Assembly (NCBI RefSeq): GCF_021401085.1 | Contig: NZ_JACBFP010000001.1 | Coordinates: 434,001-498,000, forward strand | Direction: 5' to 3' | DNA: 64,000 nucleotides | From: Chryseobacterium sp. R2A-55 | GTDB lineage: Bacteria; Bacteroidota; Bacteroidia; Flavobacteriales; Weeksellaceae | Part shown: one piece after another, positions 1 to 64,000 of the stretch | How the letters are laid out: each line of letters opens with the position of its first letter | How positions within the stretch are numbered: the stretch's first letter is position 1 | The notes under the pieces: model-generated | Seen by the model: the letters and a program-made list of their open reading frames with translations, nothing else | Told to the model about the DNA's origin: nothing | Database searches by the model: none | Program-made: the position numbers and the translations under genes

Positions 1-180
1 GAGTGTAATTAATATTAAGTGGTGAATCAGATATTCATCAATGCCATTTCGAATCCAGTATCTCTTATTTCCCGATTCAATTCCTTTTTTCATTGATAAA
101 ATTCATCTTTCAGATTGTGCCGGAAAAATGTATTTTTGAAAAGAAATAGTAACAGATCTTAACTCACAAAAAAATTAAGG

Positions 181-1461
181 ATGATCAATTATGTAAGTGC
201 CGAAGAAGCCGTTTCAGTGATTAAAAGCGGTGACCGGATTTTTGGACATGGAAGTGCCTGTACCCCGAATCTTTTTTATGATGAATTGGCAAAAAGGGCT
301 CCGGAACTGCGAAATGTAGAACTGGTCTCCATCACCCAGCAAGGAAATGTAGCCATTGCAAAACCCGAATATAAAGACAGCTTTTTCATTAAATCCCTCT
401 TTACTTCCACACCGGTCCGCGAAGCAGTGAATTCTGAACGGGGAGATTTTGTGCCGATTTTCTTAAGTGAAATCCCCACACTGTTCAAGAACGGAATGCT
501 TCCATTGGATGTGGCGATGGTGACGGTTTCGCCACCGGATAATCACGGTTACTGTACTTTGGGAACTTCAGTGGATGTAGCCAGAGCAGCGGTGGATCAC
601 GCCAAGAAAATCATCGCAATCGTCAATCCAAAAATGCCGCGGGTACATGGCGACGGAATGATCCACTACAGCCGCATCGATAAAATGGTGTGGAATGATG
701 AAGAACTGATGACCCTGGATTACGGTGCAAAAGTAACCGACATCGAAATGCAGATTGGAAAAAATGTTGCAGAAATCGTGGATGACGAAGCCACCCTGCA
801 AATGGGAATCGGGACCATTCCCGATGCGGTTTTGAAATGTTTGGGCAATCACAAAAACCTGGGTGTACATACCGAAATGCTGAGCGACGGAATCGTGGAT
901 TTGATCCTGAACGACGTGGTGAACAACAAATTTAAAGGAACCCACCTCAACAGAACAATCACCAGTTTCTGTTTCGGAACCAAAAAACTGTATGATTTCG
1001 TGGACAATAATCCTTCGATCGCATTCATGGATGTGCAGCATGTGAACTTCCCGATCAATATTATGAAAAACAAAAAAATGCACGCCATCAATTCCGCCAT
1101 CGAAATTGATTTGACGGGACAGGTCTGTGCAGATTCCATCGGAACGTACCAGTTTTCCGGAATTGGCGGACAAATGGATTTCATGCGTGGTGCGGCACTT
1201 TCAGAAGGAGGAAAACCCATTATGGCCATCTCTTCCCGAACCAATAAAGGCATTCCGAGAATCGTTCCCTACCTGAAACAGGGAGCCGGAGTGGTGACCA
1301 CCAGAGGTCACATTCACTACGTCTGCACCGAGTATGGAACCACAAACCTCTACGGAAAAAGTCTCCGCGAAAGAGCGAAAGCACTCATCGAAATTTCACA
1401 TCCTGATGACCGCGAAATGCTGGATATTGCAGCTTTCGAAAGATTCAAATGCGCGCTTTAA
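181..1461 (+). CDS. Acetyl-CoA hydrolase / CoA-transferase family protein
   Basis: This 426-residue protein belongs to the cytosolic acetyl-CoA hydrolase / 4-hydroxybutyrate CoA-transferase family, which moves CoA between short-chain acyl groups and acetate or hydrolyses acetyl-CoA. Visible family marks are the glycine-rich GIGTIPDAV near residue 210, HTEMLSDG near 230 with the Glu expected to carry the CoA thioester, and GIGGQMDFMRGA near 330. Length fits a complete enzyme. The ATG follows an A-rich leader ending AATTAAGG. The gene stands alone, with a hairpin terminator downstream at 1529. The exact acyl acceptor cannot be read from sequence. Confidence 0.88.
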   Translation: MINYVSAEEAVSVIKSGDRIFGHGSACTPNLFYDELAKRAPELRNVELVSITQQGNVAIAKPEYKDSFFIKSLFTSTPVREAVNSERGDFVPIFLSEIPTLFKNGMLPLDVAMVTVSPPDNHGYCTLGTSVDVARAAVDHAKKIIAIVNPKMPRVHGDGMIHYSRIDKMVWNDEELMTLDYGAKVTDIEMQIGKNVAEIVDDEATLQMGIGTIPDAVLKCLGNHKNLGVHTEMLSDGIVDLILNDVVNNKFKGTHLNRTITSFCFGTKKLYDFVDNNPSIAFMDVQHVNFPINIMKNKKMHAINSAIEIDLTGQVCADSIGTYQFSGIGGQMDFMRGAALSEGGKPIMAISSRTNKGIPRIVPYLKQGAGVVTTRGHIHYVCTEYGTTNLYGKSLRERAKALIEISHPDDREMLDIAAFERFKCAL

Positions 1462-1528
1462 ATATAGAATTAATTGATCCTGAAATCGGTAGAAACTCAG
1501 TCAACACTGAAAATCCTGATTAGGGAAG

Positions 1529-1572
1529 TAAGGCATTAAAAGCAGGATACGCCAATAATGCCTTATTTTTTC
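1529..1572 (+). terminator. Intrinsic terminator after the CoA-transferase gene
   Basis: Perfect 10-bp inverted repeat TAAGGCATTA / TAATGCCTTA with a 17-nt loop, followed by a T-rich run. It lies 67 bases downstream of the stop codon at 1461. Confidence 0.7.
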
Positions 1573-1642
1573 TCATAAAAACCTGTACCATTCACTTCAT
1601 CAATTGAATGATGGCAGAAAGTGGACATTTTTTAATGCTTAA

Positions 1643-1879
1643 TCAACCTAAAAGCTGCATGAAAAAAATAATCTCTGCCGGCAGCTGCGGAGGATAAAAG
1701 ATCTCCATATTCTGAACAACAGTGCGGTCAAAGAGTTGGGATGCTATATAATCACTGTAATAAACGGCATTTAATTCTGGATGAATTGAACTTTCAGTTA
1801 AATCCAGCCCATACTTCGCCAATACTTTTTCGTAAACGGCAAGCAAAAACAACACGTGCGTTGAAAAACAAATGTACAC
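1643..1879 (-). CDS. Small hypothetical ORF, possibly a gene remnant
   Basis: A 78-codon reading frame on the minus strand; I do not recognise the family. The stretch from about residue 15 to the end (AVYEKVLAKYGLDL onward) has ordinary protein composition, whereas the first residues overlap the promoter region of the toxin-antitoxin pair on the other strand. A plausible reading is the C-terminal remnant of a larger protein left when the accessory islet was inserted. It may also be non-coding. Confidence 0.25.
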   Translation of the reverse strand: MYICFSTHVLFLLAVYEKVLAKYGLDLTESSIHPELNAVYYSDYIASQLFDRTVVQNMEIFYPPQLPAEIIFFMQLLG

Positions 1880-1935
1880 GTATCAAAAAAAACTTCTTAA
1901 CTTTGCACGTGTAAGTTTAACCTAAAAAGCCCGTG
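1875..1935 (+). promoter_or_regulatory. Promoter and possible operator of the toxin-antitoxin pair
   Basis: TAACTTTG at 1898-1905 matches the Bacteroidetes -7 element TAnnTTTG. It is framed by the inverted repeat TACACGT (1875-1881) / ACGTGTA (1907-1913), and GCACG (1905) / CGTGC (1931) forms a second one. Dyads overlapping the promoter are what one expects for autoregulation by an antitoxin; that role is inferred. Confidence 0.5.
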
Positions 1936-1939
1936 CATT

Positions 1940-2188
1940 ATGAATACAAAGCTAACATTAACAATCGAAAAATCTGTTATTGAAAAGGCAAAAAAATATG
2001 CCAAGGAAAAGGAACGCAGTTTGTCTGATTTAATTGAAAATTATTTAAAAGCATTGGCAAAAGACAATGCAGAAAATGATATTCAATTGACTCCTATCGT
2101 AAAATCATTAAAAGGATCATTCAATGCTCCAAAAAACAGTGATTACAAAAAGGATTTAGTAAAAAGATTATCTGAAAAATATTTATAA
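1940..2188 (+). CDS. DUF6364-type antitoxin
   Basis: An 82-residue protein whose N-terminus (LTLTIEKSVIEKAKKYAKE followed by RSLSDLIENYL) matches the ribbon-helix-helix DUF6364 antitoxins that pair with PIN toxins in Bacteroidota. The N-terminal strand and two helices would bind operator DNA as a dimer; the Lys-rich C-terminal tail would cover the toxin. The gene ends 3 nt before the PIN toxin gene, so the two are co-transcribed and probably translationally coupled. Both genes are clearly more AT-rich than the flanking housekeeping genes, which suggests horizontal transfer. Confidence 0.8.
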   Translation: MNTKLTLTIEKSVIEKAKKYAKEKERSLSDLIENYLKALAKDNAENDIQLTPIVKSLKGSFNAPKNSDYKKDLVKRLSEKYL

Positions 2189-2191
2189 TCC

Positions 2192-2617
2192 ATGGCTAAA
2201 ATTCTAATTGATACAGATGTAATTCTTGATTTCTTTTTTGACAGAGAGCCATTTTCAGAAAACGCAGCAAAAATTTTATCTCTTTGCGAGTCTAAAGAAA
2301 TTATAGGATTTGTCACTCCGGTAATTATTAGCAATGTCTATTATTTGCTAAGACAGACTGCAAAACACGAAAAAGTAATAGAGAAATTAAGAATGCTGGT
2401 TTCGATTACAGAAATTCTAGCAATCAATAAAGATTCAATATTACAAGCATTAAACTCCGAGTTCAAAGATTTTGAAGATGCTTTACAAAATTATTCAGCG
2501 GAACTAAATAAAGAAATTGATATTATAATCACGCGAAATACAAAAGATTACAAGAACAGTTCTTTAGGAGTTATGACGCCTGATCATTATTTAATAATGA
2601 GGAATGCCAGCCGTTAA
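2192..2617 (+). CDS. PIN-domain toxin (VapC-like ribonuclease)
   Basis: A 141-residue PIN-fold protein, a Mg-dependent RNase toxin neutralised by the antitoxin encoded just upstream. The first acidic residue is Asp7 in LIDTDVILD, the central acidic cluster is DFEDALQ at about 93-99, and the last conserved segment is ITRNTKDY near 113-120. All key acidic residues appear present, so the toxin looks intact. Its RNA target is unknown. The composition is AT-rich like its partner. Confidence 0.85.
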   Translation: MAKILIDTDVILDFFFDREPFSENAAKILSLCESKEIIGFVTPVIISNVYYLLRQTAKHEKVIEKLRMLVSITEILAINKDSILQALNSEFKDFEDALQNYSAELNKEIDIIITRNTKDYKNSSLGVMTPDHYLIMRNASR

Positions 2618-2620
2618 TTA

Positions 2621-2834
2621 CTAAGTTTCAGCTTCGCTCTGTTCGGCTGCGCCTCGGGTCGTTTTGTCTGAAAGGCAAAAAAAATGAAAGCCGAAGGTGC
2701 TTTTGCTCCTGCCCAGAATGGAAATATTTCTTTCGAAGCGTTGCAGGAGTTCGGCAAAACTTTTAACTTCGCTTGAAGCACGATTGAGAAATTTGTCCGT
2801 TCTTAAATCCTCAGTAGATTTTTTTTGTAGCCAT
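2621..2834 (-). pseudogene. Tyrosine recombinase N-terminal fragment, frameshifted
   Basis: Reading the minus strand from an ATG at 2834 gives MATKK, then a frame break in a run of eight A residues (seven would keep the frame), then STEDLRTDKFLNRAS and SFAELLQRFERNISILGRS. This resembles the N-terminal SAM-like core-binding region of tyrosine integrases found with IS91-type elements in Bacteroidota. Similarity stops after KSTF at about 2690, where a short repeat shared with 3670-3705 begins. The catalytic domain is absent. Family assignment is from memory of the motif. Confidence 0.5.
2624..2692 (+). repeat. Copy 1 of a short repeat found at 3-prime ends of accessory genes
   Basis: The segment just after the PIN toxin stop codon holds AATTACTAAGTTTC and CGTTTTGTCTGAAAGG, followed by an A-run and GAAAGCC. 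The same blocks recur in the same order at 3659-3705, just after the stop of the lipoprotein gene. Copy 1 has an extra GC-rich insert of about 30 bp between the two blocks. Confidence 0.55.
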
Positions 2835-3029
2835 TTTATGGGTTTTTAATGGTTAATATAAACAAAGTTAATGAAATGGTGAATGGGAAAAGCTACCGGA
2901 AGTTTAGTTCAACAAGATATTTCTATTAGCGGGGTTGAAGTTTACACCATGAAGATTTTCGCTAGTTGTTCTTTTTGTTATATTTACAAAATCTAGTTAT
3001 CATAATCCCCACCTGCATAAATATCCAAC

Positions 3030-3081
3030 CGTTAGCACCAATTCCCCTGCTCGAAAACGGAGTTGTTTTTAGCCGCTAACG
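3030..3081. repeat. Two-box imperfect inverted repeat upstream of the lipoprotein gene
   Basis: Outer arms CGTTAGC (3030-3036) and GCTAACG (3075-3081) are perfectly complementary. Inner boxes CAATTCC and GGAGTTG pair with one G-T wobble. The layout recalls an integron attC stem, but the outer boxes run the opposite way (GTTAG first, CTAAC last), so I do not call it attC. Confidence 0.4.
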
Positions 3082-3201
3082 AAGAAATTTTTACTATTTT
3101 GGATAATCAAATAATCAAAACATATAACTATTTTGATTATCAATATTTAAATTTAAAGTTAGTCAGAATGCTAAACCAACATCCCATCAAATTACTTTTT
3201 T

Positions 3202-3645
3202 ATGAAAAATTGTTTACTAATTCTATTCTTATTATTCTTTTCAATTAGTTGTACTCAAAACTCTAAAATTAAAGATAAACAGAACAAAAATGAAGACGAA
3301 GAGTTTACTGAAATAGTAAAATTTGAAGATTACGACATTTCAATGTTAAGATTAATTGTAACTCCTGAAAAGTATCATAACAAAACCGTACAAATTATTG
3401 GATATTTAAACCTAGAATTTGAAGGAAATGCAATATATTTTCACAAAGAAGACTATGAAAATGGATCATCAAGAAATGGAATGTGGGTTTCATTCAATGA
3501 CGAACTTGAAAAAAAGAAAGACTTGAAAAAGTATAACAAAAAATATGTAATCATTGTTGGAAAATTTAATATGAATTCAAAAGGACATATGGGAATGTTT
3601 GGTGGTTCACTAAAAAACATTACCCGACTTGATGAATGGAAATAA
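3202..3645 (+). CDS. Small lipoprotein, OB-fold-like hypothetical
   Basis: A 147-residue protein with a lipoprotein signal peptide whose lipobox ends FSISC (Cys17), so it should be an envelope lipoprotein. The mature part has a Lys/Glu-rich linker and then a compact beta-rich domain (ISMLRLIVTPEKYHNKTV, IIGYLNLEFEGNAIY, HKEDYENG) of a small family common in accessory regions of many bacteria and likely OB-fold-like. Function is unknown. It is very AT-rich, lies between the two-box inverted repeat at 3030 and the repeat at 3659, and looks like a transferred single-gene unit. Confidence 0.7.
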   Translation: MKNCLLILFLLFFSISCTQNSKIKDKQNKNEDEEFTEIVKFEDYDISMLRLIVTPEKYHNKTVQIIGYLNLEFEGNAIYFHKEDYENGSSRNGMWVSFNDELEKKKDLKKYNKKYVIIVGKFNMNSKGHMGMFGGSLKNITRLDEWK

Positions 3646-3658
3646 AATAGCACTTCTG

Positions 3659-3705
3659 CTAATAACTAAACTTTCGTTTTGTCTGAAAGGAAAAAAATTA
3701 AAGCC
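3659..3705 (+). repeat. Copy 2 of the short repeat after accessory genes
   Basis: AATAACTAAACTTTCGTTTT followed by GTCTGAAAGG, an A-run and TAAAGCCC. This matches copy 1 at 2624-2692 apart from a missing GC-rich insert. It begins 14 nt after the lipoprotein stop codon. Confidence 0.55.
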
Positions 3706-4303
3706 CGTTGAACGGAACCTCCGGTAGCTTCCCCCCCTGCCTCAAGAAATCAAAGATTCGGTGCAGCAGCGCGGGTTTCAGGAGTTTGGCCATCCATTGC
3801 TCAATCTGTTGCATGCTGATTTTTAGTGGTGTTTTCATATTATTCGTTTTATGACCAAAAATAGCCACTCCCCGAAAAATAACCCACCGCCTTTTCACCC
3901 ATTTTTAATGCGTTTTTGCACCTTTTTTGCATCCACCTCAAAAAAGCCCTCCCACAGGCGTTTTATTGCCCGTTAGGTGCTGTAGTGGCACTGAATAGGC
4001 ACTCCAAAGGATATACAAAGGATATAGAAAGGATATAGAAAAATACATTTTCAGTACCCCAAACGGAAAATTGCGGAAAATAAAAAGGATCCTTTCCTGT
4101 TCTTCCGTACCTTCATACTGCTAAAAATTTCAAAAAATTAACATGATGGGAAAATCAGACAACTCCTTATTAGCAGGCTCCTTCGCTGCCGAAATCAAAG
4201 ATTCGCGCAGCAGCCGGGGATCTTTTTTCGGGATTTTTCATGTTCTTGATTCCAGTCAAGATTTATCTGGGTTTTTAACTTTAGTTTTGTAGAAAATGTA
4301 AAT
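3706..4303. other. Gene-poor stretch with decayed repeats
   Basis: About 600 bp without a convincing gene. A 15-bp block GAAATCAAAGATTCG followed by a GCAGCAGC-containing segment occurs twice, at 3746 and 4191. A minus-strand frame at 3698-3898 and a short plus-strand frame from 4144 overlap these blocks but resemble no family I know. The stretch also holds the 11-bp tandem repeat at 4006-4038. A -7-like TAGTTTTG at 4282 could serve the next gene. Confidence 0.45.
4006..4038 (+). repeat. Three tandem 11-bp iteron-like repeats
   Basis: AAAGGATATAC, AAAGGATATAG and AAAGGATATAG follow one another exactly. The 11-bp period places each copy on about the same face of the helix, which fits a protein-binding array, but no associated gene identifies the binder. 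Confidence 0.55.
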
Positions 4304-4696
4304 ATGAAAACAATCCTGCTTATTTTTCTGTTGCCGGTTTCTGGAATATTTGCTGGCCAGGAATCAAATAATACCCAAACCCCCAACCAATATCTGGAAA
4401 AATCAATCCGCCAGAAAAAAACGGCAAATGTAATTTCAATTACCGGCGGCACTCTGTTGGTCACAGGATTGATTATTGCCTTCAGTGACGACCAAAAAGG
4501 ATGGCTGCCATCATCAACCACTTTGACTGGCATTGGAATTGCCACATTGGGAACAGCAACAGCTCTGGCTTCAGTTCCTTTTTATATTTCATCGCATAGC
4601 AATAAACGGAAATCGGTTACCCTTTCACCTCAAATGGGAAATGCCGTCATCGGCCAAAAGTACTATCCTACTGCCGGAATCGGTATTTCTTTTTAG
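4304..4696 (+). CDS. Hypothetical membrane protein
   Basis: A 130-residue protein with an N-terminal signal sequence (residues 1-17, ending near IFAGQ) and two hydrophobic glycine-rich segments at roughly 43-60 and 70-95, separated by a short polar loop (FSDDQKGWLPSS). The C-terminus GIGISF resembles a final aromatic-ending strand. I do not recognise the family. It lies 44 bp ahead of the Crp/Fnr regulator gene on the same strand and may share its transcript. Confidence 0.6.
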   Translation: MKTILLIFLLPVSGIFAGQESNNTQTPNQYLEKSIRQKKTANVISITGGTLLVTGLIIAFSDDQKGWLPSSTTLTGIGIATLGTATALASVPFYISSHSNKRKSVTLSPQMGNAVIGQKYYPTAGIGISF

Positions 4697-4740
4697 TAAT
4701 CCAGAATTTTACTTTAACTTTATTCACCAATTTCTGATGA

Positions 4741-5322
4741 ATGAACCACTTTGAATCGCTGGAAGATTTTGCCGAAAAAAACTTTAACTGGTTAAAGGAA
4801 CAGCACCCGCTTCTTGAAAAATATTTCCAAAAGGAAAGCTTTAAGAAAAATGAAATCCTGCTCCATGCCGGAGAAATTTGCCAGAAATTGTACTTCATTC
4901 ACCAAGGGATTCTTCGTACGTTCCACATCAATTCCAATGGCTCGGAATTTACCCGGCTCATCGTCAAAGAAAATGAGTTCTGCACCATTCTGGTGAGTTT
5001 TTCCGGAAAAATAGCGAGTCCGGCAAACATACAGGCGCTGGAAAATACCGAAACTTATAGCATCACCTATGAAAATTTCCAGAAATTGATGGCCGGATCA
5101 GACCATGCAAAAAACATCTACACCCAAATCCTGGAGCATTTCCAGAATTTCCAGATCAAAAGGATTGAATTTTTGACTTCCTATTCGCCGCAGCAAAAAG
5201 TGGAGATTTTTCTTGCGGAAAATCCCGGATTAGCATCCAGATTGACTGATAAAGTGATCGCTTCTTATCTCCAAATTACGCCGGAAACCTATTCCCGCTG
5301 TAAAAAAATCCTGAAGGATTAA
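4741..5322 (+). CDS. Crp/Fnr-family transcriptional regulator
   Basis: A 193-residue regulator with a cyclic-nucleotide-binding-type beta roll (about 25-115, including FKKNEILLHAGEICQKLYFI and GILRTFHI) and a C-terminal helix-turn-helix (about 165-190, DKVIASYLQITPETYSRCKKI). The recognition helix carries E-T-x-S-R, the Fnr-like pattern for reading a TGA half-site. The N-terminus lacks the Cys cluster of oxygen-sensing Fnr. The HTH part is short, as in many Bacteroidota homologues. A TGA-N6-TCA palindrome lies 47 bp downstream at 5369, ahead of hpd, so hpd is a candidate target. Confidence 0.85.
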   Translation: MNHFESLEDFAEKNFNWLKEQHPLLEKYFQKESFKKNEILLHAGEICQKLYFIHQGILRTFHINSNGSEFTRLIVKENEFCTILVSFSGKIASPANIQALENTETYSITYENFQKLMAGSDHAKNIYTQILEHFQNFQIKRIEFLTSYSPQQKVEIFLAENPGLASRLTDKVIASYLQITPETYSRCKKILKD

Positions 5323-5368
5323 ATACAGACAGTCCCATTTCGGCTTCAGTCCGGAAACTTGTGCGTAC

Positions 5369-5382
5369 GTGATTCCTATCAC
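5369..5382. promoter_or_regulatory. Crp/Fnr-type palindrome upstream of hpd
   Basis: GTGAT-TCCT-ATCAC is a perfect 5+5 dyad with a TGA-N6-TCA core. It sits 57 bp ahead of the hpd start and just downstream of a Crp/Fnr gene. A weak -7-like TATATTGG lies at 5400. Confidence 0.6.
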
Positions 5383-5438
5383 TTTTAAGCAAAAATTCGT
5401 ATATTGGCACATCAAAAATTTAACCCAAAAAAAGAAAA

Positions 5439-6569
5439 ATGTCAACACTTACTTTTGCTGAAAAAATCGCTCAGGCAGAGAATTTCTTACCGATCAACGG
5501 CACAGACTATATCGAATTTTATGTGGGAAATGCAAAGCAAGCCGCCCATTTTTACAAAACCGCTTTTGGCTTCCAGTCGGTAGCTTATGCAGGTCCTGAA
5601 ACAGGAGTTAGAGATCGTGCATCTTATGTGGTACAGCAGGGAAAAATCCGTTTGGTCCTCACTTCAGGGTTAAAATCGGATTCCCCCATTTGTGAGCACC
5701 AGAAAAAACATGGTGACGGAGTAAAAGTGCTCGCTCTTTGGGTTGATGACGCCTATTCTGCATTTGAAGAAACCGTGAAACGGGGCGGAAAACCTTATAT
5801 GGAACCCAAAACCATCAGCGATGAATTTGGCGAAGTGCGGATGTCCGGAATTTATACCTATGGTGAAACGGTGCACATGTTCATCGAAAGAAAAAATTAC
5901 ACCGGAGCATTTATGCCGGGCTATGAAAAATGGGAAAGCGACTATAATCCGTCTGATGTCGGACTTTTATATGTGGATCACTGTGTAGGAAATGTAGGTT
6001 GGGACAGAATGTTGCCGGTCGTGAAATGGTATGAAGAGGTCATGGGATTCGTCAATATTTTAAGTTTTGATGACAAACAGATCAACACCGAATATTCTGC
6101 CTTAATGTCAAAAGTAATGAGTAACGGAAACGGATATGCCAAATTCCCGATCAACGAACCAGCCGAAGGAAAGAAAAAATCCCAGGTGGAAGAATATCTG
6201 GATTTCTATGAAGAAGAGGGCGTTCAGCATATCGCGGTCGCAACCAAAGACATCATCAGGACTGTCACTGAGCTGAAAGCGAGAGGTGTGGAATTTTTGT
6301 CCGCTCCGCCTGAAGCTTATTATGAAATGGTTCCTGAAAGAGTGGGCCACATCGATGAAGATCTGAAAAAACTTCAGGATCTGGGAATCCTCATCGATCA
6401 TGATGAAGAGGGCTATCTGCTTCAAATCTTCACCAAACCGGTTGAAGACCGACCTACCCTTTTCTATGAAATCATTGAAAGACACGGCGCACAAAGTTTC
6501 GGGGCAGGAAATTTCAAGGCACTTTTCGAGGCTTTGGAAAGAGAGCAGGCGAAGAGAGGAAACCTTTAA
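5439..6569 (+). CDS. hpd: 4-Hydroxyphenylpyruvate dioxygenase
   Basis: This 376-residue enzyme converts 4-hydroxyphenylpyruvate to homogentisate with O2 and non-haem Fe(II), the second step of tyrosine breakdown. It has two VOC-type halves. The Fe ligands are recognisable as His180 (YVDHCVGN), His264 (GVQHIAVA) and Glu344 (TLFYEIIER). The C-terminal QSFGAGNFKALFEALE is the typical family end. Length matches bacterial HPPD. Fumarylacetoacetase follows 600 bp downstream on the same strand, but homogentisate dioxygenase, expected between them in the pathway, is not in the window. A Crp/Fnr-type palindrome lies upstream. Confidence 0.95.
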   Translation: MSTLTFAEKIAQAENFLPINGTDYIEFYVGNAKQAAHFYKTAFGFQSVAYAGPETGVRDRASYVVQQGKIRLVLTSGLKSDSPICEHQKKHGDGVKVLALWVDDAYSAFEETVKRGGKPYMEPKTISDEFGEVRMSGIYTYGETVHMFIERKNYTGAFMPGYEKWESDYNPSDVGLLYVDHCVGNVGWDRMLPVVKWYEEVMGFVNILSFDDKQINTEYSALMSKVMSNGNGYAKFPINEPAEGKKKSQVEEYLDFYEEEGVQHIAVATKDIIRTVTELKARGVEFLSAPPEAYYEMVPERVGHIDEDLKKLQDLGILIDHDEEGYLLQIFTKPVEDRPTLFYEIIERHGAQSFGAGNFKALFEALEREQAKRGNL

Positions 6570-6641
6570 CAGTTCAAAAAAAGAAGTTCAAAAAAAAGAG
6601 AAACTAGGAAAACAAACCAATTTGTCTAAAGAAGAAAAATA

Positions 6642-7106
6642 GTGATAAAAAGGGAAATTCTTGCATTAATTCTATTGGTGGCCTTTATCGGTATAAAGGC
6701 ACAATATGGGAATTTGAACGCAATACTTGACCGGCTTGAAGAAAAACATGGCATTAACAGGAATCTTCAAAATGTGAATATCGATGATTCGAAATTTGTG
6801 CTGATCAAAGATTTCCCGGATCATACCGAAAGGAACTTCATCATCATCAAAGGAAACAAATCCACCTTTGTGGAAATGTTTGATGACAAATCCAATGGCG
6901 AAAGCACTTCCAACGTTTTTTCCGGCGATGTGGTGCGCTCAAAACACAATGTTATTTCCTTGAGATCCGATCAATTGGAAGGTGAGAAAATCCCGATTCC
7001 GATTACCAAAACCTTGCTTCTAACCCAACAGAAAAAAATACTCTATCTGATCGATGTCAATTCCAAAGAACGATGGATCGAGGAAAGTGCCTTTAACAAA
7101 AAATAA
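6642..7106 (+). CDS. Secreted hypothetical protein in the hpd-fahA interval
   Basis: A 154-residue protein starting with GTG. Residues 1-20 form a signal peptide ending IKAQ, a typical Bacteroidota cleavage context, so it is exported. The mature domain contains LEEKHGINRNLQNVNI and FIIIKGNKSTFVEMFDDK; I cannot assign a family. It lies 72 bp after hpd and 63 bp before fahA, so it is likely co-transcribed with them although nothing ties it chemically to tyrosine breakdown. Confidence 0.65.
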   Translation: MIKREILALILLVAFIGIKAQYGNLNAILDRLEEKHGINRNLQNVNIDDSKFVLIKDFPDHTERNFIIIKGNKSTFVEMFDDKSNGESTSNVFSGDVVRSKHNVISLRSDQLEGEKIPIPITKTLLLTQQKKILYLIDVNSKERWIEESAFNKK

Positions 7107-7122
7107 ATTTTTCAATAACCCG

Positions 7123-7156
7123 GGTCTCCGGCTTATGCGATAAGCGATGGAAGACC
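7123..7156 (+). promoter_or_regulatory. Stem-loop just upstream of fahA
   Basis: Nested complementary arms: GGTCT with AGACC outside, CC with GG next, and GCTTAT / ATAAGC around a GCG loop inside. There is no T-run, so it is not a standard terminator. It ends 13 nt before the fahA ATG, where a folded mRNA could affect translation or processing. Confidence 0.45.
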
Positions 7157-7169
7157 TGGAACCCATCCT

Positions 7170-8417
7170 ATGAAATCATTTGTAGATTATCCCCAAAATT
7201 CTGATTTTTCAATCCATAATATTCCCTTTGGTGTAGCGGTTTTTAACAAAGACTACATTGCGTGCTGCACCAGAATCGGCGATTTGGTCATTGATTTGGC
7301 CACGCTGTACGATTACGGATTTTTCGATGACATTGAAGGTCTGGACGAAAACGTGTTTGAAGCATACACCCTAAACGAATTCATCGAACTCGGAAAACCG
7401 GTCACAAACGCTGTGCGGCTGAAGCTGCAGCAGATTTTAGGTGAAGATTCCAAACTGGCCAATGACGAAAAAACGATGTCAGATTGTTTCTTTGAACTAG
7501 AACAGGTCAAAATGATGATGCCGGTGCATGTGCCGAATTACACCGATTTTTACAGCAGCATCGAGCATGCAACCAATGTGGGAAAAATGTTCCGTGACCC
7601 AGAAAATGCGCTCCTTCCAAACTGGCGGCATCTTCCGGTGGGTTATCACGGAAGGGCTTCTTCCATCGTGATTTCCGGGACAGATATTATTCGGCCGAAA
7701 GGTCAGATGAAACCACCAGGAGCTGATTCACCGGTTTTCGGCCCGTCAAAGCAGCTGGATTTCGAACTGGAAATGGCGTTCATCGTCAACAAAAATACCG
7801 AAATGGGCGAAACCATTTCCACTGCAGATGCAGAAGATGCCATTTTCGGAATGGTTTTGTTTAATGACTGGTCTGCAAGAGATATCCAAAGCTGGGAATA
7901 TGTTCCGCTCGGACCATTTTTAGGCAAAAACTTTGGCAGTTCGGTTTCTCCTTGGGTAGTGACTTTGGAAGCATTAAACCCTTTCAGAACCGCATCACCA
8001 AAGCAGGAACCGGAAGTCTTGGACTACCTTAAATTTAACGGCGACCAAAATTTCGACATCAGTTTGGAGGTTTCCATTCAACCCGAAAACGGCGAAGAAA
8101 ACCTCATCTGCAAATCCAATTTCAGGGAAATGTATTGGAATATGACTCAGCAATTGGCGCATCATACCGTGAATGGCTGCAATGTGGAAGTGGGCGACAT
8201 GTACGCTTCGGGGACCATTTCCGGGAAAGATCCAAATTCTTTCGGATCGATGCTCGAACTCACCTGGCGCGGACAAAATCCTTTGAAACTGAGCGATGGT
8301 TCCGAACGAAAATTCATTGAAGACAACGATACGGTGATCATGCGTGGTTTCGCTGAAAAAGACGGAATCCGTGTTGGTTTCGGCGAAGTGAGGGGTAAAA
8401 TCTTGCCGGCCAATTAA
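7170..8417 (+). CDS. fahA: Fumarylacetoacetase
   Basis: A 415-residue hydrolase that splits fumarylacetoacetate into fumarate and acetoacetate, the last step of tyrosine and homogentisate degradation. Family marks are DFYSSIEHATNVG (metal-binding Asp), GYHGRASSIVISG, the ELEMAFIV acidic pair and LFNDWSARDIQ with further metal ligands. The N-terminal regulatory domain is present, giving full length. It is transcribed with hpd and the secreted hypothetical gene and followed by a shared bidirectional terminator against purE. Confidence 0.95.
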   Translation: MKSFVDYPQNSDFSIHNIPFGVAVFNKDYIACCTRIGDLVIDLATLYDYGFFDDIEGLDENVFEAYTLNEFIELGKPVTNAVRLKLQQILGEDSKLANDEKTMSDCFFELEQVKMMMPVHVPNYTDFYSSIEHATNVGKMFRDPENALLPNWRHLPVGYHGRASSIVISGTDIIRPKGQMKPPGADSPVFGPSKQLDFELEMAFIVNKNTEMGETISTADAEDAIFGMVLFNDWSARDIQSWEYVPLGPFLGKNFGSSVSPWVVTLEALNPFRTASPKQEPEVLDYLKFNGDQNFDISLEVSIQPENGEENLICKSNFREMYWNMTQQLAHHTVNGCNVEVGDMYASGTISGKDPNSFGSMLELTWRGQNPLKLSDGSERKFIEDNDTVIMRGFAEKDGIRVGFGEVRGKILPAN

Positions 8418-8435
8418 TCGGCTTTACCCCTTAAT

Positions 8436-8471
8436 AAAAATCGCAACCTTTCTCCAAGATTGCGGTTTTTT
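8436..8471. terminator. Bidirectional terminator between fahA and purE
   Basis: AAAAATCGCAA and TTGCGGTTTTT form a stem with a single wobble and T-runs on both strands, placed between convergent genes. Confidence 0.75.
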
Positions 8472-8971
8472 CAGTCATAATGATTGGGATGGTTTTTCCT
8501 GATTTCATCTACCGTTCCCAAAACTTTCTCCTTTAATGAGTTTTGATAAATATCCAACTTTTTGGAAATCCCTTCATCTGAAGTTCCGAGAATTTTGGCC
8601 GCTAAAATTCCGGCATTGGCAGCACCGTTCAACGCTACAGTTGCTACCGGAATTCCGGAAGGCATCTGCAAAATCGACAGCACAGAATCCCATCCGTCAA
8701 TAGAATTTGAGGAAAGGATCGGAACGCCAATTACCGGCAAAGTGGTGCAGCTCGCCACCATTCCCGGGAGATGTGCCGCTCCTCCTGCGCCTGCAATGAT
8801 GACTTTCAAACCACGGTTTTTTGCGGATTTCGCATAATCGAACATCCTTTCCGGAGTGCGGTGTGCGGAAACAACCGTCAGTTCATAAGGAATTTCCAGA
8901 GCGTTCAAAAAATCCGCTGCCTGTTGCATGATTGCCAAATCACTTTGGCTGCCCATAATTATTCCGACCAT
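8471..8971 (-). CDS. purE: N5-carboxyaminoimidazole ribonucleotide mutase
   Basis: A 166-residue class I PurE that shifts the carboxyl of N5-CAIR to C4 to make CAIR in purine synthesis. Motifs are GSQSDL near the N-terminus (phosphate binding), SAHRTPERM with the catalytic His, and AGAGGAAHLPGMVAS. Full length. Its partner purK lies 2.8 kb away on the same strand, separated by two plus-strand transporter genes and a minus-strand CBS gene, so the usual purEK operon is split here. Confidence 0.95.
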   Translation of the reverse strand: MVGIIMGSQSDLAIMQQAADFLNALEIPYELTVVSAHRTPERMFDYAKSAKNRGLKVIIAGAGGAAHLPGMVASCTTLPVIGVPILSSNSIDGWDSVLSILQMPSGIPVATVALNGAANAGILAAKILGTSDEGISKKLDIYQNSLKEKVLGTVDEIRKNHPNHYD

Positions 8972-9102
8972 AGTTTTAGTTTAAAGCCTGTCCGTGGACT
9001 GTTGTACTTAAAATTTCAAGGTTTAAAGTTAATGAAATTTTGGGGTATTGCATTTTATTTTGCAAATCAGCCTTGACCATCGAAATTATTTAGGGCACAT
9101 CA

Positions 9103-9133
9103 TTGTCCAATCCTCCCATAAAATCTACATTTG
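9103..9133 (+). promoter_or_regulatory. Bacteroidetes-type promoter for the MFS gene
   Basis: TTG at 9103-9105, a 20-nt spacer and TACATTTG at 9126-9133 match the TTG / TAnnTTTG pattern. The element lies inside the upstream extension of the longest reading frame, which argues for the ATG at 9165. Confidence 0.65.
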
Positions 9134-9164
9134 CAAATATTTTCTGAACCTCCACGACTCGTTT

Positions 9165-10376
9165 ATGCTCCATAAAATTCTCAAAACTTACCACACTGCT
9201 TTCAGCGGATTGAGCAGGGAAAGCTGGATGCTTTCTTTGGTGATGCTCATCAACAGAATGGGAACCATGGCAGCGGTTTTCATGAGTGTTTACGTGACCA
9301 AAATCTTCGGGCGAAGTCTTGCTGATGCAGGTTTGGTGATTACGCTTTTCGGAGTGGGGGCAGTTTTGGGTTCTTTGTCGAGTGCTTTTATGATGAAGAA
9401 AATGGGATTTCGATCCGTGCAGATTCTCATGAGTCTATCCACCGGAATTCTGTTTATTTTCTTCGGACAGATCACGAATTTCAATTTGCTCTGCGTTTTT
9501 GCAGTGCTCATAGGATTGGTCAGTGAAGCGTTTCGGCCGGCAAACTTCACGGCAATTGCCTATTATGCAAAACCCGAAATGATTACCAAGTCTTATTCGC
9601 TGAACCGTTTTGCGGTCAATCTTGGAATGGGATTGGGAACTGCGGTGGGCGGAATTCTGGCGGCAATGGATTACCATCTTTTATTTTTCGTGGAGGGAGT
9701 TACCAATATCATGGTGGGGATTTTGATCCTGTTCCTCCTTCCAAAAATCAATTTCCATAAAAAAAGTGTCACTGAAAAACTCACCCAAAAAGCAAAATCC
9801 CCATGGAAAGACACCCTTTATATAAAGTTTTTGTTCCTGATTTTGATCTACATATCGTGTTTTTTGGTGGTTTTCAAACTGGTACCGGTTTTCTGGAAAG
9901 ACATTCAGCATATTGACGAATCCTTGGCAGGAAGTATTTTGGGGCTGAACGGCATCCTGATTGCGATTTTCGAAATGGTTTTGGTACAGCACCTGCAAAC
10001 CCGGAAAAAGGAAATTATCTACATTTATGCGGGAATCTTCATTGCCGCAATCGGATTTGCCTTATTCCTGTTTCCACTGGTTTCCGTGGTGGTTTCAGCA
10101 GTGGTTGCCATTATTTTCATTACCTTGAGCGAAATGCTTGCTTTGCCGTTTATCAACACCTTTGTTGTATTGAGAGCCGGTGAAGAAAATCGTGCGAGTT
10201 ACGCATCGGCTTATACTTTTACCTGGTCGCTTTCGGGCATTATTGCTCCTGCAGGAGGCGCTTTCGTGGCGGATCATTTTGGATATAACACCTTATGGAT
10301 CGTCTTAATTTTGCTGTGTATTATTTCGGCGATTGGAATCAAATCCCTTTCAAACCGACAAAAATTGGATTTCTAA
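9165..10376 (+). CDS. MFS transporter
   Basis: A 403-residue major facilitator permease with about 12 hydrophobic segments. The frame is open from 9048, but the start at 9165 (MLHKILKTYHTAFSGL) lies downstream of a good promoter and gives the usual short cytosolic N-terminus. RMGTMAAVFMSVYVTKIFGRS and GAVLGSLSSAFMMKKMGFRS match the first-half MFS signature with its conserved loop 2-3. It resembles drug-efflux-like DHA1 permeases, but the substrate is not known. The EamA gene starts directly after the stop, so the two are co-transcribed. Confidence 0.82.
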   Translation: MLHKILKTYHTAFSGLSRESWMLSLVMLINRMGTMAAVFMSVYVTKIFGRSLADAGLVITLFGVGAVLGSLSSAFMMKKMGFRSVQILMSLSTGILFIFFGQITNFNLLCVFAVLIGLVSEAFRPANFTAIAYYAKPEMITKSYSLNRFAVNLGMGLGTAVGGILAAMDYHLLFFVEGVTNIMVGILILFLLPKINFHKKSVTEKLTQKAKSPWKDTLYIKFLFLILIYISCFLVVFKLVPVFWKDIQHIDESLAGSILGLNGILIAIFEMVLVQHLQTRKKEIIYIYAGIFIAAIGFALFLFPLVSVVVSAVVAIIFITLSEMLALPFINTFVVLRAGEENRASYASAYTFTWSLSGIIAPAGGAFVADHFGYNTLWIVLILLCIISAIGIKSLSNRQKLDF

Positions 10377-10377
10377 A

Positions 10378-11277
10378 ATGTTTAAGGATTTAAAGCTCAT
10401 TTTCGCAATACTCACGGTAGGGATTGTTTGGGGAACCACATTTTTGGGAATCCGAATCGCGGTGGAGAGCATTCCGCCCTGGTTTGTTGCCGGAATCCGG
10501 CAGTTGGTAGCAGCGGTTTTATTATTGCTGATTCTTCTCTACAACAAGGAATTAAAGTGGATCGGCTGGAAAAATTTTAGAATTCAGATTCTTTTTTCAA
10601 TGCTGATGCTCATTGTGGCCAATGGAATGACCACCGTTGCTGAGGAACATATCAGCAGCAGTTTGGCTTCGCTGATTACGGCGTCGTCACCCATCATGAT
10701 TTTTATCGGAAGCATATTTATCGGTCTCGAAAAATTTACGTTCCGCTCGCTTTTGGGGATTATTTTAGGTTTCGGCGGAATTGTCTTAATCTTTAAAGAC
10801 GGACTTCATGATTTGGCAAACCCGAATTACCTTTGGGGACTGGTTGCCATTTTCATTGGAGTGGTGGGTTGGTCTTTAGGTTCCATTTTCACCAAGAAAC
10901 TCAACCTTCAACATCAGAACATCTCCCTGAATTTATTTTACCAGTTTTCAGTGGCCGCAATAATCCAAATTATTTTCGGCTTTTTATTTTCAAAGGAAAT
11001 CATCGTTTCTCAGTGGACTTTGAAAAGTTTTGCCGCAATGGTCTATCTCGGAATTTTTGGCTCGGTTGCCGCCTATTTTGCATTTCACTATGCCTTGAAA
11101 AAAGTCTCGCCGACGCAAATATCATTGCTTTCATATATAAATACGATTATTGCAATTTTCCTGGGATGGCTTGTTCTGAACGAGAAAATTTCCGCAGAAT
11201 TCCTCGCTTCCACGGTGATGATTATTTTAGGCGTTTTTATGACGAACTATAAAAAAGAGATGTTCAGGAAAGGGTGA
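10378..11277 (+). CDS. EamA/DMT-family transporter
   Basis: A 299-residue integral membrane protein made of two EamA repeats of five helices each: first repeat about 5-135 (WGTTFLGIRIAVESIPPW early), second about 150-290 (GWSLGSIFTKKL, SYINTIIAIFLGWLVLNEKIS). The ATG at 10378 starts 1 nt after the MFS stop codon, so I prefer it over the longer overlapping frame from 10333. Members export metabolites or amino acids; the substrate here is unknown. Confidence 0.85.
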   Translation: MFKDLKLIFAILTVGIVWGTTFLGIRIAVESIPPWFVAGIRQLVAAVLLLLILLYNKELKWIGWKNFRIQILFSMLMLIVANGMTTVAEEHISSSLASLITASSPIMIFIGSIFIGLEKFTFRSLLGIILGFGGIVLIFKDGLHDLANPNYLWGLVAIFIGVVGWSLGSIFTKKLNLQHQNISLNLFYQFSVAAIIQIIFGFLFSKEIIVSQWTLKSFAAMVYLGIFGSVAAYFAFHYALKKVSPTQISLLSYINTIIAIFLGWLVLNEKISAEFLASTVMIILGVFMTNYKKEMFRKG

Positions 11278-11319
11278 AGATTGGCGAGCTGACCGACAGA
11301 CGGGCTTTCCAAATCAAAA

Positions 11320-11751
11320 CTATCCTTGGATATAATTCTGCAAATACTTCACCAAATCCTTCTGCTGATGAACTTGCTCGCGAATCAGGTCTTTGATGGA
11401 AATCACTCCGAGCATTTTTCCCTCATCTGTAACGGGAAGATATTGCACATTGCAATCGGACATTGTTTTCATGCAGAACTCCAGAGAATCCAGCAATTTG
11501 AGTTGCGGTAAATCGGTGGTCATCACGTCCTTTACTTTCGTGTCATGGGAATGGCGGTTTTTAAGGATGACGTTTCGGGAATAATTTCTCTCGGTAAAAA
11601 TTCCAAGGTAACCCGTGGAATCCTGCACCACGATGGAGCCCACATTTTTGTCGGCCATCATCCGAAGTGCTTCTAAAACAGTTTGTTCCGGCTCAATCGT
11701 GAGGTGATTGAAGCCTCCTTTTCGGGCGAAAATTGTAGCAACGTTACTCAT
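11320..11751 (-). CDS. CBS-domain pair protein
   Basis: A 143-residue stand-alone protein with two CBS motifs: about 10-65 (TVLEALRMMADKNVGSIVV, GYLGIFTERNYSR) and 75-130 (KDVMTTDL, CMKTMSDCNVQYLPVTDEGKMLGVISIKDL). CBS pairs bind adenosine nucleotides and usually sense energy state. There is no fused catalytic domain. The gene sits next to purK on the same strand with 63 bp between. Confidence 0.88.
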   Translation of the reverse strand: MSNVATIFARKGGFNHLTIEPEQTVLEALRMMADKNVGSIVVQDSTGYLGIFTERNYSRNVILKNRHSHDTKVKDVMTTDLPQLKLLDSLEFCMKTMSDCNVQYLPVTDEGKMLGVISIKDLIREQVHQQKDLVKYLQNYIQG

Positions 11752-11814
11752 GGCAAAAATATTTGTACGTTAAAGTTACTACAAATTTTTAAATGAAAAA
11801 ATCCAGGAACAATC

Positions 11815-12921
11815 CTACGAAATCACCTTCACCAAAGATTTTATGTGGATAAGCTTCTCCAAAAGTGCTTCCCGGGAATCCGCCAAAACATTGATGTGTC
11901 CCATTTTTCGGCCAGGTTTGGTCTCGGTTTTTCCGTAAAGGTGGACATAGGTTTTCGGGAGTTTTAAGACTTCGTCTATTCCTTCATACTTCACCTTCCC
12001 GCGAAAATTCTCTTCGCCCACCAGATTCAACATTCCGGAAAAACACGTTGCTTCTGTATCTGCAAGCGGAAGATTTTTCAGCACCCGATAAAACTGTTCA
12101 AACTGCGAATTGGCGTTTCCTTCCTGGGTTTGGTGTCCGGAATTGTGGAGTCGCGGTGCGGTTTCATTCACCCAAACTTTTCCCGCTTTGTCCAGGAATA
12201 ATTCTATTGCGAAAAGTCCCGGAGAATCTGCGGCTTGGATGAACTGACCGGCAATTTTGTGGATTTGATCCTGAACATCATTCGAAATATCTGCCGGACA
12301 GATATTAAAATCGAGTAAATTCAGTTTCGGATCAGCAACCATTTCGGTGACGGGAAAGGTTTTGGTTTCTCCGTTTTCATTTTTAGCCACGATGATTGAG
12401 AGTTCCTTTTCAATATCCACCAAATTCTCCAAAACCGACGGAACGTTCCATAATTTTGCCAAATCTTCTTTGGTTTTAATCACCTGCACTCCTTTTCCAT
12501 CATACCCACCTGTATTCATTTTCTGCACGAAAGGCAAAGGAAAACTGCACTCTGATTTGTTTTGAATAATTTGAAAGTCAGGACTTGGAATCCCGTGTTT
12601 TTTGTAGAATTCCTTCTGAAGGATTTTTTGCTGGATGGTTTCAATAATTTCAGGACTTGGGATGACCTTGATGCCACATTTCTGCAATTCCAAAAGCGCA
12701 TCCACATTCACATGCTCAATCTCGATGGACACCACATCCTTGCCTTTTCCGAAATCGAAAACCTGATCATATTCATTGAAATTTCCCTGGGTGAAATCTG
12801 AGATTCCGGCACACGGTGCATCTTCTGACGGATCTATGGTAAACCATTCGTCGTCATAGTTCAATGCGTTTTGAATGAGCATTCTTCCGAGCTGTCCGCC
12901 GCCGAGGATTCCGATTTTCAT
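11815..12921 (-). CDS. purK: 5-(Carboxyamino)imidazole ribonucleotide synthase
   Basis: A 368-residue ATP-grasp enzyme that makes N5-CAIR from AIR, bicarbonate and ATP, feeding PurE. Marks are GILGGGQLGRMLIQNA at the N-terminus, the ATP-grasp glycine loop MNTGGYDGKGVQVI near 135, and NETAPRLHNSGHQTQEG near 260 with the metal-binding Glu and Asn. The C-terminal domain with HLYGKTETKPGRKMGH is complete. A VOC-family gene lies 53 bp upstream on the same strand. Confidence 0.95.
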   Translation of the reverse strand: MKIGILGGGQLGRMLIQNALNYDDEWFTIDPSEDAPCAGISDFTQGNFNEYDQVFDFGKGKDVVSIEIEHVNVDALLELQKCGIKVIPSPEIIETIQQKILQKEFYKKHGIPSPDFQIIQNKSECSFPLPFVQKMNTGGYDGKGVQVIKTKEDLAKLWNVPSVLENLVDIEKELSIIVAKNENGETKTFPVTEMVADPKLNLLDFNICPADISNDVQDQIHKIAGQFIQAADSPGLFAIELFLDKAGKVWVNETAPRLHNSGHQTQEGNANSQFEQFYRVLKNLPLADTEATCFSGMLNLVGEENFRGKVKYEGIDEVLKLPKTYVHLYGKTETKPGRKMGHINVLADSREALLEKLIHIKSLVKVIS

Positions 12922-12974
12922 GTATTTTTTGTTTTGATTATTTTGATTTGAACAGGTTATGACCTCTCCCTTTG

Positions 12975-13358
12975 CTATTGTTCATAAAATTCCAAAGGCA
13001 AATCATCCGGATCATTGGTGAAGAAAAATTTCTTGCCGGTGAATTCATCTGTCCGGATTTCTTCACACTCCAAACCTTTTTGCATGAATTCGCTTCTCTT
13101 TTCTTCCACACTTTCCACTGAAAAAGCCAAATGTCTTAAACCGCAACTTTCTGGTCCGGATGGTCTTTTCGGAGGATTTGGAAAGGAAAAAAGTTCAATC
13201 ACATAGTGTTCGCCAATTCCCAAATCGAGTTTCCAGGAATCCCTTTCATTCCGGTACACTTCACGTAGAATTTTTAAGCCTAAAATATCGGTGTAGAATT
13301 TTTTCGACACTTCGTACCGGGAGCAGATGATTGCGATATGATGAATCTTCAATTCCAT
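12975..13358 (-). CDS. VOC-family (glyoxalase-like) protein
   Basis: A 127-residue single VOC domain: LKIHHIAIICSRYEVSKKFYTDILG opening strand and helix, RHLAFSVESVEE at the second half, LPLEFYEQ end. Candidate metal residues are His6, His86-type in LRHLAF and Glu near the C-terminus. It resembles SMU1112c/GloA2-like proteins whose substrates are mostly unknown. It is probably co-transcribed with purK. Confidence 0.8.
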   Translation of the reverse strand: MELKIHHIAIICSRYEVSKKFYTDILGLKILREVYRNERDSWKLDLGIGEHYVIELFSFPNPPKRPSGPESCGLRHLAFSVESVEEKRSEFMQKGLECEEIRTDEFTGKKFFFTNDPDDLPLEFYEQ

Positions 13359-13418
13359 TTATTAATAAAGAAGAATTAAGAACTAATAATGGCTTCATAA
13401 CTCATTCCAAATAAGGAA

Positions 13419-14402
13419 TCAGTCATTCCGCTGCTCGCACCGGAGATTTTTCAGAATCGCTTCGGACTTCAGTTCGGTTTCACGCCACTCTTTTTCCGGT
13501 GAACTTTCTGCCGTGATTCCGCCACCGACATAAATCAGAGCCGCATTTGAAAAAAACTCAGCACAGCGCAAATTTACGAAATATTGCACGTTTTCGGGGG
13601 TTTCCACCTTGATATGACCTGCATAAAAATTCCTCGGGTGTTGCTCAAAACGCTCAATTGCCATTTTGCAGAAATCCTTGGGAATTCCGCAAACGGCGGG
13701 AGTTGGATGAAGTTCAGAGATGATTTCGTCAAGATTTTCGGGTTTTATTTTTGCCTTAAAATCTGTTCGAAGATGTTTGATATTCCCGGAAACATGGTCA
13801 TAAGTGGCTGATTGTTCCACATTTTCGGAATACCTTCCAACAATATTTTTAATGAAATCGGTGACCGGTTTTTGTTCTTCGATTTCTTTTTCAGTCCAGG
13901 TTTCTTCGTTGGGAAGGGTTCCCGCCAAACTCATGGTTTCAAATTCAGAAGTGGATGGCTGGAATTTACCTAAAAGCTCAGAGAAAGCTCCCATCCAGCA
14001 TTTTGTATCCTTGACAAAAAAATAGACGAAGGCGTTTGGATAAGAGGCACACAAGTTGAGAAAAGTTTCGGAAAGGTTTATTTTTTCCACTTCAAAACTG
14101 ATCAGTTTCCGCCTTGAAATCACCAGTTTTGAAAGTTGGTGTTCTTTGATAAACCGGATGACCTGTTCCAATTTTTCTTGATATTCGGATGAACTTTCTT
14201 CCTTAAAATCCAAAAGTTCCGCTTTCAGGGAATCTGAAAAAACAGGTTTTTCCCTGAAAGCTTCCAGTGAAATGTTCTCTATTTTTCCCTTGAATTCAAG
14301 CGTATCACTTTCGTCAAAAGAAACGAAAGAAACGGATTCTTGCCCGGATTTTTCGTTCAGGGTACAAATGGATTCTGAAAATGGAAACCGGAAATAAATC
14401 AT
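13419..14402 (-). CDS. menF: Isochorismate synthase
   Basis: A 327-residue chorismate-utilising enzyme that forms isochorismate, the entry step of menaquinone synthesis. The C-terminal chorismate-binding domain has KLVISRRKLISF, MSLAGTLPNE, ELHPTPAVCGIPKDF, FYAGHIKVE and YVGGGITAESSPEKEW, with the Glu residues that hold Mg. It is shorter than E. coli MenF because the N-terminal subdomain is reduced, as in other Bacteroidota. Another isochorismate role (siderophore) is possible, but the adjacent hotdog thioesterase favours menaquinone. Confidence 0.88.
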   Translation of the reverse strand: MIYFRFPFSESICTLNEKSGQESVSFVSFDESDTLEFKGKIENISLEAFREKPVFSDSLKAELLDFKEESSSEYQEKLEQVIRFIKEHQLSKLVISRRKLISFEVEKINLSETFLNLCASYPNAFVYFFVKDTKCWMGAFSELLGKFQPSTSEFETMSLAGTLPNEETWTEKEIEEQKPVTDFIKNIVGRYSENVEQSATYDHVSGNIKHLRTDFKAKIKPENLDEIISELHPTPAVCGIPKDFCKMAIERFEQHPRNFYAGHIKVETPENVQYFVNLRCAEFFSNAALIYVGGGITAESSPEKEWRETELKSEAILKNLRCEQRND

Positions 14403-14462
14403 TTTGATTTTATACTTGCTTTTCTTAGGATAACTGCACTACACGGTAAACCTCCGTCACCT

Positions 14463-14891
14463 TTACTCGGGTTTCGGTATGATATTGTTCGTCATCGTGG
14501 TGTGATTGATGAGCTTTCCCTTCTCGTCACGAATCTCGATTTCCGAAACATGCATTGTGTTGCCTTTGCGGATGAAACGTGCGGTTCCCGTCACAGTTCC
14601 TTCCTTCTTACTCCGAAGGTGATTGGAGTTAATATTGGTTCCTACCGGGACCACTTTTTCGGTATCCACATGCAGAACCGAAAGACAGGAACCCAAAGTT
14701 TCCGCCAAAACGCAGCTTGCACCGCCGTGCAGAATTCCGTAGGGTTGGTGAACTTTGGGAGTTACAGGCATGGTCGCGGTTAAAGATTCTTCCGTAACAT
14801 CCGTGAAAATGATGTCCAGAAATTTCGCCATGTTTTCTTTCCCCCAATTATTGAGTCGATCTAAAATCTGTTCTTTATTGTTAAAATTCAT
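14463..14891 (-). CDS. menI: Hotdog-fold thioesterase, likely DHNA-CoA hydrolase
   Basis: A 142-residue PaaI/MenI-type hotdog protein with the HGGASCVLAETLGS helix (catalytic Glu/Asp position) at about 55-68 and the NSNHLRSKKEG segment typical of 1,4-dihydroxy-2-naphthoyl-CoA thioesterases. It lies 60 bp upstream of isochorismate synthase on the same strand. The general thioesterase call is firm; assignment to menaquinone synthesis rests on context. Confidence 0.75.
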   Translation of the reverse strand: MNFNNKEQILDRLNNWGKENMAKFLDIIFTDVTEESLTATMPVTPKVHQPYGILHGGASCVLAETLGSCLSVLHVDTEKVVPVGTNINSNHLRSKKEGTVTGTARFIRKGNTMHVSEIEIRDEKGKLINHTTMTNNIIPKPE

Positions 14892-15009
14892 TGGTTTTTG
14901 TATGATTTGTGGACAAATTCGTGACTAGTCCTTAGACGATCGTGTTGGTTGACTGATCACTTCAATCCCTGTTCAAGAAAATAAGCGATGCGAGTTTCAT
15001 AATTAATTA

Positions 15010-15606
15010 TCAATAGATCGAAGGATTCCAGTTTTCAGGAATTTTCGGCTGAACATCGAATTTCACGTAATAATCTTGGATTTCCTTCATTAATTCCTCA
15101 TAAGTTTCGGATGCGATTTTTTCATAAGGGATGAGGTAACCAAGATTGATGACTTTTCGTTTGAAATCACCAGCTGCAAGCACAATCGGCACTTTAGCTG
15201 CTAAAGCCATGTGATAAAATCCTTTTCGCCATTTTGGGACCCAGCTTCTGGTTCCTTCCGGCGTGATGACCAAGCTAAAATCTTCTTTTTCGAATTGCTT
15301 TGCCACGAAATTCACAAGGTCATTTTTCTGGGAGCGGTCAATTCCAATGCCGCCAATTGCTTTCACAATGCCACCGTACCAAGCTTTGGTATGGGCATCT
15401 TTAATGATCACTTTTAAGGGTTTTCCCAACGACCAATAGGCAAGATTCCCCAAAAGGTATTCGCTATTGTGTGTATGCGGCGCTACAACAAGGATACACC
15501 GGTTCAGATTATCTACATCGCCCTGTAGAACCACTTTCCATCCGATAATTTTCAGGATGAGTTTTGCAAGTATTTTTTTCATAGTCCATAAAAAAGGCAT
15601 AACCAA
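15010..15606 (-). CDS. PlsC-like 1-acylglycerol-3-phosphate acyltransferase family protein
   Basis: A 198-residue membrane-associated acyltransferase. Block I reads PHTHNSEYL, i.e. H-x4-E instead of the usual H-x4-D; block III is TPEGTRSWVPKWRKGFYHMA. The N-terminus is hydrophobic. The frame opens with MVMPFLWTMKKILAK; the internal Met before KKIL may be the true start. The family transfers acyl chains to glycerol-phosphate or related acceptors; the substrate here is unknown, and the Glu in block I is unusual but may keep the charge relay. Confidence 0.8.
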   Translation of the reverse strand: MVMPFLWTMKKILAKLILKIIGWKVVLQGDVDNLNRCILVVAPHTHNSEYLLGNLAYWSLGKPLKVIIKDAHTKAWYGGIVKAIGGIGIDRSQKNDLVNFVAKQFEKEDFSLVITPEGTRSWVPKWRKGFYHMALAAKVPIVLAAGDFKRKVINLGYLIPYEKIASETYEELMKEIQDYYVKFDVQPKIPENWNPSIY

Positions 15607-15994
15607 ACCGAATTGATTATACCCTACAAATATATTGAATTAATATGCTAACTAAAATAAACTGCTGATGAAATCTATGATTTTCACTGCGATTTCTATG
15701 ACAAACTGTACCATGACTATAAAGTTTTAAGACAAAAAAAATGATCTGATAAAACTGCAACACGAAATTATACTTTTTAAGACAGGAGACCGAATTTTGA
15801 ATGTTAAATTTTCTTTAAAGTTTTCCGGAAATCACCTTAAAAAATCACCCACACCTTCCATAGCTTGAAAAAAAGACCAAGACCAAAACCAGAAAAAACG
15901 TGGAACCATGATTAAATCGCGGTTTAGCCACTAATTACTACATGACAATAAATTGTTAATATTCTTTACGATTTATCAATAAAATATTACATTT
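15607..15994. other. Intergenic region before the giant secreted protein
   Basis: About 390 bp between divergent genes. It holds the putative 20-residue peptide on the minus strand and, at 15988, a -7-like element for the following gene. I see no RNA gene or strong hairpin in the rest. Confidence 0.5.
15652..15714 (-). CDS. Possible 20-residue amphipathic peptide
   Basis: ATG to TAG with the peptide beginning MVQFVIEIAVK and ending DFISSLF. Polar residues at 3, 7, 11, 14 and 17-18 alternate with hydrophobic ones at helical spacing, so the peptide would be a strongly amphipathic helix. This is the pattern of small membrane-active peptides (type I toxins, PSM-like). No clear promoter was found. 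Such a short frame can occur by chance. Confidence 0.3.
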   Translation of the reverse strand: MVQFVIEIAVKIIDFISSLF

Positions 15995-15995
15995 G
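15988..15995 (+). promoter_or_regulatory. -7 element for the T9SS protein gene
   Basis: TACATTTG fits TAnnTTTG. It overlaps the GTG at 15995, so that GTG cannot be the translation start if this promoter is used; the ATG at 16016 is then the start. No good -33 TTG was seen at standard spacing. Confidence 0.45.
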
Positions 15996-16015
15996 TGAAG
16001 AATTTTAATATCAGA

Positions 16016-19000
16016 ATGAAAAAACTACTACTCCTTTTATTTTCTCTGTTTTACTTTTTCTCAAACGCACAGCTTGACCGCGAGCACTGGTTTGCGCCGA
16101 TGGTGGACCGAGTGGGTAATGGCTCACAGAACCAATCCATTTACATGTCAACCAGTGAAACTACTCCATTCAAAGTAGATGTTTACTTCAATAATGCTGT
16201 GATCGCAAGTTATATGATCAGTAAAAACAATCCAGCAAGACACATCATTTCAAATGCACAGAGAAGTCAAATCATTACCACCAGTCAGTCGAGTTTGTTC
16301 AAACCGGTGGCGATGGGTTATTATTTAAATGGCGACAAGCCATTTTTCGCGAGTTTCAGATTTTCGGTTAACAATCACGGCGAAATTCAAACATCAAAAG
16401 GGACAGCAGGAAAAGGCACAGAATTCAGGGCAGTAATGGCTCCAATAACGGTGTACAACAGCATTCTTAATTTCATGACGAGCGTAATGGCAACCGAGGA
16501 CGGTACTTCTGTTACGGTGACAGGTTTCCAGCCCAGTGTCGTTTTTTCTGATAATGTGCCGAGAACCCAAATCACTTTTACATTAAACAAGGGGCAATCC
16601 TATATTATCGACGGCCTTGGAACATACAGTCAAAATTACCAGGGATTCATCGGAGCCAAGATTACAGCTTCCAAACCCGTGGTTATTGCCAACGGAAATT
16701 TTAACGGACAATATGCCGGAAACTACAGCAGTTCTTCTGACATTTTGATGGACCAGGGCGTGCCAGTGGACCGTTTGGGAACTGACTTTGTGCTCATGAA
16801 AGGTAATGGAAATATTAACAACAATATGGAAAAGGCAATGGTGGTGGCACATGAAGATGGAACACAGGTTTTCGTCAACGGAAATCCAATTGCGGTTGCC
16901 ACTTTGAATGCCGGTCAATTTTATTTGACGGACAACACAGCCTACATCCTACAAGGTGGGACTCATTATAATATGTATGTCCGCACCAGCAAAAACGCAT
17001 ACGTATATCAGCTGTTGGCTGGCGACGGAGGCACTTCTGAGGTTGCTACCGGTGGATTTAACTACATTCCGCCATTAAGCTGCTATCTCCCGAAAAAAAT
17101 TGATGAAATAGGGAAAATCGACGAAAATTACTTTGTCTCAAACGGTAATCCAGGCGGAGTACTTAATGTTCCCACAAAATTGAATATCATTACCGAAAAA
17201 GGAGCCACCATTGATGTTAAGCGGAATGGCGTTTCACTCCCCATTACTGCAGCAAATGGTCCGTATAATATATCCGGAAACAGCAATTGGGTGACCTACT
17301 CGTTTCCAGGCATTTCTGGTAATGTTGCTATTTTCTCTACTCGTGCAGTCACCGCAGGAATCTCAGCAGGAAATGACGCTGTTGGTTATGGCGGTTATTT
17401 CGCAGGATTTTCTTTTATTCCGGCCATTATCAAAACTAGTGGGAATTGCTTACCGGGAGTAACACTTTCGGTAACGGAAGGATTCAGTTCTTACCTTTGG
17501 CTCATCAAAAATGCAGACGGCACCTACAGCCCAGCTCCGGGAATTAACAATACCTTTAATTACAGCCCAACGCAGGCGGGAATATATGCGGTGAAAATTC
17601 AGGAAGGTTCTTGTCCGGAAATACAAACCGCAGATTTCAAATTCTACAACTGTACCTCCTATACCAATTATGAATACGATATTTGCGACACCACGGTAAT
17701 CAATCCAGGTTTTGCATTAAGCACCCAAGCTTTAATTCCGGCTTCGGTAAAGATCGAAACGCCGCCTAGCAAAGGAACTGCCACGGTAAATAACACGACT
17801 GGGGCAATTACCTACGTCGCCAACGTCAACGCCACCGGAACTGACACCTTTCAATATTCATTTAAGGGGAACGGAACGTTTCCGGATACAGAAGTAGCGC
17901 AAGCGACTGTCAATCTGCACCAGATTGAGCATTACGACCAGGTTCTCAACGCATGCTCTGCAACCGGCACAGCCGTTTTCAACCTGACTTCGGCAGCGGT
18001 GACTCCGGATACTTCTGCAACTAAGGCATATTTCACCGATGCGGCATTGACGAACCCTATTCCGGCAGCACAATGGACAAGCTACACCTCCGCACCGGGA
18101 TTTGTATATGTAAAACTGACCAATGCTTTTGGCTGCACAAACACCGCTAAAATTGAACTCAAAATCACGGCCCCTCCCTTAGTGAATCCATCGCTTTACA
18201 CCAAAATCCATTGCGACGAAGACCTTGACGGAATCATTGATGGGGTATACAAAGTGGATTTAAGCACAGTCACGCCGGTCATCGTGCAAAATGCAACCGC
18301 ATTCAATACTTTATATTACACCACGCAGGCTTTTGCAAATGCAGGCGGCACCAATAACATCACAGGGATTCACAGTTTCTCGCCAACAACCAATTCGGTT
18401 TGGGTAAGAGTGGTCTCTCCGAGTGTTTGTGGACCGGTAGTCATGCAGGTCATGCTCAACATCGGACCCAAAGTGAGCATTACCAATCCTGTGAATGAAG
18501 GCGTATGCGACGTTGGTTTGGATAATACCGAAAACATTAACCTCAACAATTATATCACCAATTTCACCACAGATACTTCAGTTTCCGTGAAATTCTTCGC
18601 CTCGCTTGCAGATGCGCAAAACAATACCGCGGTAATTTCTGCTGCACAAACAATTACCGGCAATACTACTTTTTATTACCGGTTTTCTAAAGCAGGGTTC
18701 TGTGATGAAATCGGAGTGCTGAATATTTCATTCAAGACGGGTACACCTTCGCCAACACTTCCACCCACTGTTACAGTTTGTCAGGGAGGAACAACCGTTC
18801 TAAATATAGGACCAGGATATACCGGAATTCTATGGAGTACCGGTGCCACATCCCAAACCATTACTGCTGGTGCAGGAACCTATACCGTGAACTTTACCAA
18901 TTCGGAAGGATGTACCTATCAACAGACAGTGACCGTAACTGAAACCCCGAAACCGGTTTGGAATCTTCCGGCGTTTAACGGGGCGAATTGTGATGACAAT

Positions 19001-21748
19001 TTTGATGGAGTTATTCCGGTGAATCTGAATTTGATTACGCCGCAAATTATTACCAACGCGCCTTTGTTCACGGTTCGATATTATTTGAATGCAGCAGATG
19101 CCGCTGCAGGAAACAACAACTTTATCCCAAATCCTGCCACCTGGAGCTACAATTCAAATATCACTATTTATGTGAGGGCAGAATCCCAATATTGTCCAGG
19201 AGAATGGTATCCACTGAATTTCACTTTTGGAACCGATCTTACTTTGCTGACCAATGCCGATTCAGTCATTGTTTGCGATAATGATTTAAACAATTCCGAA
19301 AACATCAACCTCGGAAATTACAGAAATCTCTTTACCACGGATGCTTCAGCTACGGTGAGGTTTTTCACCACTTTGGCCAATGCACAGGCAAACACCCCGA
19401 ATATCTCCGCAACACAGACCATCACCGGAAATACCACTTTCTACTACAGATTTAAGAAAGTCGGATTCTGTGACGCCATCGGAAAACTGGATGTCATCTT
19501 CAAACAGTCCACACCTACAGCTTTACTTGATGCCTACACCATTTGTCAGGGAAGTTCCATCACATTAAATGCGGAAACAACTTACACCGCTTGGTCTTGG
19601 AAAAAAGGAACAACTGTAATTTCTACGACCAATACTGCAACGCTGACCGGCGGAGTTTACACCATTGCATTTACGAATGCTTCCGGATGTATTTTCACCA
19701 AAACGATTACCATCACTGAATCGCCGAAACCGGTTTGGAATCTTCCGGCGTTTAACGGGGTGAATTGTGATGACAATTTCGATGGAATTATTCCGGTGAA
19801 TCTGAATTTGATTACGCCGCAAATTATTACCAACGCGCCTTTGTTCACGGTTCGATATTATTTGAATGCAGCAGATGCCGCTGCAGGAAACAACAACTTT
19901 ATCCCAAATCCTGCCACCTGGAGCTACAATTCAAATATCACGATTTATGTGAGGGCAGAATCCCAATATTGTCCAGGAGAATGGTATCCACTGAATTTCA
20001 CTTTTGGAACCGATCTTACTTTGCTGACCAATGCCGATTCAGTCATTGTTTGCGATAATGATTTAAACAATTCCGAAAACATCAACCTCGGAAATTACAG
20101 AAATCTCTTTACCACGGATGCTTCAGCTACGGTGAGGTTTTTCACCACTTTGGCCAATGCACAGGCAAACACCCCGAATATCTCCGCAACACAGACCATC
20201 ACCGGAAATACCACTTTCTACTACAGATTTAAGAAAACCGGATTCTGTGACGCCATCGGAAAACTGGATGTCATCTTCAAACAGTCCACACCTACAGCTT
20301 TACTTAATGCATACACCATTTGTCAGGGAAGTTCCATCACATTAAATGCGGAAACAACTTACACCGCTTGGTCTTGGAAAAAAGGAACAACTGTAATTTC
20401 TACGACCAATACTGCAACCTTGAACGCCGGTGTTTATACCATTTCATTCACCAATGCTTCCGGATGCGTATTCACGAAAACCATTACCATTACAGAATCT
20501 CCGAAACCGGTTTGGAAACTGAACGGATACAATTTTACCAGTTGTGACGATAACTTCGATGGAGTGATTCCAGTGAATTTAGATACGGTAACGAATTCGA
20601 TTATCACCAATGCTTCGCTGTTTACGGTTCATTATTACTTAAGTTTGCCAGATGCAGTTGCGGGAAACAGCAATTACATTCCAAATCCATCAACATGGAG
20701 TTATTCCACGGATACCACCATTTGGGTAAGGGCAAATTCACCGTACTGTCCACCGGAATGGAAACAGCTGGATTTTAAATTTGGACCAAATATTCCTTTG
20801 ATTACCACCGCATATACGGTTACGGTTTGCGACAATGATTTGAACGGTTCCGAAAATGTTAATCTCGCATCATACAAATCAGAGTTCACCACAGATGCAG
20901 CGGTTACCGCAAAATATTATGCCACGCTGCAAGACGCGCAAAACGAAACCAATCCGGTTACTGCAACGCAAACGATCAGTGGCGACAAGACCTTCTATTT
21001 AAGATTCTCGAAAACAGGATTCTGCGATATGATCGGCACTTTACACCTCTTGTTTAAATCACCGAATGTTTCCACCACACTGCAAGACGCAAAGATTTGC
21101 CCCGAAGCAACTACGGTACTCGACGCGGGTCCAGGTTTCGACGGTTATTTGTGGAGTACCGGCGAAACTTCTTCATCCATCACTGTTCCGGTTGGAAATT
21201 ACTGGGTAGATCTGAAAACGGGAACCTGTGTGTACCGACAACACGTGAAGGTAACTGCGGTTGCACTTCCGGTAATCACGGGAGTTGAAATCAAGGGAAG
21301 TACGGTCACTGTGCAGGTTACCGGCGGAAACCCTCCATATCAGTATGCGATTGATGGTGGAAACTATCAGTCATCAAATGTCTTCTACAACGTGAAAGGT
21401 GGCGACCACACCATCTTTGTAATCTCCGCAGATAATTGTGCTCCGGTCACTGCAGACATCTATGTATTCGAGCCTTACAACGTGATCACACCGAATGGCG
21501 ATGGATTCAATGACTTTTTGAATTATTCCGGCATGTTGAAAAAAGAAGAACCTTTCATGCAGATTTATGACCGATACGGAAAACTGATTTTTGCAGGTGA
21601 CAAAACAAACCGATTCACGTGGAACGGAACCGCAAACGGCAAACCTGTTCCTACCGGAAGTTATTGGGTAGTGATGCACTGGATTGAACCGGGCATGAAC
21701 TCACTTTCCGAATACACAGGTTGGGTTCTGGTGAAAAACCGGGAATAA
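16016..21748 (+). CDS. Giant T9SS type-B secreted protein with IgGFc-binding-like N-terminus
   Basis: A 1910-residue exported protein. Residues 1-19 are a signal peptide (ending SNAQ). About 25-460 resembles the IgGFc-binding N-terminal domain family (HWFAPMVDRVGNG, FRAVMAPITVYN). From about 690 come four Cys-containing units of about 259 residues with CDDNFDG and VCDNDLNNSENINL motifs that suggest calcium-binding adhesin modules; the middle two are nearly identical. The C-terminus (NVITPNGDGFNDFL, YDRYGKLIF, GSYWVVMHW) is the gliding-motility type-B sorting domain recognised by T9SS. A cell-surface or extracellular adhesin role is inferred. A longer frame from GTG 15995 is less likely. Confidence 0.85.
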   Translation: MKKLLLLLFSLFYFFSNAQLDREHWFAPMVDRVGNGSQNQSIYMSTSETTPFKVDVYFNNAVIASYMISKNNPARHIISNAQRSQIITTSQSSLFKPVAMGYYLNGDKPFFASFRFSVNNHGEIQTSKGTAGKGTEFRAVMAPITVYNSILNFMTSVMATEDGTSVTVTGFQPSVVFSDNVPRTQITFTLNKGQSYIIDGLGTYSQNYQGFIGAKITASKPVVIANGNFNGQYAGNYSSSSDILMDQGVPVDRLGTDFVLMKGNGNINNNMEKAMVVAHEDGTQVFVNGNPIAVATLNAGQFYLTDNTAYILQGGTHYNMYVRTSKNAYVYQLLAGDGGTSEVATGGFNYIPPLSCYLPKKIDEIGKIDENYFVSNGNPGGVLNVPTKLNIITEKGATIDVKRNGVSLPITAANGPYNISGNSNWVTYSFPGISGNVAIFSTRAVTAGISAGNDAVGYGGYFAGFSFIPAIIKTSGNCLPGVTLSVTEGFSSYLWLIKNADGTYSPAPGINNTFNYSPTQAGIYAVKIQEGSCPEIQTADFKFYNCTSYTNYEYDICDTTVINPGFALSTQALIPASVKIETPPSKGTATVNNTTGAITYVANVNATGTDTFQYSFKGNGTFPDTEVAQATVNLHQIEHYDQVLNACSATGTAVFNLTSAAVTPDTSATKAYFTDAALTNPIPAAQWTSYTSAPGFVYVKLTNAFGCTNTAKIELKITAPPLVNPSLYTKIHCDEDLDGIIDGVYKVDLSTVTPVIVQNATAFNTLYYTTQAFANAGGTNNITGIHSFSPTTNSVWVRVVSPSVCGPVVMQVMLNIGPKVSITNPVNEGVCDVGLDNTENINLNNYITNFTTDTSVSVKFFASLADAQNNTAVISAAQTITGNTTFYYRFSKAGFCDEIGVLNISFKTGTPSPTLPPTVTVCQGGTTVLNIGPGYTGILWSTGATSQTITAGAGTYTVNFTNSEGCTYQQTVTVTETPKPVWNLPAFNGANCDDNFDGVIPVNLNLITPQIITNAPLFTVRYYLNAADAAAGNNNFIPNPATWSYNSNITIYVRAESQYCPGEWYPLNFTFGTDLTLLTNADSVIVCDNDLNNSENINLGNYRNLFTTDASATVRFFTTLANAQANTPNISATQTITGNTTFYYRFKKVGFCDAIGKLDVIFKQSTPTALLDAYTICQGSSITLNAETTYTAWSWKKGTTVISTTNTATLTGGVYTIAFTNASGCIFTKTITITESPKPVWNLPAFNGVNCDDNFDGIIPVNLNLITPQIITNAPLFTVRYYLNAADAAAGNNNFIPNPATWSYNSNITIYVRAESQYCPGEWYPLNFTFGTDLTLLTNADSVIVCDNDLNNSENINLGNYRNLFTTDASATVRFFTTLANAQANTPNISATQTITGNTTFYYRFKKTGFCDAIGKLDVIFKQSTPTALLNAYTICQGSSITLNAETTYTAWSWKKGTTVISTTNTATLNAGVYTISFTNASGCVFTKTITITESPKPVWKLNGYNFTSCDDNFDGVIPVNLDTVTNSIITNASLFTVHYYLSLPDAVAGNSNYIPNPSTWSYSTDTTIWVRANSPYCPPEWKQLDFKFGPNIPLITTAYTVTVCDNDLNGSENVNLASYKSEFTTDAAVTAKYYATLQDAQNETNPVTATQTISGDKTFYLRFSKTGFCDMIGTLHLLFKSPNVSTTLQDAKICPEATTVLDAGPGFDGYLWSTGETSSSITVPVGNYWVDLKTGTCVYRQHVKVTAVALPVITGVEIKGSTVTVQVTGGNPPYQYAIDGGNYQSSNVFYNVKGGDHTIFVISADNCAPVTADIYVFEPYNVITPNGDGFNDFLNYSGMLKKEEPFMQIYDRYGKLIFAGDKTNRFTWNGTANGKPVPTGSYWVVMHWIEPGMNSLSEYTGWVLVKNRE
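18950..20503 (+). repeat. Two near-identical 777-bp tandem repeats inside the T9SS gene
   Basis: Copy 1 is 18950-19726 and copy 2 is 19727-20503, an in-frame 259-codon period beginning at AAA CCG GTT TGG. The encoded units differ at only about eight residues (for example FKKVGFC versus FKKTGFC). A divergent unit precedes them (from about 18180) and another follows (from 20504). Confidence 0.9.
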
Positions 21749-21762
21749 CCTGTTCACAAAAA

Positions 21763-21797
21763 CCCCTGAACTCTAATCGGAGTTCAGGGGTCTTTTT
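21763..21797. terminator. Strong terminator between the T9SS gene and coaE
   Basis: Perfect 11-bp stem CCCCTGAACTC / GAGTTCAGGGG with a 6-nt loop, followed by TCTTTTTT on the plus strand and a T-run on the minus strand as well. It serves both convergent genes. Confidence 0.9.
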
Positions 21798-21814
21798 TAT
21801 TTTTTCAAGGGGTT

Positions 21815-22465
21815 TTAAGATTTGCCCAATGCCAATAATTCGTGGATTATATTTTCCGTTTCTGTCTTCAGTTCGGTAATTCCCTCATTATTAAAAATCA
21901 CAAAATCGGCTTTTTTGATCTTGTCTTTTTCCGGCATTTGGTGATGCATCACGTTTTTGACCTCACGGTAGGTTTTTCCGTCGCGATCCATTACCCTTTT
22001 GATACGGCAATTGTCATCAGCTGTGACCAGAATCGATTTGAAACAACTTTCATTTAAATTCAGTTCGAAAAGCAGCGCCGTTTCCTTAAAAACAAATTCT
22101 GTAGCTTGTCTAGCTACCCATTTCTCGAAATCAAATTTCACTGCGGGATGAATCATTCCGTTTAATTTCAATAAAAGTTCTTCATTATTGAAAACGATTT
22201 CGGAAACATACTTCCGGTCATACAGACCGTTTTCATCGTATGCTTTTTCGCCTAAAAGTTCAATGATTCCCTTCATTAAAAGTTCATCTTCATTCACGAT
22301 TTCTTTTGCGCGCACATCAGAGGAATACACGGGAAAACCCATTTCCCCGATGAATTTCGCCACTGTGGATTTTCCCGAACCAATTCCGCCGGTCAATCCG
22401 ATCACTTTATGGGTCGGCAAGGGTTCGGCATTTTCCGCCGGCTGCTGGTTAATATCCGAAAACAT
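21815..22465 (-). CDS. coaE: Dephospho-CoA kinase
   Basis: A 216-residue P-loop kinase that phosphorylates dephospho-CoA at the 3-prime ribose hydroxyl, the last step of CoA synthesis. The Walker A GGIGSGKSTV starts near residue 26, followed by YSSDVRAKEIV and a lid region with RVMDRDGKTYREV. The N-terminus has about 18 extra residues before the usual start; a Met close to the P-loop is absent, so the longer form is kept. The start overlaps the end of the MBL gene by 17 nt, showing co-transcription. Confidence 0.93.
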   Translation of the reverse strand: MFSDINQQPAENAEPLPTHKVIGLTGGIGSGKSTVAKFIGEMGFPVYSSDVRAKEIVNEDELLMKGIIELLGEKAYDENGLYDRKYVSEIVFNNEELLLKLNGMIHPAVKFDFEKWVARQATEFVFKETALLFELNLNESCFKSILVTADDNCRIKRVMDRDGKTYREVKNVMHHQMPEKDKIKKADFVIFNNEGITELKTETENIIHELLALGKS

Positions 22466-23315
22466 CGTTCATGGTATAAGCTTCATCCAACCGAACTCCC
22501 TTTTCGGTCATTTTTAATGAGCAAAGTTCGTGGTGTGCATCATGTTCGAAGAAAAGCAGGTATTCGTTATCAATACACTGTTTCAGGAATTTCGCTTTTT
22601 CGTCCATGGTCAAAAGTGGTCGGGTATCATAACCCATCACGTAAACCTGCGGAATATGTCCCACGGTGGGAATCAAATCCGCTGCAAAGACAACTGTTTT
22701 TTCCTGATATTGGATTACCGGAAGCATTTGTTTCTCGGTGTGTCCGTCCACGAAAATCACATCCATTTTCAAATCCGGCGCAAAGCCGTAATTACCATTT
22801 TGGGGAATGGGCAAAAAATTGAGTTGTCCACTTTCCTGCATCGGCAGAATATTTTCCTTCAGAAAACTGGCTTTCTCTCTTGCATTCGGTTCAGTGGCCC
22901 ATTTCCAGTGGTTTTCATTCGTCCAGAAATGTGCATTCTTAAAGGCAGATCTGTAACCGGTTCGGTCATCATTCCACTCAATTGCTCCACCGCAGTGGTC
23001 GAAATGAAGATGCGTGAGGAAAACATCGGTAATATCCTCCCGCACAAAACCATATTTCTTCAGATTTTTATCCAGCGAATCATCGCCCCAAAGCGAATAG
23101 TGGCCAAAGAATTTCTCGTCCTGCTTGTTTCCCAATCCACAATCGATGAGGATGAGTTTTTTGCCGTCTTCCACCAAAAGCGAGCGGGTTCCGAGTTCTA
23201 TAAGGTTATTTGCATCTGCGGGATTGGTCTTTTGCCATAGTGATTTCGGCACTACACCGAACATGGCGCCACCGTCGAGTTTAAATTTTCCACATTGTAT
23301 GGGATAGAGTTTCAT
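22449..23315 (-). CDS. Metallo-beta-lactamase-fold hydrolase
   Basis: A 288-residue MBL-fold enzyme with the zinc motif THLHFDHCGG near residue 105, a later ligand in VDGHTEKQ, the bridging Asp in AADLIPTVGH and a terminal His in FFEHDAHHE. The layout resembles the YtnP/AiiB group, some members of which hydrolyse acyl-homoserine lactones, but the substrate cannot be told from sequence. No signal peptide. It overlaps coaE by 17 nt. Confidence 0.85.
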   Translation of the reverse strand: MKLYPIQCGKFKLDGGAMFGVVPKSLWQKTNPADANNLIELGTRSLLVEDGKKLILIDCGLGNKQDEKFFGHYSLWGDDSLDKNLKKYGFVREDITDVFLTHLHFDHCGGAIEWNDDRTGYRSAFKNAHFWTNENHWKWATEPNAREKASFLKENILPMQESGQLNFLPIPQNGNYGFAPDLKMDVIFVDGHTEKQMLPVIQYQEKTVVFAADLIPTVGHIPQVYVMGYDTRPLLTMDEKAKFLKQCIDNEYLLFFEHDAHHELCSLKMTEKGVRLDEAYTMNDVFGY

Positions 23316-23341
23316 ATGATATTTATTTTGTCAGCATTGTT

Positions 23342-23374
23342 AGCGTTGTCAGCGATTTAAGCACTGACAACGCT
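23342..23374. repeat. Perfect 11-bp inverted repeat without T-run
   Basis: AGCGTTGTCAG / CTGACAACGCT around an 11-nt centre, in the gap between the PaiB-like and MBL genes. No T-tract follows, so it looks like a small REP-type hairpin or an mRNA processing site rather than a terminator. Confidence 0.55.
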
Positions 23375-23382
23375 GAAAAACA

Positions 23383-23991
23383 CTATTTAAGGTTGAGCAT
23401 TTTTTCAGCAATCTGCAGCGAACCGGCATCGCCAATCTCCTGAAGATTTTCGATAATCCGCTTCTTATCTTCCGCGTTCCGGTTCTGTGAGAGTTTGTTT
23501 GCTATGGAGATCTCGGTTGGAATTATCTTGATTCCAAATGCGCCCTTCATTTCATTTTTCACAAAATTTTCACCCATATTTTCCACGAAAAACGGACATT
23601 TTTGCGGCTTTTCATATTTAAAGGTCATCCGTGTCAGGTGGTCATAAAGTTCGTCATCCGTCATTATTTTTATTTTCCCGGTAACTTGAACCGCCTCATA
23701 ATTCCAGGTCGAAACATTTTTATGGTTGTACCAACTGGAAGAAATATAGCAATTCGATCCCAGAAAATCACACAGAACCTCATCGCCATCTTGCAAAACT
23801 TTTGCCTGAAAATTGGCTTTTGAAATATGGGTTTCCAGGAAAAAGCCATTTTCATTTTTGTTGGGCAAAAATACGGAGTGGGTTGCAAACAGTTTTTCCT
23901 TGTTCGAGATCAACAATGCAAAACCGTTCTCATCAATGATTTTCTTCATCAATGATTCATCTTCGCTTCTGTATATTTTGGGTATAAACAT
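23383..23991 (-). CDS. PaiB-family FMN-binding protein
   Basis: A 202-residue member of the PaiB / FMN-binding split-barrel family, named after a B. subtilis negative regulator of protease and sporulation genes. Family marks are MFIPKIYRSEDE at the N-terminus, HISKANFQAK, SSSWYNHKNVSTWNYEAVQVTGK and the C-terminal KLSQNRNAEDKKRI. It is probably an FMN-binding oxidoreductase-like protein; the regulatory role is from the family name only. Confidence 0.82.
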   Translation of the reverse strand: MFIPKIYRSEDESLMKKIIDENGFALLISNKEKLFATHSVFLPNKNENGFFLETHISKANFQAKVLQDGDEVLCDFLGSNCYISSSWYNHKNVSTWNYEAVQVTGKIKIMTDDELYDHLTRMTFKYEKPQKCPFFVENMGENFVKNEMKGAFGIKIIPTEISIANKLSQNRNAEDKKRIIENLQEIGDAGSLQIAEKMLNLK

Positions 23992-24042
23992 TTTTATGCT
24001 TAATAATAAAGATTAAGAACGGTTGAAATTTTAGAGATATTG

Positions 24043-25068
24043 CTAAAAAAGTTCCCCCGGATTTTTCGCTCTGGAAATCCCCAAATGTCGGTACGCTTTC
24101 TCCGTCACTTCTCTTCCTCTCGGCGTTCTGATGATGAATCCTTCCTGAATCAAAAACGGTTCATAAACTTCCTCCAGCGTTTCCGGATTTTCACCAATCG
24201 AAGTGGCGAGTGCCGAAATCCCGACCGGTTTTCCCCGGAAGTTTTCGATCATCACCCGCATTATTTTATTATCCATGTCGTCCAAACCAAATTCATCTAC
24301 ATTTAAAGAGTTCAGGGCAAATTTGGTGATTCCGATTTCAATCTCGCCGTTTCCTTTAATCTCCGCAAAATCACGGACTCTTCTTAGTAAAGCATTGGCA
24401 ATTCTCGGCGTTCCGCGACTTCTTCTGGCAATTTCCAGGGCAGCGTCTTCGTAGATTTTCACGCCCAAAACTCTTGCACTTCTTTCGATAATCATTCCCA
24501 AAAGTTCCACCGTGTAATACTCTAAACGACTTTGAATTCCGAATCGTGCAAGCATCGGTTTGGTCAACATTCCGCTTCTGGTGGTTGCTCCCACTAAAGT
24601 AAAAGGATTTAAACCAATCTGAACACTGCGCGCATTCGGACCGGTTTCCAGCATGATGTCGATTTTGTAATCCTCCATTGCCGAATACAGATATTCTTCC
24701 ACAATCGGTGACAAACGGTGGATTTCATCGATAAAAAGCACATCATTTTCTTCTAAATTCGTGAGCAATCCGGCCAAACTTCCGGGTTTGTCCAAAACGG
24801 GACCCGAAGTAATCTTGCAGTTCACGCCGAGTTCGTTTGCGATGATATGCGCCAGAGTCGTTTTTCCCAGTCCGGGAGGACCGTGCAACAGGACGTGATC
24901 CAAAGCTCCGCCACGATTTTTCGCCGCTGCGACGAAAACTTCCAGATTGTCCAAAGTTTTCCTTTGTCCGGCAAAATCCGCAAAACTCTGCGGACGGATT
25001 TTCTCTTCCTGCATTAATTCCTCATGGGAATAGTTCTCCTTATCGGCATGTAAAAAATCGGGCATCAA
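24043..25068 (-). CDS. ruvB: Holliday junction helicase subunit RuvB
   Basis: A 341-residue AAA+ motor that drives branch migration with RuvA. Walker A is [12 protein letters not shown] near 60, Walker B is DEIHRL near 110, sensor 1 GATTRSGML follows, and the winged-helix C-terminus ends GLQ-like with [17 protein letters not shown]. Length is that of the whole protein. Confidence 0.96.
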
Positions 25069-25366
25069 GTATGATTTTGAATAGTCTCAAAGGTAATGAA
25101 TTTTTTACGGAATGGTGAAAAATCCGGCTTCATTTCTAAAGAAAAATCGGTGACGAAACCCTTTTGCACTGATTATGTTGCATCAGTAAAATCTGGAACC
25201 GGTAGATTGGAATAAAAGTTTGTTCCTGCCACACAACTATATTTCCGGATTAGAGAAAACCGACATCAACAACCATTCCGGCTCACTTTTCGGGGCGTTG
25301 CTTTTCCTTAATCAAAACAATGGATCAGAAAATAACGAATGGTTTTAATTCCTTATTTTTACACTC

Positions 25367-26614
25367 ATGAAACTCACAGGACCTTTTGCACAAATCGTCA
25401 CTTTAGCCCAACTTCCATTAAGAGGAAAACTTACAGACGACCAGTTAGAAATCATCAAAAATGGAGGGATTTTAACTGAAGACGGGAAAATCGTGGAGGT
25501 GGGAAATTATGAAGAATTGAAAACCAAACTTTTGGAAAATGGCAATGCGCCGAATGAGGAATCTCGATTAGAGTTCATCAGTGATACCCAAATCGCTGTT
25601 CCCGCTTTCACCGATTCGCACACCCACATCGTTTTTGGTGGAAACCGTGCGAATGATTTTGCCATGCGAAACTCCGGCAAAACCTATCTCGAAATAGCAG
25701 AAAGTGGCGGCGGAATTTGGAGCTCGGTTCAACATACCCGAAATGCTTCCGTGGAAGAGTTATTGAAAACGACTTTGGAAAGAATTAATTTCCTGCTTTC
25801 CCAAGGAATTACCACGATTGAAATAAAATCCGGTTACGGTCTGGATCTTGAAAACGAACTGAAAATGCTTCGCACCATCCAAAAAGCGCAATCGCTAACA
25901 AAAGCGACTTTGGTTGCAACCTGTCTTTCCGCACATTTGAAACCAAGAGATTTTGAAGGAACTTCGAAGGAATATCTGGATTATATCTTAACAGAAATAT
26001 TACCCAAAGTCAAAGAAGAAAACCTGGCCAAACGAGTAGATATCTTCATTGAAAAATCTGCATTTCAGCCGGAAGAAAGTAAAGCGTTTTTGTTCAAGGC
26101 AAGAAATCTGGGATTTGAAATCACCGTTCACGCCGATCAATTCACGCCCGGAAGTTCGAGAATTGCCGTGGAGGTGGGTGCAAAATCCGCTGACCATTTG
26201 GAAGCAACTATTGATGAAGACATTGAATATTTAGCGAAATCGGAAACGGTTGCAACTGCACTTCCGGGAGCAAGTTTAGGTTTGGGCGAAAAGTTTACTC
26301 CGGCTAGAAAAATCCTGGACAAAGGCGGTATTTTAGCCATCGCTTCTGACTGGAATCCCGGTTCTGCACCGATGGGAAATCTCATTACGCAGGCTTCTAT
26401 TTTGGCTACTTTTGAGAAACTTTCCACGGCGGAAGTTTTGGCCGGAATTACATTCCGTTCGGCTTTTGCACTCAATTTAGAAGACCGCGGAAAATTGGAA
26501 AAAGGCAAGAGAGCAGATTTTGTGACTTTTAAAACCGATAATTTCCAAAACATTCTTTATCAGCAGGGAAGCTTAAAAGCCGAATCAGTTTATATTGAAG
26601 GAGAAAAAATTTAA
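25367..26614 (+). CDS. hutI: Imidazolonepropionase
   Basis: A 415-residue amidohydrolase that opens the ring of imidazolone-5-propionate in histidine degradation. The metal pair is in DSHTHIVFGG near residue 85, then IEIKSGYGLDLENE, a later His in VHADQFTPG, and the catalytic Asp in SDWNPGSAP. No other hut gene is in the window. It lies 38 bp before paaB on the same strand, in the place where paaA is found in canonical paa operons. Confidence 0.93.
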   Translation: MKLTGPFAQIVTLAQLPLRGKLTDDQLEIIKNGGILTEDGKIVEVGNYEELKTKLLENGNAPNEESRLEFISDTQIAVPAFTDSHTHIVFGGNRANDFAMRNSGKTYLEIAESGGGIWSSVQHTRNASVEELLKTTLERINFLLSQGITTIEIKSGYGLDLENELKMLRTIQKAQSLTKATLVATCLSAHLKPRDFEGTSKEYLDYILTEILPKVKEENLAKRVDIFIEKSAFQPEESKAFLFKARNLGFEITVHADQFTPGSSRIAVEVGAKSADHLEATIDEDIEYLAKSETVATALPGASLGLGEKFTPARKILDKGGILAIASDWNPGSAPMGNLITQASILATFEKLSTAEVLAGITFRSAFALNLEDRGKLEKGKRADFVTFKTDNFQNILYQQGSLKAESVYIEGEKI

Positions 26615-26652
26615 AAAAAAGATTTATCTTTAAAACCATAAAAATTAGCACA

Positions 26653-26934
26653 ATGAGCAACTTAGAGATGTGGGAAGTTTTCATCCAAACAAAGCCGGGA
26701 CTTTCACACAAACACGCAGGAACAGTGCAGGCAGCAACCGCAGAAATGGCGCTGCAAAACGCAAGAGACGTTTATACCAGAAGAATGGAAGGAACCTCAA
26801 TCTGGGTAGTTCCGAGTAAATATGTGGTGACTTCTGAAGGTGTGGATAAAGAAGCGTTCTTTGATCCAGCCGACGATAAACTATACCGCCATCCGACTTT
26901 CTATGAGATTCCGAATGATGTGAAAAACATGTAG
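26653..26934 (+). CDS. paaB: Phenylacetyl-CoA epoxidase subunit PaaB
   Basis: A 93-residue small subunit of the multicomponent ring-1,2-epoxidase for phenylacetyl-CoA. WEVFIQTKPGLSHKHAGTVQA, MALQNARDVYTRR and SIWVVPSKYV are characteristic. In the complex PaaB bridges PaaA/PaaC trimers. It heads the local series paaB-paaC-paaD-paaG-paaH-paaI. The catalytic subunit gene paaA is absent immediately upstream. Confidence 0.93.
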   Translation: MSNLEMWEVFIQTKPGLSHKHAGTVQAATAEMALQNARDVYTRRMEGTSIWVVPSKYVVTSEGVDKEAFFDPADDKLYRHPTFYEIPNDVKNM

Positions 26935-27011
26935 AACAGACCCGAGACGATGAGACAAGAAACCCGAGAAGGTCTCTATGCTCCACGCTCCTAATCTCTT
27001 ATCTCAAATCA

Positions 27012-27761
27012 ATGAACCCATTATACAACTACCTTTTAAAACTCGCCGATGACACTTTGATTTTTGGTCAAAGGTTGGGCGAACTCTGCGGAAAAGGACC
27101 TTATCTGGAAGAAGACATCGCATTAACGAATATCGCGCTGGATTATTTGGGACAAAGCAACAACCTTTTCAAATACGCCGCCAAAGTACAGAATCTGGGA
27201 AAAACCGAAGACGATTTGGCCTTCCTGCGATTGGAAAAAGAATATCTGAATTGCCAACTTTCCGAACTTCCGAACGGCGATTATGCGAACACCATTCTGA
27301 AAGTTTATTTCTTCGCTGTTTACCAAAAAATTCTTTATACCGAATTAATGAAAAGCAGCGATGAGCAAATTGCTGCCATCGCCGAAAAATCGTTGAAAGA
27401 AGTAAAATACCATTATACCCATGCTTCGACTTGGGTTAAAATGTTTGCGGGCGGAACCGAAGAAAGTGAAACCCGGCTCCAAAATGCAGTGGAAAATCTT
27501 TGGGAATACACCGCTGGAATTTTCGCGGAAACCGCCGGTGAAGAAGATTTGGTGAAACTTGACATTGCTCCTGACTCCAAAATTTTGTACGAAGATTGGA
27601 AAAAAGTAGTTGCCAAAGATTTCGCCGATTTCGGAATTGCCATTCCCGAAAGCGAGTTTATGCAGAAAGGCTCCCGAACCGGTTACCACACGGAATATTT
27701 CGGATATATCCTTTGCGAATTGCAGTATATGCAGCGGACTTATCCGGATTGTGTTTGGTAA
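27012..27761 (+). CDS. paaC: Phenylacetyl-CoA epoxidase subunit PaaC
   Basis: A 249-residue ferritin-like structural subunit that pairs with PaaA. LADDTLIFGQRLGELCGKGPYLEEDIAL-type opening, ALDYLGQSNNLFKYAAK, and KEVKYHYTHASTWVKMFAGGTEES match the family. PaaC keeps the fold but not the di-iron centre. The 77-bp gap before it is purine-rich and non-coding. Confidence 0.93.
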   Translation: MNPLYNYLLKLADDTLIFGQRLGELCGKGPYLEEDIALTNIALDYLGQSNNLFKYAAKVQNLGKTEDDLAFLRLEKEYLNCQLSELPNGDYANTILKVYFFAVYQKILYTELMKSSDEQIAAIAEKSLKEVKYHYTHASTWVKMFAGGTEESETRLQNAVENLWEYTAGIFAETAGEEDLVKLDIAPDSKILYEDWKKVVAKDFADFGIAIPESEFMQKGSRTGYHTEYFGYILCELQYMQRTYPDCVW

Positions 27762-27775
27762 AAAGTAATTGAACA

Positions 27776-27831
27776 ATGTGCTGATTTGAAAATGAAAATG
27801 CTCAAATGGATCCATTTTCAAATCAGCACAT
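27776..27831. repeat. Perfect 19-bp inverted repeat between paaC and paaD
   Basis: Arms 27776-27794 (ATGTGCTGATTTGAAAATG) and 27813-27831 are exact reverse complements around an 18-nt loop. No T-run follows. In the paa transcript this would fold into a very stable hairpin inside the operon. Confidence 0.85.
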
Positions 27832-27868
27832 AAACACATTCTCAATTTAACCCAGTTTCCCTATCATT

Positions 27869-28333
27869 TTGAATCATCTCTTAGAACTCCTTTCCCAAAT
27901 TCCTGATCCCGAAATTCCCGTTATCAATATTGTGGAATTGGGAATTGTGCGGGACGCGAAAATGATTTCGGAAAATGAGGCGGAAATCGTGATCACGCCT
28001 ACTTATTCGGCTTGTCCGGCTATGTTTAATATTGAGGAAGACATCATTAAGCTTTTTAGAGAAAATGGAATTTCCGCAAAAGTGATCACGAAAATTTCCC
28101 CGGTTTGGACCACCGATTGGATGAACGATGAAGCACGGGAAAAACTTCGGGACTATGGCATCACACCACCAGAAAAAGGTGCGAATGAAAACCATTTGAA
28201 CGTGCCGAAAAAATGTCCGAGATGCGGATCAGAAAACACCCGCGAAATCAGCAGGTTTGGTTCCACTTTATGCAAAGCAACTTATCAGTGCAACAACTGT
28301 TTGGAGCCTTTTGATTATTTTAAATGTCACTAA
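27869..28333 (+). CDS. paaD: PaaD, epoxidase maturation/Fe-S protein
   Basis: A 154-residue protein with an N-terminal MIP18/DUF59 domain (IPDPEIPVINIVELGIVR, TPTYSACPAM) and a C-terminal zinc-ribbon-like part CPRCGS...CNNCLEPFDYFKCH. PaaD helps mature the PaaE or epoxidase cofactors. The apparent start is TTG at 27869; the next in-frame ATG would remove the conserved DUF59 opening. It follows the 19-bp hairpin by 37 nt. Confidence 0.88.
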   Translation: MNHLLELLSQIPDPEIPVINIVELGIVRDAKMISENEAEIVITPTYSACPAMFNIEEDIIKLFRENGISAKVITKISPVWTTDWMNDEAREKLRDYGITPPEKGANENHLNVPKKCPRCGSENTREISRFGSTLCKATYQCNNCLEPFDYFKCH

Positions 28334-28411
28334 GGTGATGAGATGATTTGAAGATGGGAACCAACACTATTCTGAACATAACAGTTTTTATTTTAAATAG
28401 CATTAAAACTT

Positions 28412-28419
28412 TATATTTG
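28412..28419 (+). promoter_or_regulatory. Possible internal promoter before paaG
   Basis: TATATTTG matches TAnnTTTG and lies 45 bp before the paaG start, within the 130-bp gap after paaD. No clear -33 TTG was seen. Confidence 0.4.
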
Positions 28420-28463
28420 TTAAAGTCCGCATTAACACAGTATCAAACTACCACATCAATATT

Positions 28464-29261
28464 ATGTACACCCAACTCGAGATAGAATCCCATTTTGACG
28501 GGAAATTGCAAATCGCTTATCTGAATGACGAAAAAACGTATAACAGTTTAAATAAAACTTTACTTTCCGAACTTCGAAGCTTTGTTCATGATGGAAGCAG
28601 AAACGAGAACATCCGAAGTCTTGCGATTTCCGGTCGTGGAAAAGCTTTCTGCTCTGGACAGAATTTAAAAGATGCCATGTCTTTCAGCGATCCTGATGAG
28701 GAGCGCGTGATCCAGAGGATGGTGATCGATTATTATAATCCTTTGGTAAAGGAAATTGCAAATTGCAGAAAACCGGTTGTTTCATTAGTCAATGGTCCTG
28801 CAGTGGGAGCAGGCGCAATGTTGGCGCTGATCTGTGATCTTGCATTGGCCAAGGAATCCTCTTATTTTTCGCAGGCATTTGTAAATATTGGCTTAATTCC
28901 AGACACCGGCGGAACCTATTGGCTGCCGAAGCTTTTGGGAAGACAGCAGGCGAATTATCTGGCGTTTACCGGAAAAAAAATATCAGCGGTAGAAGCTAAA
29001 AATTTGGGATTAATTGCCGATGTTTTTGAAGATGAAAATTTCATGGTGAATGCCATGGGAATTTTGGAACAAATCTCTAATTTGCCCACAAAAGCAATTG
29101 CGCTTACCAAAAAAGCATTCAACGAATCTTATGAAAACAGTTTAAGTAAACAGCTTGATATCGAAGGAATATTGCAGCAGGAAGCTGCAGAATCAGAAGA
29201 TTTCATGGAGGGAGTAACTGCATTTTTGGAAAAGAGGAAGCCCGAATATAAAGGAAGATAA
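28464..29261 (+). CDS. paaG: Enoyl-CoA hydratase/isomerase, PaaG-like
   Basis: A 265-residue crotonase. The oxyanion-hole segments are SGRGKAFCSGQNLKDAM near 60 and GPAVGAGAMLALICDLALA near 113; NIGLIPDTGGTYWLPKLLGR follows with the acidic residue expected of PaaG, the 1,2-epoxyphenylacetyl-CoA isomerase (oxepin-CoA forming). The position between paaD and paaH supports PaaG over a PaaF-type hydratase. Confidence 0.87.
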   Translation: MYTQLEIESHFDGKLQIAYLNDEKTYNSLNKTLLSELRSFVHDGSRNENIRSLAISGRGKAFCSGQNLKDAMSFSDPDEERVIQRMVIDYYNPLVKEIANCRKPVVSLVNGPAVGAGAMLALICDLALAKESSYFSQAFVNIGLIPDTGGTYWLPKLLGRQQANYLAFTGKKISAVEAKNLGLIADVFEDENFMVNAMGILEQISNLPTKAIALTKKAFNESYENSLSKQLDIEGILQQEAAESEDFMEGVTAFLEKRKPEYKGR

Positions 29262-29349
29262 AATTAATGTGACCATGAACCAATGTATTGATTGATCCAT
29301 AATTTATGCATTGAAATGGTTACTTTGACATAAAATATAGTGTTAAATT

Positions 29350-30486
29350 ATGGTAGTAGGAATCATCGGCTCCGGAACGATGGGCATCGGAATTGCGCAA
29401 GTTGCGGCAACTTCCGGTTGCGATGTTTTTTTGTTTGACGCCAATTCAACTCAAACTGAAAAAGCGTTGCTGAATTTGCAAAAAACTTTAGATCAATTGG
29501 TCGGAAAACAGAAAATTTCCCTTGAGAAAAGTAGAATGATTTTCAGCAGAATAAAATGCTGCACCGAACTTTCTGATTTTATAGATTGTGATTTGGTGAT
29601 TGAAGCCATCATTGAAAACAAAGAAATCAAAACAAAAGTTTTTCAGAATCTGGAAGAAATCGTTTCTGACCAATGTATTATTTCCAGCAATACTTCTTCT
29701 ATTTCGATTACTTCCCTTTCTTCGGAACTGAAGAATCCGGAACGTTTTATTGGAATCCACTTTTTCAATCCGGCTCCACTGATGCCTTTGGTGGAGATCA
29801 TTCCAGGACTTTTAACCGAAAAAAAACTGGCGAGGAAAATTTATTCTTTAATGGAAAGTTGGGGAAAAATTCCCGTGATTGCCAAAGATGTTCCCGGATT
29901 TATCGTGAACCGAATTGCGCGACCATTTTATGGCGAAGCTTTGAGAATCGCCGAAGAAAACATAGCCACTCCGGAACAGATCGACGATGCGATGCGGACT
30001 TTGGGAAATTTCAGGATGGGACCTTTTGAACTGATGGATTTGATTGGAATTGATGTGAATTTTTCCGTTACGAAAACCGTTTACACCGATTATTTCTACG
30101 ACCCGAAATACAAACCTTCCCTACTCCAACAAAGAATGGCGGAAGCAAAACTCCTGGGAAGAAAAACCGGAAAAGGGTTTTATGATTATTCCGAAAATGC
30201 TGAAAAACCAACTCCCGAAAAAGACGGCGAACTGTACCAAACCATTTTTGACCGGATTATTTCCATGCTCATCAACGAAGCGGTGGAAGCAAAAAGGTTG
30301 GGAATCGCGAATGACGAAGACCTCGAACTGGCGATGCAAAAAGGCGTGAATTATCCGAAAGGATTATTGGCGTGGGGATTTGAAATCGGCTACGGAAAAA
30401 TTTCGGAAACGCTGCAGAAATTGTACGAGGAATATCAGGAGGAAAGGTATCGCCAAAGTCCGCTGCTTAGAGGAATGGAGAATTAA
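29350..30486 (+). CDS. paaH: 3-Hydroxyacyl-CoA dehydrogenase, PaaH-like
   Basis: A 378-residue NAD-dependent enzyme that oxidises 3-hydroxyadipyl-CoA in phenylacetate degradation. The N-terminal Rossmann motif is GIIGSGTMGIGIAQVAA; SNTSSISITSL and HFFNPAPLMPLVEII (catalytic His) follow, then DVPGFIVNRI and two C-terminal helical 3HCDH domains (second ends FEIGYGKISETLQKL). Length fits PaaH. A weak inverted repeat at 29281-29313 lies in the gap before it. Confidence 0.88.
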   Translation: MVVGIIGSGTMGIGIAQVAATSGCDVFLFDANSTQTEKALLNLQKTLDQLVGKQKISLEKSRMIFSRIKCCTELSDFIDCDLVIEAIIENKEIKTKVFQNLEEIVSDQCIISSNTSSISITSLSSELKNPERFIGIHFFNPAPLMPLVEIIPGLLTEKKLARKIYSLMESWGKIPVIAKDVPGFIVNRIARPFYGEALRIAEENIATPEQIDDAMRTLGNFRMGPFELMDLIGIDVNFSVTKTVYTDYFYDPKYKPSLLQQRMAEAKLLGRKTGKGFYDYSENAEKPTPEKDGELYQTIFDRIISMLINEAVEAKRLGIANDEDLELAMQKGVNYPKGLLAWGFEIGYGKISETLQKLYEEYQEERYRQSPLLRGMEN

Positions 30487-30548
30487 TAAATCGAATTCTC
30501 TGAAAGTTTACACTCAAAAAAACTCCCAACACAATTACTAAACCACTC

Positions 30549-30965
30549 ATGAAGACCCCCTTCGAACTCGCCCAATACATGCTCAATCAAGACCATTTCT
30601 CGCAATGGATGGGAATCAAACTCATCGAAGTACGCGAAAAATACTGCCTCATCGAAATGCCGGTGAAAAAAGAAATGATCAACGGACTGAAAACCGTTCA
30701 CGGCGGCGTTACTTTTTCGCTCGCCGATTCGGCGTTGGCTTTTTCGAGCAATAACACGAATGACGCTTCCGTGGCGCTGAACTGCATCATGAATTTCACG
30801 AAAGCGGTGAGATTAGGCGACACTTTGACCGCTGAAAGCATTCTGATTTCCGATACCCGGAAAACCGGCGTTTATGACATTTCCATCACCAACCAACACA
30901 AAGTTCTGGTAGCGACTTTTCGGGGAACGGTGTATAAGATCGATAAGAAAGTGACGGAGTTGTAA
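30549..30965 (+). CDS. paaI: Hotdog thioesterase PaaI
   Basis: A 138-residue hotdog acyl-CoA thioesterase, thought to rescue CoA trapped as ring-hydroxylated phenylacetyl-CoA. TVHGGVTFSLADSALAFSSN carries the catalytic Asp; LNCIMNFTKAVRLGDTLTAES is the second strand-rich half. It closes the local paa series; paaA, paaE, paaJ, paaK and paaZ are not in the window. Confidence 0.88.
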   Translation: MKTPFELAQYMLNQDHFSQWMGIKLIEVREKYCLIEMPVKKEMINGLKTVHGGVTFSLADSALAFSSNNTNDASVALNCIMNFTKAVRLGDTLTAESILISDTRKTGVYDISITNQHKVLVATFRGTVYKIDKKVTEL

Positions 30966-31012
30966 AGTAATTCTTAATTTAATATTTTTTGAAAAATTTT
31001 TTGTACCAGATT

Positions 31013-32077
31013 ATGAAGGAGAAATATACATTGATTTTCTTTTTAGTTTTCATTAGCATTAAATCCCAGATCACTTCGCAGGAAATTGTTGGAGATTGGA
31101 CGAAAGTGAAAATGAGAACGCTTGACGGAAGCAAAGATTTGAATGAAGGGTACGTCAGAGAGAAATATTATGGTTGGAAGATCACAAGCTCAAAATTATG
31201 TTTTCGAAATTATCCCTTGAGTTCAGAACCAAATAATTGTGTAGATTATACGTTGAACAATAATCTTTTGGTGAATTCTCCTGATTCGGGCTATATGATC
31301 GATAAAATTACCAGTGATTCCTTAATTGTTTATGAAAGCATTAAAGGTAAAACCGAAAAAGATAAAATACAAAAAATTTGGTTTGTAAAATCATCAAAAA
31401 TACTGAAAGACAATATCGAAAAACATCAGAATGATTCAGTTTTGATTGCAACCCCGAACTTCACTCCAACTGTAAGAAGATCTTATAATTCCGAAATCGA
31501 AAAAAAATTATTAACATCATCATTTCCAAGATTTACTGCTAAAGGAAACATACTAATAAGTCCAAAGTTGAAAAAAGTTGAATTCCAAATCGACAACAAA
31601 AAATTCGAAAATGACAAAAAGTTCCTCATACTCAAAAACGCTGTAGAAAACAGTTTTGATAATTGGGATCTCACTAATTTTAATTCTTTTAGCAAAATAA
31701 TAATTCCATTAGTCTTTGAAAGCATGGAAGAAAAATCTGCAACTGGGATCTTTTCAAGGGTGGAGATGTATTATTTCATGGATGACGTGAGTGATATTCC
31801 AAAAGTTTACGGTCCAAAATTAGAAGACCTTGAAAAAGCGCGAGAAAAATTTGAAAAAGCGATTGCATATCTTAAAGACAAAAAATATCCGCAGGCGATT
31901 GAAAACTTCAATAAAGGGTTCGAACTTAATCCAGCAAAAGTCGATGCATTATATAATATTGTCTCGATTTATTCTTTCTTGAAGGATAAAGAAAATATGT
32001 GTTCCACATTGAAAAGACTAAAAGATTTAGAACAAACTGCTGGCACCAAACTATATGACGCTTATTGTATAAAATAA
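31013..32077 (+). CDS. Secreted hypothetical protein with C-terminal TPR
   Basis: About 354 residues from the ATG at 31013 (MKEKYTLIFFLVFISIKS is a signal peptide; the frame is open from a TTG at 30989). The middle part (AKGNILISPKLKKVEFQIDNK, VENSFDNWDLTNFNSFSKIIIPLVFE) resembles envelope proteins of the TonB-energy-partner type in general shape only. The C-terminus holds one or two TPR units (FEKAIAYLKDKKYPQAIENFNKG). Function is unknown. Confidence 0.65.
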   Translation: MKEKYTLIFFLVFISIKSQITSQEIVGDWTKVKMRTLDGSKDLNEGYVREKYYGWKITSSKLCFRNYPLSSEPNNCVDYTLNNNLLVNSPDSGYMIDKITSDSLIVYESIKGKTEKDKIQKIWFVKSSKILKDNIEKHQNDSVLIATPNFTPTVRRSYNSEIEKKLLTSSFPRFTAKGNILISPKLKKVEFQIDNKKFENDKKFLILKNAVENSFDNWDLTNFNSFSKIIIPLVFESMEEKSATGIFSRVEMYYFMDDVSDIPKVYGPKLEDLEKAREKFEKAIAYLKDKKYPQAIENFNKGFELNPAKVDALYNIVSIYSFLKDKENMCSTLKRLKDLEQTAGTKLYDAYCIK

Positions 32078-32108
32078 GATCCGATATAAATTTCTCTTTT
32101 ACAGACAC

Positions 32109-32139
32109 AAAAACTTCAACCCCAATTGAAGTTTTTTTT
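32109..32139 (+). terminator. Terminator after the TPR protein gene
   Basis: AAAAACTTCAA / TTGAAGTTTTT 11-bp stem with a 6-nt loop, running into T-residues. Confidence 0.8.
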
Positions 32140-32193
32140 ATTTCCATGTAATAAATTTCCGACCTTCGTTGTCTTACTATCAGAAACGAAACT

Positions 32194-32706
32194 ATGACTC
32201 ACGAAACATTCAAAGACACGGTATTTTGCCTCAAGGATGAGATGTACCGTTTTGCGAAAAGATTCGTGATGAGCAGTGACGAAGCGGAAGATGTAGTGCA
32301 GGATCTGATGATGAAGTTTTGGCAGAAAAAAGAAGAACTGGCCCAATTCGGAAACCTTAAATCCTATGCACTGAAATCGGTGAAAAACGAGTGCCTGAAC
32401 CGGCTGAAGCACCACGACGTGAAAATGGGTTTTGCAGATTTCCAATTGCACCGAAGTGAGCTTTACCAGATTGAGACCAACAATCTGAAGGAACAGATTA
32501 TCAGCTTCATCAACGGGCTTCCCGAAAAACAGAAAGCCGTGATTCACCTGAAAGATGTGGAGGAATATGAAGTTGCTGAAATTGCTGAAATCCTGGAAAT
32601 GGAGCAGAATGCAGTGCGGGTTAACCTGATGAGGGCGAGAACCAAAATTAAGGAACAAATCCAGAACCTCATGGATTTTGAAAACAGAATGATCGATAAT
32701 TTATAA
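32194..32706 (+). CDS. ECF-type RNA polymerase sigma factor
   Basis: A 170-residue sigma-70 family protein with region 2 (about 10-75: MYRFAKRFVMSSDEAEDVVQDLMMKFW) and region 4 (about 110-160: INGLPEKQKAVIHLKDVE, VAEIAEILEMEQNAVRVNLMRARTKI). It is 5 nt upstream of a membrane protein gene that looks like its anti-sigma partner, and the DUF4252 genes follow, so these are likely its regulon. Confidence 0.9.
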   Translation: MTHETFKDTVFCLKDEMYRFAKRFVMSSDEAEDVVQDLMMKFWQKKEELAQFGNLKSYALKSVKNECLNRLKHHDVKMGFADFQLHRSELYQIETNNLKEQIISFINGLPEKQKAVIHLKDVEEYEVAEIAEILEMEQNAVRVNLMRARTKIKEQIQNLMDFENRMIDNL

Positions 32707-32710
32707 ATGC

Positions 32711-33367
32711 ATGGCCATGAAAAATGAAAAATCCAATGAAAAATACAGTGAAATTTTCAAGGAATTGAAAACCGAGAAAATGAACTGGGATTTCGGGGAT
32801 TTCTTGAGAGAGACTGAAAAAGAAATACCGATCCAGATCATTTCAGAGAAGAAAAGCGCGTCTTTTCCGAAACTGTACATGGTGGCGGCAAGTGTAGTAC
32901 TGCTTGCTTCGCTGGGAGTTTTCTTTAATGAATTCCATAAAAAATCGATCACTGAACAAGACGAAATTGTGAAAAATGAAATCCTGAAACAGAAACCGGA
33001 TTTCGGAAACGGCGAAGAAATCGTGGCAGTGCACACCACGGATTCGCTGAAAATCGATCGAGACAGCATCATCACAGATTCGGCAACAGTAACCAGCGAT
33101 GATGAAATCATGGACAAAATCCTGCCTAGAAGAGGCCGGCTGAAAAAACAGGTTCGGCAGCATTATGTTTCCACACCCCAAAAATCTGCACCCAAAAAAT
33201 CTGCAACACCAGAATATCAATCCAATTACGTGATCATCAACGGACAAAGGATTGAAAGTGAAAAAGAAGCCATCGATCTGACCAAATATTCATTCAGGAT
33301 CCTGTCTGAAAACGTTTCAAAAACGGTGGCGAAAACGGAAGCGATTCCGAATTTCATGAATGAATAA
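32711..33367 (+). CDS. Single-pass membrane protein, probable anti-sigma partner
   Basis: A 218-residue protein with a cytosolic N-terminus of about 60 residues (rich in Lys and Glu), one membrane segment at about 55-75 (YMVAASVVLLASLGVFF) and a periplasmic tail rich in Lys and Ser. Position 5 nt after the ECF sigma gene and topology fit an anti-sigma factor, but no recognised anti-sigma domain is visible. Assignment is by context. Confidence 0.6.
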   Translation: MAMKNEKSNEKYSEIFKELKTEKMNWDFGDFLRETEKEIPIQIISEKKSASFPKLYMVAASVVLLASLGVFFNEFHKKSITEQDEIVKNEILKQKPDFGNGEEIVAVHTTDSLKIDRDSIITDSATVTSDDEIMDKILPRRGRLKKQVRQHYVSTPQKSAPKKSATPEYQSNYVIINGQRIESEKEAIDLTKYSFRILSENVSKTVAKTEAIPNFMNE

Positions 33368-33447
33368 AAATAAATGATATAACAAAAATCGGAGTTGATT
33401 GCCGCTTCGGCTCTATTCGACTCTAAAAAAATAGAAAACCAAACATC

Positions 33448-34710
33448 ATGCAAAAAATCCTAATCATATTCGCCATTTTCTTTTCGCATTTCTTCATTGT
33501 GAATGCGCAGAAAGATAAACTAGACCAATTGTTCGAGAAATACCAGGAATCTGCCGGTGTTACTTCCATCAAGATTGCAAAACCGATGTTCAGCATGCTC
33601 GGTAAACTGAATATCGACGATGCCGAACTTCAGCAGATCAAACCACTTTTGGCAAAAATCAACGGGTTAAAAATCCTGATCGTGGAAAAACCGACTTCCC
33701 CAAAAGGTCTGGAAGGAGACAACCAAAAGCCTTTGATGAACTTCCAAAACCTGAAAAACGATATTACCAATTCCATTAAAAATCTGAAATATGAGGAGTT
33801 GATCACCGTCAACAGCAAAGACAGCAAAATAAAATTCCTCTCTTCTGATGCGACCAACGGAAACCTGGACGACCTGATCTTGAGCATCAATTCCGAAGAC
33901 AACACAGTTCTGATGATGCTCGATGGAAAAATCTCAATGGATGATGTGAACAAACTGATCAGCGAAACTGAAAAATTCTCACAAAGAACCACAGTTACTA
34001 CCGAAAGCATTAGTCCTGCCGGAATAACACAGGTGAGAAATGTAGGAAAGTTCAGCGGAATTGAAGTTTCTTCAGGAATTAAGGTGAACTTTACCCAATC
34101 AAACAACCAATCCGTGACGGTGGATGTGGATTCCGATAAGGCGCAATACCTCATAACCAATGTAGAAAACGGGATTTTAAAGATTTATCTAAAAACAGAC
34201 GGAAACAGAAACATCCGCTTCAAAAAGCTTTTCGTGAATGTGGAAGCGCCGAACCTGAAAAGCATATCCACCAAATCCGGCGCATCACTTTCAACTTTAA
34301 ATGGGATTAATGAAGATGCTTTCACCGTGAATGCCGAATCGGGAAGTGCGATCAACGCAGAATTAAACGGGAATAAAATCACGACCAATGTGGAATCCGG
34401 TGCAACCCTGAAACTGAAGGTGGAAACCAAAGCATTTTCCTTCACCGGAACAAGTGGTTCATCGTCCTCAATTACCGGAAAAAGCGACTCCGCTACCTTT
34501 CAGGTTTCGAGTGCGGCAAGCTGCAATGCGCAAAACCTCGCGTCGAAAACCGTTTCTGCAAATGCGTCTTCCGCAGGAAATGTAAAAGTGAATGCTACAG
34601 AAAACCTTTCCTCCACAACCTCTTCCGGCGGAAGTGTGCGATACGCAGGGAAACCGAATAACTTTTCGTCATCCAACAACAGCGGTGGCTCCACAAAACC
34701 AATTAATTAA
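33448..34710 (+). CDS. DUF4252 plus head-GIN domain secreted protein
   Basis: A 420-residue exported protein: signal peptide 1-21 (ending VNAQ), DUF4252 domain about 25-175 (LFEKYQESAGVTSIKIAKPMF-type opening), then a head-GIN (DUF2807, putative adhesin) domain about 190-385 with VGKFSGIEVSSGIKVNF and repeated short turns such as NAESGSAINAELNG. The Ser/Asn/Gly-rich tail has no clear sorting signal. The two domains are more often separate genes in relatives. Probably controlled by the upstream ECF sigma factor. Confidence 0.82.
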   Translation: MQKILIIFAIFFSHFFIVNAQKDKLDQLFEKYQESAGVTSIKIAKPMFSMLGKLNIDDAELQQIKPLLAKINGLKILIVEKPTSPKGLEGDNQKPLMNFQNLKNDITNSIKNLKYEELITVNSKDSKIKFLSSDATNGNLDDLILSINSEDNTVLMMLDGKISMDDVNKLISETEKFSQRTTVTTESISPAGITQVRNVGKFSGIEVSSGIKVNFTQSNNQSVTVDVDSDKAQYLITNVENGILKIYLKTDGNRNIRFKKLFVNVEAPNLKSISTKSGASLSTLNGINEDAFTVNAESGSAINAELNGNKITTNVESGATLKLKVETKAFSFTGTSGSSSSITGKSDSATFQVSSAASCNAQNLASKTVSANASSAGNVKVNATENLSSTTSSGGSVRYAGKPNNFSSSNNSGGSTKPIN

Positions 34711-34726
34711 AACAGACTTGTTCACG

Positions 34727-34848
34727 CATTAGTCATACGGGTAATACGCCTGATTCTAAAAAGGACGGAAGGATAAATATCAAGACGCTTCCAACAATAG
34801 GTTTTAAATACGACAAAATTTGAGCAGTGAAAACCGATATGACTAATG
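34727..34848. repeat. Separated inverted repeat between the two DUF4252 genes
   Basis: CATTAGTCATA at 34727-34737 and TATGACTAATG at 34838-34848 are exact complements 100 bp apart, bracketing most of the intergenic region. The arms resemble the ends of a small non-autonomous element, but no target duplication was seen. Confidence 0.4.
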
Positions 34849-34875
34849 TGCTAAAAATAAAATCTTAGCAAAACT

Positions 34876-35400
34876 ATGAAAAGAATTATATCATTCTGTC
34901 TGCCTCTAATCCTGATTTTCAGCCTGCAATCCTGCATCGTTTCCAAAAGTCCGAATATAGGATTCTTTGACAATCCTTATTATGATTACAAAGACGCCAG
35001 GTTTGTGAGCATTAATGTTCCGCTCTGGCTTGCGAAACCCTTTGTGAAGAAAGCCTTGCGTGAAGATGGCGAAAGCGAAGAAATCATCGCGATCGTCAAG
35101 AAAATCAGTAAACTCAAAGTAATGACCGTGGAAAACGGAAATAACGAAATGGTCTCAGATTTTGCGAAATACCTCACCAAAAATAATTATGAGGAATGGA
35201 TGACCATTAAGAAAGAAAAGGAAACCATCAATTTCCAGGCGAAACAGAAAGGTGAGGAAATCCGTAACCTATTGATCACCGTGGCTTCCGGATCTAAACT
35301 GGTTTACGTGGATGTGCGCGGCAAATTCACCGCGGAAGACCTCTCACGGGTGATTAATTTCTCTGAAAAGAATGACATGAAAAAACTTGTTTCGAAATAA
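34876..35400 (+). CDS. DUF4252 lipoprotein
   Basis: A 174-residue lipoprotein (lipobox LQSC, Cys19 region) with a single DUF4252 domain; DARFVSINVPLWLAKPFVKKAL and KKISKLKVMTVENGNNE correspond to the DUF4252 part of the gene upstream. DUF4252 has no known function; it recurs beside ECF sigma/anti-sigma pairs in Bacteroidota. A terminator follows at 35426. Confidence 0.82.
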   Translation: MKRIISFCLPLILIFSLQSCIVSKSPNIGFFDNPYYDYKDARFVSINVPLWLAKPFVKKALREDGESEEIIAIVKKISKLKVMTVENGNNEMVSDFAKYLTKNNYEEWMTIKKEKETINFQAKQKGEEIRNLLITVASGSKLVYVDVRGKFTAEDLSRVINFSEKNDMKKLVSK

Positions 35401-35425
35401 CACTCCAATTAATTTAATTGTTTTG

Positions 35426-35456
35426 ATGACCGCAGTACAAGGCGGTCATTTTTTTG
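35426..35456 (+). terminator. Terminator after the DUF4252 lipoprotein gene
   Basis: ATGACCGC / GCGGTCAT stem with an 8-nt loop and a seven-T run. Confidence 0.85.
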
Positions 35457-35536
35457 GGGTTCACTTCGAAAAATTATGATCTAAAACCTGCATATTATTA
35501 GACTTTTGGCTCATTACAAATCAAATAACAGTAGGG

Positions 35537-35764
35537 TTATTTGCAAGGAAACACCTTAAAAGTGGAAAAGTTGGTCCGCATGTTTTCTATCCGTTCTTCA
35601 AGGGATTTGATTCCTATCCTTAAATAGTGTTCTTTTTCAGCTTCGGTCAAAGTATAAAAAATATCAAATCCCGGAGTTGGCTGCGGAATGGGAATGGATC
35701 ATTCAAGGGTATCCTCTGCCTCATAATTGTAATAATGCCTGTCTTTTCCAGCAACTTTATTTAT
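35537..35764 (-). pseudogene. Decayed copy of the 78-residue immunity-array protein at 46413
   Basis: Reading the minus strand gives INKVAGKDRHYYNYEAEDTLE, an internal TGA stop, then SIPIPQPTPGFDIFYTLTEAE and KEHYLRIGIKSLEERIENM. The intact gene at 46413-46649 reads SVPIPKPAPGFDVLYTLTEA and KENYLRIGIEALENRIEDM at the same places. The start position is ATA instead of ATG. So this is a duplicated and inactivated gene at the edge of the array. Confidence 0.85.
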
Positions 35765-35833
35765 TTAAGGTTTTAATCGATTTCAGGGAATGATTTATAC
35801 GATTTTGAGTTGTCTGAATAGTATTCTTATTGT

Positions 35834-36568
35834 TTAATATTTTATCCCAAAATCTGCCAAATCAGGTTCTAAATGCGGGAAAATGACCGGAAAAAATCGC
35901 CGCATCAGTTCCTGGTTCGGCACTTTGTCTTTCAGGCAATAAATGAGATTCCAATAGTCAAAACATTTGGCTTTGTAGGCCAGTTCTAAATACTGCTCAA
36001 AGGTTACGTTCATATTGTGCAATGCTTCCGGCAACCCTCCGAATCCTGTGTACAGATAAATGTTGTCGATGAGCTTTCCATCTTCTACTTTCATACAGGC
36101 AACGGCATATTCGTTGAAATCTATCGGGCGCAGATCACCGCCTTTCATTCCGAGTTTTTCTGCAACCTGATAGATTCCCGTAGCTTTCAAATCGTCAATA
36201 TCGAGTATGTTTTTGAGTTCGGAAATATTCAGGTTTCCGCTTAGTAAAATTTTTACAGCTTCCCAGCTATAGCCTTTGTCTAAATAATTTTCTTTTATCC
36301 AAGAATCTTCTTTGAAAACAGCTTCCCGTTCTTTCCCGTTTCTTGATTTTTCATCTACAATTCTCCAATTTAGACGTGCATATTTTGCCTGTGTATAAAA
36401 TTCTATTAAGGCAGGGAAAAGTGATATTTTATGTTGCTCTGCTTCGTTTAAAAATAGTTGCTTTTCGTCTTTTCCCCCGGTAACTAATCCTCCGCATTTT
36501 AAAGAATCACTATGAAATATTTGCTCATAGCACATTTTCTCATAAAATAAGTTATAGATATCTGTCAT
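35834..36568 (-). CDS. Hypothetical protein of the immunity array
   Basis: A 244-residue cytosolic protein without signal peptide. The C-terminal half (YLYTGFGGLPEALHNMNVTFEQYLELAYKA, then CFDYWNLIY and a terminal FPHLEPDLADFGIKY) has the f..Y...a...k.f.YW pattern shared with the SUKH-like genes further upstream, which suggests a divergent member of that superfamily. N-terminal KDEKQLFLNEAEQHKISLFP is unrecognised. Immunity to a polymorphic toxin is inferred from context only. A second copy of its last 15 codons lies at 36589. Confidence 0.65.
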   Translation of the reverse strand: MTDIYNLFYEKMCYEQIFHSDSLKCGGLVTGGKDEKQLFLNEAEQHKISLFPALIEFYTQAKYARLNWRIVDEKSRNGKEREAVFKEDSWIKENYLDKGYSWEAVKILLSGNLNISELKNILDIDDLKATGIYQVAEKLGMKGGDLRPIDFNEYAVACMKVEDGKLIDNIYLYTGFGGLPEALHNMNVTFEQYLELAYKAKCFDYWNLIYCLKDKVPNQELMRRFFPVIFPHLEPDLADFGIKY

Positions 36569-36588
36569 TTTAATTTTGCTTTTATTAC

Positions 36589-36633
36589 TTAATATTTTAT
36601 TCCGAATGCCTCCAAATCAGGCTCTAAATGTGG
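36589..36633 (-). pseudogene. Fossil 3-prime tail of a homologue of the 35834 gene
   Basis: Minus-strand codons read PHLEPDLEAFGIKY and a stop, almost identical to the end of the intact gene downstream (PHLEPDLADFGIKY). Nothing upstream of these 15 codons resembles the family: the next gene (36636-37772) abuts directly, and its stop codon lies at the join. Confidence 0.85.
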
Positions 36634-36635
36634 TT

Positions 36636-37772
36636 TCAAATTTTATTCTTATAAAAATCGTAGAAAGCCAGTTGGTCAGTCAGGATTTCGTGAATTGCTG
36701 TCCAGTTGTGTTTTTTTGCTAAATCAATAGCGGCTTGCCACGCTTCCATATTGGGTTCTTTATAGTTAACTCCGCTCCAGTAACCTGCTGTTACCAACGC
36801 ATTCCATGCCAAAACCGGATTGTTCAGTTCTTCGTCTATTATTTTCGCTGCTTTGATGTGTTCGGTTCCGTCGTAGGTCTTTTTGTTTATTCGGAGATGT
36901 TCTGTTGCGCTGAACAAAGGATGTTTTGCTATTTGTGGTGAATAATTAAAATTCAAATCAGGATTGGAGTCAAAAAGTGCAATGATTCCGCTTAAAGCAT
37001 TTGTAGCCATTATGGCACTTGGCAAGATATCGAAAGAATATGCTACAGAATCGAAGCCATGTGGTTGTATGATGCTTTCAAAATTGTAATTTTCAAATTG
37101 AACCACCTTATCGACATCTATTTTGGAATAGGCTCTTTGCGCCATTGCATGGTAAGCACGTGTATTCCAGGTTCCGTAATCTTTGGCTTCGAATTCAGGT
37201 AAATATGATGGGTCCGCTTCCATTTTTTGCATTAGGGTTGAAAATGCGTGCTGCTCGGGTGTATTGTTGTAGTGATTCCAGAAATCAAGATACACTTTAC
37301 TGTACTTTTCAGAAGGATTTTTGAGCAGGGCTATTTTTTCAGGATGGCGCAGGTATTCTTTTAAGAAATTCAGTGAATCTAAATTGTCTGTGTATTCTCT
37401 GAATGCCAATGAAAGTTCCTCCAATAAGTTACAGTCATCCAAAATGTATTTAATAAATTTTGGATTTCTTAGCATTTCCAACTGTCCAAATGGAATAAAC
37501 CCCGAAAGGTTATTGGAAGTCGTCATAAAACCATTCTCATCTCCTAAAACTGCGTTGGATTCTTTCAGCGATTTATTGGGTTGAAGCTGGATTCCATACG
37601 TTTCATAAGTCTCAAATGCAAACGGAGCAACTGACCAAAATCCTGAACGGAAGATGTTCATACAACGCTTGATTTCATCTTCATGCTCGAATACGGCTCC
37701 GAATATGGACTTTACCGAAGCTTTTGCTTTATACAATTCTTTCAGGTCTTGGTGTATGTTGTTTATTTTCAT
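36636..37772 (-). CDS. Hypothetical protein of the immunity array
   Basis: A 378-residue cytosolic protein of unknown family. It has an alternating helix pattern (KINNIHQDLKELYKAK at the start, WNTRAYHAMAQRAYSKI in the middle) and a Trp-rich C-terminal part (VLAWNALVTAGYWSGVNY, EAWQAAIDLAKKHNWTAI). It has no signal peptide or membrane segment. Its 3-prime end runs straight into the fossil tail of another gene, so it appears to have been placed here by recombination. Confidence 0.6.
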   Translation of the reverse strand: MKINNIHQDLKELYKAKASVKSIFGAVFEHEDEIKRCMNIFRSGFWSVAPFAFETYETYGIQLQPNKSLKESNAVLGDENGFMTTSNNLSGFIPFGQLEMLRNPKFIKYILDDCNLLEELSLAFREYTDNLDSLNFLKEYLRHPEKIALLKNPSEKYSKVYLDFWNHYNNTPEQHAFSTLMQKMEADPSYLPEFEAKDYGTWNTRAYHAMAQRAYSKIDVDKVVQFENYNFESIIQPHGFDSVAYSFDILPSAIMATNALSGIIALFDSNPDLNFNYSPQIAKHPLFSATEHLRINKKTYDGTEHIKAAKIIDEELNNPVLAWNALVTAGYWSGVNYKEPNMEAWQAAIDLAKKHNWTAIHEILTDQLAFYDFYKNKI

Positions 37773-37789
37773 TTGTTTATGATTTGAAA

Positions 37790-38623
37790 TTATTGTTTTA
37801 AAGCATTTTCCAATGCATCACATTTTTCTTTGAAATAGGTTAAATCCATATCAGGGAAAAGTTTCGGAAAACGCTTGATGATGTTTTTCATTTGGTGCAA
37901 CACTCCTTCTGCGGAATAGGTAAAAGTTCCGTCACGGAATTTATCTCCAAACGGATGCGGACCTTCTAAATACTTTTCATCATATTCTATAAATACTGGT
38001 TTGAAATTGCCCAATTTTTGTACAATTTCTTCGGTTGCTACATAAAAATATTGCCAGTAATAAACCGCTTTGCATTCAAGCATTTTTTCGTAGTATTCTT
38101 TCATTTCCAAGTTCATTTTAAACCAAATTCCTGAATCGTAGAAATAAACAGGACAAGGATAAATGCCCTCTTCTCTCAAAATGCAACCAAATGTTCCATC
38201 GCTGCCGTGACCAGAACCATTGATGTAATTGAGTTTGGGTAAAAATGTTTCCCAAATGGCTTCTGCTTCGGGTTGTGGATTGTTTTTCCAAAAACGCTGG
38301 CTGTTATAACGATTCCAAAAATTGGAACGTGACGATAATGCAGCTGAAAAATTTTGCAACTGAAAACCTCCCCAAAAATATTCTTCATCTGGTTCGTTGG
38401 TAGTAGCATCCCAATCAAGAGATAAAGCTCCTAAATCTTCATATTTCCAATCTTCTTCGGACACACGTATTTTTGTTTTTTCAAAAACCTTTTCAAAGTT
38501 TTTCTTTTTGTTACAGTATTCCAATAATTCCCTGTTATCAGCTACACTTTCCTCATTTACAGAAATATGAGGATTGTTTTTTAATTCATTAATGAATTGC
38601 TCAATTTTTTCTAATAGTTCCAT
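37790..38623 (-). CDS. SUKH-like putative immunity protein, paralogue 1
   Basis: A 277-residue cytosolic protein, tandem paralogue of the next gene. N-terminal residues 1-60 differ strongly between the two; from about 65 (YEDLGALSLDWDA) they converge, and the last 95 residues (KAVYYWQYFY to the end) are almost identical. EEYFWGGFQLQNF, NPQPEAEAIWETFLPKLNY and the terminal FPDMDLTYFKEKCDALE recall SUKH (SMI1/KNR4-type) layout. Immunity function is inferred. It starts 4 nt from the neighbour stop. Confidence 0.65.
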   Translation of the reverse strand: MELLEKIEQFINELKNNPHISVNEESVADNRELLEYCNKKKNFEKVFEKTKIRVSEEDWKYEDLGALSLDWDATTNEPDEEYFWGGFQLQNFSAALSSRSNFWNRYNSQRFWKNNPQPEAEAIWETFLPKLNYINGSGHGSDGTFGCILREEGIYPCPVYFYDSGIWFKMNLEMKEYYEKMLECKAVYYWQYFYVATEEIVQKLGNFKPVFIEYDEKYLEGPHPFGDKFRDGTFTYSAEGVLHQMKNIIKRFPKLFPDMDLTYFKEKCDALENALKQ

Positions 38624-38626
38624 TTG

Positions 38627-39457
38627 TTATTGTTTCAATGCTTTTTCCAGCGCATCACATTTTTCTTTGAAATAGGTTAAATCCATATCAGGGAAAAGTT
38701 TCGGCAAACGCTTGATGATGTTTTTCATTTGGTGCAAAACACCTTCTGCAGAATAGGTAAATATTCCGTCACGGAATTTATCTCCAAACGGATGCGGACC
38801 TTCTAAATACTTTTCATCATATTCTATAAATACCGGTTTGAAATTGCCCAATTTTTGTACAATTTCTTCGGTGGCGATATAAAAATACTGCCAATAATAT
38901 ACGGCTTTGCAGTCAATCATTGTATTGTAATATTCTTCCAAACTCAAATCCATTTTAAACCAAATGCCTGAATCGTAGAAGTAAACAGGACAAGGATAAA
39001 TGCCTTCTTCTCTCAAAATACAACCAAATGTTCCATCATCGCCGTGCCCTGATTTTTGAAAATAATTAAGCTTTGGTAAAAAATCTTTCCACACAGCTTC
39101 AGCTTCGGGTTGCGGGTTGTTGCTCCAAAAGCGATTGTCGTTGTTGTAGATATCCCAAAAATGGGAATGCAATCCAAGGGATTCCAAAAGACCCAATATT
39201 TTAAAACCTCCCCAAAGATATTCTTCATCGGGTTGGTCAGTAACCGCATCCCAATCTAAACTTAACGCTCCTAAATCTTCGTATTGATAATCTGCTTCGG
39301 GAACATTTACTTTTAGTGCTGCATACACTTCATCAAAATTCTCCTTGTAATCACGAAATGGAAGTAATCTCCTGTTCTTTGCCGTATTTTCTTCCCTTAC
39401 ATTTACCAGCGCATTTTCCTTTAATTCATTGATGCATTGTTCAAATTTTTCTAACAT
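38627..39457 (-). CDS. SUKH-like putative immunity protein, paralogue 2
   Basis: A 276-residue paralogue of the preceding gene, sharing about 95 percent of residues over the last third but differing in the first quarter (EKFEQCINELKENALVNVRE versus EKIEQFINELKNNPHISVNE and onward) and in a variable patch near 95-115. Conserved N-shared and C-identical architecture suggests gene conversion or 3-prime duplication with an evolving N-terminal specificity region. A remnant of another gene tail lies 17 bp upstream of its start. Confidence 0.65.
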   Translation of the reverse strand: MLEKFEQCINELKENALVNVREENTAKNRRLLPFRDYKENFDEVYAALKVNVPEADYQYEDLGALSLDWDAVTDQPDEEYLWGGFKILGLLESLGLHSHFWDIYNNDNRFWSNNPQPEAEAVWKDFLPKLNYFQKSGHGDDGTFGCILREEGIYPCPVYFYDSGIWFKMDLSLEEYYNTMIDCKAVYYWQYFYIATEEIVQKLGNFKPVFIEYDEKYLEGPHPFGDKFRDGIFTYSAEGVLHQMKNIIKRLPKLFPDMDLTYFKEKCDALEKALKQ

Positions 39458-39474
39458 AATTTTTGCTTCTAAAA

Positions 39475-39522
39475 TTTATTTCATTTTCTCCACTACTTCA
39501 TCATATCGTTGTTGACGATACG
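39475..39522 (-). pseudogene. Fossil 3-prime tail of a homologue of the 40056 gene
   Basis: 48 bp matching the 3-prime end of the intact gene at 40055-40102 with one mismatch. The minus strand encodes QQRYDEVVEKMK and a stop. It is directly downstream of the ankyrin gene, which apparently took the place of the rest of that gene. Confidence 0.9.
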
Positions 39523-39523
39523 C

Positions 39524-40015
39524 TTATTTTTCAAAACCTTCTCGCACACTATCAAAAAAATCAACTATTTCGCTTACGCCAATGTGTTTTGCGCCATCAT
39601 AAATGCTCCATCCGTCTTTTACTTCTTTAAACGGATCTGCTCCTGCGTTTACCAATAGCTTTACGATTTCTAAATTATTCCAGAATACGGCTTTCCACAA
39701 TGCTCCATTGCCATGTTTATCTACAAGACGAACATTGGCACCATGCTCCAGAAATAATTTTACCATTTCATTATTTTTTCTATCAATAGCAGACATTAAC
39801 GGAGTATAATCGCCTTCATAAAGTGCATTTACATTTGCACCATTATGAATCAGATATGTAACAACTACATTTTTATTATTAATAATGGCATGATGTAAAG
39901 GTGTTCCTCCATCAAGATCAATTTCGATATCATAATTTTTCAAAATTTCGATTGTACTTTGTTGATCCTCTTGGTCTTGAATTGTATATTTTAATTTTTT
40001 TAGTTCTTGATTCAT
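39524..40015 (-). CDS. Ankyrin-repeat protein of the immunity array
   Basis: A 163-residue protein made almost wholly of four ankyrin repeats: TPLHHAIINNKNVVVTYLIH, TPLMSAIDRKNNEMVKLFLE, GALWKAVFWNNLEIVKLLVN and a degenerate fourth. No signal peptide. Ankyrin proteins are one of the recognised immunity types in polymorphic-toxin loci; the partner toxin is unknown. Its 3-prime end abuts the fossil tail at 39475. Confidence 0.75.
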   Translation of the reverse strand: MNQELKKLKYTIQDQEDQQSTIEILKNYDIEIDLDGGTPLHHAIINNKNVVVTYLIHNGANVNALYEGDYTPLMSAIDRKNNEMVKLFLEHGANVRLVDKHGNGALWKAVFWNNLEIVKLLVNAGADPFKEVKDGWSIYDGAKHIGVSEIVDFFDSVREGFEK

Positions 40016-40055
40016 AGCGATTAATTCTTATTTAATTTTATAATGCCTCTATTTT

Positions 40056-40751
40056 TTATTTCATTTTCTCCACTACTTCATCATATCGTTGTTGATGATA
40101 CGACCAATCTTTATCGGGAAATAATAAGGGTAAGGTTTTTACCGCTACACGCATATCGTCTAACACCTCATCCAGATTGGGGATTTCTTTTACAATATCC
40201 ATATAGAAATACTGCCATCCTTTGAAACCGTAGTTTTGAAATAACAACTCCATATAGTTGTAGTAATCAAACTCCAGTTTGATGTACCAATCTGCTCCTG
40301 CATTACAAAAAGCAATTGGTGGTGGAAAATCTCCTGCTTCTGTGATAAAACAACCACGCATACTGTCATCTACTCCTATCGGTAAACGGTCGAACCATCT
40401 TAATTTTTCGGAACGATCTTCATTCGGGTTTATATTTTTAGCATTATCAAAATAATCAATTGGAAAAAGCATTGCATCGGTAATACCATTAAATACAAAA
40501 CCGCCTTTTAAGATAATTCCTGGTTTTCCCAACAAACTTTTCCAGCTAATTGATATGGATGCAAATTTGAAGTATTCCATATCATCATCACTGAGTTTTA
40601 CTTCACCCATTTCAAGAATGTCTTCTTGATTAAATCTCAGCATTTCTTCAGAAAAGTTAGCAAGCTCTTTAGTCGTTTGAAAATCTACGAATTCTATATT
40701 CGGATTGCTTTCCAATTCCTTTAAACACTGTAAATATTGTTCTGTTATCAT
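40056..40751 (-). CDS. SUKH-like putative immunity protein, divergent member
   Basis: A 231-residue protein with the same layout as the two paralogues at 37790 and 38627: ECLKELESNP-like start, a SISWKSLLGKPGIILKGGF core, ADWYIKLEFDYYNYMELLFQ, GFKGWQYFYMD, and FPDKDWSYHQQRYDEVVEKMK at the end. Overall identity is low. The duplicated 48-bp tail at 39475 comes from this gene or a close copy. Immunity role inferred. Confidence 0.65.
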   Translation of the reverse strand: MITEQYLQCLKELESNPNIEFVDFQTTKELANFSEEMLRFNQEDILEMGEVKLSDDDMEYFKFASISISWKSLLGKPGIILKGGFVFNGITDAMLFPIDYFDNAKNINPNEDRSEKLRWFDRLPIGVDDSMRGCFITEAGDFPPPIAFCNAGADWYIKLEFDYYNYMELLFQNYGFKGWQYFYMDIVKEIPNLDEVLDDMRVAVKTLPLLFPDKDWSYHQQRYDEVVEKMK

Positions 40752-40777
40752 TGTTTTATTTTTTTAATTGTTTTTGT

Positions 40778-41191
40778 CTACTCCATCTCATCAGTATAAT
40801 CAATCAAACCGGATACAAACGCGGTAAAAGAGGGAGCCAGCCAAGTGAGTTCTCCTTCTGAATAATAGACATAAATATGTCCGTAGTCCTCGTCATTAAG
40901 CGACATAGCGAGGTTCCCGGTTTGGGTACATCCTATGAAAAGGTGTTTTTCCGGTAAATAATCTACTATTTCTACATGCAAGGAATCGCCATACTTCAAG
41001 GGAAGAAAGTAGAAGAAGTTGATGCCATCGTCCGGCTCACCAAAATACATATAGATACTTTCCGTTGTGGCTCCGTTATACTTCAGCAGATGGGATTTGT
41101 AATCTTCGGGCAGGGATAATCTTATAGCGGTCTCAAATTCCTGTATGTCGCTGAGTGTGATGGGCGGGTTTTCGGTGACAAATAGTTCCAT
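40778..41191 (-). CDS. SMI1/KNR4 (SUKH) family protein
   Basis: A 137-residue SUKH protein. The family opening is clear: ITLSDIQEFETAIRLSLPEDYKSHLLKYNGA, followed by a GINFFYFLPL strand, HLFIGCTQTGNLAMSLND and HIYVYYSEGELTWLAPSFTAFV. SUKH proteins are the most common immunity proteins of bacterial polymorphic toxins. This is the clearest superfamily anchor in the array. Confidence 0.85.
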   Translation of the reverse strand: MELFVTENPPITLSDIQEFETAIRLSLPEDYKSHLLKYNGATTESIYMYFGEPDDGINFFYFLPLKYGDSLHVEIVDYLPEKHLFIGCTQTGNLAMSLNDEDYGHIYVYYSEGELTWLAPSFTAFVSGLIDYTDEME

Positions 41192-41198
41192 TGTATGT

Positions 41199-41843
41199 TT
41201 ATTTTTTAGAAATTCTTAAACTTTCAAATTTTGCTATGAAATCTTCCCAACTCCAATCCGGGAAGATCTGCGGCATTTCAGCTTTGAAGGTTTCTGTAAT
41301 TGCTGAACTGCTTCCGTTCATATATTCCAATAAAACACGTTGCCAATAGTTGAATACACGTGCTTCAAAAGCCATTTCGGTATAGCCTTGGAAATCCAAA
41401 TCGAGGTTGCTCAATTCGTTATCTCCCGACAGATAATAAACTGATTTGTAAATTGTATCGGGCTTGATGATAAAACCGACATAGGTTTCAGGAGTAGGGA
41501 AATCCAATGGATGAAAGAAACGAATGTCTGCATCTTGCGGTAAATCTTCATTGAAGTAAATACCATTTCCGTTTGCTCCCGTTAGTAAATGTCGAAGTTC
41601 AGCTAATTGAATATTCCCTCCAATATTGCCATTTTTCTCTTTTTTCCAGCTTTTAGACCAACCGTTGTTGAGTTTTCTAAAATAATGTTCGATGCCCGGA
41701 TGAACGGAATCCAAACGACTTAATTCCGGTGATTCCTCTTTGAAAGTGGGATTGCCATTGCTTTGAAGCTCTTCAATGGTTTTAAACTCCTCGTTTGCGA
41801 TGATGAGTGCTTCGTATATCGAATCTGTAAATGGTTGTGCCAT
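41199..41843 (-). CDS. SUKH-like putative immunity protein
   Basis: A 214-residue protein with YFRKLNNGWSKSWKKEKNGN and IQLAELRHLLTG as in SUKH proteins, a long insertion, and the C-terminal DLDFQGYTEMAFEARVFNYWQ pattern also present in the 35834 gene. It ends 8 nt upstream of the SMI1/KNR4 start. Immunity role inferred from family and location. Confidence 0.7.
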   Translation of the reverse strand: MAQPFTDSIYEALIIANEEFKTIEELQSNGNPTFKEESPELSRLDSVHPGIEHYFRKLNNGWSKSWKKEKNGNIGGNIQLAELRHLLTGANGNGIYFNEDLPQDADIRFFHPLDFPTPETYVGFIIKPDTIYKSVYYLSGDNELSNLDLDFQGYTEMAFEARVFNYWQRVLLEYMNGSSSAITETFKAEMPQIFPDWSWEDFIAKFESLRISKK

Positions 41844-41854
41844 ACTATTGTTTT

Positions 41855-42721
41855 TTAACGGTAAATTATTTTTGCGGTTTTGAAAAACCGTATCAGTTCT
41901 TCTTTTTTCTTTTCTGTGAGTACATTATTTTGAACGGAAATCACACAAGAATGCAGGCAATTTTCGCCTTGAATTAAAAGCCGAACCTGTGTTTCTTTAC
42001 GATTATCTGTTTCGTTTATCATATTTTCTATGGAATACATCATCCAAGGTTCTTTTGCATGTAGGTCTTTTTCGAATAAACTTATTTTGGTTTCTTCCGA
42101 TTTGCCTTTTAAATTACTATAGATATTGTTCATCATTTGTTCCAAATCGTTGTTTTTTGTGTCTAAGGTTGAAATAAGCTTTAAAAGTTCCTCTGTTTTT
42201 TCGTTAATCAGCAAAATGAGATATTGGTTATCTTCAACCGAAAAAGACTGTTCCTTTATTTTCCAGTTTTTTTTATCCGGTAAATCCACGTAAACGGCTT
42301 CTTTTTTTATCCGGTGATATCCACAAGATTCCAGATACTCATCATCTATATCTCCGCCTAATTTACTGGCTTGAATAAAATCTCGACAGGCATTTTCCTT
42401 GTCATTTATTTTCAGATAAATTTCTCCCCGCAACTCAACCAATGCGAGATGAAATTCGGGAACCGGCTGTAACGAAATGGCTTTATCCAAATCCGCTAAT
42501 GCCGATTGATATTGATTGGTGTCATAATACAATTTTGCCCGAAGATAATAAGCATCTGTATATGCAGCATCGATTTCGATTGCTTTGCTGTATTCTTTTA
42601 TAGCAGCTTCAAAATTGCTTTTTGCTTCTTCTGATGTTCCTCGTTCATAATATTCCGTTGCTGTTTGTCCAAAAGTGACACAACAGCTTTGCAGTGCTAT
42701 CCATAAAATTATATACTTCAT
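41855..42721 (-). CDS. Secreted TPR protein
   Basis: A 288-residue protein with a signal peptide (1-18, ending TFGQ) and three TPR units at about 20-120 (YYERGTSEEAKSNFEAAIKE, YSKAIEIDAAYTDAYYLRAK, ALADLDKAISLQP). The C-terminal half has no clear domain. It is exported, unlike the SUKH neighbours, so it may protect or act in the periplasm. Confidence 0.7.
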   Translation of the reverse strand: MKYIILWIALQSCCVTFGQTATEYYERGTSEEAKSNFEAAIKEYSKAIEIDAAYTDAYYLRAKLYYDTNQYQSALADLDKAISLQPVPEFHLALVELRGEIYLKINDKENACRDFIQASKLGGDIDDEYLESCGYHRIKKEAVYVDLPDKKNWKIKEQSFSVEDNQYLILLINEKTEELLKLISTLDTKNNDLEQMMNNIYSNLKGKSEETKISLFEKDLHAKEPWMMYSIENMINETDNRKETQVRLLIQGENCLHSCVISVQNNVLTEKKKEELIRFFKTAKIIYR

Positions 42722-42755
42722 TTTGAGGTAACTTATAAAGGCTTATTTTTAAATA

Positions 42756-43316
42756 TTATTCTTTATTATAATCTGCTAAACTTGTTTCTTCTTCGGGAGC
42801 CTTGTATTTTTCAACTTCAATCAGTTTCCCTTCGTTGAAGACTGTTACCGTGTCCAAATCCACCGGATGATACCAAATTCCTGTATCGGAATTAAAGCCT
42901 TTATAATAAATGATTTTTTGTCCTTCGTTGGTTTGGGCTACATAAAAAATAGAAGAGAAATACAAATCCCGTCCGCCTTTTGAAGGATAGCTCAAATAGC
43001 AAGCATATATATCTGTCCCTGTAACGATACGCTTCAAGGCATCTCCCAAAACAGAATTTTCGTAATGTTTGATTTGGAAAAAGCTGCGGGGAATTGCACG
43101 TTCTTTGTTGGTAATGGAAAATGCCTTTTTTTCTTCATTCTTAAATTCTCTACCTGTTCTTCTATCGTTGGGAGCATTATTGGAATGGAAAAAACTGTTG
43201 TATTTTTCTGCCTGAGCCTGACAATCGTCATCACTTACAAGAATATCATATTTCATTTTTGTGAATTGATTTTCAGCCTGAATAAACTGCTCTATAAATT
43301 GTTTGATGTCTTTCAT
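42756..43316 (-). CDS. NTF2-like putative immunity protein
   Basis: A 186-residue cytosolic protein that starts with KDIKQFIEQFIQAENQF, the same helical opening as the three paralogues at 43334, 43886 and 45184, and shares their plan: an opening helix, a RSFFQIKHYEN-type segment, YACYLSYPSKGGRDLYF strand pair and an acidic tail. It is the most diverged member. The NTF2-like fold is my inference from the pattern; NTF2-fold immunity proteins are known. Confidence 0.6.
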   Translation of the reverse strand: MKDIKQFIEQFIQAENQFTKMKYDILVSDDDCQAQAEKYNSFFHSNNAPNDRRTGREFKNEEKKAFSITNKERAIPRSFFQIKHYENSVLGDALKRIVTGTDIYACYLSYPSKGGRDLYFSSIFYVAQTNEGQKIIYYKGFNSDTGIWYHPVDLDTVTVFNEGKLIEVEKYKAPEEETSLADYNKE

Positions 43317-43333
43317 GGTTTTTATTTTTTTGA

Positions 43334-43873
43334 TTAAATATCCATTTCGTAATGTTCCATTGCATCATCGTCATCTTCGGGTTTTTGATAACGTTCGATA
43401 GCGACAGGCTTTTTTAAAGTTTCAAAAGAAATATCGGGTAATCCTTGTGGTGTTTCAAATTTCTTTTTAAGAAGCATATCATCTCCAAATGTGTAGTTTT
43501 TTACGATTTTCAGTTCTCTGTTTATTGTGTTTATAAACACACATTCTCCATACAGAAAAAACATTTCGTTTGGATTCTTCCCTGAAATATAGGCTATATA
43601 AACATCTCCATAATTTTCATCCTCATACTGCGAAATTTTATAGATGAGTCTTGGATTTCTTGACTTTTTATTTTTATAACGTTCGTAGAATTCATCGCTT
43701 TCTAAATCTGTAAGTGGTATCATTCCAAACTTATTGTGTAGTTCAGACACACAAAAGCTGTTCATCATTTCAAGTTTGTTGTTGTAGTCTTCTAAATCTG
43801 GTTTTACAGATGCTTCTGTTGCTATCACTTCTGCTTGTAGAAATTGGATGATAAAATTTTTTATTGCCTCCAT
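43334..43873 (-). CDS. NTF2-like putative immunity protein, paralogue A
   Basis: 179 residues. Opens EAIKNFIIQFLQAEVIATEA, then VKPDLEDYNNKLEMMNSFCV, HNKFGMIPLTDLESDEFYE, LIYKISQYEDENYGDVYIAY and ends QKPEDDDDAMEHYEMDI. It is closely similar to the genes at 43886 and 45184, and shares its terminal eight-plus residues with the latter. No signal peptide. The family is common in Bacteroidota toxin-associated islands; function unproven. Confidence 0.65.
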   Translation of the reverse strand: MEAIKNFIIQFLQAEVIATEASVKPDLEDYNNKLEMMNSFCVSELHNKFGMIPLTDLESDEFYERYKNKKSRNPRLIYKISQYEDENYGDVYIAYISGKNPNEMFFLYGECVFINTINRELKIVKNYTFGDDMLLKKKFETPQGLPDISFETLKKPVAIERYQKPEDDDDAMEHYEMDI

Positions 43874-43885
43874 AATTTTTTTTGA

Positions 43886-44473
43886 TTAAATATCCTTTTC
43901 GTAATGCTCCATTCCGTCTTTGTCGTGTGTAGGTGGCATATAGCGTTCTATTGCGATTGGATTTTGCAGGGTTTTGAAAGAAATATCTGCAAGACCTAAA
44001 CCATTTTCAAAGTTTCTTTTTTTCAGCGTTTCATCTCCAAAAACATACCTCTTGATGATTTTAAATTCATTGTTGATGTTGGCAATAAACAAACATTCTC
44101 CATATAGGAAAATAATGCCGTCCGGATTACTTAAGGAAGTATAAACCACATATACATCACCATATTTTTCATCCGCATAATGACTTATTTTATAAATATC
44201 TCTCGGATTTATAGCAGGCGCATCTTGCCATTCTTCGTATAAATCAGCATCCCATAATTCTGTGAGTGGAATCATTCCGAAATTGTTTTGCAATTCAGTT
44301 ACACAAAAGCTGTTCATCTGTTCCAACTTTTGGTTGTAATCCTCCAGATTTGGCTTTACGAATGCTTCACTTGCTGTAGCTTCTGCTTGTAGAAAGTTTT
44401 CTACGAATATTTTTATTATTTCCATATTTTTATTAATTGTAATTTTATTTTTTTCAGTCTTCGTAATATTCAT
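43886..44473 (-). CDS. NTF2-like putative immunity protein, paralogue B
   Basis: Up to 195 residues; the start at the internal Met before EIIKIFVENFLQAEATAS (about residue 17) matches its paralogues better, because the first codons overlap the end of the upstream gene. It shares VKPNLEDYNQKLEQMNSFCV, NNFGMIPLTELWDADLYEEW and IYKISHYADEKYGDVYVVY with paralogues A and C. Its end YMPPTHDKDGMEHYEKDI matches the C-terminal end of the pseudogene at 47404. Confidence 0.65.
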   Translation of the reverse strand: MNITKTEKNKITINKNMEIIKIFVENFLQAEATASEAFVKPNLEDYNQKLEQMNSFCVTELQNNFGMIPLTELWDADLYEEWQDAPAINPRDIYKISHYADEKYGDVYVVYTSLSNPDGIIFLYGECLFIANINNEFKIIKRYVFGDETLKKRNFENGLGLADISFKTLQNPIAIERYMPPTHDKDGMEHYEKDI

Positions 44474-45173
44474 ATATCATGAAGGTTACGTTTTGTAACT
44501 GTTGTTTGTCGGGACGACTGTAGATATAAATCAAAGTAGGATTCCCTTGTTGGTCAAATTCCTGCGATACAATTACTTGATTTATAATCCGCTTGTTATC
44601 GCCCTCATCCACCATTCTTTTATGTATTGTTTCTTGCACTTTATTGTTCTTTATGACATATTCAAATTCATCGGTTAATCGGATTGTATCTCTCATCTTA
44701 TAAATAGATTTGATTATTCTGAAATCTTTGTCTAATCTGGATTCTATTACAAAACCTGAAGTATTGCCGGTATCAGAAGGAACAACTTTAAAATGGTAAT
44801 CATCCAACCAAACGTATTTGTAACTGCCATCTGCAACCAAATCCCCTTGTATGGATTTTTGAACATAGGTTCGGTTTTTCCCTTTTCCGGAATAAGTGGT
44901 TAAGTATTCCGTAATTTTAGGTTCTAAATTGTAAAAATTATTTTCTGTTAGAAAATTGCCTTCTCTATCATAGGTTGTGGTTATTCTTGCGGTGTAATGC
45001 GTGGTATCTGTGGGAATTTTGTCGTTTTTTACCGGACAGATGTATTTGGTTACTCTCTTTACAGAGCCATTCAGCCCGGATTCTGATTTCTGGGAATAGA
45101 CCGATTTATTATTCAGTCCGTTGCAGGAAACAAACAGTTGAAGGAGAAGAAATAGGGATATAATTCTTTTCAT
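44454..45173 (-). CDS. Lipoprotein with YD-like segments, paralogue 1
   Basis: About 239 residues from the Met at 45173 (the frame extends further, into the neighbour gene). Lipobox LFVSC at about residue 16. The mature part has GLNGSVKRVTKYI, TTTYDREGNFLTENNFYN and QEFDQQGNPTLIYIYS, loosely like YD/Rhs-type strands. A paralogue is at 46667 and a collapsed remnant at 47618. A lipoprotein immunity factor or a toxin-like fragment are both possible. Confidence 0.65.
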   Translation of the reverse strand: MKRIISLFLLLQLFVSCNGLNNKSVYSQKSESGLNGSVKRVTKYICPVKNDKIPTDTTHYTARITTTYDREGNFLTENNFYNLEPKITEYLTTYSGKGKNRTYVQKSIQGDLVADGSYKYVWLDDYHFKVVPSDTGNTSGFVIESRLDKDFRIIKSIYKMRDTIRLTDEFEYVIKNNKVQETIHKRMVDEGDNKRIINQVIVSQEFDQQGNPTLIYIYSRPDKQQLQNVTFMIYEYYED

Positions 45174-45183
45174 AATTTTTTTA

Positions 45184-45723
45184 TTAAACGTCCATTTCAT
45201 AATGTTCCATGGCATCATCGTCATCTTCTGGTTTCTGATAGCGTTCGATAGAAATTGGCTTCTTCAACGTTTTGAATGAAATATCCGTTACACCCTGCCC
45301 TACTTCAAACTTATCTTTTACACGCATGGCATCTCCTAAAGAATAATTGCGAATGATTTTTAATTCATCTTTTAGCGAAGTAACGAAAAGACTCCATCCA
45401 TATTGAAAAATCTCATCATCAGGATTCTTTTCTGAAACATAAACCACATAAACATCGTTATATGTTTCGTTTTGATACTGAGAAATTTTATAGATATGCC
45501 TTGGATTTGGGTGTTTTTTCGCACTCCATTTTTCATAATATTCAGGTTCATCCAATTCAGTAAGTGGAATTAGCCCAAATTTATTCTGTAAAGATTCCAC
45601 ACAATAAGCATTCATTTTTTCAAGCGCATTGTTATAATTTTCAAGATTGGGTTGTCTCATCAAAAATGTTGTTTCGGCTTCTGCTTGTAGAAAGTTTTCT
45701 ATGAATGTTTTTATAGTTTTCAT
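45184..45723 (-). CDS. NTF2-like putative immunity protein, paralogue C
   Basis: 179 residues: KTIKTFIENFLQAEAETTFL, QPNLENYNNALEKMNAYCVE, QNKFGLIPLTELDEPEYYEK, IYKISQYQNETYNDVYVVY, and the same QKPEDDDDAMEHYEMD ending as paralogue A. It is interleaved with the lipoprotein genes, giving the order NTF2-like, lipoprotein, NTF2-like in the array. Confidence 0.65.
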   Translation of the reverse strand: MKTIKTFIENFLQAEAETTFLMRQPNLENYNNALEKMNAYCVESLQNKFGLIPLTELDEPEYYEKWSAKKHPNPRHIYKISQYQNETYNDVYVVYVSEKNPDDEIFQYGWSLFVTSLKDELKIIRNYSLGDAMRVKDKFEVGQGVTDISFKTLKKPISIERYQKPEDDDDAMEHYEMDV

Positions 45724-45749
45724 TTATTTAACTGATTTGTATTATTGAA

Positions 45750-46376
45750 TTATTCTTTGTTTTCTCTCGGTATTGGGTCTCCTGTTTTAGGATCGATGGT
45801 ATACTTTTTTTCAAAACTTTCAATAGTTTCCGGCTCACGCGTTATGGGATTAAAACCATATTTTAAAATATAACCGGTAACAGTATCGGGTTCTCCCATG
45901 TTCCCGAAAAAACGTGGGGTGGGATCCGCATTATAATTATCCCACCATTCCTGTTCTTTTCTTTTTTCCTCGTCTGTCATTAAGGCACGACTTCTGGCCT
46001 TTTCTTCTTCACGTATCTTTGCGTCAAATCGCGCCATCTGACCTTTGTGATCTTCTGATAAGGCATCATAAACCGCCCTTCTTACTGCTCCGTCTTTTTG
46101 ATATACCATGATTTTTTGTAATAAATCATCGTCAAAAGTCTCGGGCAAACTACTAAAATCGACATAAGGTAGTTCTGCGTTTCGCTTTTCTCTGTATTCT
46201 TTGGCTTCTTCAGATGCTTTAAAAAGAATATATTGCTCTTGCTGCGGTGGTGTAAGTACAGCAAACACTTCGTCAAAAATAGTATTGTTTAAATCCTCGA
46301 TATTTAATAATAATCTTAAATTAAAATCGGGTAATTCGTTTTTAAAACGTGTAAAATCGTATATGGCAAAAATCAT
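45750..46376 (-). CDS. Hypothetical protein of the immunity array
   Basis: A 208-residue cytosolic protein, highly charged. The N-terminal half (DFNLRLLLNIEDLNNTIFDE, VLTPPQQEQYILFKASEEAK) is helical; residues 110-150 (MARFDAKIREEEKARSRAL, DEEKRKEQEWWDNYNA) look like a coiled coil. The tail has short repeats of the type PxTxEPxT (NPITREPETIE, DPKTGDPIPRE). No family recognised. Confidence 0.55.
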   Translation of the reverse strand: MIFAIYDFTRFKNELPDFNLRLLLNIEDLNNTIFDEVFAVLTPPQQEQYILFKASEEAKEYREKRNAELPYVDFSSLPETFDDDLLQKIMVYQKDGAVRRAVYDALSEDHKGQMARFDAKIREEEKARSRALMTDEEKRKEQEWWDNYNADPTPRFFGNMGEPDTVTGYILKYGFNPITREPETIESFEKKYTIDPKTGDPIPRENKE

Positions 46377-46412
46377 GATGCATTTTGAGTTTTCTATTTT
46401 GTTATCATTTTC

Positions 46413-46649
46413 TTATCTCCAGGAATTCATTTTATAATTTGAAAAGTTTATTTTCATATCTTCTATCCTGTTTTCAAGGGCTTCAATTCCTATCCTTAAA
46501 TAGTTTTCTTTTTCAGCTTCGGTCAAAGTATAAAGAACATCAAAACCTGGTGCCGGTTTCGGAATGGGGACAGATAATAGAATTATATTACCATCTTGAT
46601 AAACATAATAATTCCAGTCCTTTTTTTCTACTAGTTTTTTGGCATTCAT
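46413..46649 (-). CDS. Small hypothetical protein of the immunity array
   Basis: 78 residues, cytosolic: KKLVEKKDWNYYVYQDGNI, SVPIPKPAPGFDVLYTLTEA, KENYLRIGIEALENRIEDM. I do not recognise the family. A decayed duplicate with an internal stop lies at 35537-35764 at the other end of the array, so the two copies flank it. The intact copy has a normal ATG. Confidence 0.65.
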   Translation of the reverse strand: MNAKKLVEKKDWNYYVYQDGNIILLSVPIPKPAPGFDVLYTLTEAEKENYLRIGIEALENRIEDMKINFSNYKMNSWR

Positions 46650-46666
46650 TTTAAAATAACTGTTTT

Positions 46667-47401
46667 CTATTCGTAGTATTGATATTCTTTGTAAAGAACT
46701 TCTGTTATTTTTTGTTTGTCCATGTCGCTGTATCCATAAATCAGCGTTGGATTTCCATATTGATCCGATTGCTGTACTACCTGAATTCTATAAGACACTT
46801 CCGTTTTTCCATCTTTGTTTTCCGTTATTTTGCTTTTTCTTTCTTGTAGCTTATTGTTTTTGTAAATAAATTCGAGTTCTTCAATGGTCTGGAGACTGTC
46901 ATTTTCCATAAAAGCAGTATTGAGCAGTCTGTACTCTTTGTCGAGGGCAACAACATTTCTGTAAGAACTTTCTCTTGAGGGCACAATGGTATAGTGATAA
47001 TCGTCTGACCAAACATAAGTGCCGCCGCCGGTTTCCTCCAGGTCGCCATCTTCCAAACGATAGGAATCTTTAAAAGAAATATCTTTTCCTTGTCCTGAAA
47101 ACTGCATGGTAAACTCGGTTTTTCTTCTTTTGCTTTTTCCGGTGGTGTCAGCTTTCCAGAGGCGATGCATCACCAACATATTACCCAATCGGTCAAAAGT
47201 CATCGATGTTTTTCCTGCATAATTAATGGTATCTGTGGGGATTTTTCCATTTTCTGCTGACTGAATACAGGTTGTTACCTTTTTTACAGGTCCTTTCAAT
47301 GCATATTCTAATTTCTGGGTATAGGTGTTTTTGTTCTTTTGCCCGATGCAGGAAAGAAATAATAATTGCAGAAGAAAGAGTAAAAATGTTGTTGTTTTCA
47401 T
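46667..47401 (-). CDS. Lipoprotein with YD-like segments, paralogue 2
   Basis: 244 residues with lipobox LFLSC. ALKGPVKKVTTCIQSAENGK, KTSMTFDRLGNMLVMHRL, WSDDYHYTIVP and QQSDQYGNPTLIYGYSDMDK parallel the lipoprotein at 44454. It ends QKITEVLYKEYQYYE. Outer- or inner-membrane anchoring is expected; the role is unknown but the association with NTF2-like genes repeats. Confidence 0.65.
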   Translation of the reverse strand: MKTTTFLLFLLQLLFLSCIGQKNKNTYTQKLEYALKGPVKKVTTCIQSAENGKIPTDTINYAGKTSMTFDRLGNMLVMHRLWKADTTGKSKRRKTEFTMQFSGQGKDISFKDSYRLEDGDLEETGGGTYVWSDDYHYTIVPSRESSYRNVVALDKEYRLLNTAFMENDSLQTIEELEFIYKNNKLQERKSKITENKDGKTEVSYRIQVVQQSDQYGNPTLIYGYSDMDKQKITEVLYKEYQYYE

Positions 47402-47403
47402 TT

Positions 47404-47576
47404 TTAAATATCCATTTCGTAATGTTTCATTCCGTCTTTGTCGTGCATAGGTGGCATAAAGCGTTCATTATTTCGAGTTTCTTGTTGTAGTCTTCTAAAT
47501 TCGGTTTTACCAAAGCGTCGCTTGCCTTGGCTTCTGCTTGCAGAAATTGGGTGATGAAATTTTTTATTGTTTCCAT
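47404..47576 (-). pseudogene. NTF2-like paralogue with a large internal deletion
   Basis: From ATG 47576 the frame reads ETIKNFITQFLQAEAKASDA and VKPNLEDYNKKLEIMN, as in the intact paralogues, then jumps, out of frame, to RFMPPMHDKDGMKHYEMDI and a stop. About 350 bp of the middle is gone. The join falls at GAACGCTT, a short sequence plausible as microhomology. Confidence 0.88.
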
Positions 47577-47617
47577 ATTTTTAATGCAGTTTCTATTTCA
47601 ATATGCGGGATCTTTCA

Positions 47618-47765
47618 CTACTCGTAATAGGCGGATATTCTAAAATGAACTTCGCGAGATATTTTTTACTTTTCCGATGCTTTAACGACTACTGGATTCA
47701 ATGGTTTGCGCATGGGCAAATAGGATGCTCAACAAAGCGATGATGATCAATGCTGATTTTTTCAT
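47618..47765 (-). pseudogene. Collapsed remnant of an exported YD-like paralogue
   Basis: A signal peptide (27 codons from ATG 47765, ending FAHAQTIESSSR and a stop) is followed, after a frame change, by KISREVHFRISAYYE and a stop, like the C-terminal QKITEVLYKEYQYYE of the 46667 gene. The whole centre is missing. Confidence 0.6.
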
Positions 47766-47913
47766 GACATAAAAGTGCTGTTATTTTCTAATGTTCCTTT
47801 TTATCAAATTTTCAATATAAAATACATAATTACCTCAACCCTAGTCCAAAAATAGAGTTGAATGACAAAAATAAAGAACAGGAACAAAAAATTGTTGTAA
47901 AAATGTAAACCAG

Positions 47914-48723
47914 CTAAATAAAAAGCCAGACATTTTCTTTTTGGGTATCTACATTTTTAAAAAAGGAAGATGGCGAACTTTTGGTGAACCCTTTAAAGTC
48001 TTTGTTGAAGTGGGATTGGTCGTAAAAAAGATTATCGAGCGTGACTTCTTTCAGATTTTTAACCTCGCTTATCTGTTTGATGACATTCCTAAAACGATGT
48101 ATTTTGCGATATTCAGTAGGCGACTTCCCTATGTGTTTCAGAAATAATCTATTGATATACTGGCGGGAAAATTGAAATTTTCGGGCTATTTCGTCGATTT
48201 TTAAATCACTGGTCTCTATTTCAAATAGAAGTTTTTCCATCAAACGAAAATCCTTTTCCTTTAATTTTGACAACCAATAATTCTCCATAGCTTCAATCTG
48301 CTCTTCCCGATCATTCAAATCAAATATTTCAAACATTTTTTTATTGAAATCTGGAAAGATGGAAAAGTTCATCAACCTTTTTTGAACCAAGCTAAAATTG
48401 GACTCGGATATGAAATGATGTAAGCCAAGAGGTTTAAAATAGAAGGTAATTTCATCAATTGCTTTTTCGTAAACTACTTCGATGGGTTCTGTATATCTTA
48501 GGAAAATATCGGTGTTCATCCTTTGAACAGCAGAAGCAGTGATAATTATTTTCCCGCGGTCATAATATGCCTCTGCATTGCGCGAAACCGACACTATGCT
48601 GTAATTGTTTGGAAAGGTTTTGTATCGAATGGTGTTTAAATTCGCATCTTCATCCAAAAAATAGTATCCTTCCAGGTATTTTTGCAGGATTTTGTTTCGG
48701 GTTCTATAAAATACCATGTGCAT
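47914..48723 (-). CDS. AraC-family transcriptional regulator
   Basis: A 269-residue regulator with a C-terminal double helix-turn-helix (about 165-255: LKIDEIARKFQFSRQYINRLF, KSPTEYRKIHRFRNVI, LDNLFYDQSHFNKDFKGFT, SPSSFFK). The N-terminal part is of the DUF6597-like sensor type found in Bacteroidota. It lies just upstream, in transcription order, of the decayed end of the immunity array; no operator was identified. Confidence 0.88.
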   Translation of the reverse strand: MHMVFYRTRNKILQKYLEGYYFLDEDANLNTIRYKTFPNNYSIVSVSRNAEAYYDRGKIIITASAVQRMNTDIFLRYTEPIEVVYEKAIDEITFYFKPLGLHHFISESNFSLVQKRLMNFSIFPDFNKKMFEIFDLNDREEQIEAMENYWLSKLKEKDFRLMEKLLFEIETSDLKIDEIARKFQFSRQYINRLFLKHIGKSPTEYRKIHRFRNVIKQISEVKNLKEVTLDNLFYDQSHFNKDFKGFTKSSPSSFFKNVDTQKENVWLFI

Positions 48724-48871
48724 AGGCGAGATTCGAAATAGATGTTTTGAAAATCAGAATGGTCAAATTTCAGTATTTATTTCGGAAAAAACAATGGGGA
48801 CCGGAAGTACCATATAGGCATTTAAAAAAAAATAAAAACCCATCAAAACCGAAACGGAAAAAAAATACCAA

Positions 48872-48911
48872 AAATAAAAAATCGCTGTAAACTAATTATT
48901 TACAGCGATTT
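48872..48911 (-). terminator. Terminator after dnaK
   Basis: 13-bp perfect stem AAATCGCTGTAAA / TTTACAGCGATTT; on the minus strand it runs into a T-rich tail. Confidence 0.85.
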
Positions 48912-48942
48912 GATAATATCACTTACAGATGAAAATCAATGA

Positions 48943-50838
48943 TTACTTCACTTCTTCGAAATCTGCATCCTGCACATCTTCTGCACCTGCATTTCCACCT
49001 GGATTTTGCTGACCTGCATCAGCACCTTGGGCTTGCTGTCCGGCTGCATAAAGCTCTTCGGAAGCCGCCATCCAAGCTGCGTCTAATGCTTCTGTTTTGG
49101 TTTTCACAGATTCGGAATCTTTAGCTTCGAAAGCGGTTTTCAATTCTGCAACAGCAGATTCAATCGCTGCTTTTTTGTCAGCAGAAAGTTTGTCGCCGAA
49201 CTCTTTCAGCTGTTTTTCAGTCTGGAAAATCAAGCCGTCAGCTTTGTTGAATAATTCAACTTCTTCTTTTTTCTTGGCATCTGCGGAAGCATTCTCTTCA
49301 GCTTCACGTTTCATTCTTTCGATTTCGGCGTCAGAAAGCCCGGAACTTGCCTGGATCTTGATCGATTGCTCTTTTCCGGTTCCTTTATCTTTAGCGGAAA
49401 CGCTCAGGATACCGTTTGCATCTATGTCAAAGGTCACCTCAATTTGTGGAACGCCTCTCGGTGCGGGTGGAATATCGGTCAAATCAAATCTTCCGATTTC
49501 CTTGTTGTCGTTAAACATCGGTCTTTCACCTTGCCCGACTCTGATGGAAACTGCAGGCTGATTGTCACTTGCGGTAGAGAACACCTCAGATTTTTTGGTT
49601 GGAATGGTGGTATTTGCATCAATAAGTTTGGTGAAAACCGAACCCATGGTTTCAATACCCAGTGAAAGCGGAGTCACATCTAAAAGAAGTACATCTTTTA
49701 CATCACCGGTCAACACTCCTCCTTGGATTGCAGCACCCACCGCTACCACCTCATCTGGATTTACTCCTTTTGATGGTTTTTTGCCGAAGAATTTTTCCAC
49801 CTGTTCCTGGATGATCGGAATTCTGGTAGAACCTCCAACCAAAATTACCTCATCAATATCAGAAGTTTGCAATCCTGCATCAGATAACGCTTTTTTACAA
49901 GGCTCCATGGATCTTTTTACCAGATCTTCGGCGAGCTGTTCAAATTTTGCTCTGGTCAAAGTTTTCACCAGGTGTTTTGGACCTGTTGCGGTTGCGGTGA
50001 TATATGGAAGGTTGATTTCAGTCTGTGACGCAGCAGAAAGCTCGATTTTTGCTTTTTCAGCGGCTTCTTTCAATCTTTGAAGTGCGATCGGGTCCACTTT
50101 CAGGTCAACTCCTTCTTCCGTTTTGAATTCGTCAACCAACCAGTTGATGATGACGTCGTCAAAATCGTCACCTCCCAAATGGGTGTCTCCGTTTGTAGAT
50201 AATACCTCAAAAACTCCGTCTCCCAAATCCAGGATAGAGATATCGAAAGTACCACCACCTAAATCGTAAACAGCAATCTTTTGGTCTTTGTGATTTTTAT
50301 CCAAACCATAAGCCAAAGCAGCTGCAGTAGGCTCGTTGATGATTCTTTCCACTTTCAGGCCGGCAATTTCGCCTGCTTCTTTTGTAGATTGTCTCTGTGA
50401 ATCGTTGAAGTATGCCGGAACGGTGATTACCGCTCTGGTAACTTCCTGACCCAAATAATCTTCCGCAGTCTTCTTCATCTTCTGAAGAATCATCGCTGAA
50501 ATTTCCTGCGGAGTATATTCTCGGTCTTCAATTTTTACCTTTACCGTATCGTTTGGTCCAGAAACCACAGTATATGGAACTCTTGACACTTCTTTTGCAT
50601 CATCCTTAAAATGGGTACCGATAAATCTCTTGATAGAATATACGGTATTGTGCGGGTTGGTTACCGCTTGTCTTTTAGCCGGATCCCCCACCAGTCTTTC
50701 ACCGTCTTTCGTGAAAGCTACAACAGAGGGCGTGGTTCTTTTCCCTTCAGCGTTAGGAATTACAACAGGGTCTTTTCCCTCCATCACGGCAACGCAAGAG
50801 TTGGTTGTACCTAAGTCAATTCCAATTATTTTGCTCAT
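48943..50838 (-). CDS. dnaK: Chaperone DnaK (Hsp70)
   Basis: A 631-residue Hsp70. Nucleotide-binding domain with [30 protein letters not shown] and [11 protein letters not shown]; substrate domain from about 390 ([20 protein letters not shown]); the C-terminus ends [20 protein letters not shown] as usual for bacterial DnaK. Neither dnaJ nor grpE is adjacent. Long antisense frames exist here but are coding shadows. Confidence 0.97.
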
Positions 50839-50930
50839 ATTGTCTATATTTTTTAATTATTAATATTTGCAATGGCTTTCTCCAATTTTATGCCGACTGA
50901 ATTTTTGTGACAAATTGACATAAGAAAACA

Positions 50931-50962
50931 AAAAAAAACGCCAAACAAGAATGTATGGCGTT
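50931..50962 (-). terminator. Terminator after the small cytochrome c gene
   Basis: ACGCCA / TGGCGT stem; on the minus strand it is followed by nine T residues. Confidence 0.75.
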
Positions 50963-50982
50963 GGTATCTAAAAAAGGAAAAT

Positions 50983-51363
50983 TTATTTCTTCAAGGTAAG
51001 AATGTATTCAACCATTTTTTTTGCAGTCTCTTTGCTCATGCCTGCGTGCGGAGTCATTGGGATTTCGCCCCAGTTTCCTTTTCCACCGTCGATGATTTTT
51101 TGTGCGAGCATATCAATATCCGCATCCGTATATTTGTTCGCAACATCTTGATAAGAAGGACCAACCACTTTGGTATCTATTTTATGGCAAGTCAAGCAGT
51201 CTGCACCTTCGATCAGCGCCAAACCTTCATGCTTTCCAGAAGCGGCATCTCCCGTAGTGGGAGAAGGTTCTTCCATCATTACATTGCTTTCTTTTTCAGT
51301 ATCAACGTTCTTGGTGCAAGAAACAATCATAAAAAGTCCCCCTAGAATCAAAAATTTATTCAT
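50983..51363 (-). CDS. Monohaem cytochrome c lipoprotein
   Basis: A 126-residue lipoprotein from the Met at 51363 (FLILGGLFMIVSC lipobox; the frame is open further upstream, through the promoter region). The haem motif is DCLTCH and the likely axial Met is in IPMTPHAGMSK. It is divergent from the larger cytochrome gene next to nosZ, with a Crp/Fnr palindrome between them. Electron delivery to NosZ or a terminal oxidase is plausible. Confidence 0.85.
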   Translation of the reverse strand: MNKFLILGGLFMIVSCTKNVDTEKESNVMMEEPSPTTGDAASGKHEGLALIEGADCLTCHKIDTKVVGPSYQDVANKYTDADIDMLAQKIIDGGKGNWGEIPMTPHAGMSKETAKKMVEYILTLKK

Positions 51364-51387
51364 ATCTTTATCAATATTTATACTCCG

Positions 51388-51395
51388 CAAATTTA
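51388..51395 (-). promoter_or_regulatory. -7 element for the small cytochrome c gene
   Basis: CAAATTTA on the plus strand is TAAATTTG on the minus strand, matching TAnnTTTG, 24 bp upstream of the start at 51363. The Crp/Fnr palindrome centre lies about 55 bp further upstream. Confidence 0.5.
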
Positions 51396-51441
51396 TTAAA
51401 AATAATCGAATATAAAATGCACGACAAAAGTCATACTCTTT

Positions 51442-51459
51442 ATATGACCGCAATCATAT
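51442..51459. promoter_or_regulatory. Crp/Fnr-type palindrome between the divergent cytochrome genes
   Basis: ATATGA-CCGCAA-TCATAT, a perfect 6+6 dyad with a TGA-N6-TCA core. The centre (51450.5) is 29.5 bp upstream of the -7 element TATTTTTG at 51480, i.e. near -41.5, the class II activator position. Confidence 0.7.
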
Positions 51460-51479
51460 TAGCCTAGAACCAAAACTTG

Positions 51480-51487
51480 TATTTTTG
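51480..51487 (+). promoter_or_regulatory. -7 element of the cytochrome c-nosZ operon
   Basis: TATTTTTG matches TAnnTTTG. There is no TTG at -33; the Crp/Fnr palindrome takes that place, as expected for an activator-dependent promoter. Confidence 0.6.
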
Positions 51488-51507
51488 AACCATTAAATTA
51501 TTAAAAT

Positions 51508-52008
51508 ATGAAATCTTTAAAAACACTTGCATTAGCTGCATTCGCATTCGCACTCTTCTCTTGCGGAGGGGACAAAAAAAGTGATTCCATCCCAACTGCT
51601 TCTTCTGAGGGCGCTGCTGCCACAGAAGCACCTGCAACTCAAGCTGCAGTTGATCCCGCAACTTATGATCCAAAAAGAGGACTCGGCCCACACGAAAACG
51701 TGGACGTGAGTAAATTTGATCCAGCGATGGCTGCTGCAGGAAAGAAGATCGCAGAAGTTAAATGTACATCTTGCCACAAACCAACCGAAGAAAAATTGGT
51801 AGGACCAGGTTGGAAAGGAGTTACCAAAAGACAAACTCCTGAGTGGATTATGAACTTCATCTCCAATCCAGATCCAATGATCGACGTGGATCCAGAATTA
51901 CAAAAACAACTAGAACTTTGTTTGGTGAGAATGCCGAACCAAGGTTTGAATGAAAAAGATGCCAGAGAAGTTCTCGAATACATGAGAGAAATCGACGGAG
52001 CGAAGTAA
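51508..52008 (+). CDS. Cytochrome c lipoprotein of the nos operon
   Basis: A 166-residue lipoprotein (lipobox ALFSC) with a Ser/Ala-rich linker and one class I haem c domain: haem motif CTSCHKP at about 94, LVGPGWKGVTKRQTPEWIMNF, and an axial Met in LVRMPNQGL. It lies 48 bp before nosZ and is the natural electron donor candidate. A c-type cytochrome beside nosZ is typical of clade II clusters. Confidence 0.88.
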   Translation: MKSLKTLALAAFAFALFSCGGDKKSDSIPTASSEGAAATEAPATQAAVDPATYDPKRGLGPHENVDVSKFDPAMAAAGKKIAEVKCTSCHKPTEEKLVGPGWKGVTKRQTPEWIMNFISNPDPMIDVDPELQKQLELCLVRMPNQGLNEKDAREVLEYMREIDGAK

Positions 52009-52056
52009 TTCTTTTCTTACGCAGAAAAAAGAAAAAATCCAGTAAATCAATTTCAT

Positions 52057-54057
52057 ATGAAAAGTCTAAAATTTTTTGGATGGTCTGCCCTTATGTCAAT
52101 TTTGATGATGACAGGCTGTAAACCAAAGGGAACGGAGAACGCTGTAAGTGGCGATGCTGCCGAGAAAGTTTATGTTGCTCCCGGAAAATATGACGAGTTT
52201 TACAACTTCGTCAGCGGTGGCTTCAATGGACAGGTAAACGTTTACGGTTTGCCAAGCGGAAGATTGCTAAAAGTACTTCCTGTCTTTTCGCAGAACCCGG
52301 AAAACGGTTATGGTTACAGTGAAGAAACCAAGCCGATGCTACAAACCTCTCATGGATTCATTCCCTGGGATGACCAACACCACCTTTCACTGTCTCAAAC
52401 CAATGGCGAAGTGGATGGAAGATGGCTGTTTGCAAACGCCAACAACACGCCCAGAGTGGCAAGATTGGATCTGAAAACATTCAAGACTGTTGAAATATTG
52501 GAATTGCCCAACTCTGCAGGGAACCACTCCTCACCATTCTTGACAGAAAACACGGAATATGTGGTGGCAGGAACCCGTTTCGCGGTGCCAACCGATGACA
52601 AAAACGGAGACGTTCCGATTAATACCATGAAAGAAAACTTCAAAGGAGTTTTGTCGTTCATTGGAATTAACAAAGACAGTGGAGATATGGATCTCTCTTT
52701 CCAGATTGAAGCTCCAGGAATTAACTTCGACCTTTCTCACGCAGGTAAAGGTAAATCCCACGATTGGTTCTTTTTCTCTTGCTATAACTCTGAAAAAGCC
52801 AACACCCTTCTTGAAGTAAACGCGTCCCAAAATGACAAAGATTTCATTTTGGCAGTGAATTGGGTGAAAGCAGCCGAGTTGGTGAAAGCTGGAAAAGGCA
52901 GAAAAGTGCAAACCGAATATGCCCACAACAAATTCGATGAAAGCACCCACACTGCAACTTCAACGATGAAGAAAGAAGTTACCGTACTTTCTATTGATGA
53001 CATGAAAGAAGCCATGTACCTGATTCCTTGCCCGAAATCCCCACACGGATGCGACGTGGATCCAACCGGTGAATACATTGTGGCTTCCGGAAAACTGGCA
53101 GCTCTGATTCCAGTATTCAGCTTCGACAAAATCCAAAAAGCAATCGCGGATAAAGCTTTCGCATCTGATTATGACGGAGTTCATGTAATTAAATATGAAG
53201 CAGCTCTTCACGGCGAGGTTCAAAAACCAGGTTTAGGTCCACTTCACACAGAATTTGACGGAAAAGGAAACGGTTACACTTCCATGTTCGTTTCATCTGA
53301 AGTGGTAAAATGGGACATTAAATCTCTGAAAGTTTTGGATAGACAGCCAACTTTCTACTCAGTGGGTCACTTGATGATTCCTGGTGGAGACAGTAAAAAA
53401 CCTTTCGGGAAATATTTGGTTGCATACAACAAAATTACCAAAGACAGGTATTTGCCAACAGGTCCAGAATTGGCTCAGTCTGCACAGCTTTTTGACATCA
53501 GTGGTGATAAAATGAAACTGCTGCTGGATTTTCCAACTTTTGGTGAACCGCATTACGCACAAGCTTGTCCTGGAGAATTATTATCAAAAAATCAGGTGAA
53601 GTTCTTCAAAATTGCAGACAATAAAAACCCATATGTGACCAAAGGTGAAGCAGAAAGCAAAGTAGTGAGAGAAGGAAACAAAGTTCATGTTTACATGACC
53701 TCCATCCGCTCGCACTTCGCACCGGATAACATCGAGGGAATCCGGGTTGGAGACGAAGTTTACTTCCACGTCACCAATTTGGAGCAAGACTGGGATGTTC
53801 CACACGGATTTGCCATCAAAGGAAATGAAAACGCTGAACTCTTAATCATGCCGGGTGAAACCTGTACGCTGAAATGGGTTCCTAAGAAGCCGGGAATGTA
53901 CCCAATGTACTGTACAGACTTCTGCTCCGCGCTGCACCAGGAAATGCAGGGTTATGTGAGAGTATCACCTGCAGGAAGCAACACTCCGCTCATTTATTCC
54001 CTGAATAATAAGAAGGACAATGCTGTAGGTCCTGTGAAAGAAGGTGAAACCAAATAA
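52057..54057 (+). CDS. nosZ: Nitrous-oxide reductase, clade II, lipoprotein-type signal
   Basis: A 666-residue enzyme that reduces N2O to N2. The seven-bladed propeller holds the CuZ His ligands, starting with DDQHH near 106-110; the C-terminal cupredoxin has the CuA motif C-x3-C-x3-H-x2-M at Cys619, Cys623, His627 and Met630. The signal sequence is Sec-type with a lipobox (MMTGC, Cys21), not the Tat RR type of clade I. So the enzyme is probably membrane-tethered in the periplasm. No nir or nor gene is in the window. Confidence 0.96.
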   Translation: MKSLKFFGWSALMSILMMTGCKPKGTENAVSGDAAEKVYVAPGKYDEFYNFVSGGFNGQVNVYGLPSGRLLKVLPVFSQNPENGYGYSEETKPMLQTSHGFIPWDDQHHLSLSQTNGEVDGRWLFANANNTPRVARLDLKTFKTVEILELPNSAGNHSSPFLTENTEYVVAGTRFAVPTDDKNGDVPINTMKENFKGVLSFIGINKDSGDMDLSFQIEAPGINFDLSHAGKGKSHDWFFFSCYNSEKANTLLEVNASQNDKDFILAVNWVKAAELVKAGKGRKVQTEYAHNKFDESTHTATSTMKKEVTVLSIDDMKEAMYLIPCPKSPHGCDVDPTGEYIVASGKLAALIPVFSFDKIQKAIADKAFASDYDGVHVIKYEAALHGEVQKPGLGPLHTEFDGKGNGYTSMFVSSEVVKWDIKSLKVLDRQPTFYSVGHLMIPGGDSKKPFGKYLVAYNKITKDRYLPTGPELAQSAQLFDISGDKMKLLLDFPTFGEPHYAQACPGELLSKNQVKFFKIADNKNPYVTKGEAESKVVREGNKVHVYMTSIRSHFAPDNIEGIRVGDEVYFHVTNLEQDWDVPHGFAIKGNENAELLIMPGETCTLKWVPKKPGMYPMYCTDFCSALHQEMQGYVRVSPAGSNTPLIYSLNNKKDNAVGPVKEGETK

Positions 54058-54070
54058 CACAGATCAATTT

Positions 54071-54097
54071 AAAGGGCGGTTTTCACTGCCCTTTTTT
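54071..54097 (+). terminator. Terminator after nosZ
   Basis: AAAGGGC / GCCCTTT stem followed by six T residues. The accessory nos genes downstream would then need their own promoter. Confidence 0.7.
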
Positions 54098-54119
54098 CTT
54101 TTGCTGATAGTTATCATGT

Positions 54120-54135
54120 TGTGATTCAAGTCACA
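54120..54135. promoter_or_regulatory. Crp-type palindrome upstream of the nos accessory genes
   Basis: TGTGA-TTCAAG-TCACA, identical in both half-sites to the classical Crp consensus. It lies 57 bp before the membrane protein gene at 54192 and after the nosZ terminator. The promoter core downstream is weak. Confidence 0.7.
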
Positions 54136-54191
54136 TTAAAACGATTCAAAAATCACGAAATTTACTATCCTTTATCCAATATCATTATCAA

Positions 54192-54776
54192 ATGAAAAAT
54201 CCCTCATTATCCAAATGGTCACGCATCTTTTTAATCATTTGCGGACTAGGTCTGTTCGTTTCCATATTTGTCCCATTATGGGCGATTTATCTGCAAGCAC
54301 CGCAATATCCTGAAGGACTGGCAATGTTTTTATGGTCCCACAAAATCACCGGTGATTATCAAATCATCAATGGTCTGAATCACTACATCGGCATGAAGAC
54401 CATTCATCAGAAAGATTTTTGGGAATTTAAAGTTTTACCCTATGCATTGGGATTTTTTGGCGTGCTTTGCTTCATCGCCGCTTTTCTCAATAAAAAGATT
54501 TGGCTTTATCTGACTACTCTCTTTTTTCTGATTTTTGGGCTTGCATTTATGGTAGATTTCTGGGCTTGGGAATACAATTACGGACACAATTTGGATCCCA
54601 ACGCGGCAATCGTGGTTCCAGGAATGTCTTACCAACCTCCATTAATCGGATTTAAACAACTTCTGAACTTTGGCGCCTATTCCTTCCCCGATATAGGCGG
54701 AATCATTATGTTCGCCGTTGCAGGAATTTTGGTTATCTTAGCATATTTAGAATTCAGAAAAAGGAAAAATGCATGA
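54192..54776 (+). CDS. nos-cluster integral membrane protein
   Basis: A 194-residue protein with four predicted membrane segments (about 12-32, 83-101, 104-125, 165-187) and a periplasmic loop with WSHKITGDYQIINGLNHYIG and WAWEYNYGHNLDPNAAIVVPG. Similar small membrane proteins follow nosZ in clade II clusters and may correspond to what is called NosB there; I am not sure of that identity. His and Met residues near the membrane could bind copper. Confidence 0.65.
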   Translation: MKNPSLSKWSRIFLIICGLGLFVSIFVPLWAIYLQAPQYPEGLAMFLWSHKITGDYQIINGLNHYIGMKTIHQKDFWEFKVLPYALGFFGVLCFIAAFLNKKIWLYLTTLFFLIFGLAFMVDFWAWEYNYGHNLDPNAAIVVPGMSYQPPLIGFKQLLNFGAYSFPDIGGIIMFAVAGILVILAYLEFRKRKNA

Positions 54777-54837
54777 TTTGCAAAAGTCTAACTAACCGAA
54801 GTTTTACCATTATTTAAATACCTAAAATTAAAAACTT

Positions 54838-55248
54838 ATGAAAGCAAAACCATTTCTAATTGCCGCAGGATCTATACTGGCATTTATGTCCTGCCAACAG
54901 TCTGGACCGAAAGATTTCCTTTTGGGAAGCGACCAGTGTGATAACTGCAAAATGACGATTACCGAGATTAAGTATGCCACCGAACTGATCACCGAGAAAG
55001 GAAAAGTCTATAAATTTGACGACATCAACTGCATGAATATGTATGAAGGTTCCAATCCAGACAAAGCTAAAAATGCTAAAACCTACGTCATAGATTTTCC
55101 CACTGATCAGTTTTTGGAAAAAAAACATGCAACACTCATCAAAGGCGGAACCATCAAATCGCCGATGGGTGGCAACACACAGGCTTTCAAAAATAAAGCA
55201 GATGCTGAAAAGGCAGCCGCAAAACTCGGTGCAAGTTTAACGAAATAG
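54838..55248 (+). CDS. nosL: Copper chaperone NosL
   Basis: A 136-residue lipoprotein (lipobox FMSC) with CDNCKMTI for Cu(I) binding near residue 36, followed by KFDDINCMNMY and GGTIKSPMGGNTQAF. It supplies copper for NosZ CuZ assembly. It lies 6 nt before nosD. Confidence 0.9.
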   Translation: MKAKPFLIAAGSILAFMSCQQSGPKDFLLGSDQCDNCKMTITEIKYATELITEKGKVYKFDDINCMNMYEGSNPDKAKNAKTYVIDFPTDQFLEKKHATLIKGGTIKSPMGGNTQAFKNKADAEKAAAKLGASLTK

Positions 55249-55254
55249 CAAAAA

Positions 55255-56481
55255 ATGTTTAGATTTCTGTTTCTGTTTTTTCCGGTATTTCTGTTTTCAA
55301 ACGTGCTGAAAGTCGGGAAAAATGAAACCTACAAAACCATTAAAAGCGCTGTCGCCTCATCAAAAAGTGGCGACAGTATTTTGGTGGAAAGCGGCATCTA
55401 CAAAGAAGGCAACATCAGCATCACCAAACCTTTGACCCTCATCGGTTTCGGAAGACCGGTACTGGATGGCGAATTCAAGTATGAAATCCTCTCCTTTCGC
55501 TCGAACCACATCGTTCTAAAAGGCTTCAAAATCATTAATTCCGGGGAAGACGAAGTGGAGAATATTGGCGCAATCCGTTTGTACGACAGTCATTTTTCCA
55601 CGATTGAAAATAATATTTTTGAGAATAATTATTTCGGAATATATATTCAGCGAGGTTACCGATGCCTGATCCAGAATAATAGAATCACCACCAGTCGTTC
55701 CAAATCCCAGGAAGGAGTCGGTGACGGAATCCATGCGTGGGTGAGCAAAGAACTTTGGATTAAGAACAACTATATTTCCGGACATAAAGATGGGATCTAC
55801 CTGGAAAAAGTAGTGCAATCATACATTTACCGCAATGATTCGGTCAAGAATCTGCGTTATGGACTTCATTTCATGTTTTCTAATGACAATGTTTATGTTT
55901 CCAATATTTTCGACAATAATAATGCGGGAGTTGCCGTGATGTACAGCAATAACGTAGGAATGATGGGAAACAAATTCATCAACAACTGGGGCGATGGAAG
56001 TTATGGTTTATTACTGAAGGATATCTCATTCAGCAAAATCAAACACAATGTTTTCCAAAGCAATACCGTGGCGATATTTTTAGACGGTGCCACAAAAATC
56101 GACTTTTACCAAAACGATTTCCAAAACAATGGGTGGGGAATGAAAATCAACGCCAACTGCATGGAAAACCGGGTGCGAAGAAATAATTTCATCAACAACA
56201 CTTTTGACGTGAGCACCAACGGAACGATGGTAATGAATGATTTCAGAAATAATTATTGGGACAAGTATGAAGGTTATGATTTAAACAGGGACGGAATCGG
56301 CGACATTGCGTTTCATCCGTTGAGTCTCTATTCTTATTTGGTTGAAAAAAATCCGTCCGTGATGCTTTTGTTCAAAACATTCATCGTGGATTTATTAGAC
56401 AAGACTGAAAAAGTGATTCCCAGTCTTACTCCGGAAACCTTCGTGGATGAGCAACCTTTAATGAGAAAAGTAAAATTTTAA
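55255..56481 (+). CDS. nosD: NosD, periplasmic copper-site maturation protein
   Basis: A 408-residue exported beta-helix protein (signal peptide 1-17). Right-handed parallel beta-helix rungs with repeats such as NNIFENNYFGIYIQRG and NNNAGVAVMYSNNVGMMGNKF run through the centre. NosD works with the NosFY transporter to build CuZ. It ends 179 bp before nosF. Confidence 0.92.
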   Translation: MFRFLFLFFPVFLFSNVLKVGKNETYKTIKSAVASSKSGDSILVESGIYKEGNISITKPLTLIGFGRPVLDGEFKYEILSFRSNHIVLKGFKIINSGEDEVENIGAIRLYDSHFSTIENNIFENNYFGIYIQRGYRCLIQNNRITTSRSKSQEGVGDGIHAWVSKELWIKNNYISGHKDGIYLEKVVQSYIYRNDSVKNLRYGLHFMFSNDNVYVSNIFDNNNAGVAVMYSNNVGMMGNKFINNWGDGSYGLLLKDISFSKIKHNVFQSNTVAIFLDGATKIDFYQNDFQNNGWGMKINANCMENRVRRNNFINNTFDVSTNGTMVMNDFRNNYWDKYEGYDLNRDGIGDIAFHPLSLYSYLVEKNPSVMLLFKTFIVDLLDKTEKVIPSLTPETFVDEQPLMRKVKF

Positions 56482-56660
56482 TCCGGAGAAATTTTTATAG
56501 AAAAAAAATAAAGAGAATACGCACAATTGATTTTTGAAGATCGCCCTTCAGATATAAACGGAAACAGCAAATCCGAAGTTTTAAGGAGCTATTTCACAAA
56601 AATAAAATAATGCGAAGTCGGAAGAAAGTAGTCCGAAATTTGTGCTGCTAAATAATAATT

Positions 56661-57374
56661 ATGATTACAATACAGGCTCTCACCAAAAAATTCGGGAAAT
56701 TCACCGCGGTGAAGGATGTGACCCTTGATTTGCAGGACGGTCATTCCATTGCGCTCATCGGTCCGAACGGTTGCGGAAAAACGACGATGATCAAATGCAT
56801 TCTAGGTTTAAACGTGGTGGAAGAAGGCGATATTCTGGTGAATGAAAAAAGTGTGAAGGACCATTATCTGTACCGAAAAGATATCGGTTATATGCCGCAA
56901 ATCGGGCGGTATCCGGAAAATATGACCATCGGACACACCATCCAAATGATTAAAGATACCCGAAAACTCGCGGAAGAACATTTGGACAACGAACTTCTGG
57001 AAGCTTTCGAGCTGGAAAAAATATTCGACAAGAAAATGGGAAACCTTTCCGGCGGAACCACCCAAAAAGTGAGCGCGGTTTTGGCGTTTATGTTTGACCC
57101 GAAAATCATCATCTTGGATGAACCTACCGCTGGACTTGATCCGCTCGCTTCAGAAATCCTGAAAAAGAAAATAATCAAAGAAAAAAATAGGGGCAAATTA
57201 ATTCTGATCACTTCACATCTATTAAGTGAATTAGACGAAATCGTGAGCGAAGTCATCTTCATGAACGAGGGAAAAGTTTTGGTGCACCAATCCGTGGAAG
57301 ATCTCCTGAAACAGACCAATTCCGGGAAAATCTCAGAATCGATTGTAAGTATTTTAAAAGAAATGAAGAAATGA
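56661..57374 (+). CDS. nosF: NosF, ABC transporter ATPase
   Basis: A 237-residue ATPase: Walker A GPNGCGKTTMIK near 33, signature LSGGTTQKVSAVL near 133 (LSGGT variant), Walker B IIILDEPTAGLDP near 150. It energises NosDFY in CuZ assembly. It overlaps nosY by 4 nt. Confidence 0.93.
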   Translation: MITIQALTKKFGKFTAVKDVTLDLQDGHSIALIGPNGCGKTTMIKCILGLNVVEEGDILVNEKSVKDHYLYRKDIGYMPQIGRYPENMTIGHTIQMIKDTRKLAEEHLDNELLEAFELEKIFDKKMGNLSGGTTQKVSAVLAFMFDPKIIILDEPTAGLDPLASEILKKKIIKEKNRGKLILITSHLLSELDEIVSEVIFMNEGKVLVHQSVEDLLKQTNSGKISESIVSILKEMKK

Positions 57375-58138
57375 ACAAGATAGCGCGCTTTATCCTTTTT
57401 GATATTTTGAAAAACAAAATCATCCTGTTTTACACGGTTCTGCTGTTCATCCTTTCATGGTCGGTTCTTGGGCTGGAAAGCAATTACACCAAAGCGACTT
57501 TGAGTTTGCTGAATGTGGTTTTGCTCGTGGTTCCATTGGTAAGTATCATATTTTCTACGATTTACGTGTACAACAGCAGTCAGTTTGTGGAGTTGCTTTT
57601 GAGCCAGCCGGTTCCCAGAACCAAAGTCTGGTTCAATATTTTCCTGGGACTTTCCACAGCACTGGTTTTTGCTTTTCTGATCGGCTGCGGAATTCCTATT
57701 GTTCTGTATTCATCGATTGAGACAGGATTTTCCTTAATTATTATCGGTATTTTTCTGTCCATTATTTTCACTTCTTTTGCCATGCTTTCCGCGATTTCAA
57801 GTCGGGACAAGGCGAAAGGAATCGGAATCTCCATTTTTCTATGGATTTTCTTTGCGATAATTTATGACGGTATTCTGTTGGTTCTCATGTTCCAGTTTGC
57901 AGATTACCCAATTGAAGGAATTATGGCGACATTGGCGGGACTAAACCCGATTGGTTTGGCCAGGATCTTCGTGTTGCTTCAGCTTGATGTTTCGGCGATG
58001 CTCGGTGCTTCCGGGGCAATATTTAAACAGGTTTTCGGATCCGGCGGCGGAATGGGAATTTCATTGGTCGTGATGGCGGTTTGGGCGATTATTCCTTTTT
58101 TACTCTCCTTGATTAAATTCAACAAAAAGGATTTATAG
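57371..58138 (+). CDS. nosY: NosY, ABC transporter permease
   Basis: A 255-residue permease with six hydrophobic segments and the ABC-2 type layout (FVELLLSQPVPRTKVWFN, SRDKAKGIGISIFLWIFF). Start overlaps nosF, so the two are translationally coupled. Partner of NosD and NosF. Confidence 0.92.
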   Translation: MNKIARFILFDILKNKIILFYTVLLFILSWSVLGLESNYTKATLSLLNVVLLVVPLVSIIFSTIYVYNSSQFVELLLSQPVPRTKVWFNIFLGLSTALVFAFLIGCGIPIVLYSSIETGFSLIIIGIFLSIIFTSFAMLSAISSRDKAKGIGISIFLWIFFAIIYDGILLVLMFQFADYPIEGIMATLAGLNPIGLARIFVLLQLDVSAMLGASGAIFKQVFGSGGGMGISLVVMAVWAIIPFLLSLIKFNKKDL

Positions 58139-58201
58139 CGATTGTTATGAAATTTGAAGAGCATCTTTACCGGATGATCTAACCTCTTGTGCGCTTTTTT
58201 C

Positions 58202-58213
58202 TGACTTATGTCA
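58202..58213. promoter_or_regulatory. Crp/Fnr-type palindrome upstream of the nos-cluster crp gene
   Basis: TGAC-TTAT-GTCA (TGA-N6-TCA core). The centre (58207.5) is 30.5 bp upstream of the -7 element at 58238, again near -41.5, suggesting autoactivation. Confidence 0.6.
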
Positions 58214-58237
58214 CCGGTCGATGTTTATTTTTTTTCC

Positions 58238-58245
58238 TATATTTG
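58238..58245 (+). promoter_or_regulatory. -7 element of the nos-cluster crp gene
   Basis: TATATTTG matches TAnnTTTG 15 bp before the ATG at 58261. This shows that the longer reading frame from 58189 starts too early. Confidence 0.6.
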
Positions 58246-58260
58246 ATCAAATTAAAAAAT

Positions 58261-58857
58261 ATGTTTTCTCGAGAGATTCTGTTGAAAAATAAGATTCCGC
58301 GAATGCTTTTGAAAAGGAAAGACACCCTTTTCCGCGAAGATGAAAAAGCTTTGAATCTATATTTTTTAACGAACGGAGAGATCAAGATTTACAATACCGA
58401 TTCTGAAGGTAAAGAGTTCCTTATTGAAAAGGTTTCTAATTTCAAATTCCTGGGTGAACCCCCGTTTTTATTAGGCGAAAGGTATCCCGCCAATTCTGTA
58501 ATCATCAGTGACACCGCGGAGATTTTCAGATTCAGCACTGAACATTTTAATCAATTTATGTCCGAAAATCCAGATATGATGTTCAAATTCACGATGGAGA
58601 TAGCGAGAAAAGCCTACAACAAAACCATGAAACTGAAATCTATCGTGCATCAAAACCCCAACGAAAGAATTCTGAATTTCCTGAAAAACTACAAAAGAAG
58701 CCACAACCTGGAACTCACCGAAAAAAGCATCATCGAGGTGACCCGAAAGGAAATGGCAAACTCTACCGGTTTAGCGATTGAAACCGTGATCCGTACTGTG
58801 AAAAAAATGGAACGGGAGAATAAAATCGAACTTATCAATCATAAAATCTTATTCTGA
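58261..58857 (+). CDS. Cysteine-free Crp/Fnr regulator of the nos cluster
   Basis: A 198-residue regulator from ATG 58261. Sensor beta-roll about 15-110 (DTLFREDEKALNLYFLTNGE, LGEPPFLLGERYPANS), long dimer helix, then HTH about 165-190 (TRKEMANSTGLAIETVIRTVKKM). The recognition helix has E-T-x-x-R, the residues that read a TGA half-site in Crp and Fnr. There is no Cys at all, so it cannot carry an Fe-S cluster; a DNR-like haem/NO sensor or other ligand is possible. It is the best candidate to bind the TGA-N6-TCA boxes around it. Confidence 0.88.
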   Translation: MFSREILLKNKIPRMLLKRKDTLFREDEKALNLYFLTNGEIKIYNTDSEGKEFLIEKVSNFKFLGEPPFLLGERYPANSVIISDTAEIFRFSTEHFNQFMSENPDMMFKFTMEIARKAYNKTMKLKSIVHQNPNERILNFLKNYKRSHNLELTEKSIIEVTRKEMANSTGLAIETVIRTVKKMERENKIELINHKILF

Positions 58858-60077
58858 TGAACAAAGCTTTCTGGCTAAAATTTTCGGTATTCAATTTTTT
58901 CTTGGCAGCAGTTTTGGGCGTGATTATGCGCTATAAAATTGTTTATTCATTTCCATTCTTAGACCAGAAGCATTTACAGGAAGCGCATTCCCACTTTGCA
59001 TTTTATGCCTGGATTACCAATGCGATTTATGTTTTGGTGGTCATTTATCTGAGTAAGATGAATCCTGATCTGAAACTGACCAAATACAAAGCGCTCCTCA
59101 CCGCCAATATTATTTCCTCTTTCGGAATGTTGGCCGCTTTCATTTATGGCGGATACTTTTCGGTATCGGTGTTTTTTTCCACCACTGCGCTGCTCGTCAG
59201 TTTTGTTTTTGCCTTTCTTTTTTATGCAGATTCCCTAAAGATTCAAGACCAGTCAAAACCGTGGTTTCTGGCGGGCTTATTTTTTGCGGTGATTTCTTCG
59301 CTCGGTGTATTCAATTTAGGCTATATGAGTGCAACAAATAGCACGACCCAGAATATGTTTTTGGCTTCGGAATATTATTATCTGCATTTCCAATACAATG
59401 GATTCTTTATTTTTTCCTGCATTGGATTGCTGCTCTATTCGCTGAAGGAAATCGGTTCCTCCATCTCTGAAAAGAAGAATAAATTGCTGTTTTGGTTAAT
59501 GTTTATGGGCTGTCTAATTGGTTTTGGGCTTTCTATTCTTTGGTTCAAAATGCCAATTTATGTTTTCACATTAATCGCTATTGCCACTATCGGGCAAACA
59601 ATTGGCGCGATCATGCTATTTGCCTTTGTCAAGAAAAGCTGGACCCAAATCTCAGCAAACTGGTTACCCATGCAGCGCTTTATCCTGCTTTTTGCGGGAT
59701 TCGCATTCGCAGTGAAGATTGCATTGCAGCTCGGTTCCAATATTCCTGCAGTGAATCAGTTCGCTTTCGGATTCAGAAATATTGTCATCGCATATCTGCA
59801 CTTGGTTTTACTCATGTGCATTGCCATGTTCTTGATCAATCAAATCTTGGCGACCCGTCTTTTCAGCAATACCAAACCTCTTTCATTGGGACTTAAACTA
59901 CTGCTTCTTGGTATATTTTTAAACGAGGCGGTACTTGGCTTAATGGGTGTTTTTTCAATCACTTATAATGCGGTTCCTTACGCCAATCATGCCTTGTTTT
60001 ATATTTCGCTACTGATGATGGTTGCTTTGTTGGTGATTTTTGTGAATCTAAGATTCAAATCCGAAAATCAGATCTAA
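58857..60077 (+). CDS. Haem-copper-oxidase-subunit-I-like membrane protein
   Basis: A 406-residue polytopic protein with about 12 hydrophobic segments. Conserved-looking His occur in QEAHSHFAFYAW (helix 2 region), YYYLHFQYNGFF and RNIVIAYLHLVLL, recalling haem ligands of haem-copper oxidases and NO reductases, but the HH pair and the covalent His-Tyr motif of those are not evident. It overlaps the crp stop codon by 1 nt and so belongs to the nos transcript. The function is unknown; a quinol- or NO-related role is speculative. Confidence 0.6.
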   Translation: MNKAFWLKFSVFNFFLAAVLGVIMRYKIVYSFPFLDQKHLQEAHSHFAFYAWITNAIYVLVVIYLSKMNPDLKLTKYKALLTANIISSFGMLAAFIYGGYFSVSVFFSTTALLVSFVFAFLFYADSLKIQDQSKPWFLAGLFFAVISSLGVFNLGYMSATNSTTQNMFLASEYYYLHFQYNGFFIFSCIGLLLYSLKEIGSSISEKKNKLLFWLMFMGCLIGFGLSILWFKMPIYVFTLIAIATIGQTIGAIMLFAFVKKSWTQISANWLPMQRFILLFAGFAFAVKIALQLGSNIPAVNQFAFGFRNIVIAYLHLVLLMCIAMFLINQILATRLFSNTKPLSLGLKLLLLGIFLNEAVLGLMGVFSITYNAVPYANHALFYISLLMMVALLVIFVNLRFKSENQI

Positions 60078-60202
60078 AGCGACCCACACTTTTTGAAAGT
60101 GGCAGTTGAGTCCAGCAGGCTTTTCAGTAATCCACAAAAAAGCAGTTTCAGGAAAACCCGAAACCGCTTTCAATCATTAAATTTAATAAACTATTACATT
60201 CT

Positions 60203-60760
60203 TTATTCCGGAACTACCACTTCGTCAATTGCGTAAACGATACCGTTAGAAGCTGGAACAGTTGCCAAAATATGTGCTTTTCCGTTGATGGTAGGTTTGC
60301 CGTCAACCATTTTAATGGTGATATTTTTACCGTCAACCATTCCCAGATTTTGTCCGTCACTCATTTGATCTTCCTTGATCACTCCTACATAAGTATGATG
60401 CCCCAAAATATCGGTGAGTTTGCCATTGTTTTCAGGTTTCAGCAAGTCTTCCACCGTACCTTTCGGTAATTTGTCGAAAGCCGCATTAACTGGTGCGAAC
60501 ACCGTGAAAGGACCCGCGTTGCTCAAAGACGTAGTTAATCCTGCAGTTTGAACCGCTTTCACCAAAGTGGAAAGATCGGGATTTTTTGCTGCAAGCTGCA
60601 CGATGTTTGGATTGGATTCCTCGTCCTGCACTCCTTCCTGTCCGTGTCCCACGGTTTCAGTAGTTGCAGATGCTGAGTTTTCAGTTGCCGCTGATTCATT
60701 TTTCTTGCAGGAAAGCAAAGCAAATCCTACTACACTTAAAATTAGAATTGACCTTTTCAT
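60203..60760 (-). CDS. Fasciclin-domain lipoprotein
   Basis: A 185-residue lipoprotein (lipobox LLSC) with one fasciclin (FAS1/BIgH3) domain: NIVQLAAKNPDLSTLVKAVQT, LSNAGPFTVFAPVNAAFDKLP, LTDILGHHTYVG and KAHILATVPASNGIVYAIDEV. The usual role is adhesion or surface binding. It is divergent from ppk1, with two palindromes in between, and is a candidate target of the nos-cluster regulator. Confidence 0.9.
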   Translation of the reverse strand: MKRSILILSVVGFALLSCKKNESAATENSASATTETVGHGQEGVQDEESNPNIVQLAAKNPDLSTLVKAVQTAGLTTSLSNAGPFTVFAPVNAAFDKLPKGTVEDLLKPENNGKLTDILGHHTYVGVIKEDQMSDGQNLGMVDGKNITIKMVDGKPTINGKAHILATVPASNGIVYAIDEVVVPE

Positions 60761-60776
60761 CTGTTTAATTTTTTGT

Positions 60777-60784
60777 TAAAATTA
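60777..60784 (-). promoter_or_regulatory. Possible -7 element of the fasciclin gene
   Basis: TAATTTTA on the minus strand differs from TAnnTTTG in one base. It is 30.5 bp from the centre of the palindrome at 60806-60823, the same geometry as for the other nos-cluster promoters. Confidence 0.45.
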
Positions 60785-60805
60785 GTCACAATTAACGATT
60801 AGCCA

Positions 60806-60823
60806 ATATGACCATGGTCATAT
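60806..60823. promoter_or_regulatory. Crp/Fnr-type palindrome between fasciclin and ppk1 genes
   Basis: ATATGA-CCATGG-TCATAT is an uninterrupted 18-bp palindrome with a TGA-N6-TCA core, nearly the same as the box at 51442. Confidence 0.7.
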
Positions 60824-60840
60824 AATAAGGGATTGATTAC

Positions 60841-60854
60841 GTGATATTTATCAC
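60841..60854. promoter_or_regulatory. Second Crp/Fnr-type palindrome before ppk1
   Basis: GTGAT-ATTT-ATCAC, same half-sites as the hpd box at 5369. It is about 90 bp upstream of the ppk1 -7 element. Confidence 0.55.
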
Positions 60855-60914
60855 CAATACCAACAAAGATATGGTCTTCATGAAATTTCCGATATTAAAT
60901 TTCCTCCTTACACA

Positions 60915-60944
60915 TTGACATTTTCGCTGAAATCTCTATTTTTG
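60915..60944 (+). promoter_or_regulatory. Bacteroidetes-type promoter of ppk1
   Basis: TTG at 60915-60917, a 19-nt spacer, TATTTTTG at 60937-60944. This is a full match to the vegetative consensus, 22 bp before the ATG. Confidence 0.75.
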
Positions 60945-60966
60945 AGAAATCATATTCATCCCGAAA

Positions 60967-63024
60967 ATGCCGAATCAATATAATCCGAGAGATATCACGT
61001 GGCTTGCCTTTAATGAAAGAGTTTTGCAGGAAGCAATGGACGAAAACGTGCCGCTCCACCTCAGAATCCGCTTTTTGGGCATCTTCTCCAATAATTTGGA
61101 TGAGTTTTTCAGGGTACGTGTAGCCGGATTGAAACGCGCGATGGACTTCAAGGATAAATTCATCACCGAATCTTTTTACCAGCCGCCGTCAAAAATTCTG
61201 CAAAACATCAACGAAATCGTCATCAAACAGCAGCAGGATTTTGACAAAACATGGAAGAAAATCCAGCTGGAGATGGCGGAACAGAAAATCTTTATTAAAA
61301 GTGCAAAAAACCTAAGTCCGGAACAAAAAATATTCGTCAGGAAATATTTCGATGAAGTGGTAGAAAGCAACGTGATTCCAATTTTGCTTCACAATAACGT
61401 TCCGATGCCTTATTTACGTGACAAATCACTCTACTTGGGAATCGCAATGCGGAAAAAAGAATGGCAGTACGAAAGCAAATTCGCCATCATTGAGATTCCA
61501 TCACGGATTATCGGCAGATTTGTGCTGCTTCCGTCTGAAGATAAAGATGAAAAAAACGTGATGCTTCTGGAAGACGTCATCACGTTCAATTTACCCCATA
61601 TTTTCTCGTATTTTGGATATGATGATTTTGAAGCCAACTGTTTCAAAGTAACTAAAGATGCGGAATTCGATTTAGACAATGACATCAAGACGACTTTGGC
61701 CGAAAAAATTGAAAAAGGCATCAAATCCCGAAGAAAAGGAAAACCAACCCGTTTTGTTTTCGACAAGGAAATGGACAAAGCATTGCTGGAATTCCTGATC
61801 CGGAAATTAAATCTCAGCAAAAAAGACAGCATCATTCCCGGAGGAAAAATCCATAATTTCAGGCATTTCATGGACTTTCCGGATGTATTCAAAGCTTACA
61901 AAAAACCGGAGGAAAGAAACTCCTTCGACCACCCGGAATTTGTAGGAAAAAGAGTAACCGATGTGATCCAGAAAAAAGATGTACTGCTTACTTTTCCTTA
62001 TCACACTTACACTCCCGTCATTGACCTGATGCGGGAAGCGGCGATGGATCCGGATGTGAAGTCTATTCAAATCACAGCATACCGATTGGCAAGTAATTCC
62101 AAGATCGTGAATGCTTTGATTAATGCGGTTCGAAACGGAAAAGAAGTGACGGTGATGCTCGAACTTCGGGCAAGATTTGATGAAGAAAGCAACCTGGAAT
62201 GGAAAGAAATTCTGGAACAGGAAGGGGTGAAAGTACTGGTGGGAATTCCAAACAGAAAAGTTCATGCGAAACTCTGCGTCATTAAGAAAAGAGTCCACAG
62301 CAAAACGATTCAGTACGGATTTGTAAGCACCGGAAACTTCAACGAAAAAACAGCCAAAATTTACGGCGACCATTTGCTGATGACCGCAGACAGAGGAATC
62401 ATGGCGGATATCAATAAAGTTTTCCATGTGTTGAGAAAGCCCAAAGACGATATTATTCCTGTTTTGAAAACCTGTAAAAATCTTTTGATTTGTCCGCAAT
62501 TTATGAGGGAAAAAATCCTGTGGCACATCGACAAAGAAATAGAGGAAGCCAAAGCAGGGAGGAAAGCGGAAATGATTATCAAAGTCAATTCAGTAAGCGA
62601 TCGGAATCTGATTACCAAACTTTACGATGCCGCAAAAGCCGGAGTAGTGGTGAAAATGATTGTTCGAGGAATTTATTGCGCCGTGAACCAAAAGGAATTT
62701 AAACAAAAAATCCAGGCAATCAGCATTGTGGATGAATATTTGGAACACGCGAGAGTGATGTATTTCTACAACAAAGGCAGTGAAGACATCTACATTTCAT
62801 CCGCCGACTGGATGACCAGAAATCTCGATTACCGAATTGAAGCCGCCGCAAAAATCAATCAGAAAAATTTGAAAAAAGAAATCAAGGACATTCTGGAAAT
62901 CCAGTTAAATGACAACGTAAAAGCCAGAATTCTGGACAAAAAGATGAGCAACAAATATGTGGATAACGGAAAAACCGAAGTGCGGTCGCAGATTGAGACG
63001 TATAAGTATTTGAAATCAAAGTAG
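60967..63024 (+). CDS. ppk1: Polyphosphate kinase 1
   Basis: A 685-residue enzyme that polymerises the gamma-phosphate of ATP into polyphosphate. N-terminal domain (YNPRDITWLAFNERVLQEA, NNLDEFFRVRVAGLKRA), then the phospholipase-D-like catalytic domains with NRKVHAKLCVIKKR (phospho-accepting His) and FVSTGNFNEKTAKIYGDHLL; the second HKD-type site follows near 590. Length matches the family. It has its own promoter and possibly a Crp/Fnr input. Confidence 0.95.
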   Translation: MPNQYNPRDITWLAFNERVLQEAMDENVPLHLRIRFLGIFSNNLDEFFRVRVAGLKRAMDFKDKFITESFYQPPSKILQNINEIVIKQQQDFDKTWKKIQLEMAEQKIFIKSAKNLSPEQKIFVRKYFDEVVESNVIPILLHNNVPMPYLRDKSLYLGIAMRKKEWQYESKFAIIEIPSRIIGRFVLLPSEDKDEKNVMLLEDVITFNLPHIFSYFGYDDFEANCFKVTKDAEFDLDNDIKTTLAEKIEKGIKSRRKGKPTRFVFDKEMDKALLEFLIRKLNLSKKDSIIPGGKIHNFRHFMDFPDVFKAYKKPEERNSFDHPEFVGKRVTDVIQKKDVLLTFPYHTYTPVIDLMREAAMDPDVKSIQITAYRLASNSKIVNALINAVRNGKEVTVMLELRARFDEESNLEWKEILEQEGVKVLVGIPNRKVHAKLCVIKKRVHSKTIQYGFVSTGNFNEKTAKIYGDHLLMTADRGIMADINKVFHVLRKPKDDIIPVLKTCKNLLICPQFMREKILWHIDKEIEEAKAGRKAEMIIKVNSVSDRNLITKLYDAAKAGVVVKMIVRGIYCAVNQKEFKQKIQAISIVDEYLEHARVMYFYNKGSEDIYISSADWMTRNLDYRIEAAAKINQKNLKKEIKDILEIQLNDNVKARILDKKMSNKYVDNGKTEVRSQIETYKYLKSK

Positions 63025-63236
63025 AGACATGACTTATTGCTTGTCCAAGAATATTGAGAAAAAAAACGAAAAACGAGGAAATTAATGAACTTTTTAAGGA
63101 CAAAATCTCAAAAGTAAAACATAGATTTGCGAACAGAATTTAAAATGAACTGCTGCTAAAATTATGCTTTAAAAAATCTGCTGAAGGCACCCAATAAGAA
63201 AGACCAGTTTCATTTGCAAAAACTAAATTACCCAAA

Positions 63237-63268
63237 TTTGCCCACCTCCCCAAAATTCCCTAACTTCG
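63237..63268 (+). promoter_or_regulatory. Promoter of the cobalamin-regulated receptor
   Basis: TTTG at 63237-63240, 20-nt spacer, TAACTTCG at 63261-63268 (one mismatch to TAnnTTTG). It lies just ahead of the riboswitch. Confidence 0.5.
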
Positions 63269-63274
63269 CCCTAC

Positions 63275-63445
63275 TTTCAGAAAAGGGAATCGCGTGAAAT
63301 CCGCGAACTGTCCCCGCAACTGTAAATCACGGAGGATTAAGTAATCATTAACAGTGCCTTAATTCCGCAAAAAGTTTCTGCAAAGAAGCCATTTTCAAGA
63401 TCATGAAGAGAAGGCGCAGAAATGTGAAAGTCAGGAGACCTTACT
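63275..63445 (+). promoter_or_regulatory. Cobalamin riboswitch
   Basis: The AdoCbl-aptamer core GGGAATC...GTGAAA...ACTGTCCCCGCAACTGTAA is present at 63284-63328, and the closing segment AAGTCAGGAGACC at 63428-63440. The element precedes a TonB-dependent receptor gene, the standard target: bound cobalamin would block expression. Confidence 0.92.
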
Positions 63446-63490
63446 GAAAGCTCAACCCAAAAAACTGCTTTCGGAGGAAAAGCCCTGAAA

Positions 63491-64000
63491 ATGTTCAAAA
63501 ACTTACCTTTTTTTTCAGCATTATTTCTGCTGTTTTCGTTTCCGATTTCCGCACAGGAAAAAATCATCGATACCGTTTTTATCTTTGATAACCAAATCGG
63601 TAATGCAAAAAAAATCCAGAAAATTTCGACTTTAAAAGAAGAAGATTTACTGAAGAATTCTACTAATCTCTCCGAAGTACTCCGGTTTCAATCGCCGGTT
63701 TATATCAAAGAAAATGGCCGCGGAATGGTTTCTGCGCCGTCTTTTCGCGGAACCACGGCACAGCAAACCGCGTTCGTTTGGAACGGGATCAATGTGAATT
63801 CACAGTTTCTTGGACAAGGCGATATCAATAATCTCAACCTTCTCGGCTATGACCATCTCGAAATAAAATCCGGCGGCGGAAGTGTGATTTACGGCAGTTC
63901 GGCTATTGGAGGAACGATTCACTTGAACAACGAATTAAGTTTTAACCGTGGTTTGAAGAATTCCGTTTTTTTTGAATATGGTTCGTTTGAAACGTACAAT
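63491..64000 (+). CDS. TonB-dependent receptor, likely cobalamin/cobinamide (BtuB-like), partial
   Basis: The first 170 codons of an outer-membrane receptor; the gene continues past the window edge. Signal peptide 1-22 (ending ISAQ), then a plug domain with NLSEVLRFQSPVYIKENG, SFRGTTAQQTAFVWNGINV and KSGGGSVIYGSSAIGGTIHL. No carboxypeptidase-like N-terminal extension. The riboswitch upstream indicates B12 or corrinoid uptake. Confidence 0.88.
   Translation, partial: MFKNLPFFSALFLLFSFPISAQEKIIDTVFIFDNQIGNAKKIQKISTLKEEDLLKNSTNLSEVLRFQSPVYIKENGRGMVSAPSFRGTTAQQTAFVWNGINVNSQFLGQGDINNLNLLGYDHLEIKSGGGSVIYGSSAIGGTIHLNNELSFNRGLKNSVFFEYGSFETYN

Follow-up and report, generated by a model that had tools for sequence, protein, structure and literature searches.

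The window (the whole 64,000-nucleotide stretch analyzed here) holds a nos cluster that includes its own Crp/Fnr regulator gene. The features that concern us, including predicted promoter elements and TGA-N6-TCA palindromes, are as follows.

50983..51363, minus: divergent lipoprotein-like cytochrome c (PF00034)
51388..51395, minus: putative -7 element TAAATTTG for the divergent cytochrome c; distance to the 51443 box centre 55.5 bp, class I-like
51443..51458, no strand: exact TATGAYnnnnRTCATA box that two divergent cytochrome c genes have in common; in class II position relative to cytochrome c-nosZ
51480..51487, plus: putative -7 element TATTTTTG of the cytochrome c-nosZ promoter
51508..52008, plus: cytochrome c directly 5' of nosZ (PF00034)
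52057..54057, plus: nosZ, Sec-dependent (clade II type; TIGR04246, 919 bits vs. a cut-off of 625)
54122..54133, no strand: dyad TGTGATTCAAGTCACA before the NosB-like gene, lineage-specific, not of the nos box class
54157..54164, plus: weak -7-like element GAAATTTA; distance to the 54122 dyad centre (54127.5) 29.5 bp
54192..58138, plus: NosB-like membrane protein, nosL, nosD, nosF and nosY (Pfam/NCBIfam matches for NosL, NosD and NosY)
58200..58215, no strand: degenerate box TCTGACTTATGTCACC (core 58202-58213) ahead of the regulator gene, 3 mismatches
58238..58245, plus: putative -7 element TATATTTG for the regulator gene; distance to the dyad centre (58207.5) 30.5 bp
58261..58857, plus: Crp/Fnr regulator, 198 aa (PF00027, PF13545 and PF00325 above gathering scores)
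58857..60077, plus: mem406, an orphan membrane protein encoded with the regulator; heme-copper oxidase subunit I fold
60203..60760, minus: fasciclin-domain lipoprotein (PF02469)
60777..60784, minus: putative fasciclin promoter -7 element TAATTTTA, one base off TAnnTTTG
60807..60822, no strand: exact box TATGACCATGGTCATA, in class II position relative to fasciclin
60842..60853, no strand: distal element TGATATTTATCA, reading TGATAAATATCA on the fasciclin strand; it has a different consensus and lies 33 bp upstream of the proximal box

The NosY call is a match to an ABC2 membrane protein, taken as NosY, and NosF (56661-57374, ABC ATPase) was assigned by sequence and position only. The membrane protein at the start of this run, for which a loose Pfam search gave no usable match, is presumably NosB-like, a name given by position only. 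An Rfam search of the window at gathering thresholds returned a cobalamin riboswitch only.

Palindrome cores and the extended box

The five TGA-N6-TCA dyads described in the initial annotation are all present, with cores at 51445, 54122, 58202, 60809 and 60842 (the starts 51442, 54120, 60806 and 60841 given there are the core plus flanking bases), and a sixth intergenic core, absent from that annotation, lies at 54105. The bare core occurs 42 times in the window vs. 29.0 +/- 5.4 times in shuffled sequence (42 was reached in 1 of 100 shuffles), and we rejected it as evidence by itself because it is too frequent. Coding DNA of positions 1-51400 contains 23 of the 42, and the interval 51401-60960 contains 12, six of them coding. 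Intergenic cores number 6 in 982 bp at 51401-60960, 6 in 7174 bp at 1-51400 and 1 in 982 bp at 60961-64000, for a density of 6.1/kb in the interval vs. 0.86/kb in the remaining window, with intergenic DNA defined from crude gene calls. The enrichment (Poisson p 0.0002, Fisher p 0.0013) comes from tests that were not blind, since the interval had been chosen for its boxes.

The 2.9 Mb genome has exact matches to the extended box TATGAYnnnnRTCATA at four places only, two of which (51443 and 60807) are in the interval, and TATGAC-N5-TCATA is exact at only two places genome-wide, both inside the interval. A third exact copy of the extended box lies 151 bp 5' of nrdJ, which encodes a B12-dependent ribonucleotide reductase. 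For the exact box at C1:98561, 249 bp before an outer-membrane-protein-like gene and examined in its own genome only, no conserved target was found. Across 20 Weeksellaceae genomes the exact box occurs at 66 places vs. 10 for a reversed control pattern; the nos loci themselves hold 33 of the 66, and 10 of the 33 outside nos loci are inside open reading frames. The box is also conserved, with fixed -7 spacing, in Flavobacterium and Chitinophagaceae-type loci. In these box counts, as in the co-occurrence counts given below, the related genomes are not independent of one another.

Box position at the cytochrome c and fasciclin promoters

The centre of the 51443 box (51450.5) is 29.5 bp from TATTTTTG at 51480, and the centre of the 60807 box (60814.5) is 30.5 bp from TAATTTTA at 60784 on the minus strand. 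The initial annotation had claimed a spacing of 29.5-30.5 bp for three promoters, which holds for all three with the reservation that the fasciclin -7 element deviates by one base, and the absence of a -33 TTG, claimed for one promoter, extends to all of them (TTA, GTC and TGG stand exactly there). The Flavobacterium -7 box spans -12 to -5 (PMC9723704). As read from sequence, the predicted promoters have the features of class II activator-dependent promoters, namely a site near -41.5, an intact -7 element and a weak or absent -33 element.

The distance from the motif to TAnnTTTG, a check that the initial annotation had proposed, was followed in relatives. Among 80 cytochrome c upstreams (the window plus 79 of 80 loci, L062 having given no cytochrome c start), 69 have a box at <=1 mismatch within 200 bp, where L078, with merely 18 bp of upstream sequence, was scored as a miss. 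In 33 of the 34 cases where a perfect TAnnTTTG follows the box, it starts 29.5 or 30.5 bp from the centre of the box (shuffled expectation 0.12), and TTG is found at -33 in 3 of these 33 promoters. Box and -7 spacing in relatives thus support cytochrome c and nosZ as class II targets of a Crp/Fnr protein. Support for the fasciclin lipoprotein as a class II target comes from the box and from TAnnTTTR, which 27 of the 48 promoters with a box have at 29.5 or 30.5 bp (shuffled expectation 0.37); a perfect TAnnTTTG is present in just 2 of the 48. In fasciclin promoters with a box at <=2 mismatches, a TGA-N6-TCA is located 32 or 33 bp away in 23 of 58 (shuffled expectation 0.11), and the 60842 element is a separate, position-conserved candidate site that does not belong to the nos box class.

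The initial annotation overlooked that the divergent cytochrome c (50983) appears to use the 51443 box as well, at a distance resembling class I. A box is present upstream in 26 of 26 cases where the gene was found (the window and 25 loci), and 19 of 21 perfect -7 matches in relatives are 52.5-63.5 bp from the box centre.

The nos-encoded Crp/Fnr protein and ownership of the box

The 58261 protein is a member of the Crp/Fnr superfamily with a cNMP-binding-type N-terminal domain, a Crp helix-turn-helix C-terminal domain and a CRP fold. It is cysteine-free and carries the E-T-x-x-R recognition residues, as had been stated, within a recognition helix that reads A-I-E-T-V-I-R; the cysteine count is 0 in this protein and 0-8 in relatives, with no invariant cysteine among 24 members, unlike FNR oxygen sensors with their conserved cysteines for a 4Fe-4S cluster. 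The proposed autoregulation fared less well and is a weak claim: the -7 spacing is correct, but the window copy of the box has 3 mismatches (4 in L001), and a good box precedes the regulator gene only in L011, L013 and L016 of 15 aligned close loci. Among 64 crp upstreams, 28, mostly from Flavobacterium-type loci, have a box at <=1 mismatch and 36, the window among them, have none; TAnnTTTG is at class II spacing in 11 of the 28 (shuffled 0.09).

No Pfam family matched mem406, a loose search included. Its model (pLDDT 86.9) has cbb3 oxidase as the best PDB matches (TM 0.76-0.77 by query length), and few histidines are conserved despite the heme-copper oxidase fold. A box is missing from 45 of 66 mem406 upstreams, including that of the window, and 9 of the 21 boxed upstreams have a -7 element at class II spacing (shuffled 0.06).

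Among 24 genomes sampled from the genus, nosZ is present in 20 and the nos-type Crp in the same 20 (among the matches listed). We downgraded this co-occurrence of box, Crp and nosZ as proof of ownership, since the nos fasciclin orthologue is also missing from the nosZ-less genus-mates (0 of 4 with a fasciclin match above 48% identity), and nosZ, Crp and boxes may have been lost from these genomes in a single event. Regions around Crp paralogues were compared instead. In nosZ-less genomes, 13 exact boxes lie in 50.9 kb around 20 Crp paralogue genes and 0 in 48.4 kb of control DNA (19 stretches 30-70 kb away, there being none for one of the regions); at <=1 mismatch there are 28 boxes, in 15 of the 20 regions, and 1 in control DNA, with 5 regions lacking a box. 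The 20 regions were chosen by Crp coordinates from nosZ-less genomes among the matches listed, a set that excludes G048, G071 and G126 (boxes already known), G136, G176 and G065, and also, for example, G100, G066, G182, G060 and G172. Over 158 genomes of the family, box numbers are 3.31 vs. 0.57 for the control pattern where nosZ and Crp are both present (n=51), 6.44 vs. 1.25 where Crp is present without nosZ (n=48), and 1.65 vs. 1.11 where neither is found (n=57, p 0.056). G030 has nosZ and 10 boxes with no Crp at E<=1e-14, and G107, likewise without Crp, has 2 boxes. The comparison supports the 58261 (VETVIR-type) Crp subfamily as the predicted owner of the box.

An alternative that we consider unlikely is that a different Crp/Fnr protein of this genome recognizes the boxes, above all the one encoded at C22:33183 (TESAIR helix, beside cbb3 oxidase/ccoI), acting as a general low-oxygen regulator with the nos-linked Crp in a minor role. 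The C22:33183 protein has similar recognition residues (E-x-x-I-R), the start region of its gene holds TGATAAATGTCA, which resembles the distal fasciclin element, and K. yonginensis has one exact box before ccoS-ccoN. In the genome that carries the window, however, the ccoS upstream has neither a TGA-N6-TCA core nor a box (best 4 mismatches), the boxes of nosZ-less genomes gather around VETxIR Crp genes, and genomes without the VETxIR subfamily have box numbers near background.

Extent of the regulon and relation to known systems

For the nos accessory genes (nosB-nosY), initially predicted to be targets, a conserved nos box of their own is rejected for the family as a whole, with a box at <=1 mismatch in 3 of 80 upstreams of the NosB-like gene and a perfect -7 element in 0 of these. 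At the 54122 place the window, L001 and L012 have a TGTGA-type dyad, L011, L013 and L016 have GTAAC..GTTAC-like dyads, and 9 of 15 close loci have no spacer; it is possible that the 54105 and 54122 dyads are chance palindromes. A GTAAC..GTTAC dyad, HcpR2-like, precedes the NosB-like gene of K. jeonii. The suggestion of ppk1 as a target did not hold, as the boxes adjoin ppk1 because the crp-mem406-fasciclin block is inverted, among the loci compared, only in the window and L001 (C. koreense). Among 21 ppk1 upstreams, fasciclin boxes occur in these two only; the box in L011, L013 and L016 belongs to crp, which is divergent there, and the TGA-N6-TCA cores of L017, L020 and L024 are different ones. 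A single regulon of all five dyads that includes ppk1 and the NosB-like operon is improbable, for although TGA-N6-TCA is common to all five and a weak -7-like element stands 29.5 bp from 54122, that dyad is lineage-specific with other flanks (TGTGA..TCACA), the 60842 element has another consensus, and ppk1 and the NosB-like gene are rarely boxed.

An additional likely target, missed initially, is nrdJ. Of 18 genomes, 11 have a box at <=1 mismatch upstream of this gene (per-sequence shuffle chance 0.008) and 7 have none. A class II promoter is not supported for nrdJ, as 0 of the 11 boxes has a perfect TAnnTTTG within 60 bp. The genus-mate G174, which has nrdJ and lacks nosZ and nos-Crp, has no nrdJ box, and G038, without nosZ or nos-Crp, still has a 2-mismatch site before nrdJ.

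E. coli CRP shares the fold of the 58261 protein (3ryp, E 1.2e-14) and the class II layout, but the 58261 protein scores 70.4 bits vs. an equivalog cut-off of 266 and its predicted operator is TATGA, not TGTGA. Using CRP numbering and a register set by eye, we take the E181 and R185 equivalents to be kept; V/I stands at the R180 equivalent, which agrees with A replacing G at that operator position. DNR/NnrR of Proteobacteria are likewise Crp/Fnr proteins that regulate nitrogen-oxide reductase genes and lack the FNR cysteine motif (PMC1274295), but the DNR motif is CTTGATnnnnATCAAG (TTGAT-N4-ATCAA type) vs. TATGAY...RTCATA here, and similarity to the DNR structure 3dkw is weak (E 1e-7). HcpR2 of Bacteroides and others is also a Crp/Fnr protein of Bacteroidota, co-occurs with hcp, and has the motif GTAACnnnnGTTAC (GTAAC-N4-GTTAC) and Pro181, where the 58261 protein has Glu and a different predicted operator (PMC1274295). 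Nss-type regulators (Wolinella/Nitrosophilus, Campylobacterota) are Crp/Fnr proteins too, from an organism with clade II nosZ in which dyads are predicted ahead of the nap, nor and nos units, but their reported consensus is TTGA-N6-TCAA vs. TATGA-N6-TCATA, their genes are upstream of nap and nor rather than inside nos, and their correlation with nosZ is negative (PMC11539149). The same source names N2O as a possible signal for W. succinogenes (PMC11539149).

TATGA-N6-TCATA is kept at the same predicted promoter position across Bacteroidota. Given the observed box, its conservation, the -7 spacing and the association of the box with the Crp subfamily, it is probable that the 58261 Crp activates nos promoters in class II fashion through palindromes of its own, where binding, activation and signal are what we infer. 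The regulator would be the cluster's own, from a Bacteroidota subfamily with a V/I-E-T-(V/A/T)-I-R recognition helix, and its dimer would bind TATGAYTGCARTCATA-type palindromes centred near -41.5/-42.5 of sigma-A promoters in which a TAnnTTTG-like -7 element is kept and a fixed -33 TTG is lacking. The 51443 box would serve cytochrome c-nosZ and probably also the divergent cytochrome c, and the 60807 box would drive fasciclin lipoprotein expression, with the different site 33 bp upstream probably letting in another regulator. Outside the window, the oxygen-independent nrdJ would be a likely further target without class II spacing. The signal would most likely be low oxygen or a nitrogen oxide, detected without an Fe-S cluster. 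It is conceivable, if doubtful, that the Fe-S-free nos Crp, which would have an operator code of its own, makes up a gas-sensing module of two genes with mem406, and that this module couples N2O respiration to oxygen-independent DNA precursor synthesis through nrdJ.

Activation rather than repression is suggested by box position alone: a centre near -41.5, a free -7 element and no fixed -33 TTG are the classical activator layout, and repressor sites usually overlap the -7 element or come after it. Repression by the box-bound Crp, alone or alongside activation, is very improbable, the point in its favor being the negative correlation between a Crp/Fnr gene and nosZ expression in Nitrosophilus labii (PMC11539149). 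That the dyads arose by chance as palindromes of AT-rich DNA can practically be dismissed, despite the frequent bare core and the exact boxes inside open reading frames, given the excess over the reversed control, the fixed -7 spacing and the conservation in Flavobacterium and Chitinophagaceae-type loci, and was already refuted for 51443 and 60807.

In the literature searched (nosZ with Crp/Fnr or regulators in Bacteroidota, fasciclin, comparative regulons, Cloacibacterium and nrdJ; most subscription journals were outside its scope), neither an operator for nosZ in Bacteroidota N2O reducers nor this box is described. In a metatranscriptome, Cloacibacterium nosZ drops at high dissolved oxygen, in line with a low-oxygen response (PMC11879220), and CB-01 has been tried as a field inoculant (PMC11168931). 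The nos-encoded Crp of this Chryseobacterium/Kaistella-like bacterium probably turns the cluster on via TATGA-N6-TCATA, with a predicted regulon of two cytochromes c, nosZ, the fasciclin protein and perhaps nrdJ. The motif may be used to find paralogous regulons in Chryseobacterium-like genomes, and the box, the promoter layout and the regulator gene together would allow tests of how a major N2O-consuming group is controlled.

The nos cluster and its palindromes

The window covers C11:434001-498000 (contig C11) of a 2.93 Mb assembly, and its closest named nosZ match, among the best 80 of 485 and with own-genome records possibly excluded, is Chryseobacterium koreense (NosZ identity 99%). Its nos genes are listed below; NosB, NosF and ppk1 were named from sequence or position alone.

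50983-63024: nos region; divergent cytochrome c gene, then cytochrome c-nosZ (TIGR04246), NosB-like gene, nosL, nosD, nosF and nosY
Within 50983-63024, continued: Crp gene (58261), mem406 (membrane protein gene, 58857-60077), fasciclin lipoprotein gene (minus strand) and ppk1

All five TGA-N6-TCA dyads described in the initial annotation are present in the sequence. The bare core is frequent in the window (42 copies vs 29.0 +/- 5.4 in shuffled sequence). Between genes, the 982 bp belonging to 51401-60960 contain 6 cores, vs 6 in the 7174 intergenic bp before this interval and 1 in the 982 bp beyond it. The outcome that the initial annotation named as refuting, equal dyad frequency in other intergenic DNA, is thus not seen inside the window (Poisson p 0.0002, Fisher p 0.0013), with the reservation that the interval had been chosen for its boxes. 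The distances to the TAnnTTTG-like -7 elements (29.5, 30.5 and 30.5 bp) were also correct at three promoters, and the -33 TTG, said to be missing from one promoter, is absent from all three.

A longer palindrome, TATGAYnnnnRTCATA (the nos box), is far rarer. The exact form TATGAC-N5-TCATA occurs at two places in the genome, both inside the window, and the relaxed form at four (51443, 60807, C31:159003 and C1:98561). In 20 named Weeksellaceae genomes there were 66 exact nos boxes vs 10 matches to a reversed control; by position, 33 lay in nos loci and 33 elsewhere. Of the latter, 10 fall within open reading frames and 5 precede nrdJ.

The promoter layout was followed in the best 80 of 485 confirmed nosZ loci plus the window, all counts being taken over related genomes. 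Among the 80 cytochrome c upstreams obtained, 69 have a box with no more than one mismatch in the nearest 200 bp. A perfect TAnnTTTG lies within 60 bp in 34 of these 69, and 33 of the 34 elements are at 29.5 or 30.5 bp (shuffled expectation 0.12). Ten of the 11 boxless upstreams have a best site at 2 mismatches and L078 lacks upstream DNA; nine of the misses are Chitinophagaceae/Sphingobacteriales-type loci in which crp and mem406 precede cytochrome c, and in several of them these genes have boxes of their own. In 63 cytochrome c promoters the core is flanked by T (100%) and A (100%) on the 5' side and by T (98%) and A (97%) on the 3' side. These cores were picked by -7 spacing alone, so the way they were chosen does not explain the TA flanks. 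At fasciclin promoters TAnnTTTR is found at 29.5/30.5 bp in 27 of 48 boxed cases (expected 0.37), only 2 of the 48 having a perfect TAnnTTTG, and the crp promoters have a -7 element at this distance in 11 of 28 boxed cases (expected 0.09). A -33 TTG occurs in 3/33, 0/27 and 0/11 of the correctly spaced cytochrome c, fasciclin and crp promoters, respectively. Because the Flavobacterium TAnnTTTG box occupies -12 to -5 (PMC9723704), the box centre would fall at -41.5 to -42.5.

The Crp protein and its probable ownership of the box

The 58261 protein has a CRP fold (AlphaFold model, pLDDT 90.4, pTM 0.68) and, as the initial annotation stated, no cysteine. In 24 subfamily members, residues E26, G39, G50, E52, Y75, P76, A79, E174, T175 and R178 show little or no variation. 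With the helix register against CRP set by eye, a V or I in place of CRP Arg180 would fit the published link between R180 and G3 of the operator (PMC1274295). A second Crp-family protein in the window (4741-5322, PF00027, helix TPETYSR) is distant from the nos Crp.

Of 24 genomes sampled within the genus, 20 have both nosZ and a nos-type Crp and the other 4 have neither. Across 158 family genomes, with E-value cut-offs for a nos-type Crp that are our own choice, 43/45 genomes whose Crp match reaches E<=1e-32 have nosZ, and 43/53 nosZ genomes have such a Crp. Eight of the other ten nosZ genomes have a weaker Crp match, in seven of them about 8 kb or less from nosZ among the matches listed; G030 and G107 have nosZ and no nos-type Crp at 1e-14. 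Such co-occurrence alone does not prove ownership, since fasciclin, nosZ and Crp go together.

An independent test used 20 Crp paralogue regions in genomes lacking nosZ, chosen by Crp coordinates alone. Exact boxes number 13, spread over 8 of the regions, and allowing up to one mismatch raises this to 28 in 15 regions, vs 0 and 1 in 19 control stretches 30-70 kb away; the reversed pattern had 0 exact matches in both sets. A text pattern for the helix V/I-E-T-(V/A/T)-I-R matched 17 of the 20 regions; two of the three unmatched regions are likewise boxless, and the third, L265, contains two boxes. In the set of 158 genomes, the excess of boxes rises with the count of such Crps (Spearman 0.67, vs 0.29 for genome size, kinship uncorrected). 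Chryseobacterium-like genomes (loci L237, L242, L243 and L254-L273; genus and genes named by eye) have several Crp paralogues of the VETxIR type. These are frequently arranged in tandem with boxes in their vicinity, and some lie close to catalase-like and stress-protein genes.

Sites and genes outside a single motif

A single motif for all five dyads did not hold, as 60842 and 54122 differ from the nos box in consensus or flanks.

60842-60853: distal fasciclin element, conserved in position, consensus GTGATAAAWATCAC, without TA flanks, 33 bp farther upstream than the fasciclin box

Of 58 fasciclin promoters, 23 have a TGA-N6-TCA that precedes the proximal box by 32 or 33 bp (expected 0.11); all 23 come from Weeksellaceae-type loci (L001-L028) or the window. 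The element is probably the site of a second regulator. A similar sequence, TGATAAATGTCA, stands just before a cbb3-linked Crp gene (L197:8539-8550). The 54122-54133 dyad reads TGTGA..TCACA in the window, is similar in C. koreense (L001) and L012, and is GTAAC..GTTAC-like in L011, L013 and L016; the spacer is absent altogether in 9 of 15 close loci. The dyad before the NosB-like gene thus differs in type among close species at one place, as though regulator specificity had switched.

Autoregulation of the 58261 gene is weakly supported. A good box often precedes crp in Flavobacterium loci, and 28 of 64 crp upstreams have one overall (<=1 mismatch), but the window copy at 58202 has 3 mismatches to the nos box and 10 of 15 close loci have a -7-like element without a box.

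The proposed membership of ppk1 in the regulon is not upheld. The order nosY, fasciclin(+), mem406(-), crp(-), ppk1(+) is found in 19 of the first 28 loci, counted where all four genes lie beside nosY, non-inverted; L003, L010 and L015 share it as far as crp, ppk1 being absent from the piece compared. The window and C. koreense instead have nosY, crp(+), mem406(+), fasciclin(-), ppk1(+), and Riemerella (L027) and Flavobacterium loci have yet other orders. The crp-mem406-fasciclin segment (58138-60967) is therefore inverted between nosY and ppk1 relative to the 19 other Weeksellaceae loci, and because this inversion moved them there, the boxes next to ppk1 are fasciclin boxes.

The mem406 protein, encoded directly after the Crp gene and with no Pfam family, has the fold of heme-copper oxidase subunit I, its best PDB matches being cbb3 oxidase and then NOR (TM about 0.7-0.77 by query length). 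Invariant histidines are few in 19 relatives (H44, H46, H177, H315), which may mean an incomplete CuB site. It appears as an orphan oxidase-like protein linked with nos.

Possible further targets and the candidate signal

On sequence grounds, nrdJ is likely a further target. The C31:159003 box lies 151 bp upstream of nrdJ, and a box at <=1 mismatch is found in 11 of 18 genomes, 148-154 bp upstream of the start (0.8% of shuffles). The genus-mate G174, which has nrdJ and lacks nosZ and the nos Crp, has no nrdJ box (best site 4 mismatches); G038 still has a 2-mismatch site before nrdJ. The gene is present in 17 of 28 nosZ genomes (17/20 Weeksellaceae, 0/8 others) and in 2 of 24 nosZ-less genomes from a set that we chose. 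Other box candidates, from single genomes except the last, are as follows.

C. lacus (L149:891-3001): cbb3/NOR-like oxidase gene (PF00115), adjoining a box and a second VETVIR Crp gene
C. lacus, the genome of L018, K. palustris: TonB receptors
K. yonginensis: ccoS
Two genomes: small ECHGKCQ protein

A cobalamin riboswitch at 63284-63441 (RF00174, 53.4 bits) is of interest because, at another place in the genome, a nos box also precedes the gene for a B12-dependent ribonucleotide reductase.

It is possible that N2O or NO is the signal of the 58261 Crp. We favor low oxygen as the candidate signal, since nrdJ is a likely target and since nosZ of Cloacibacterium is reported to shift down at high oxygen (PMC11879220).
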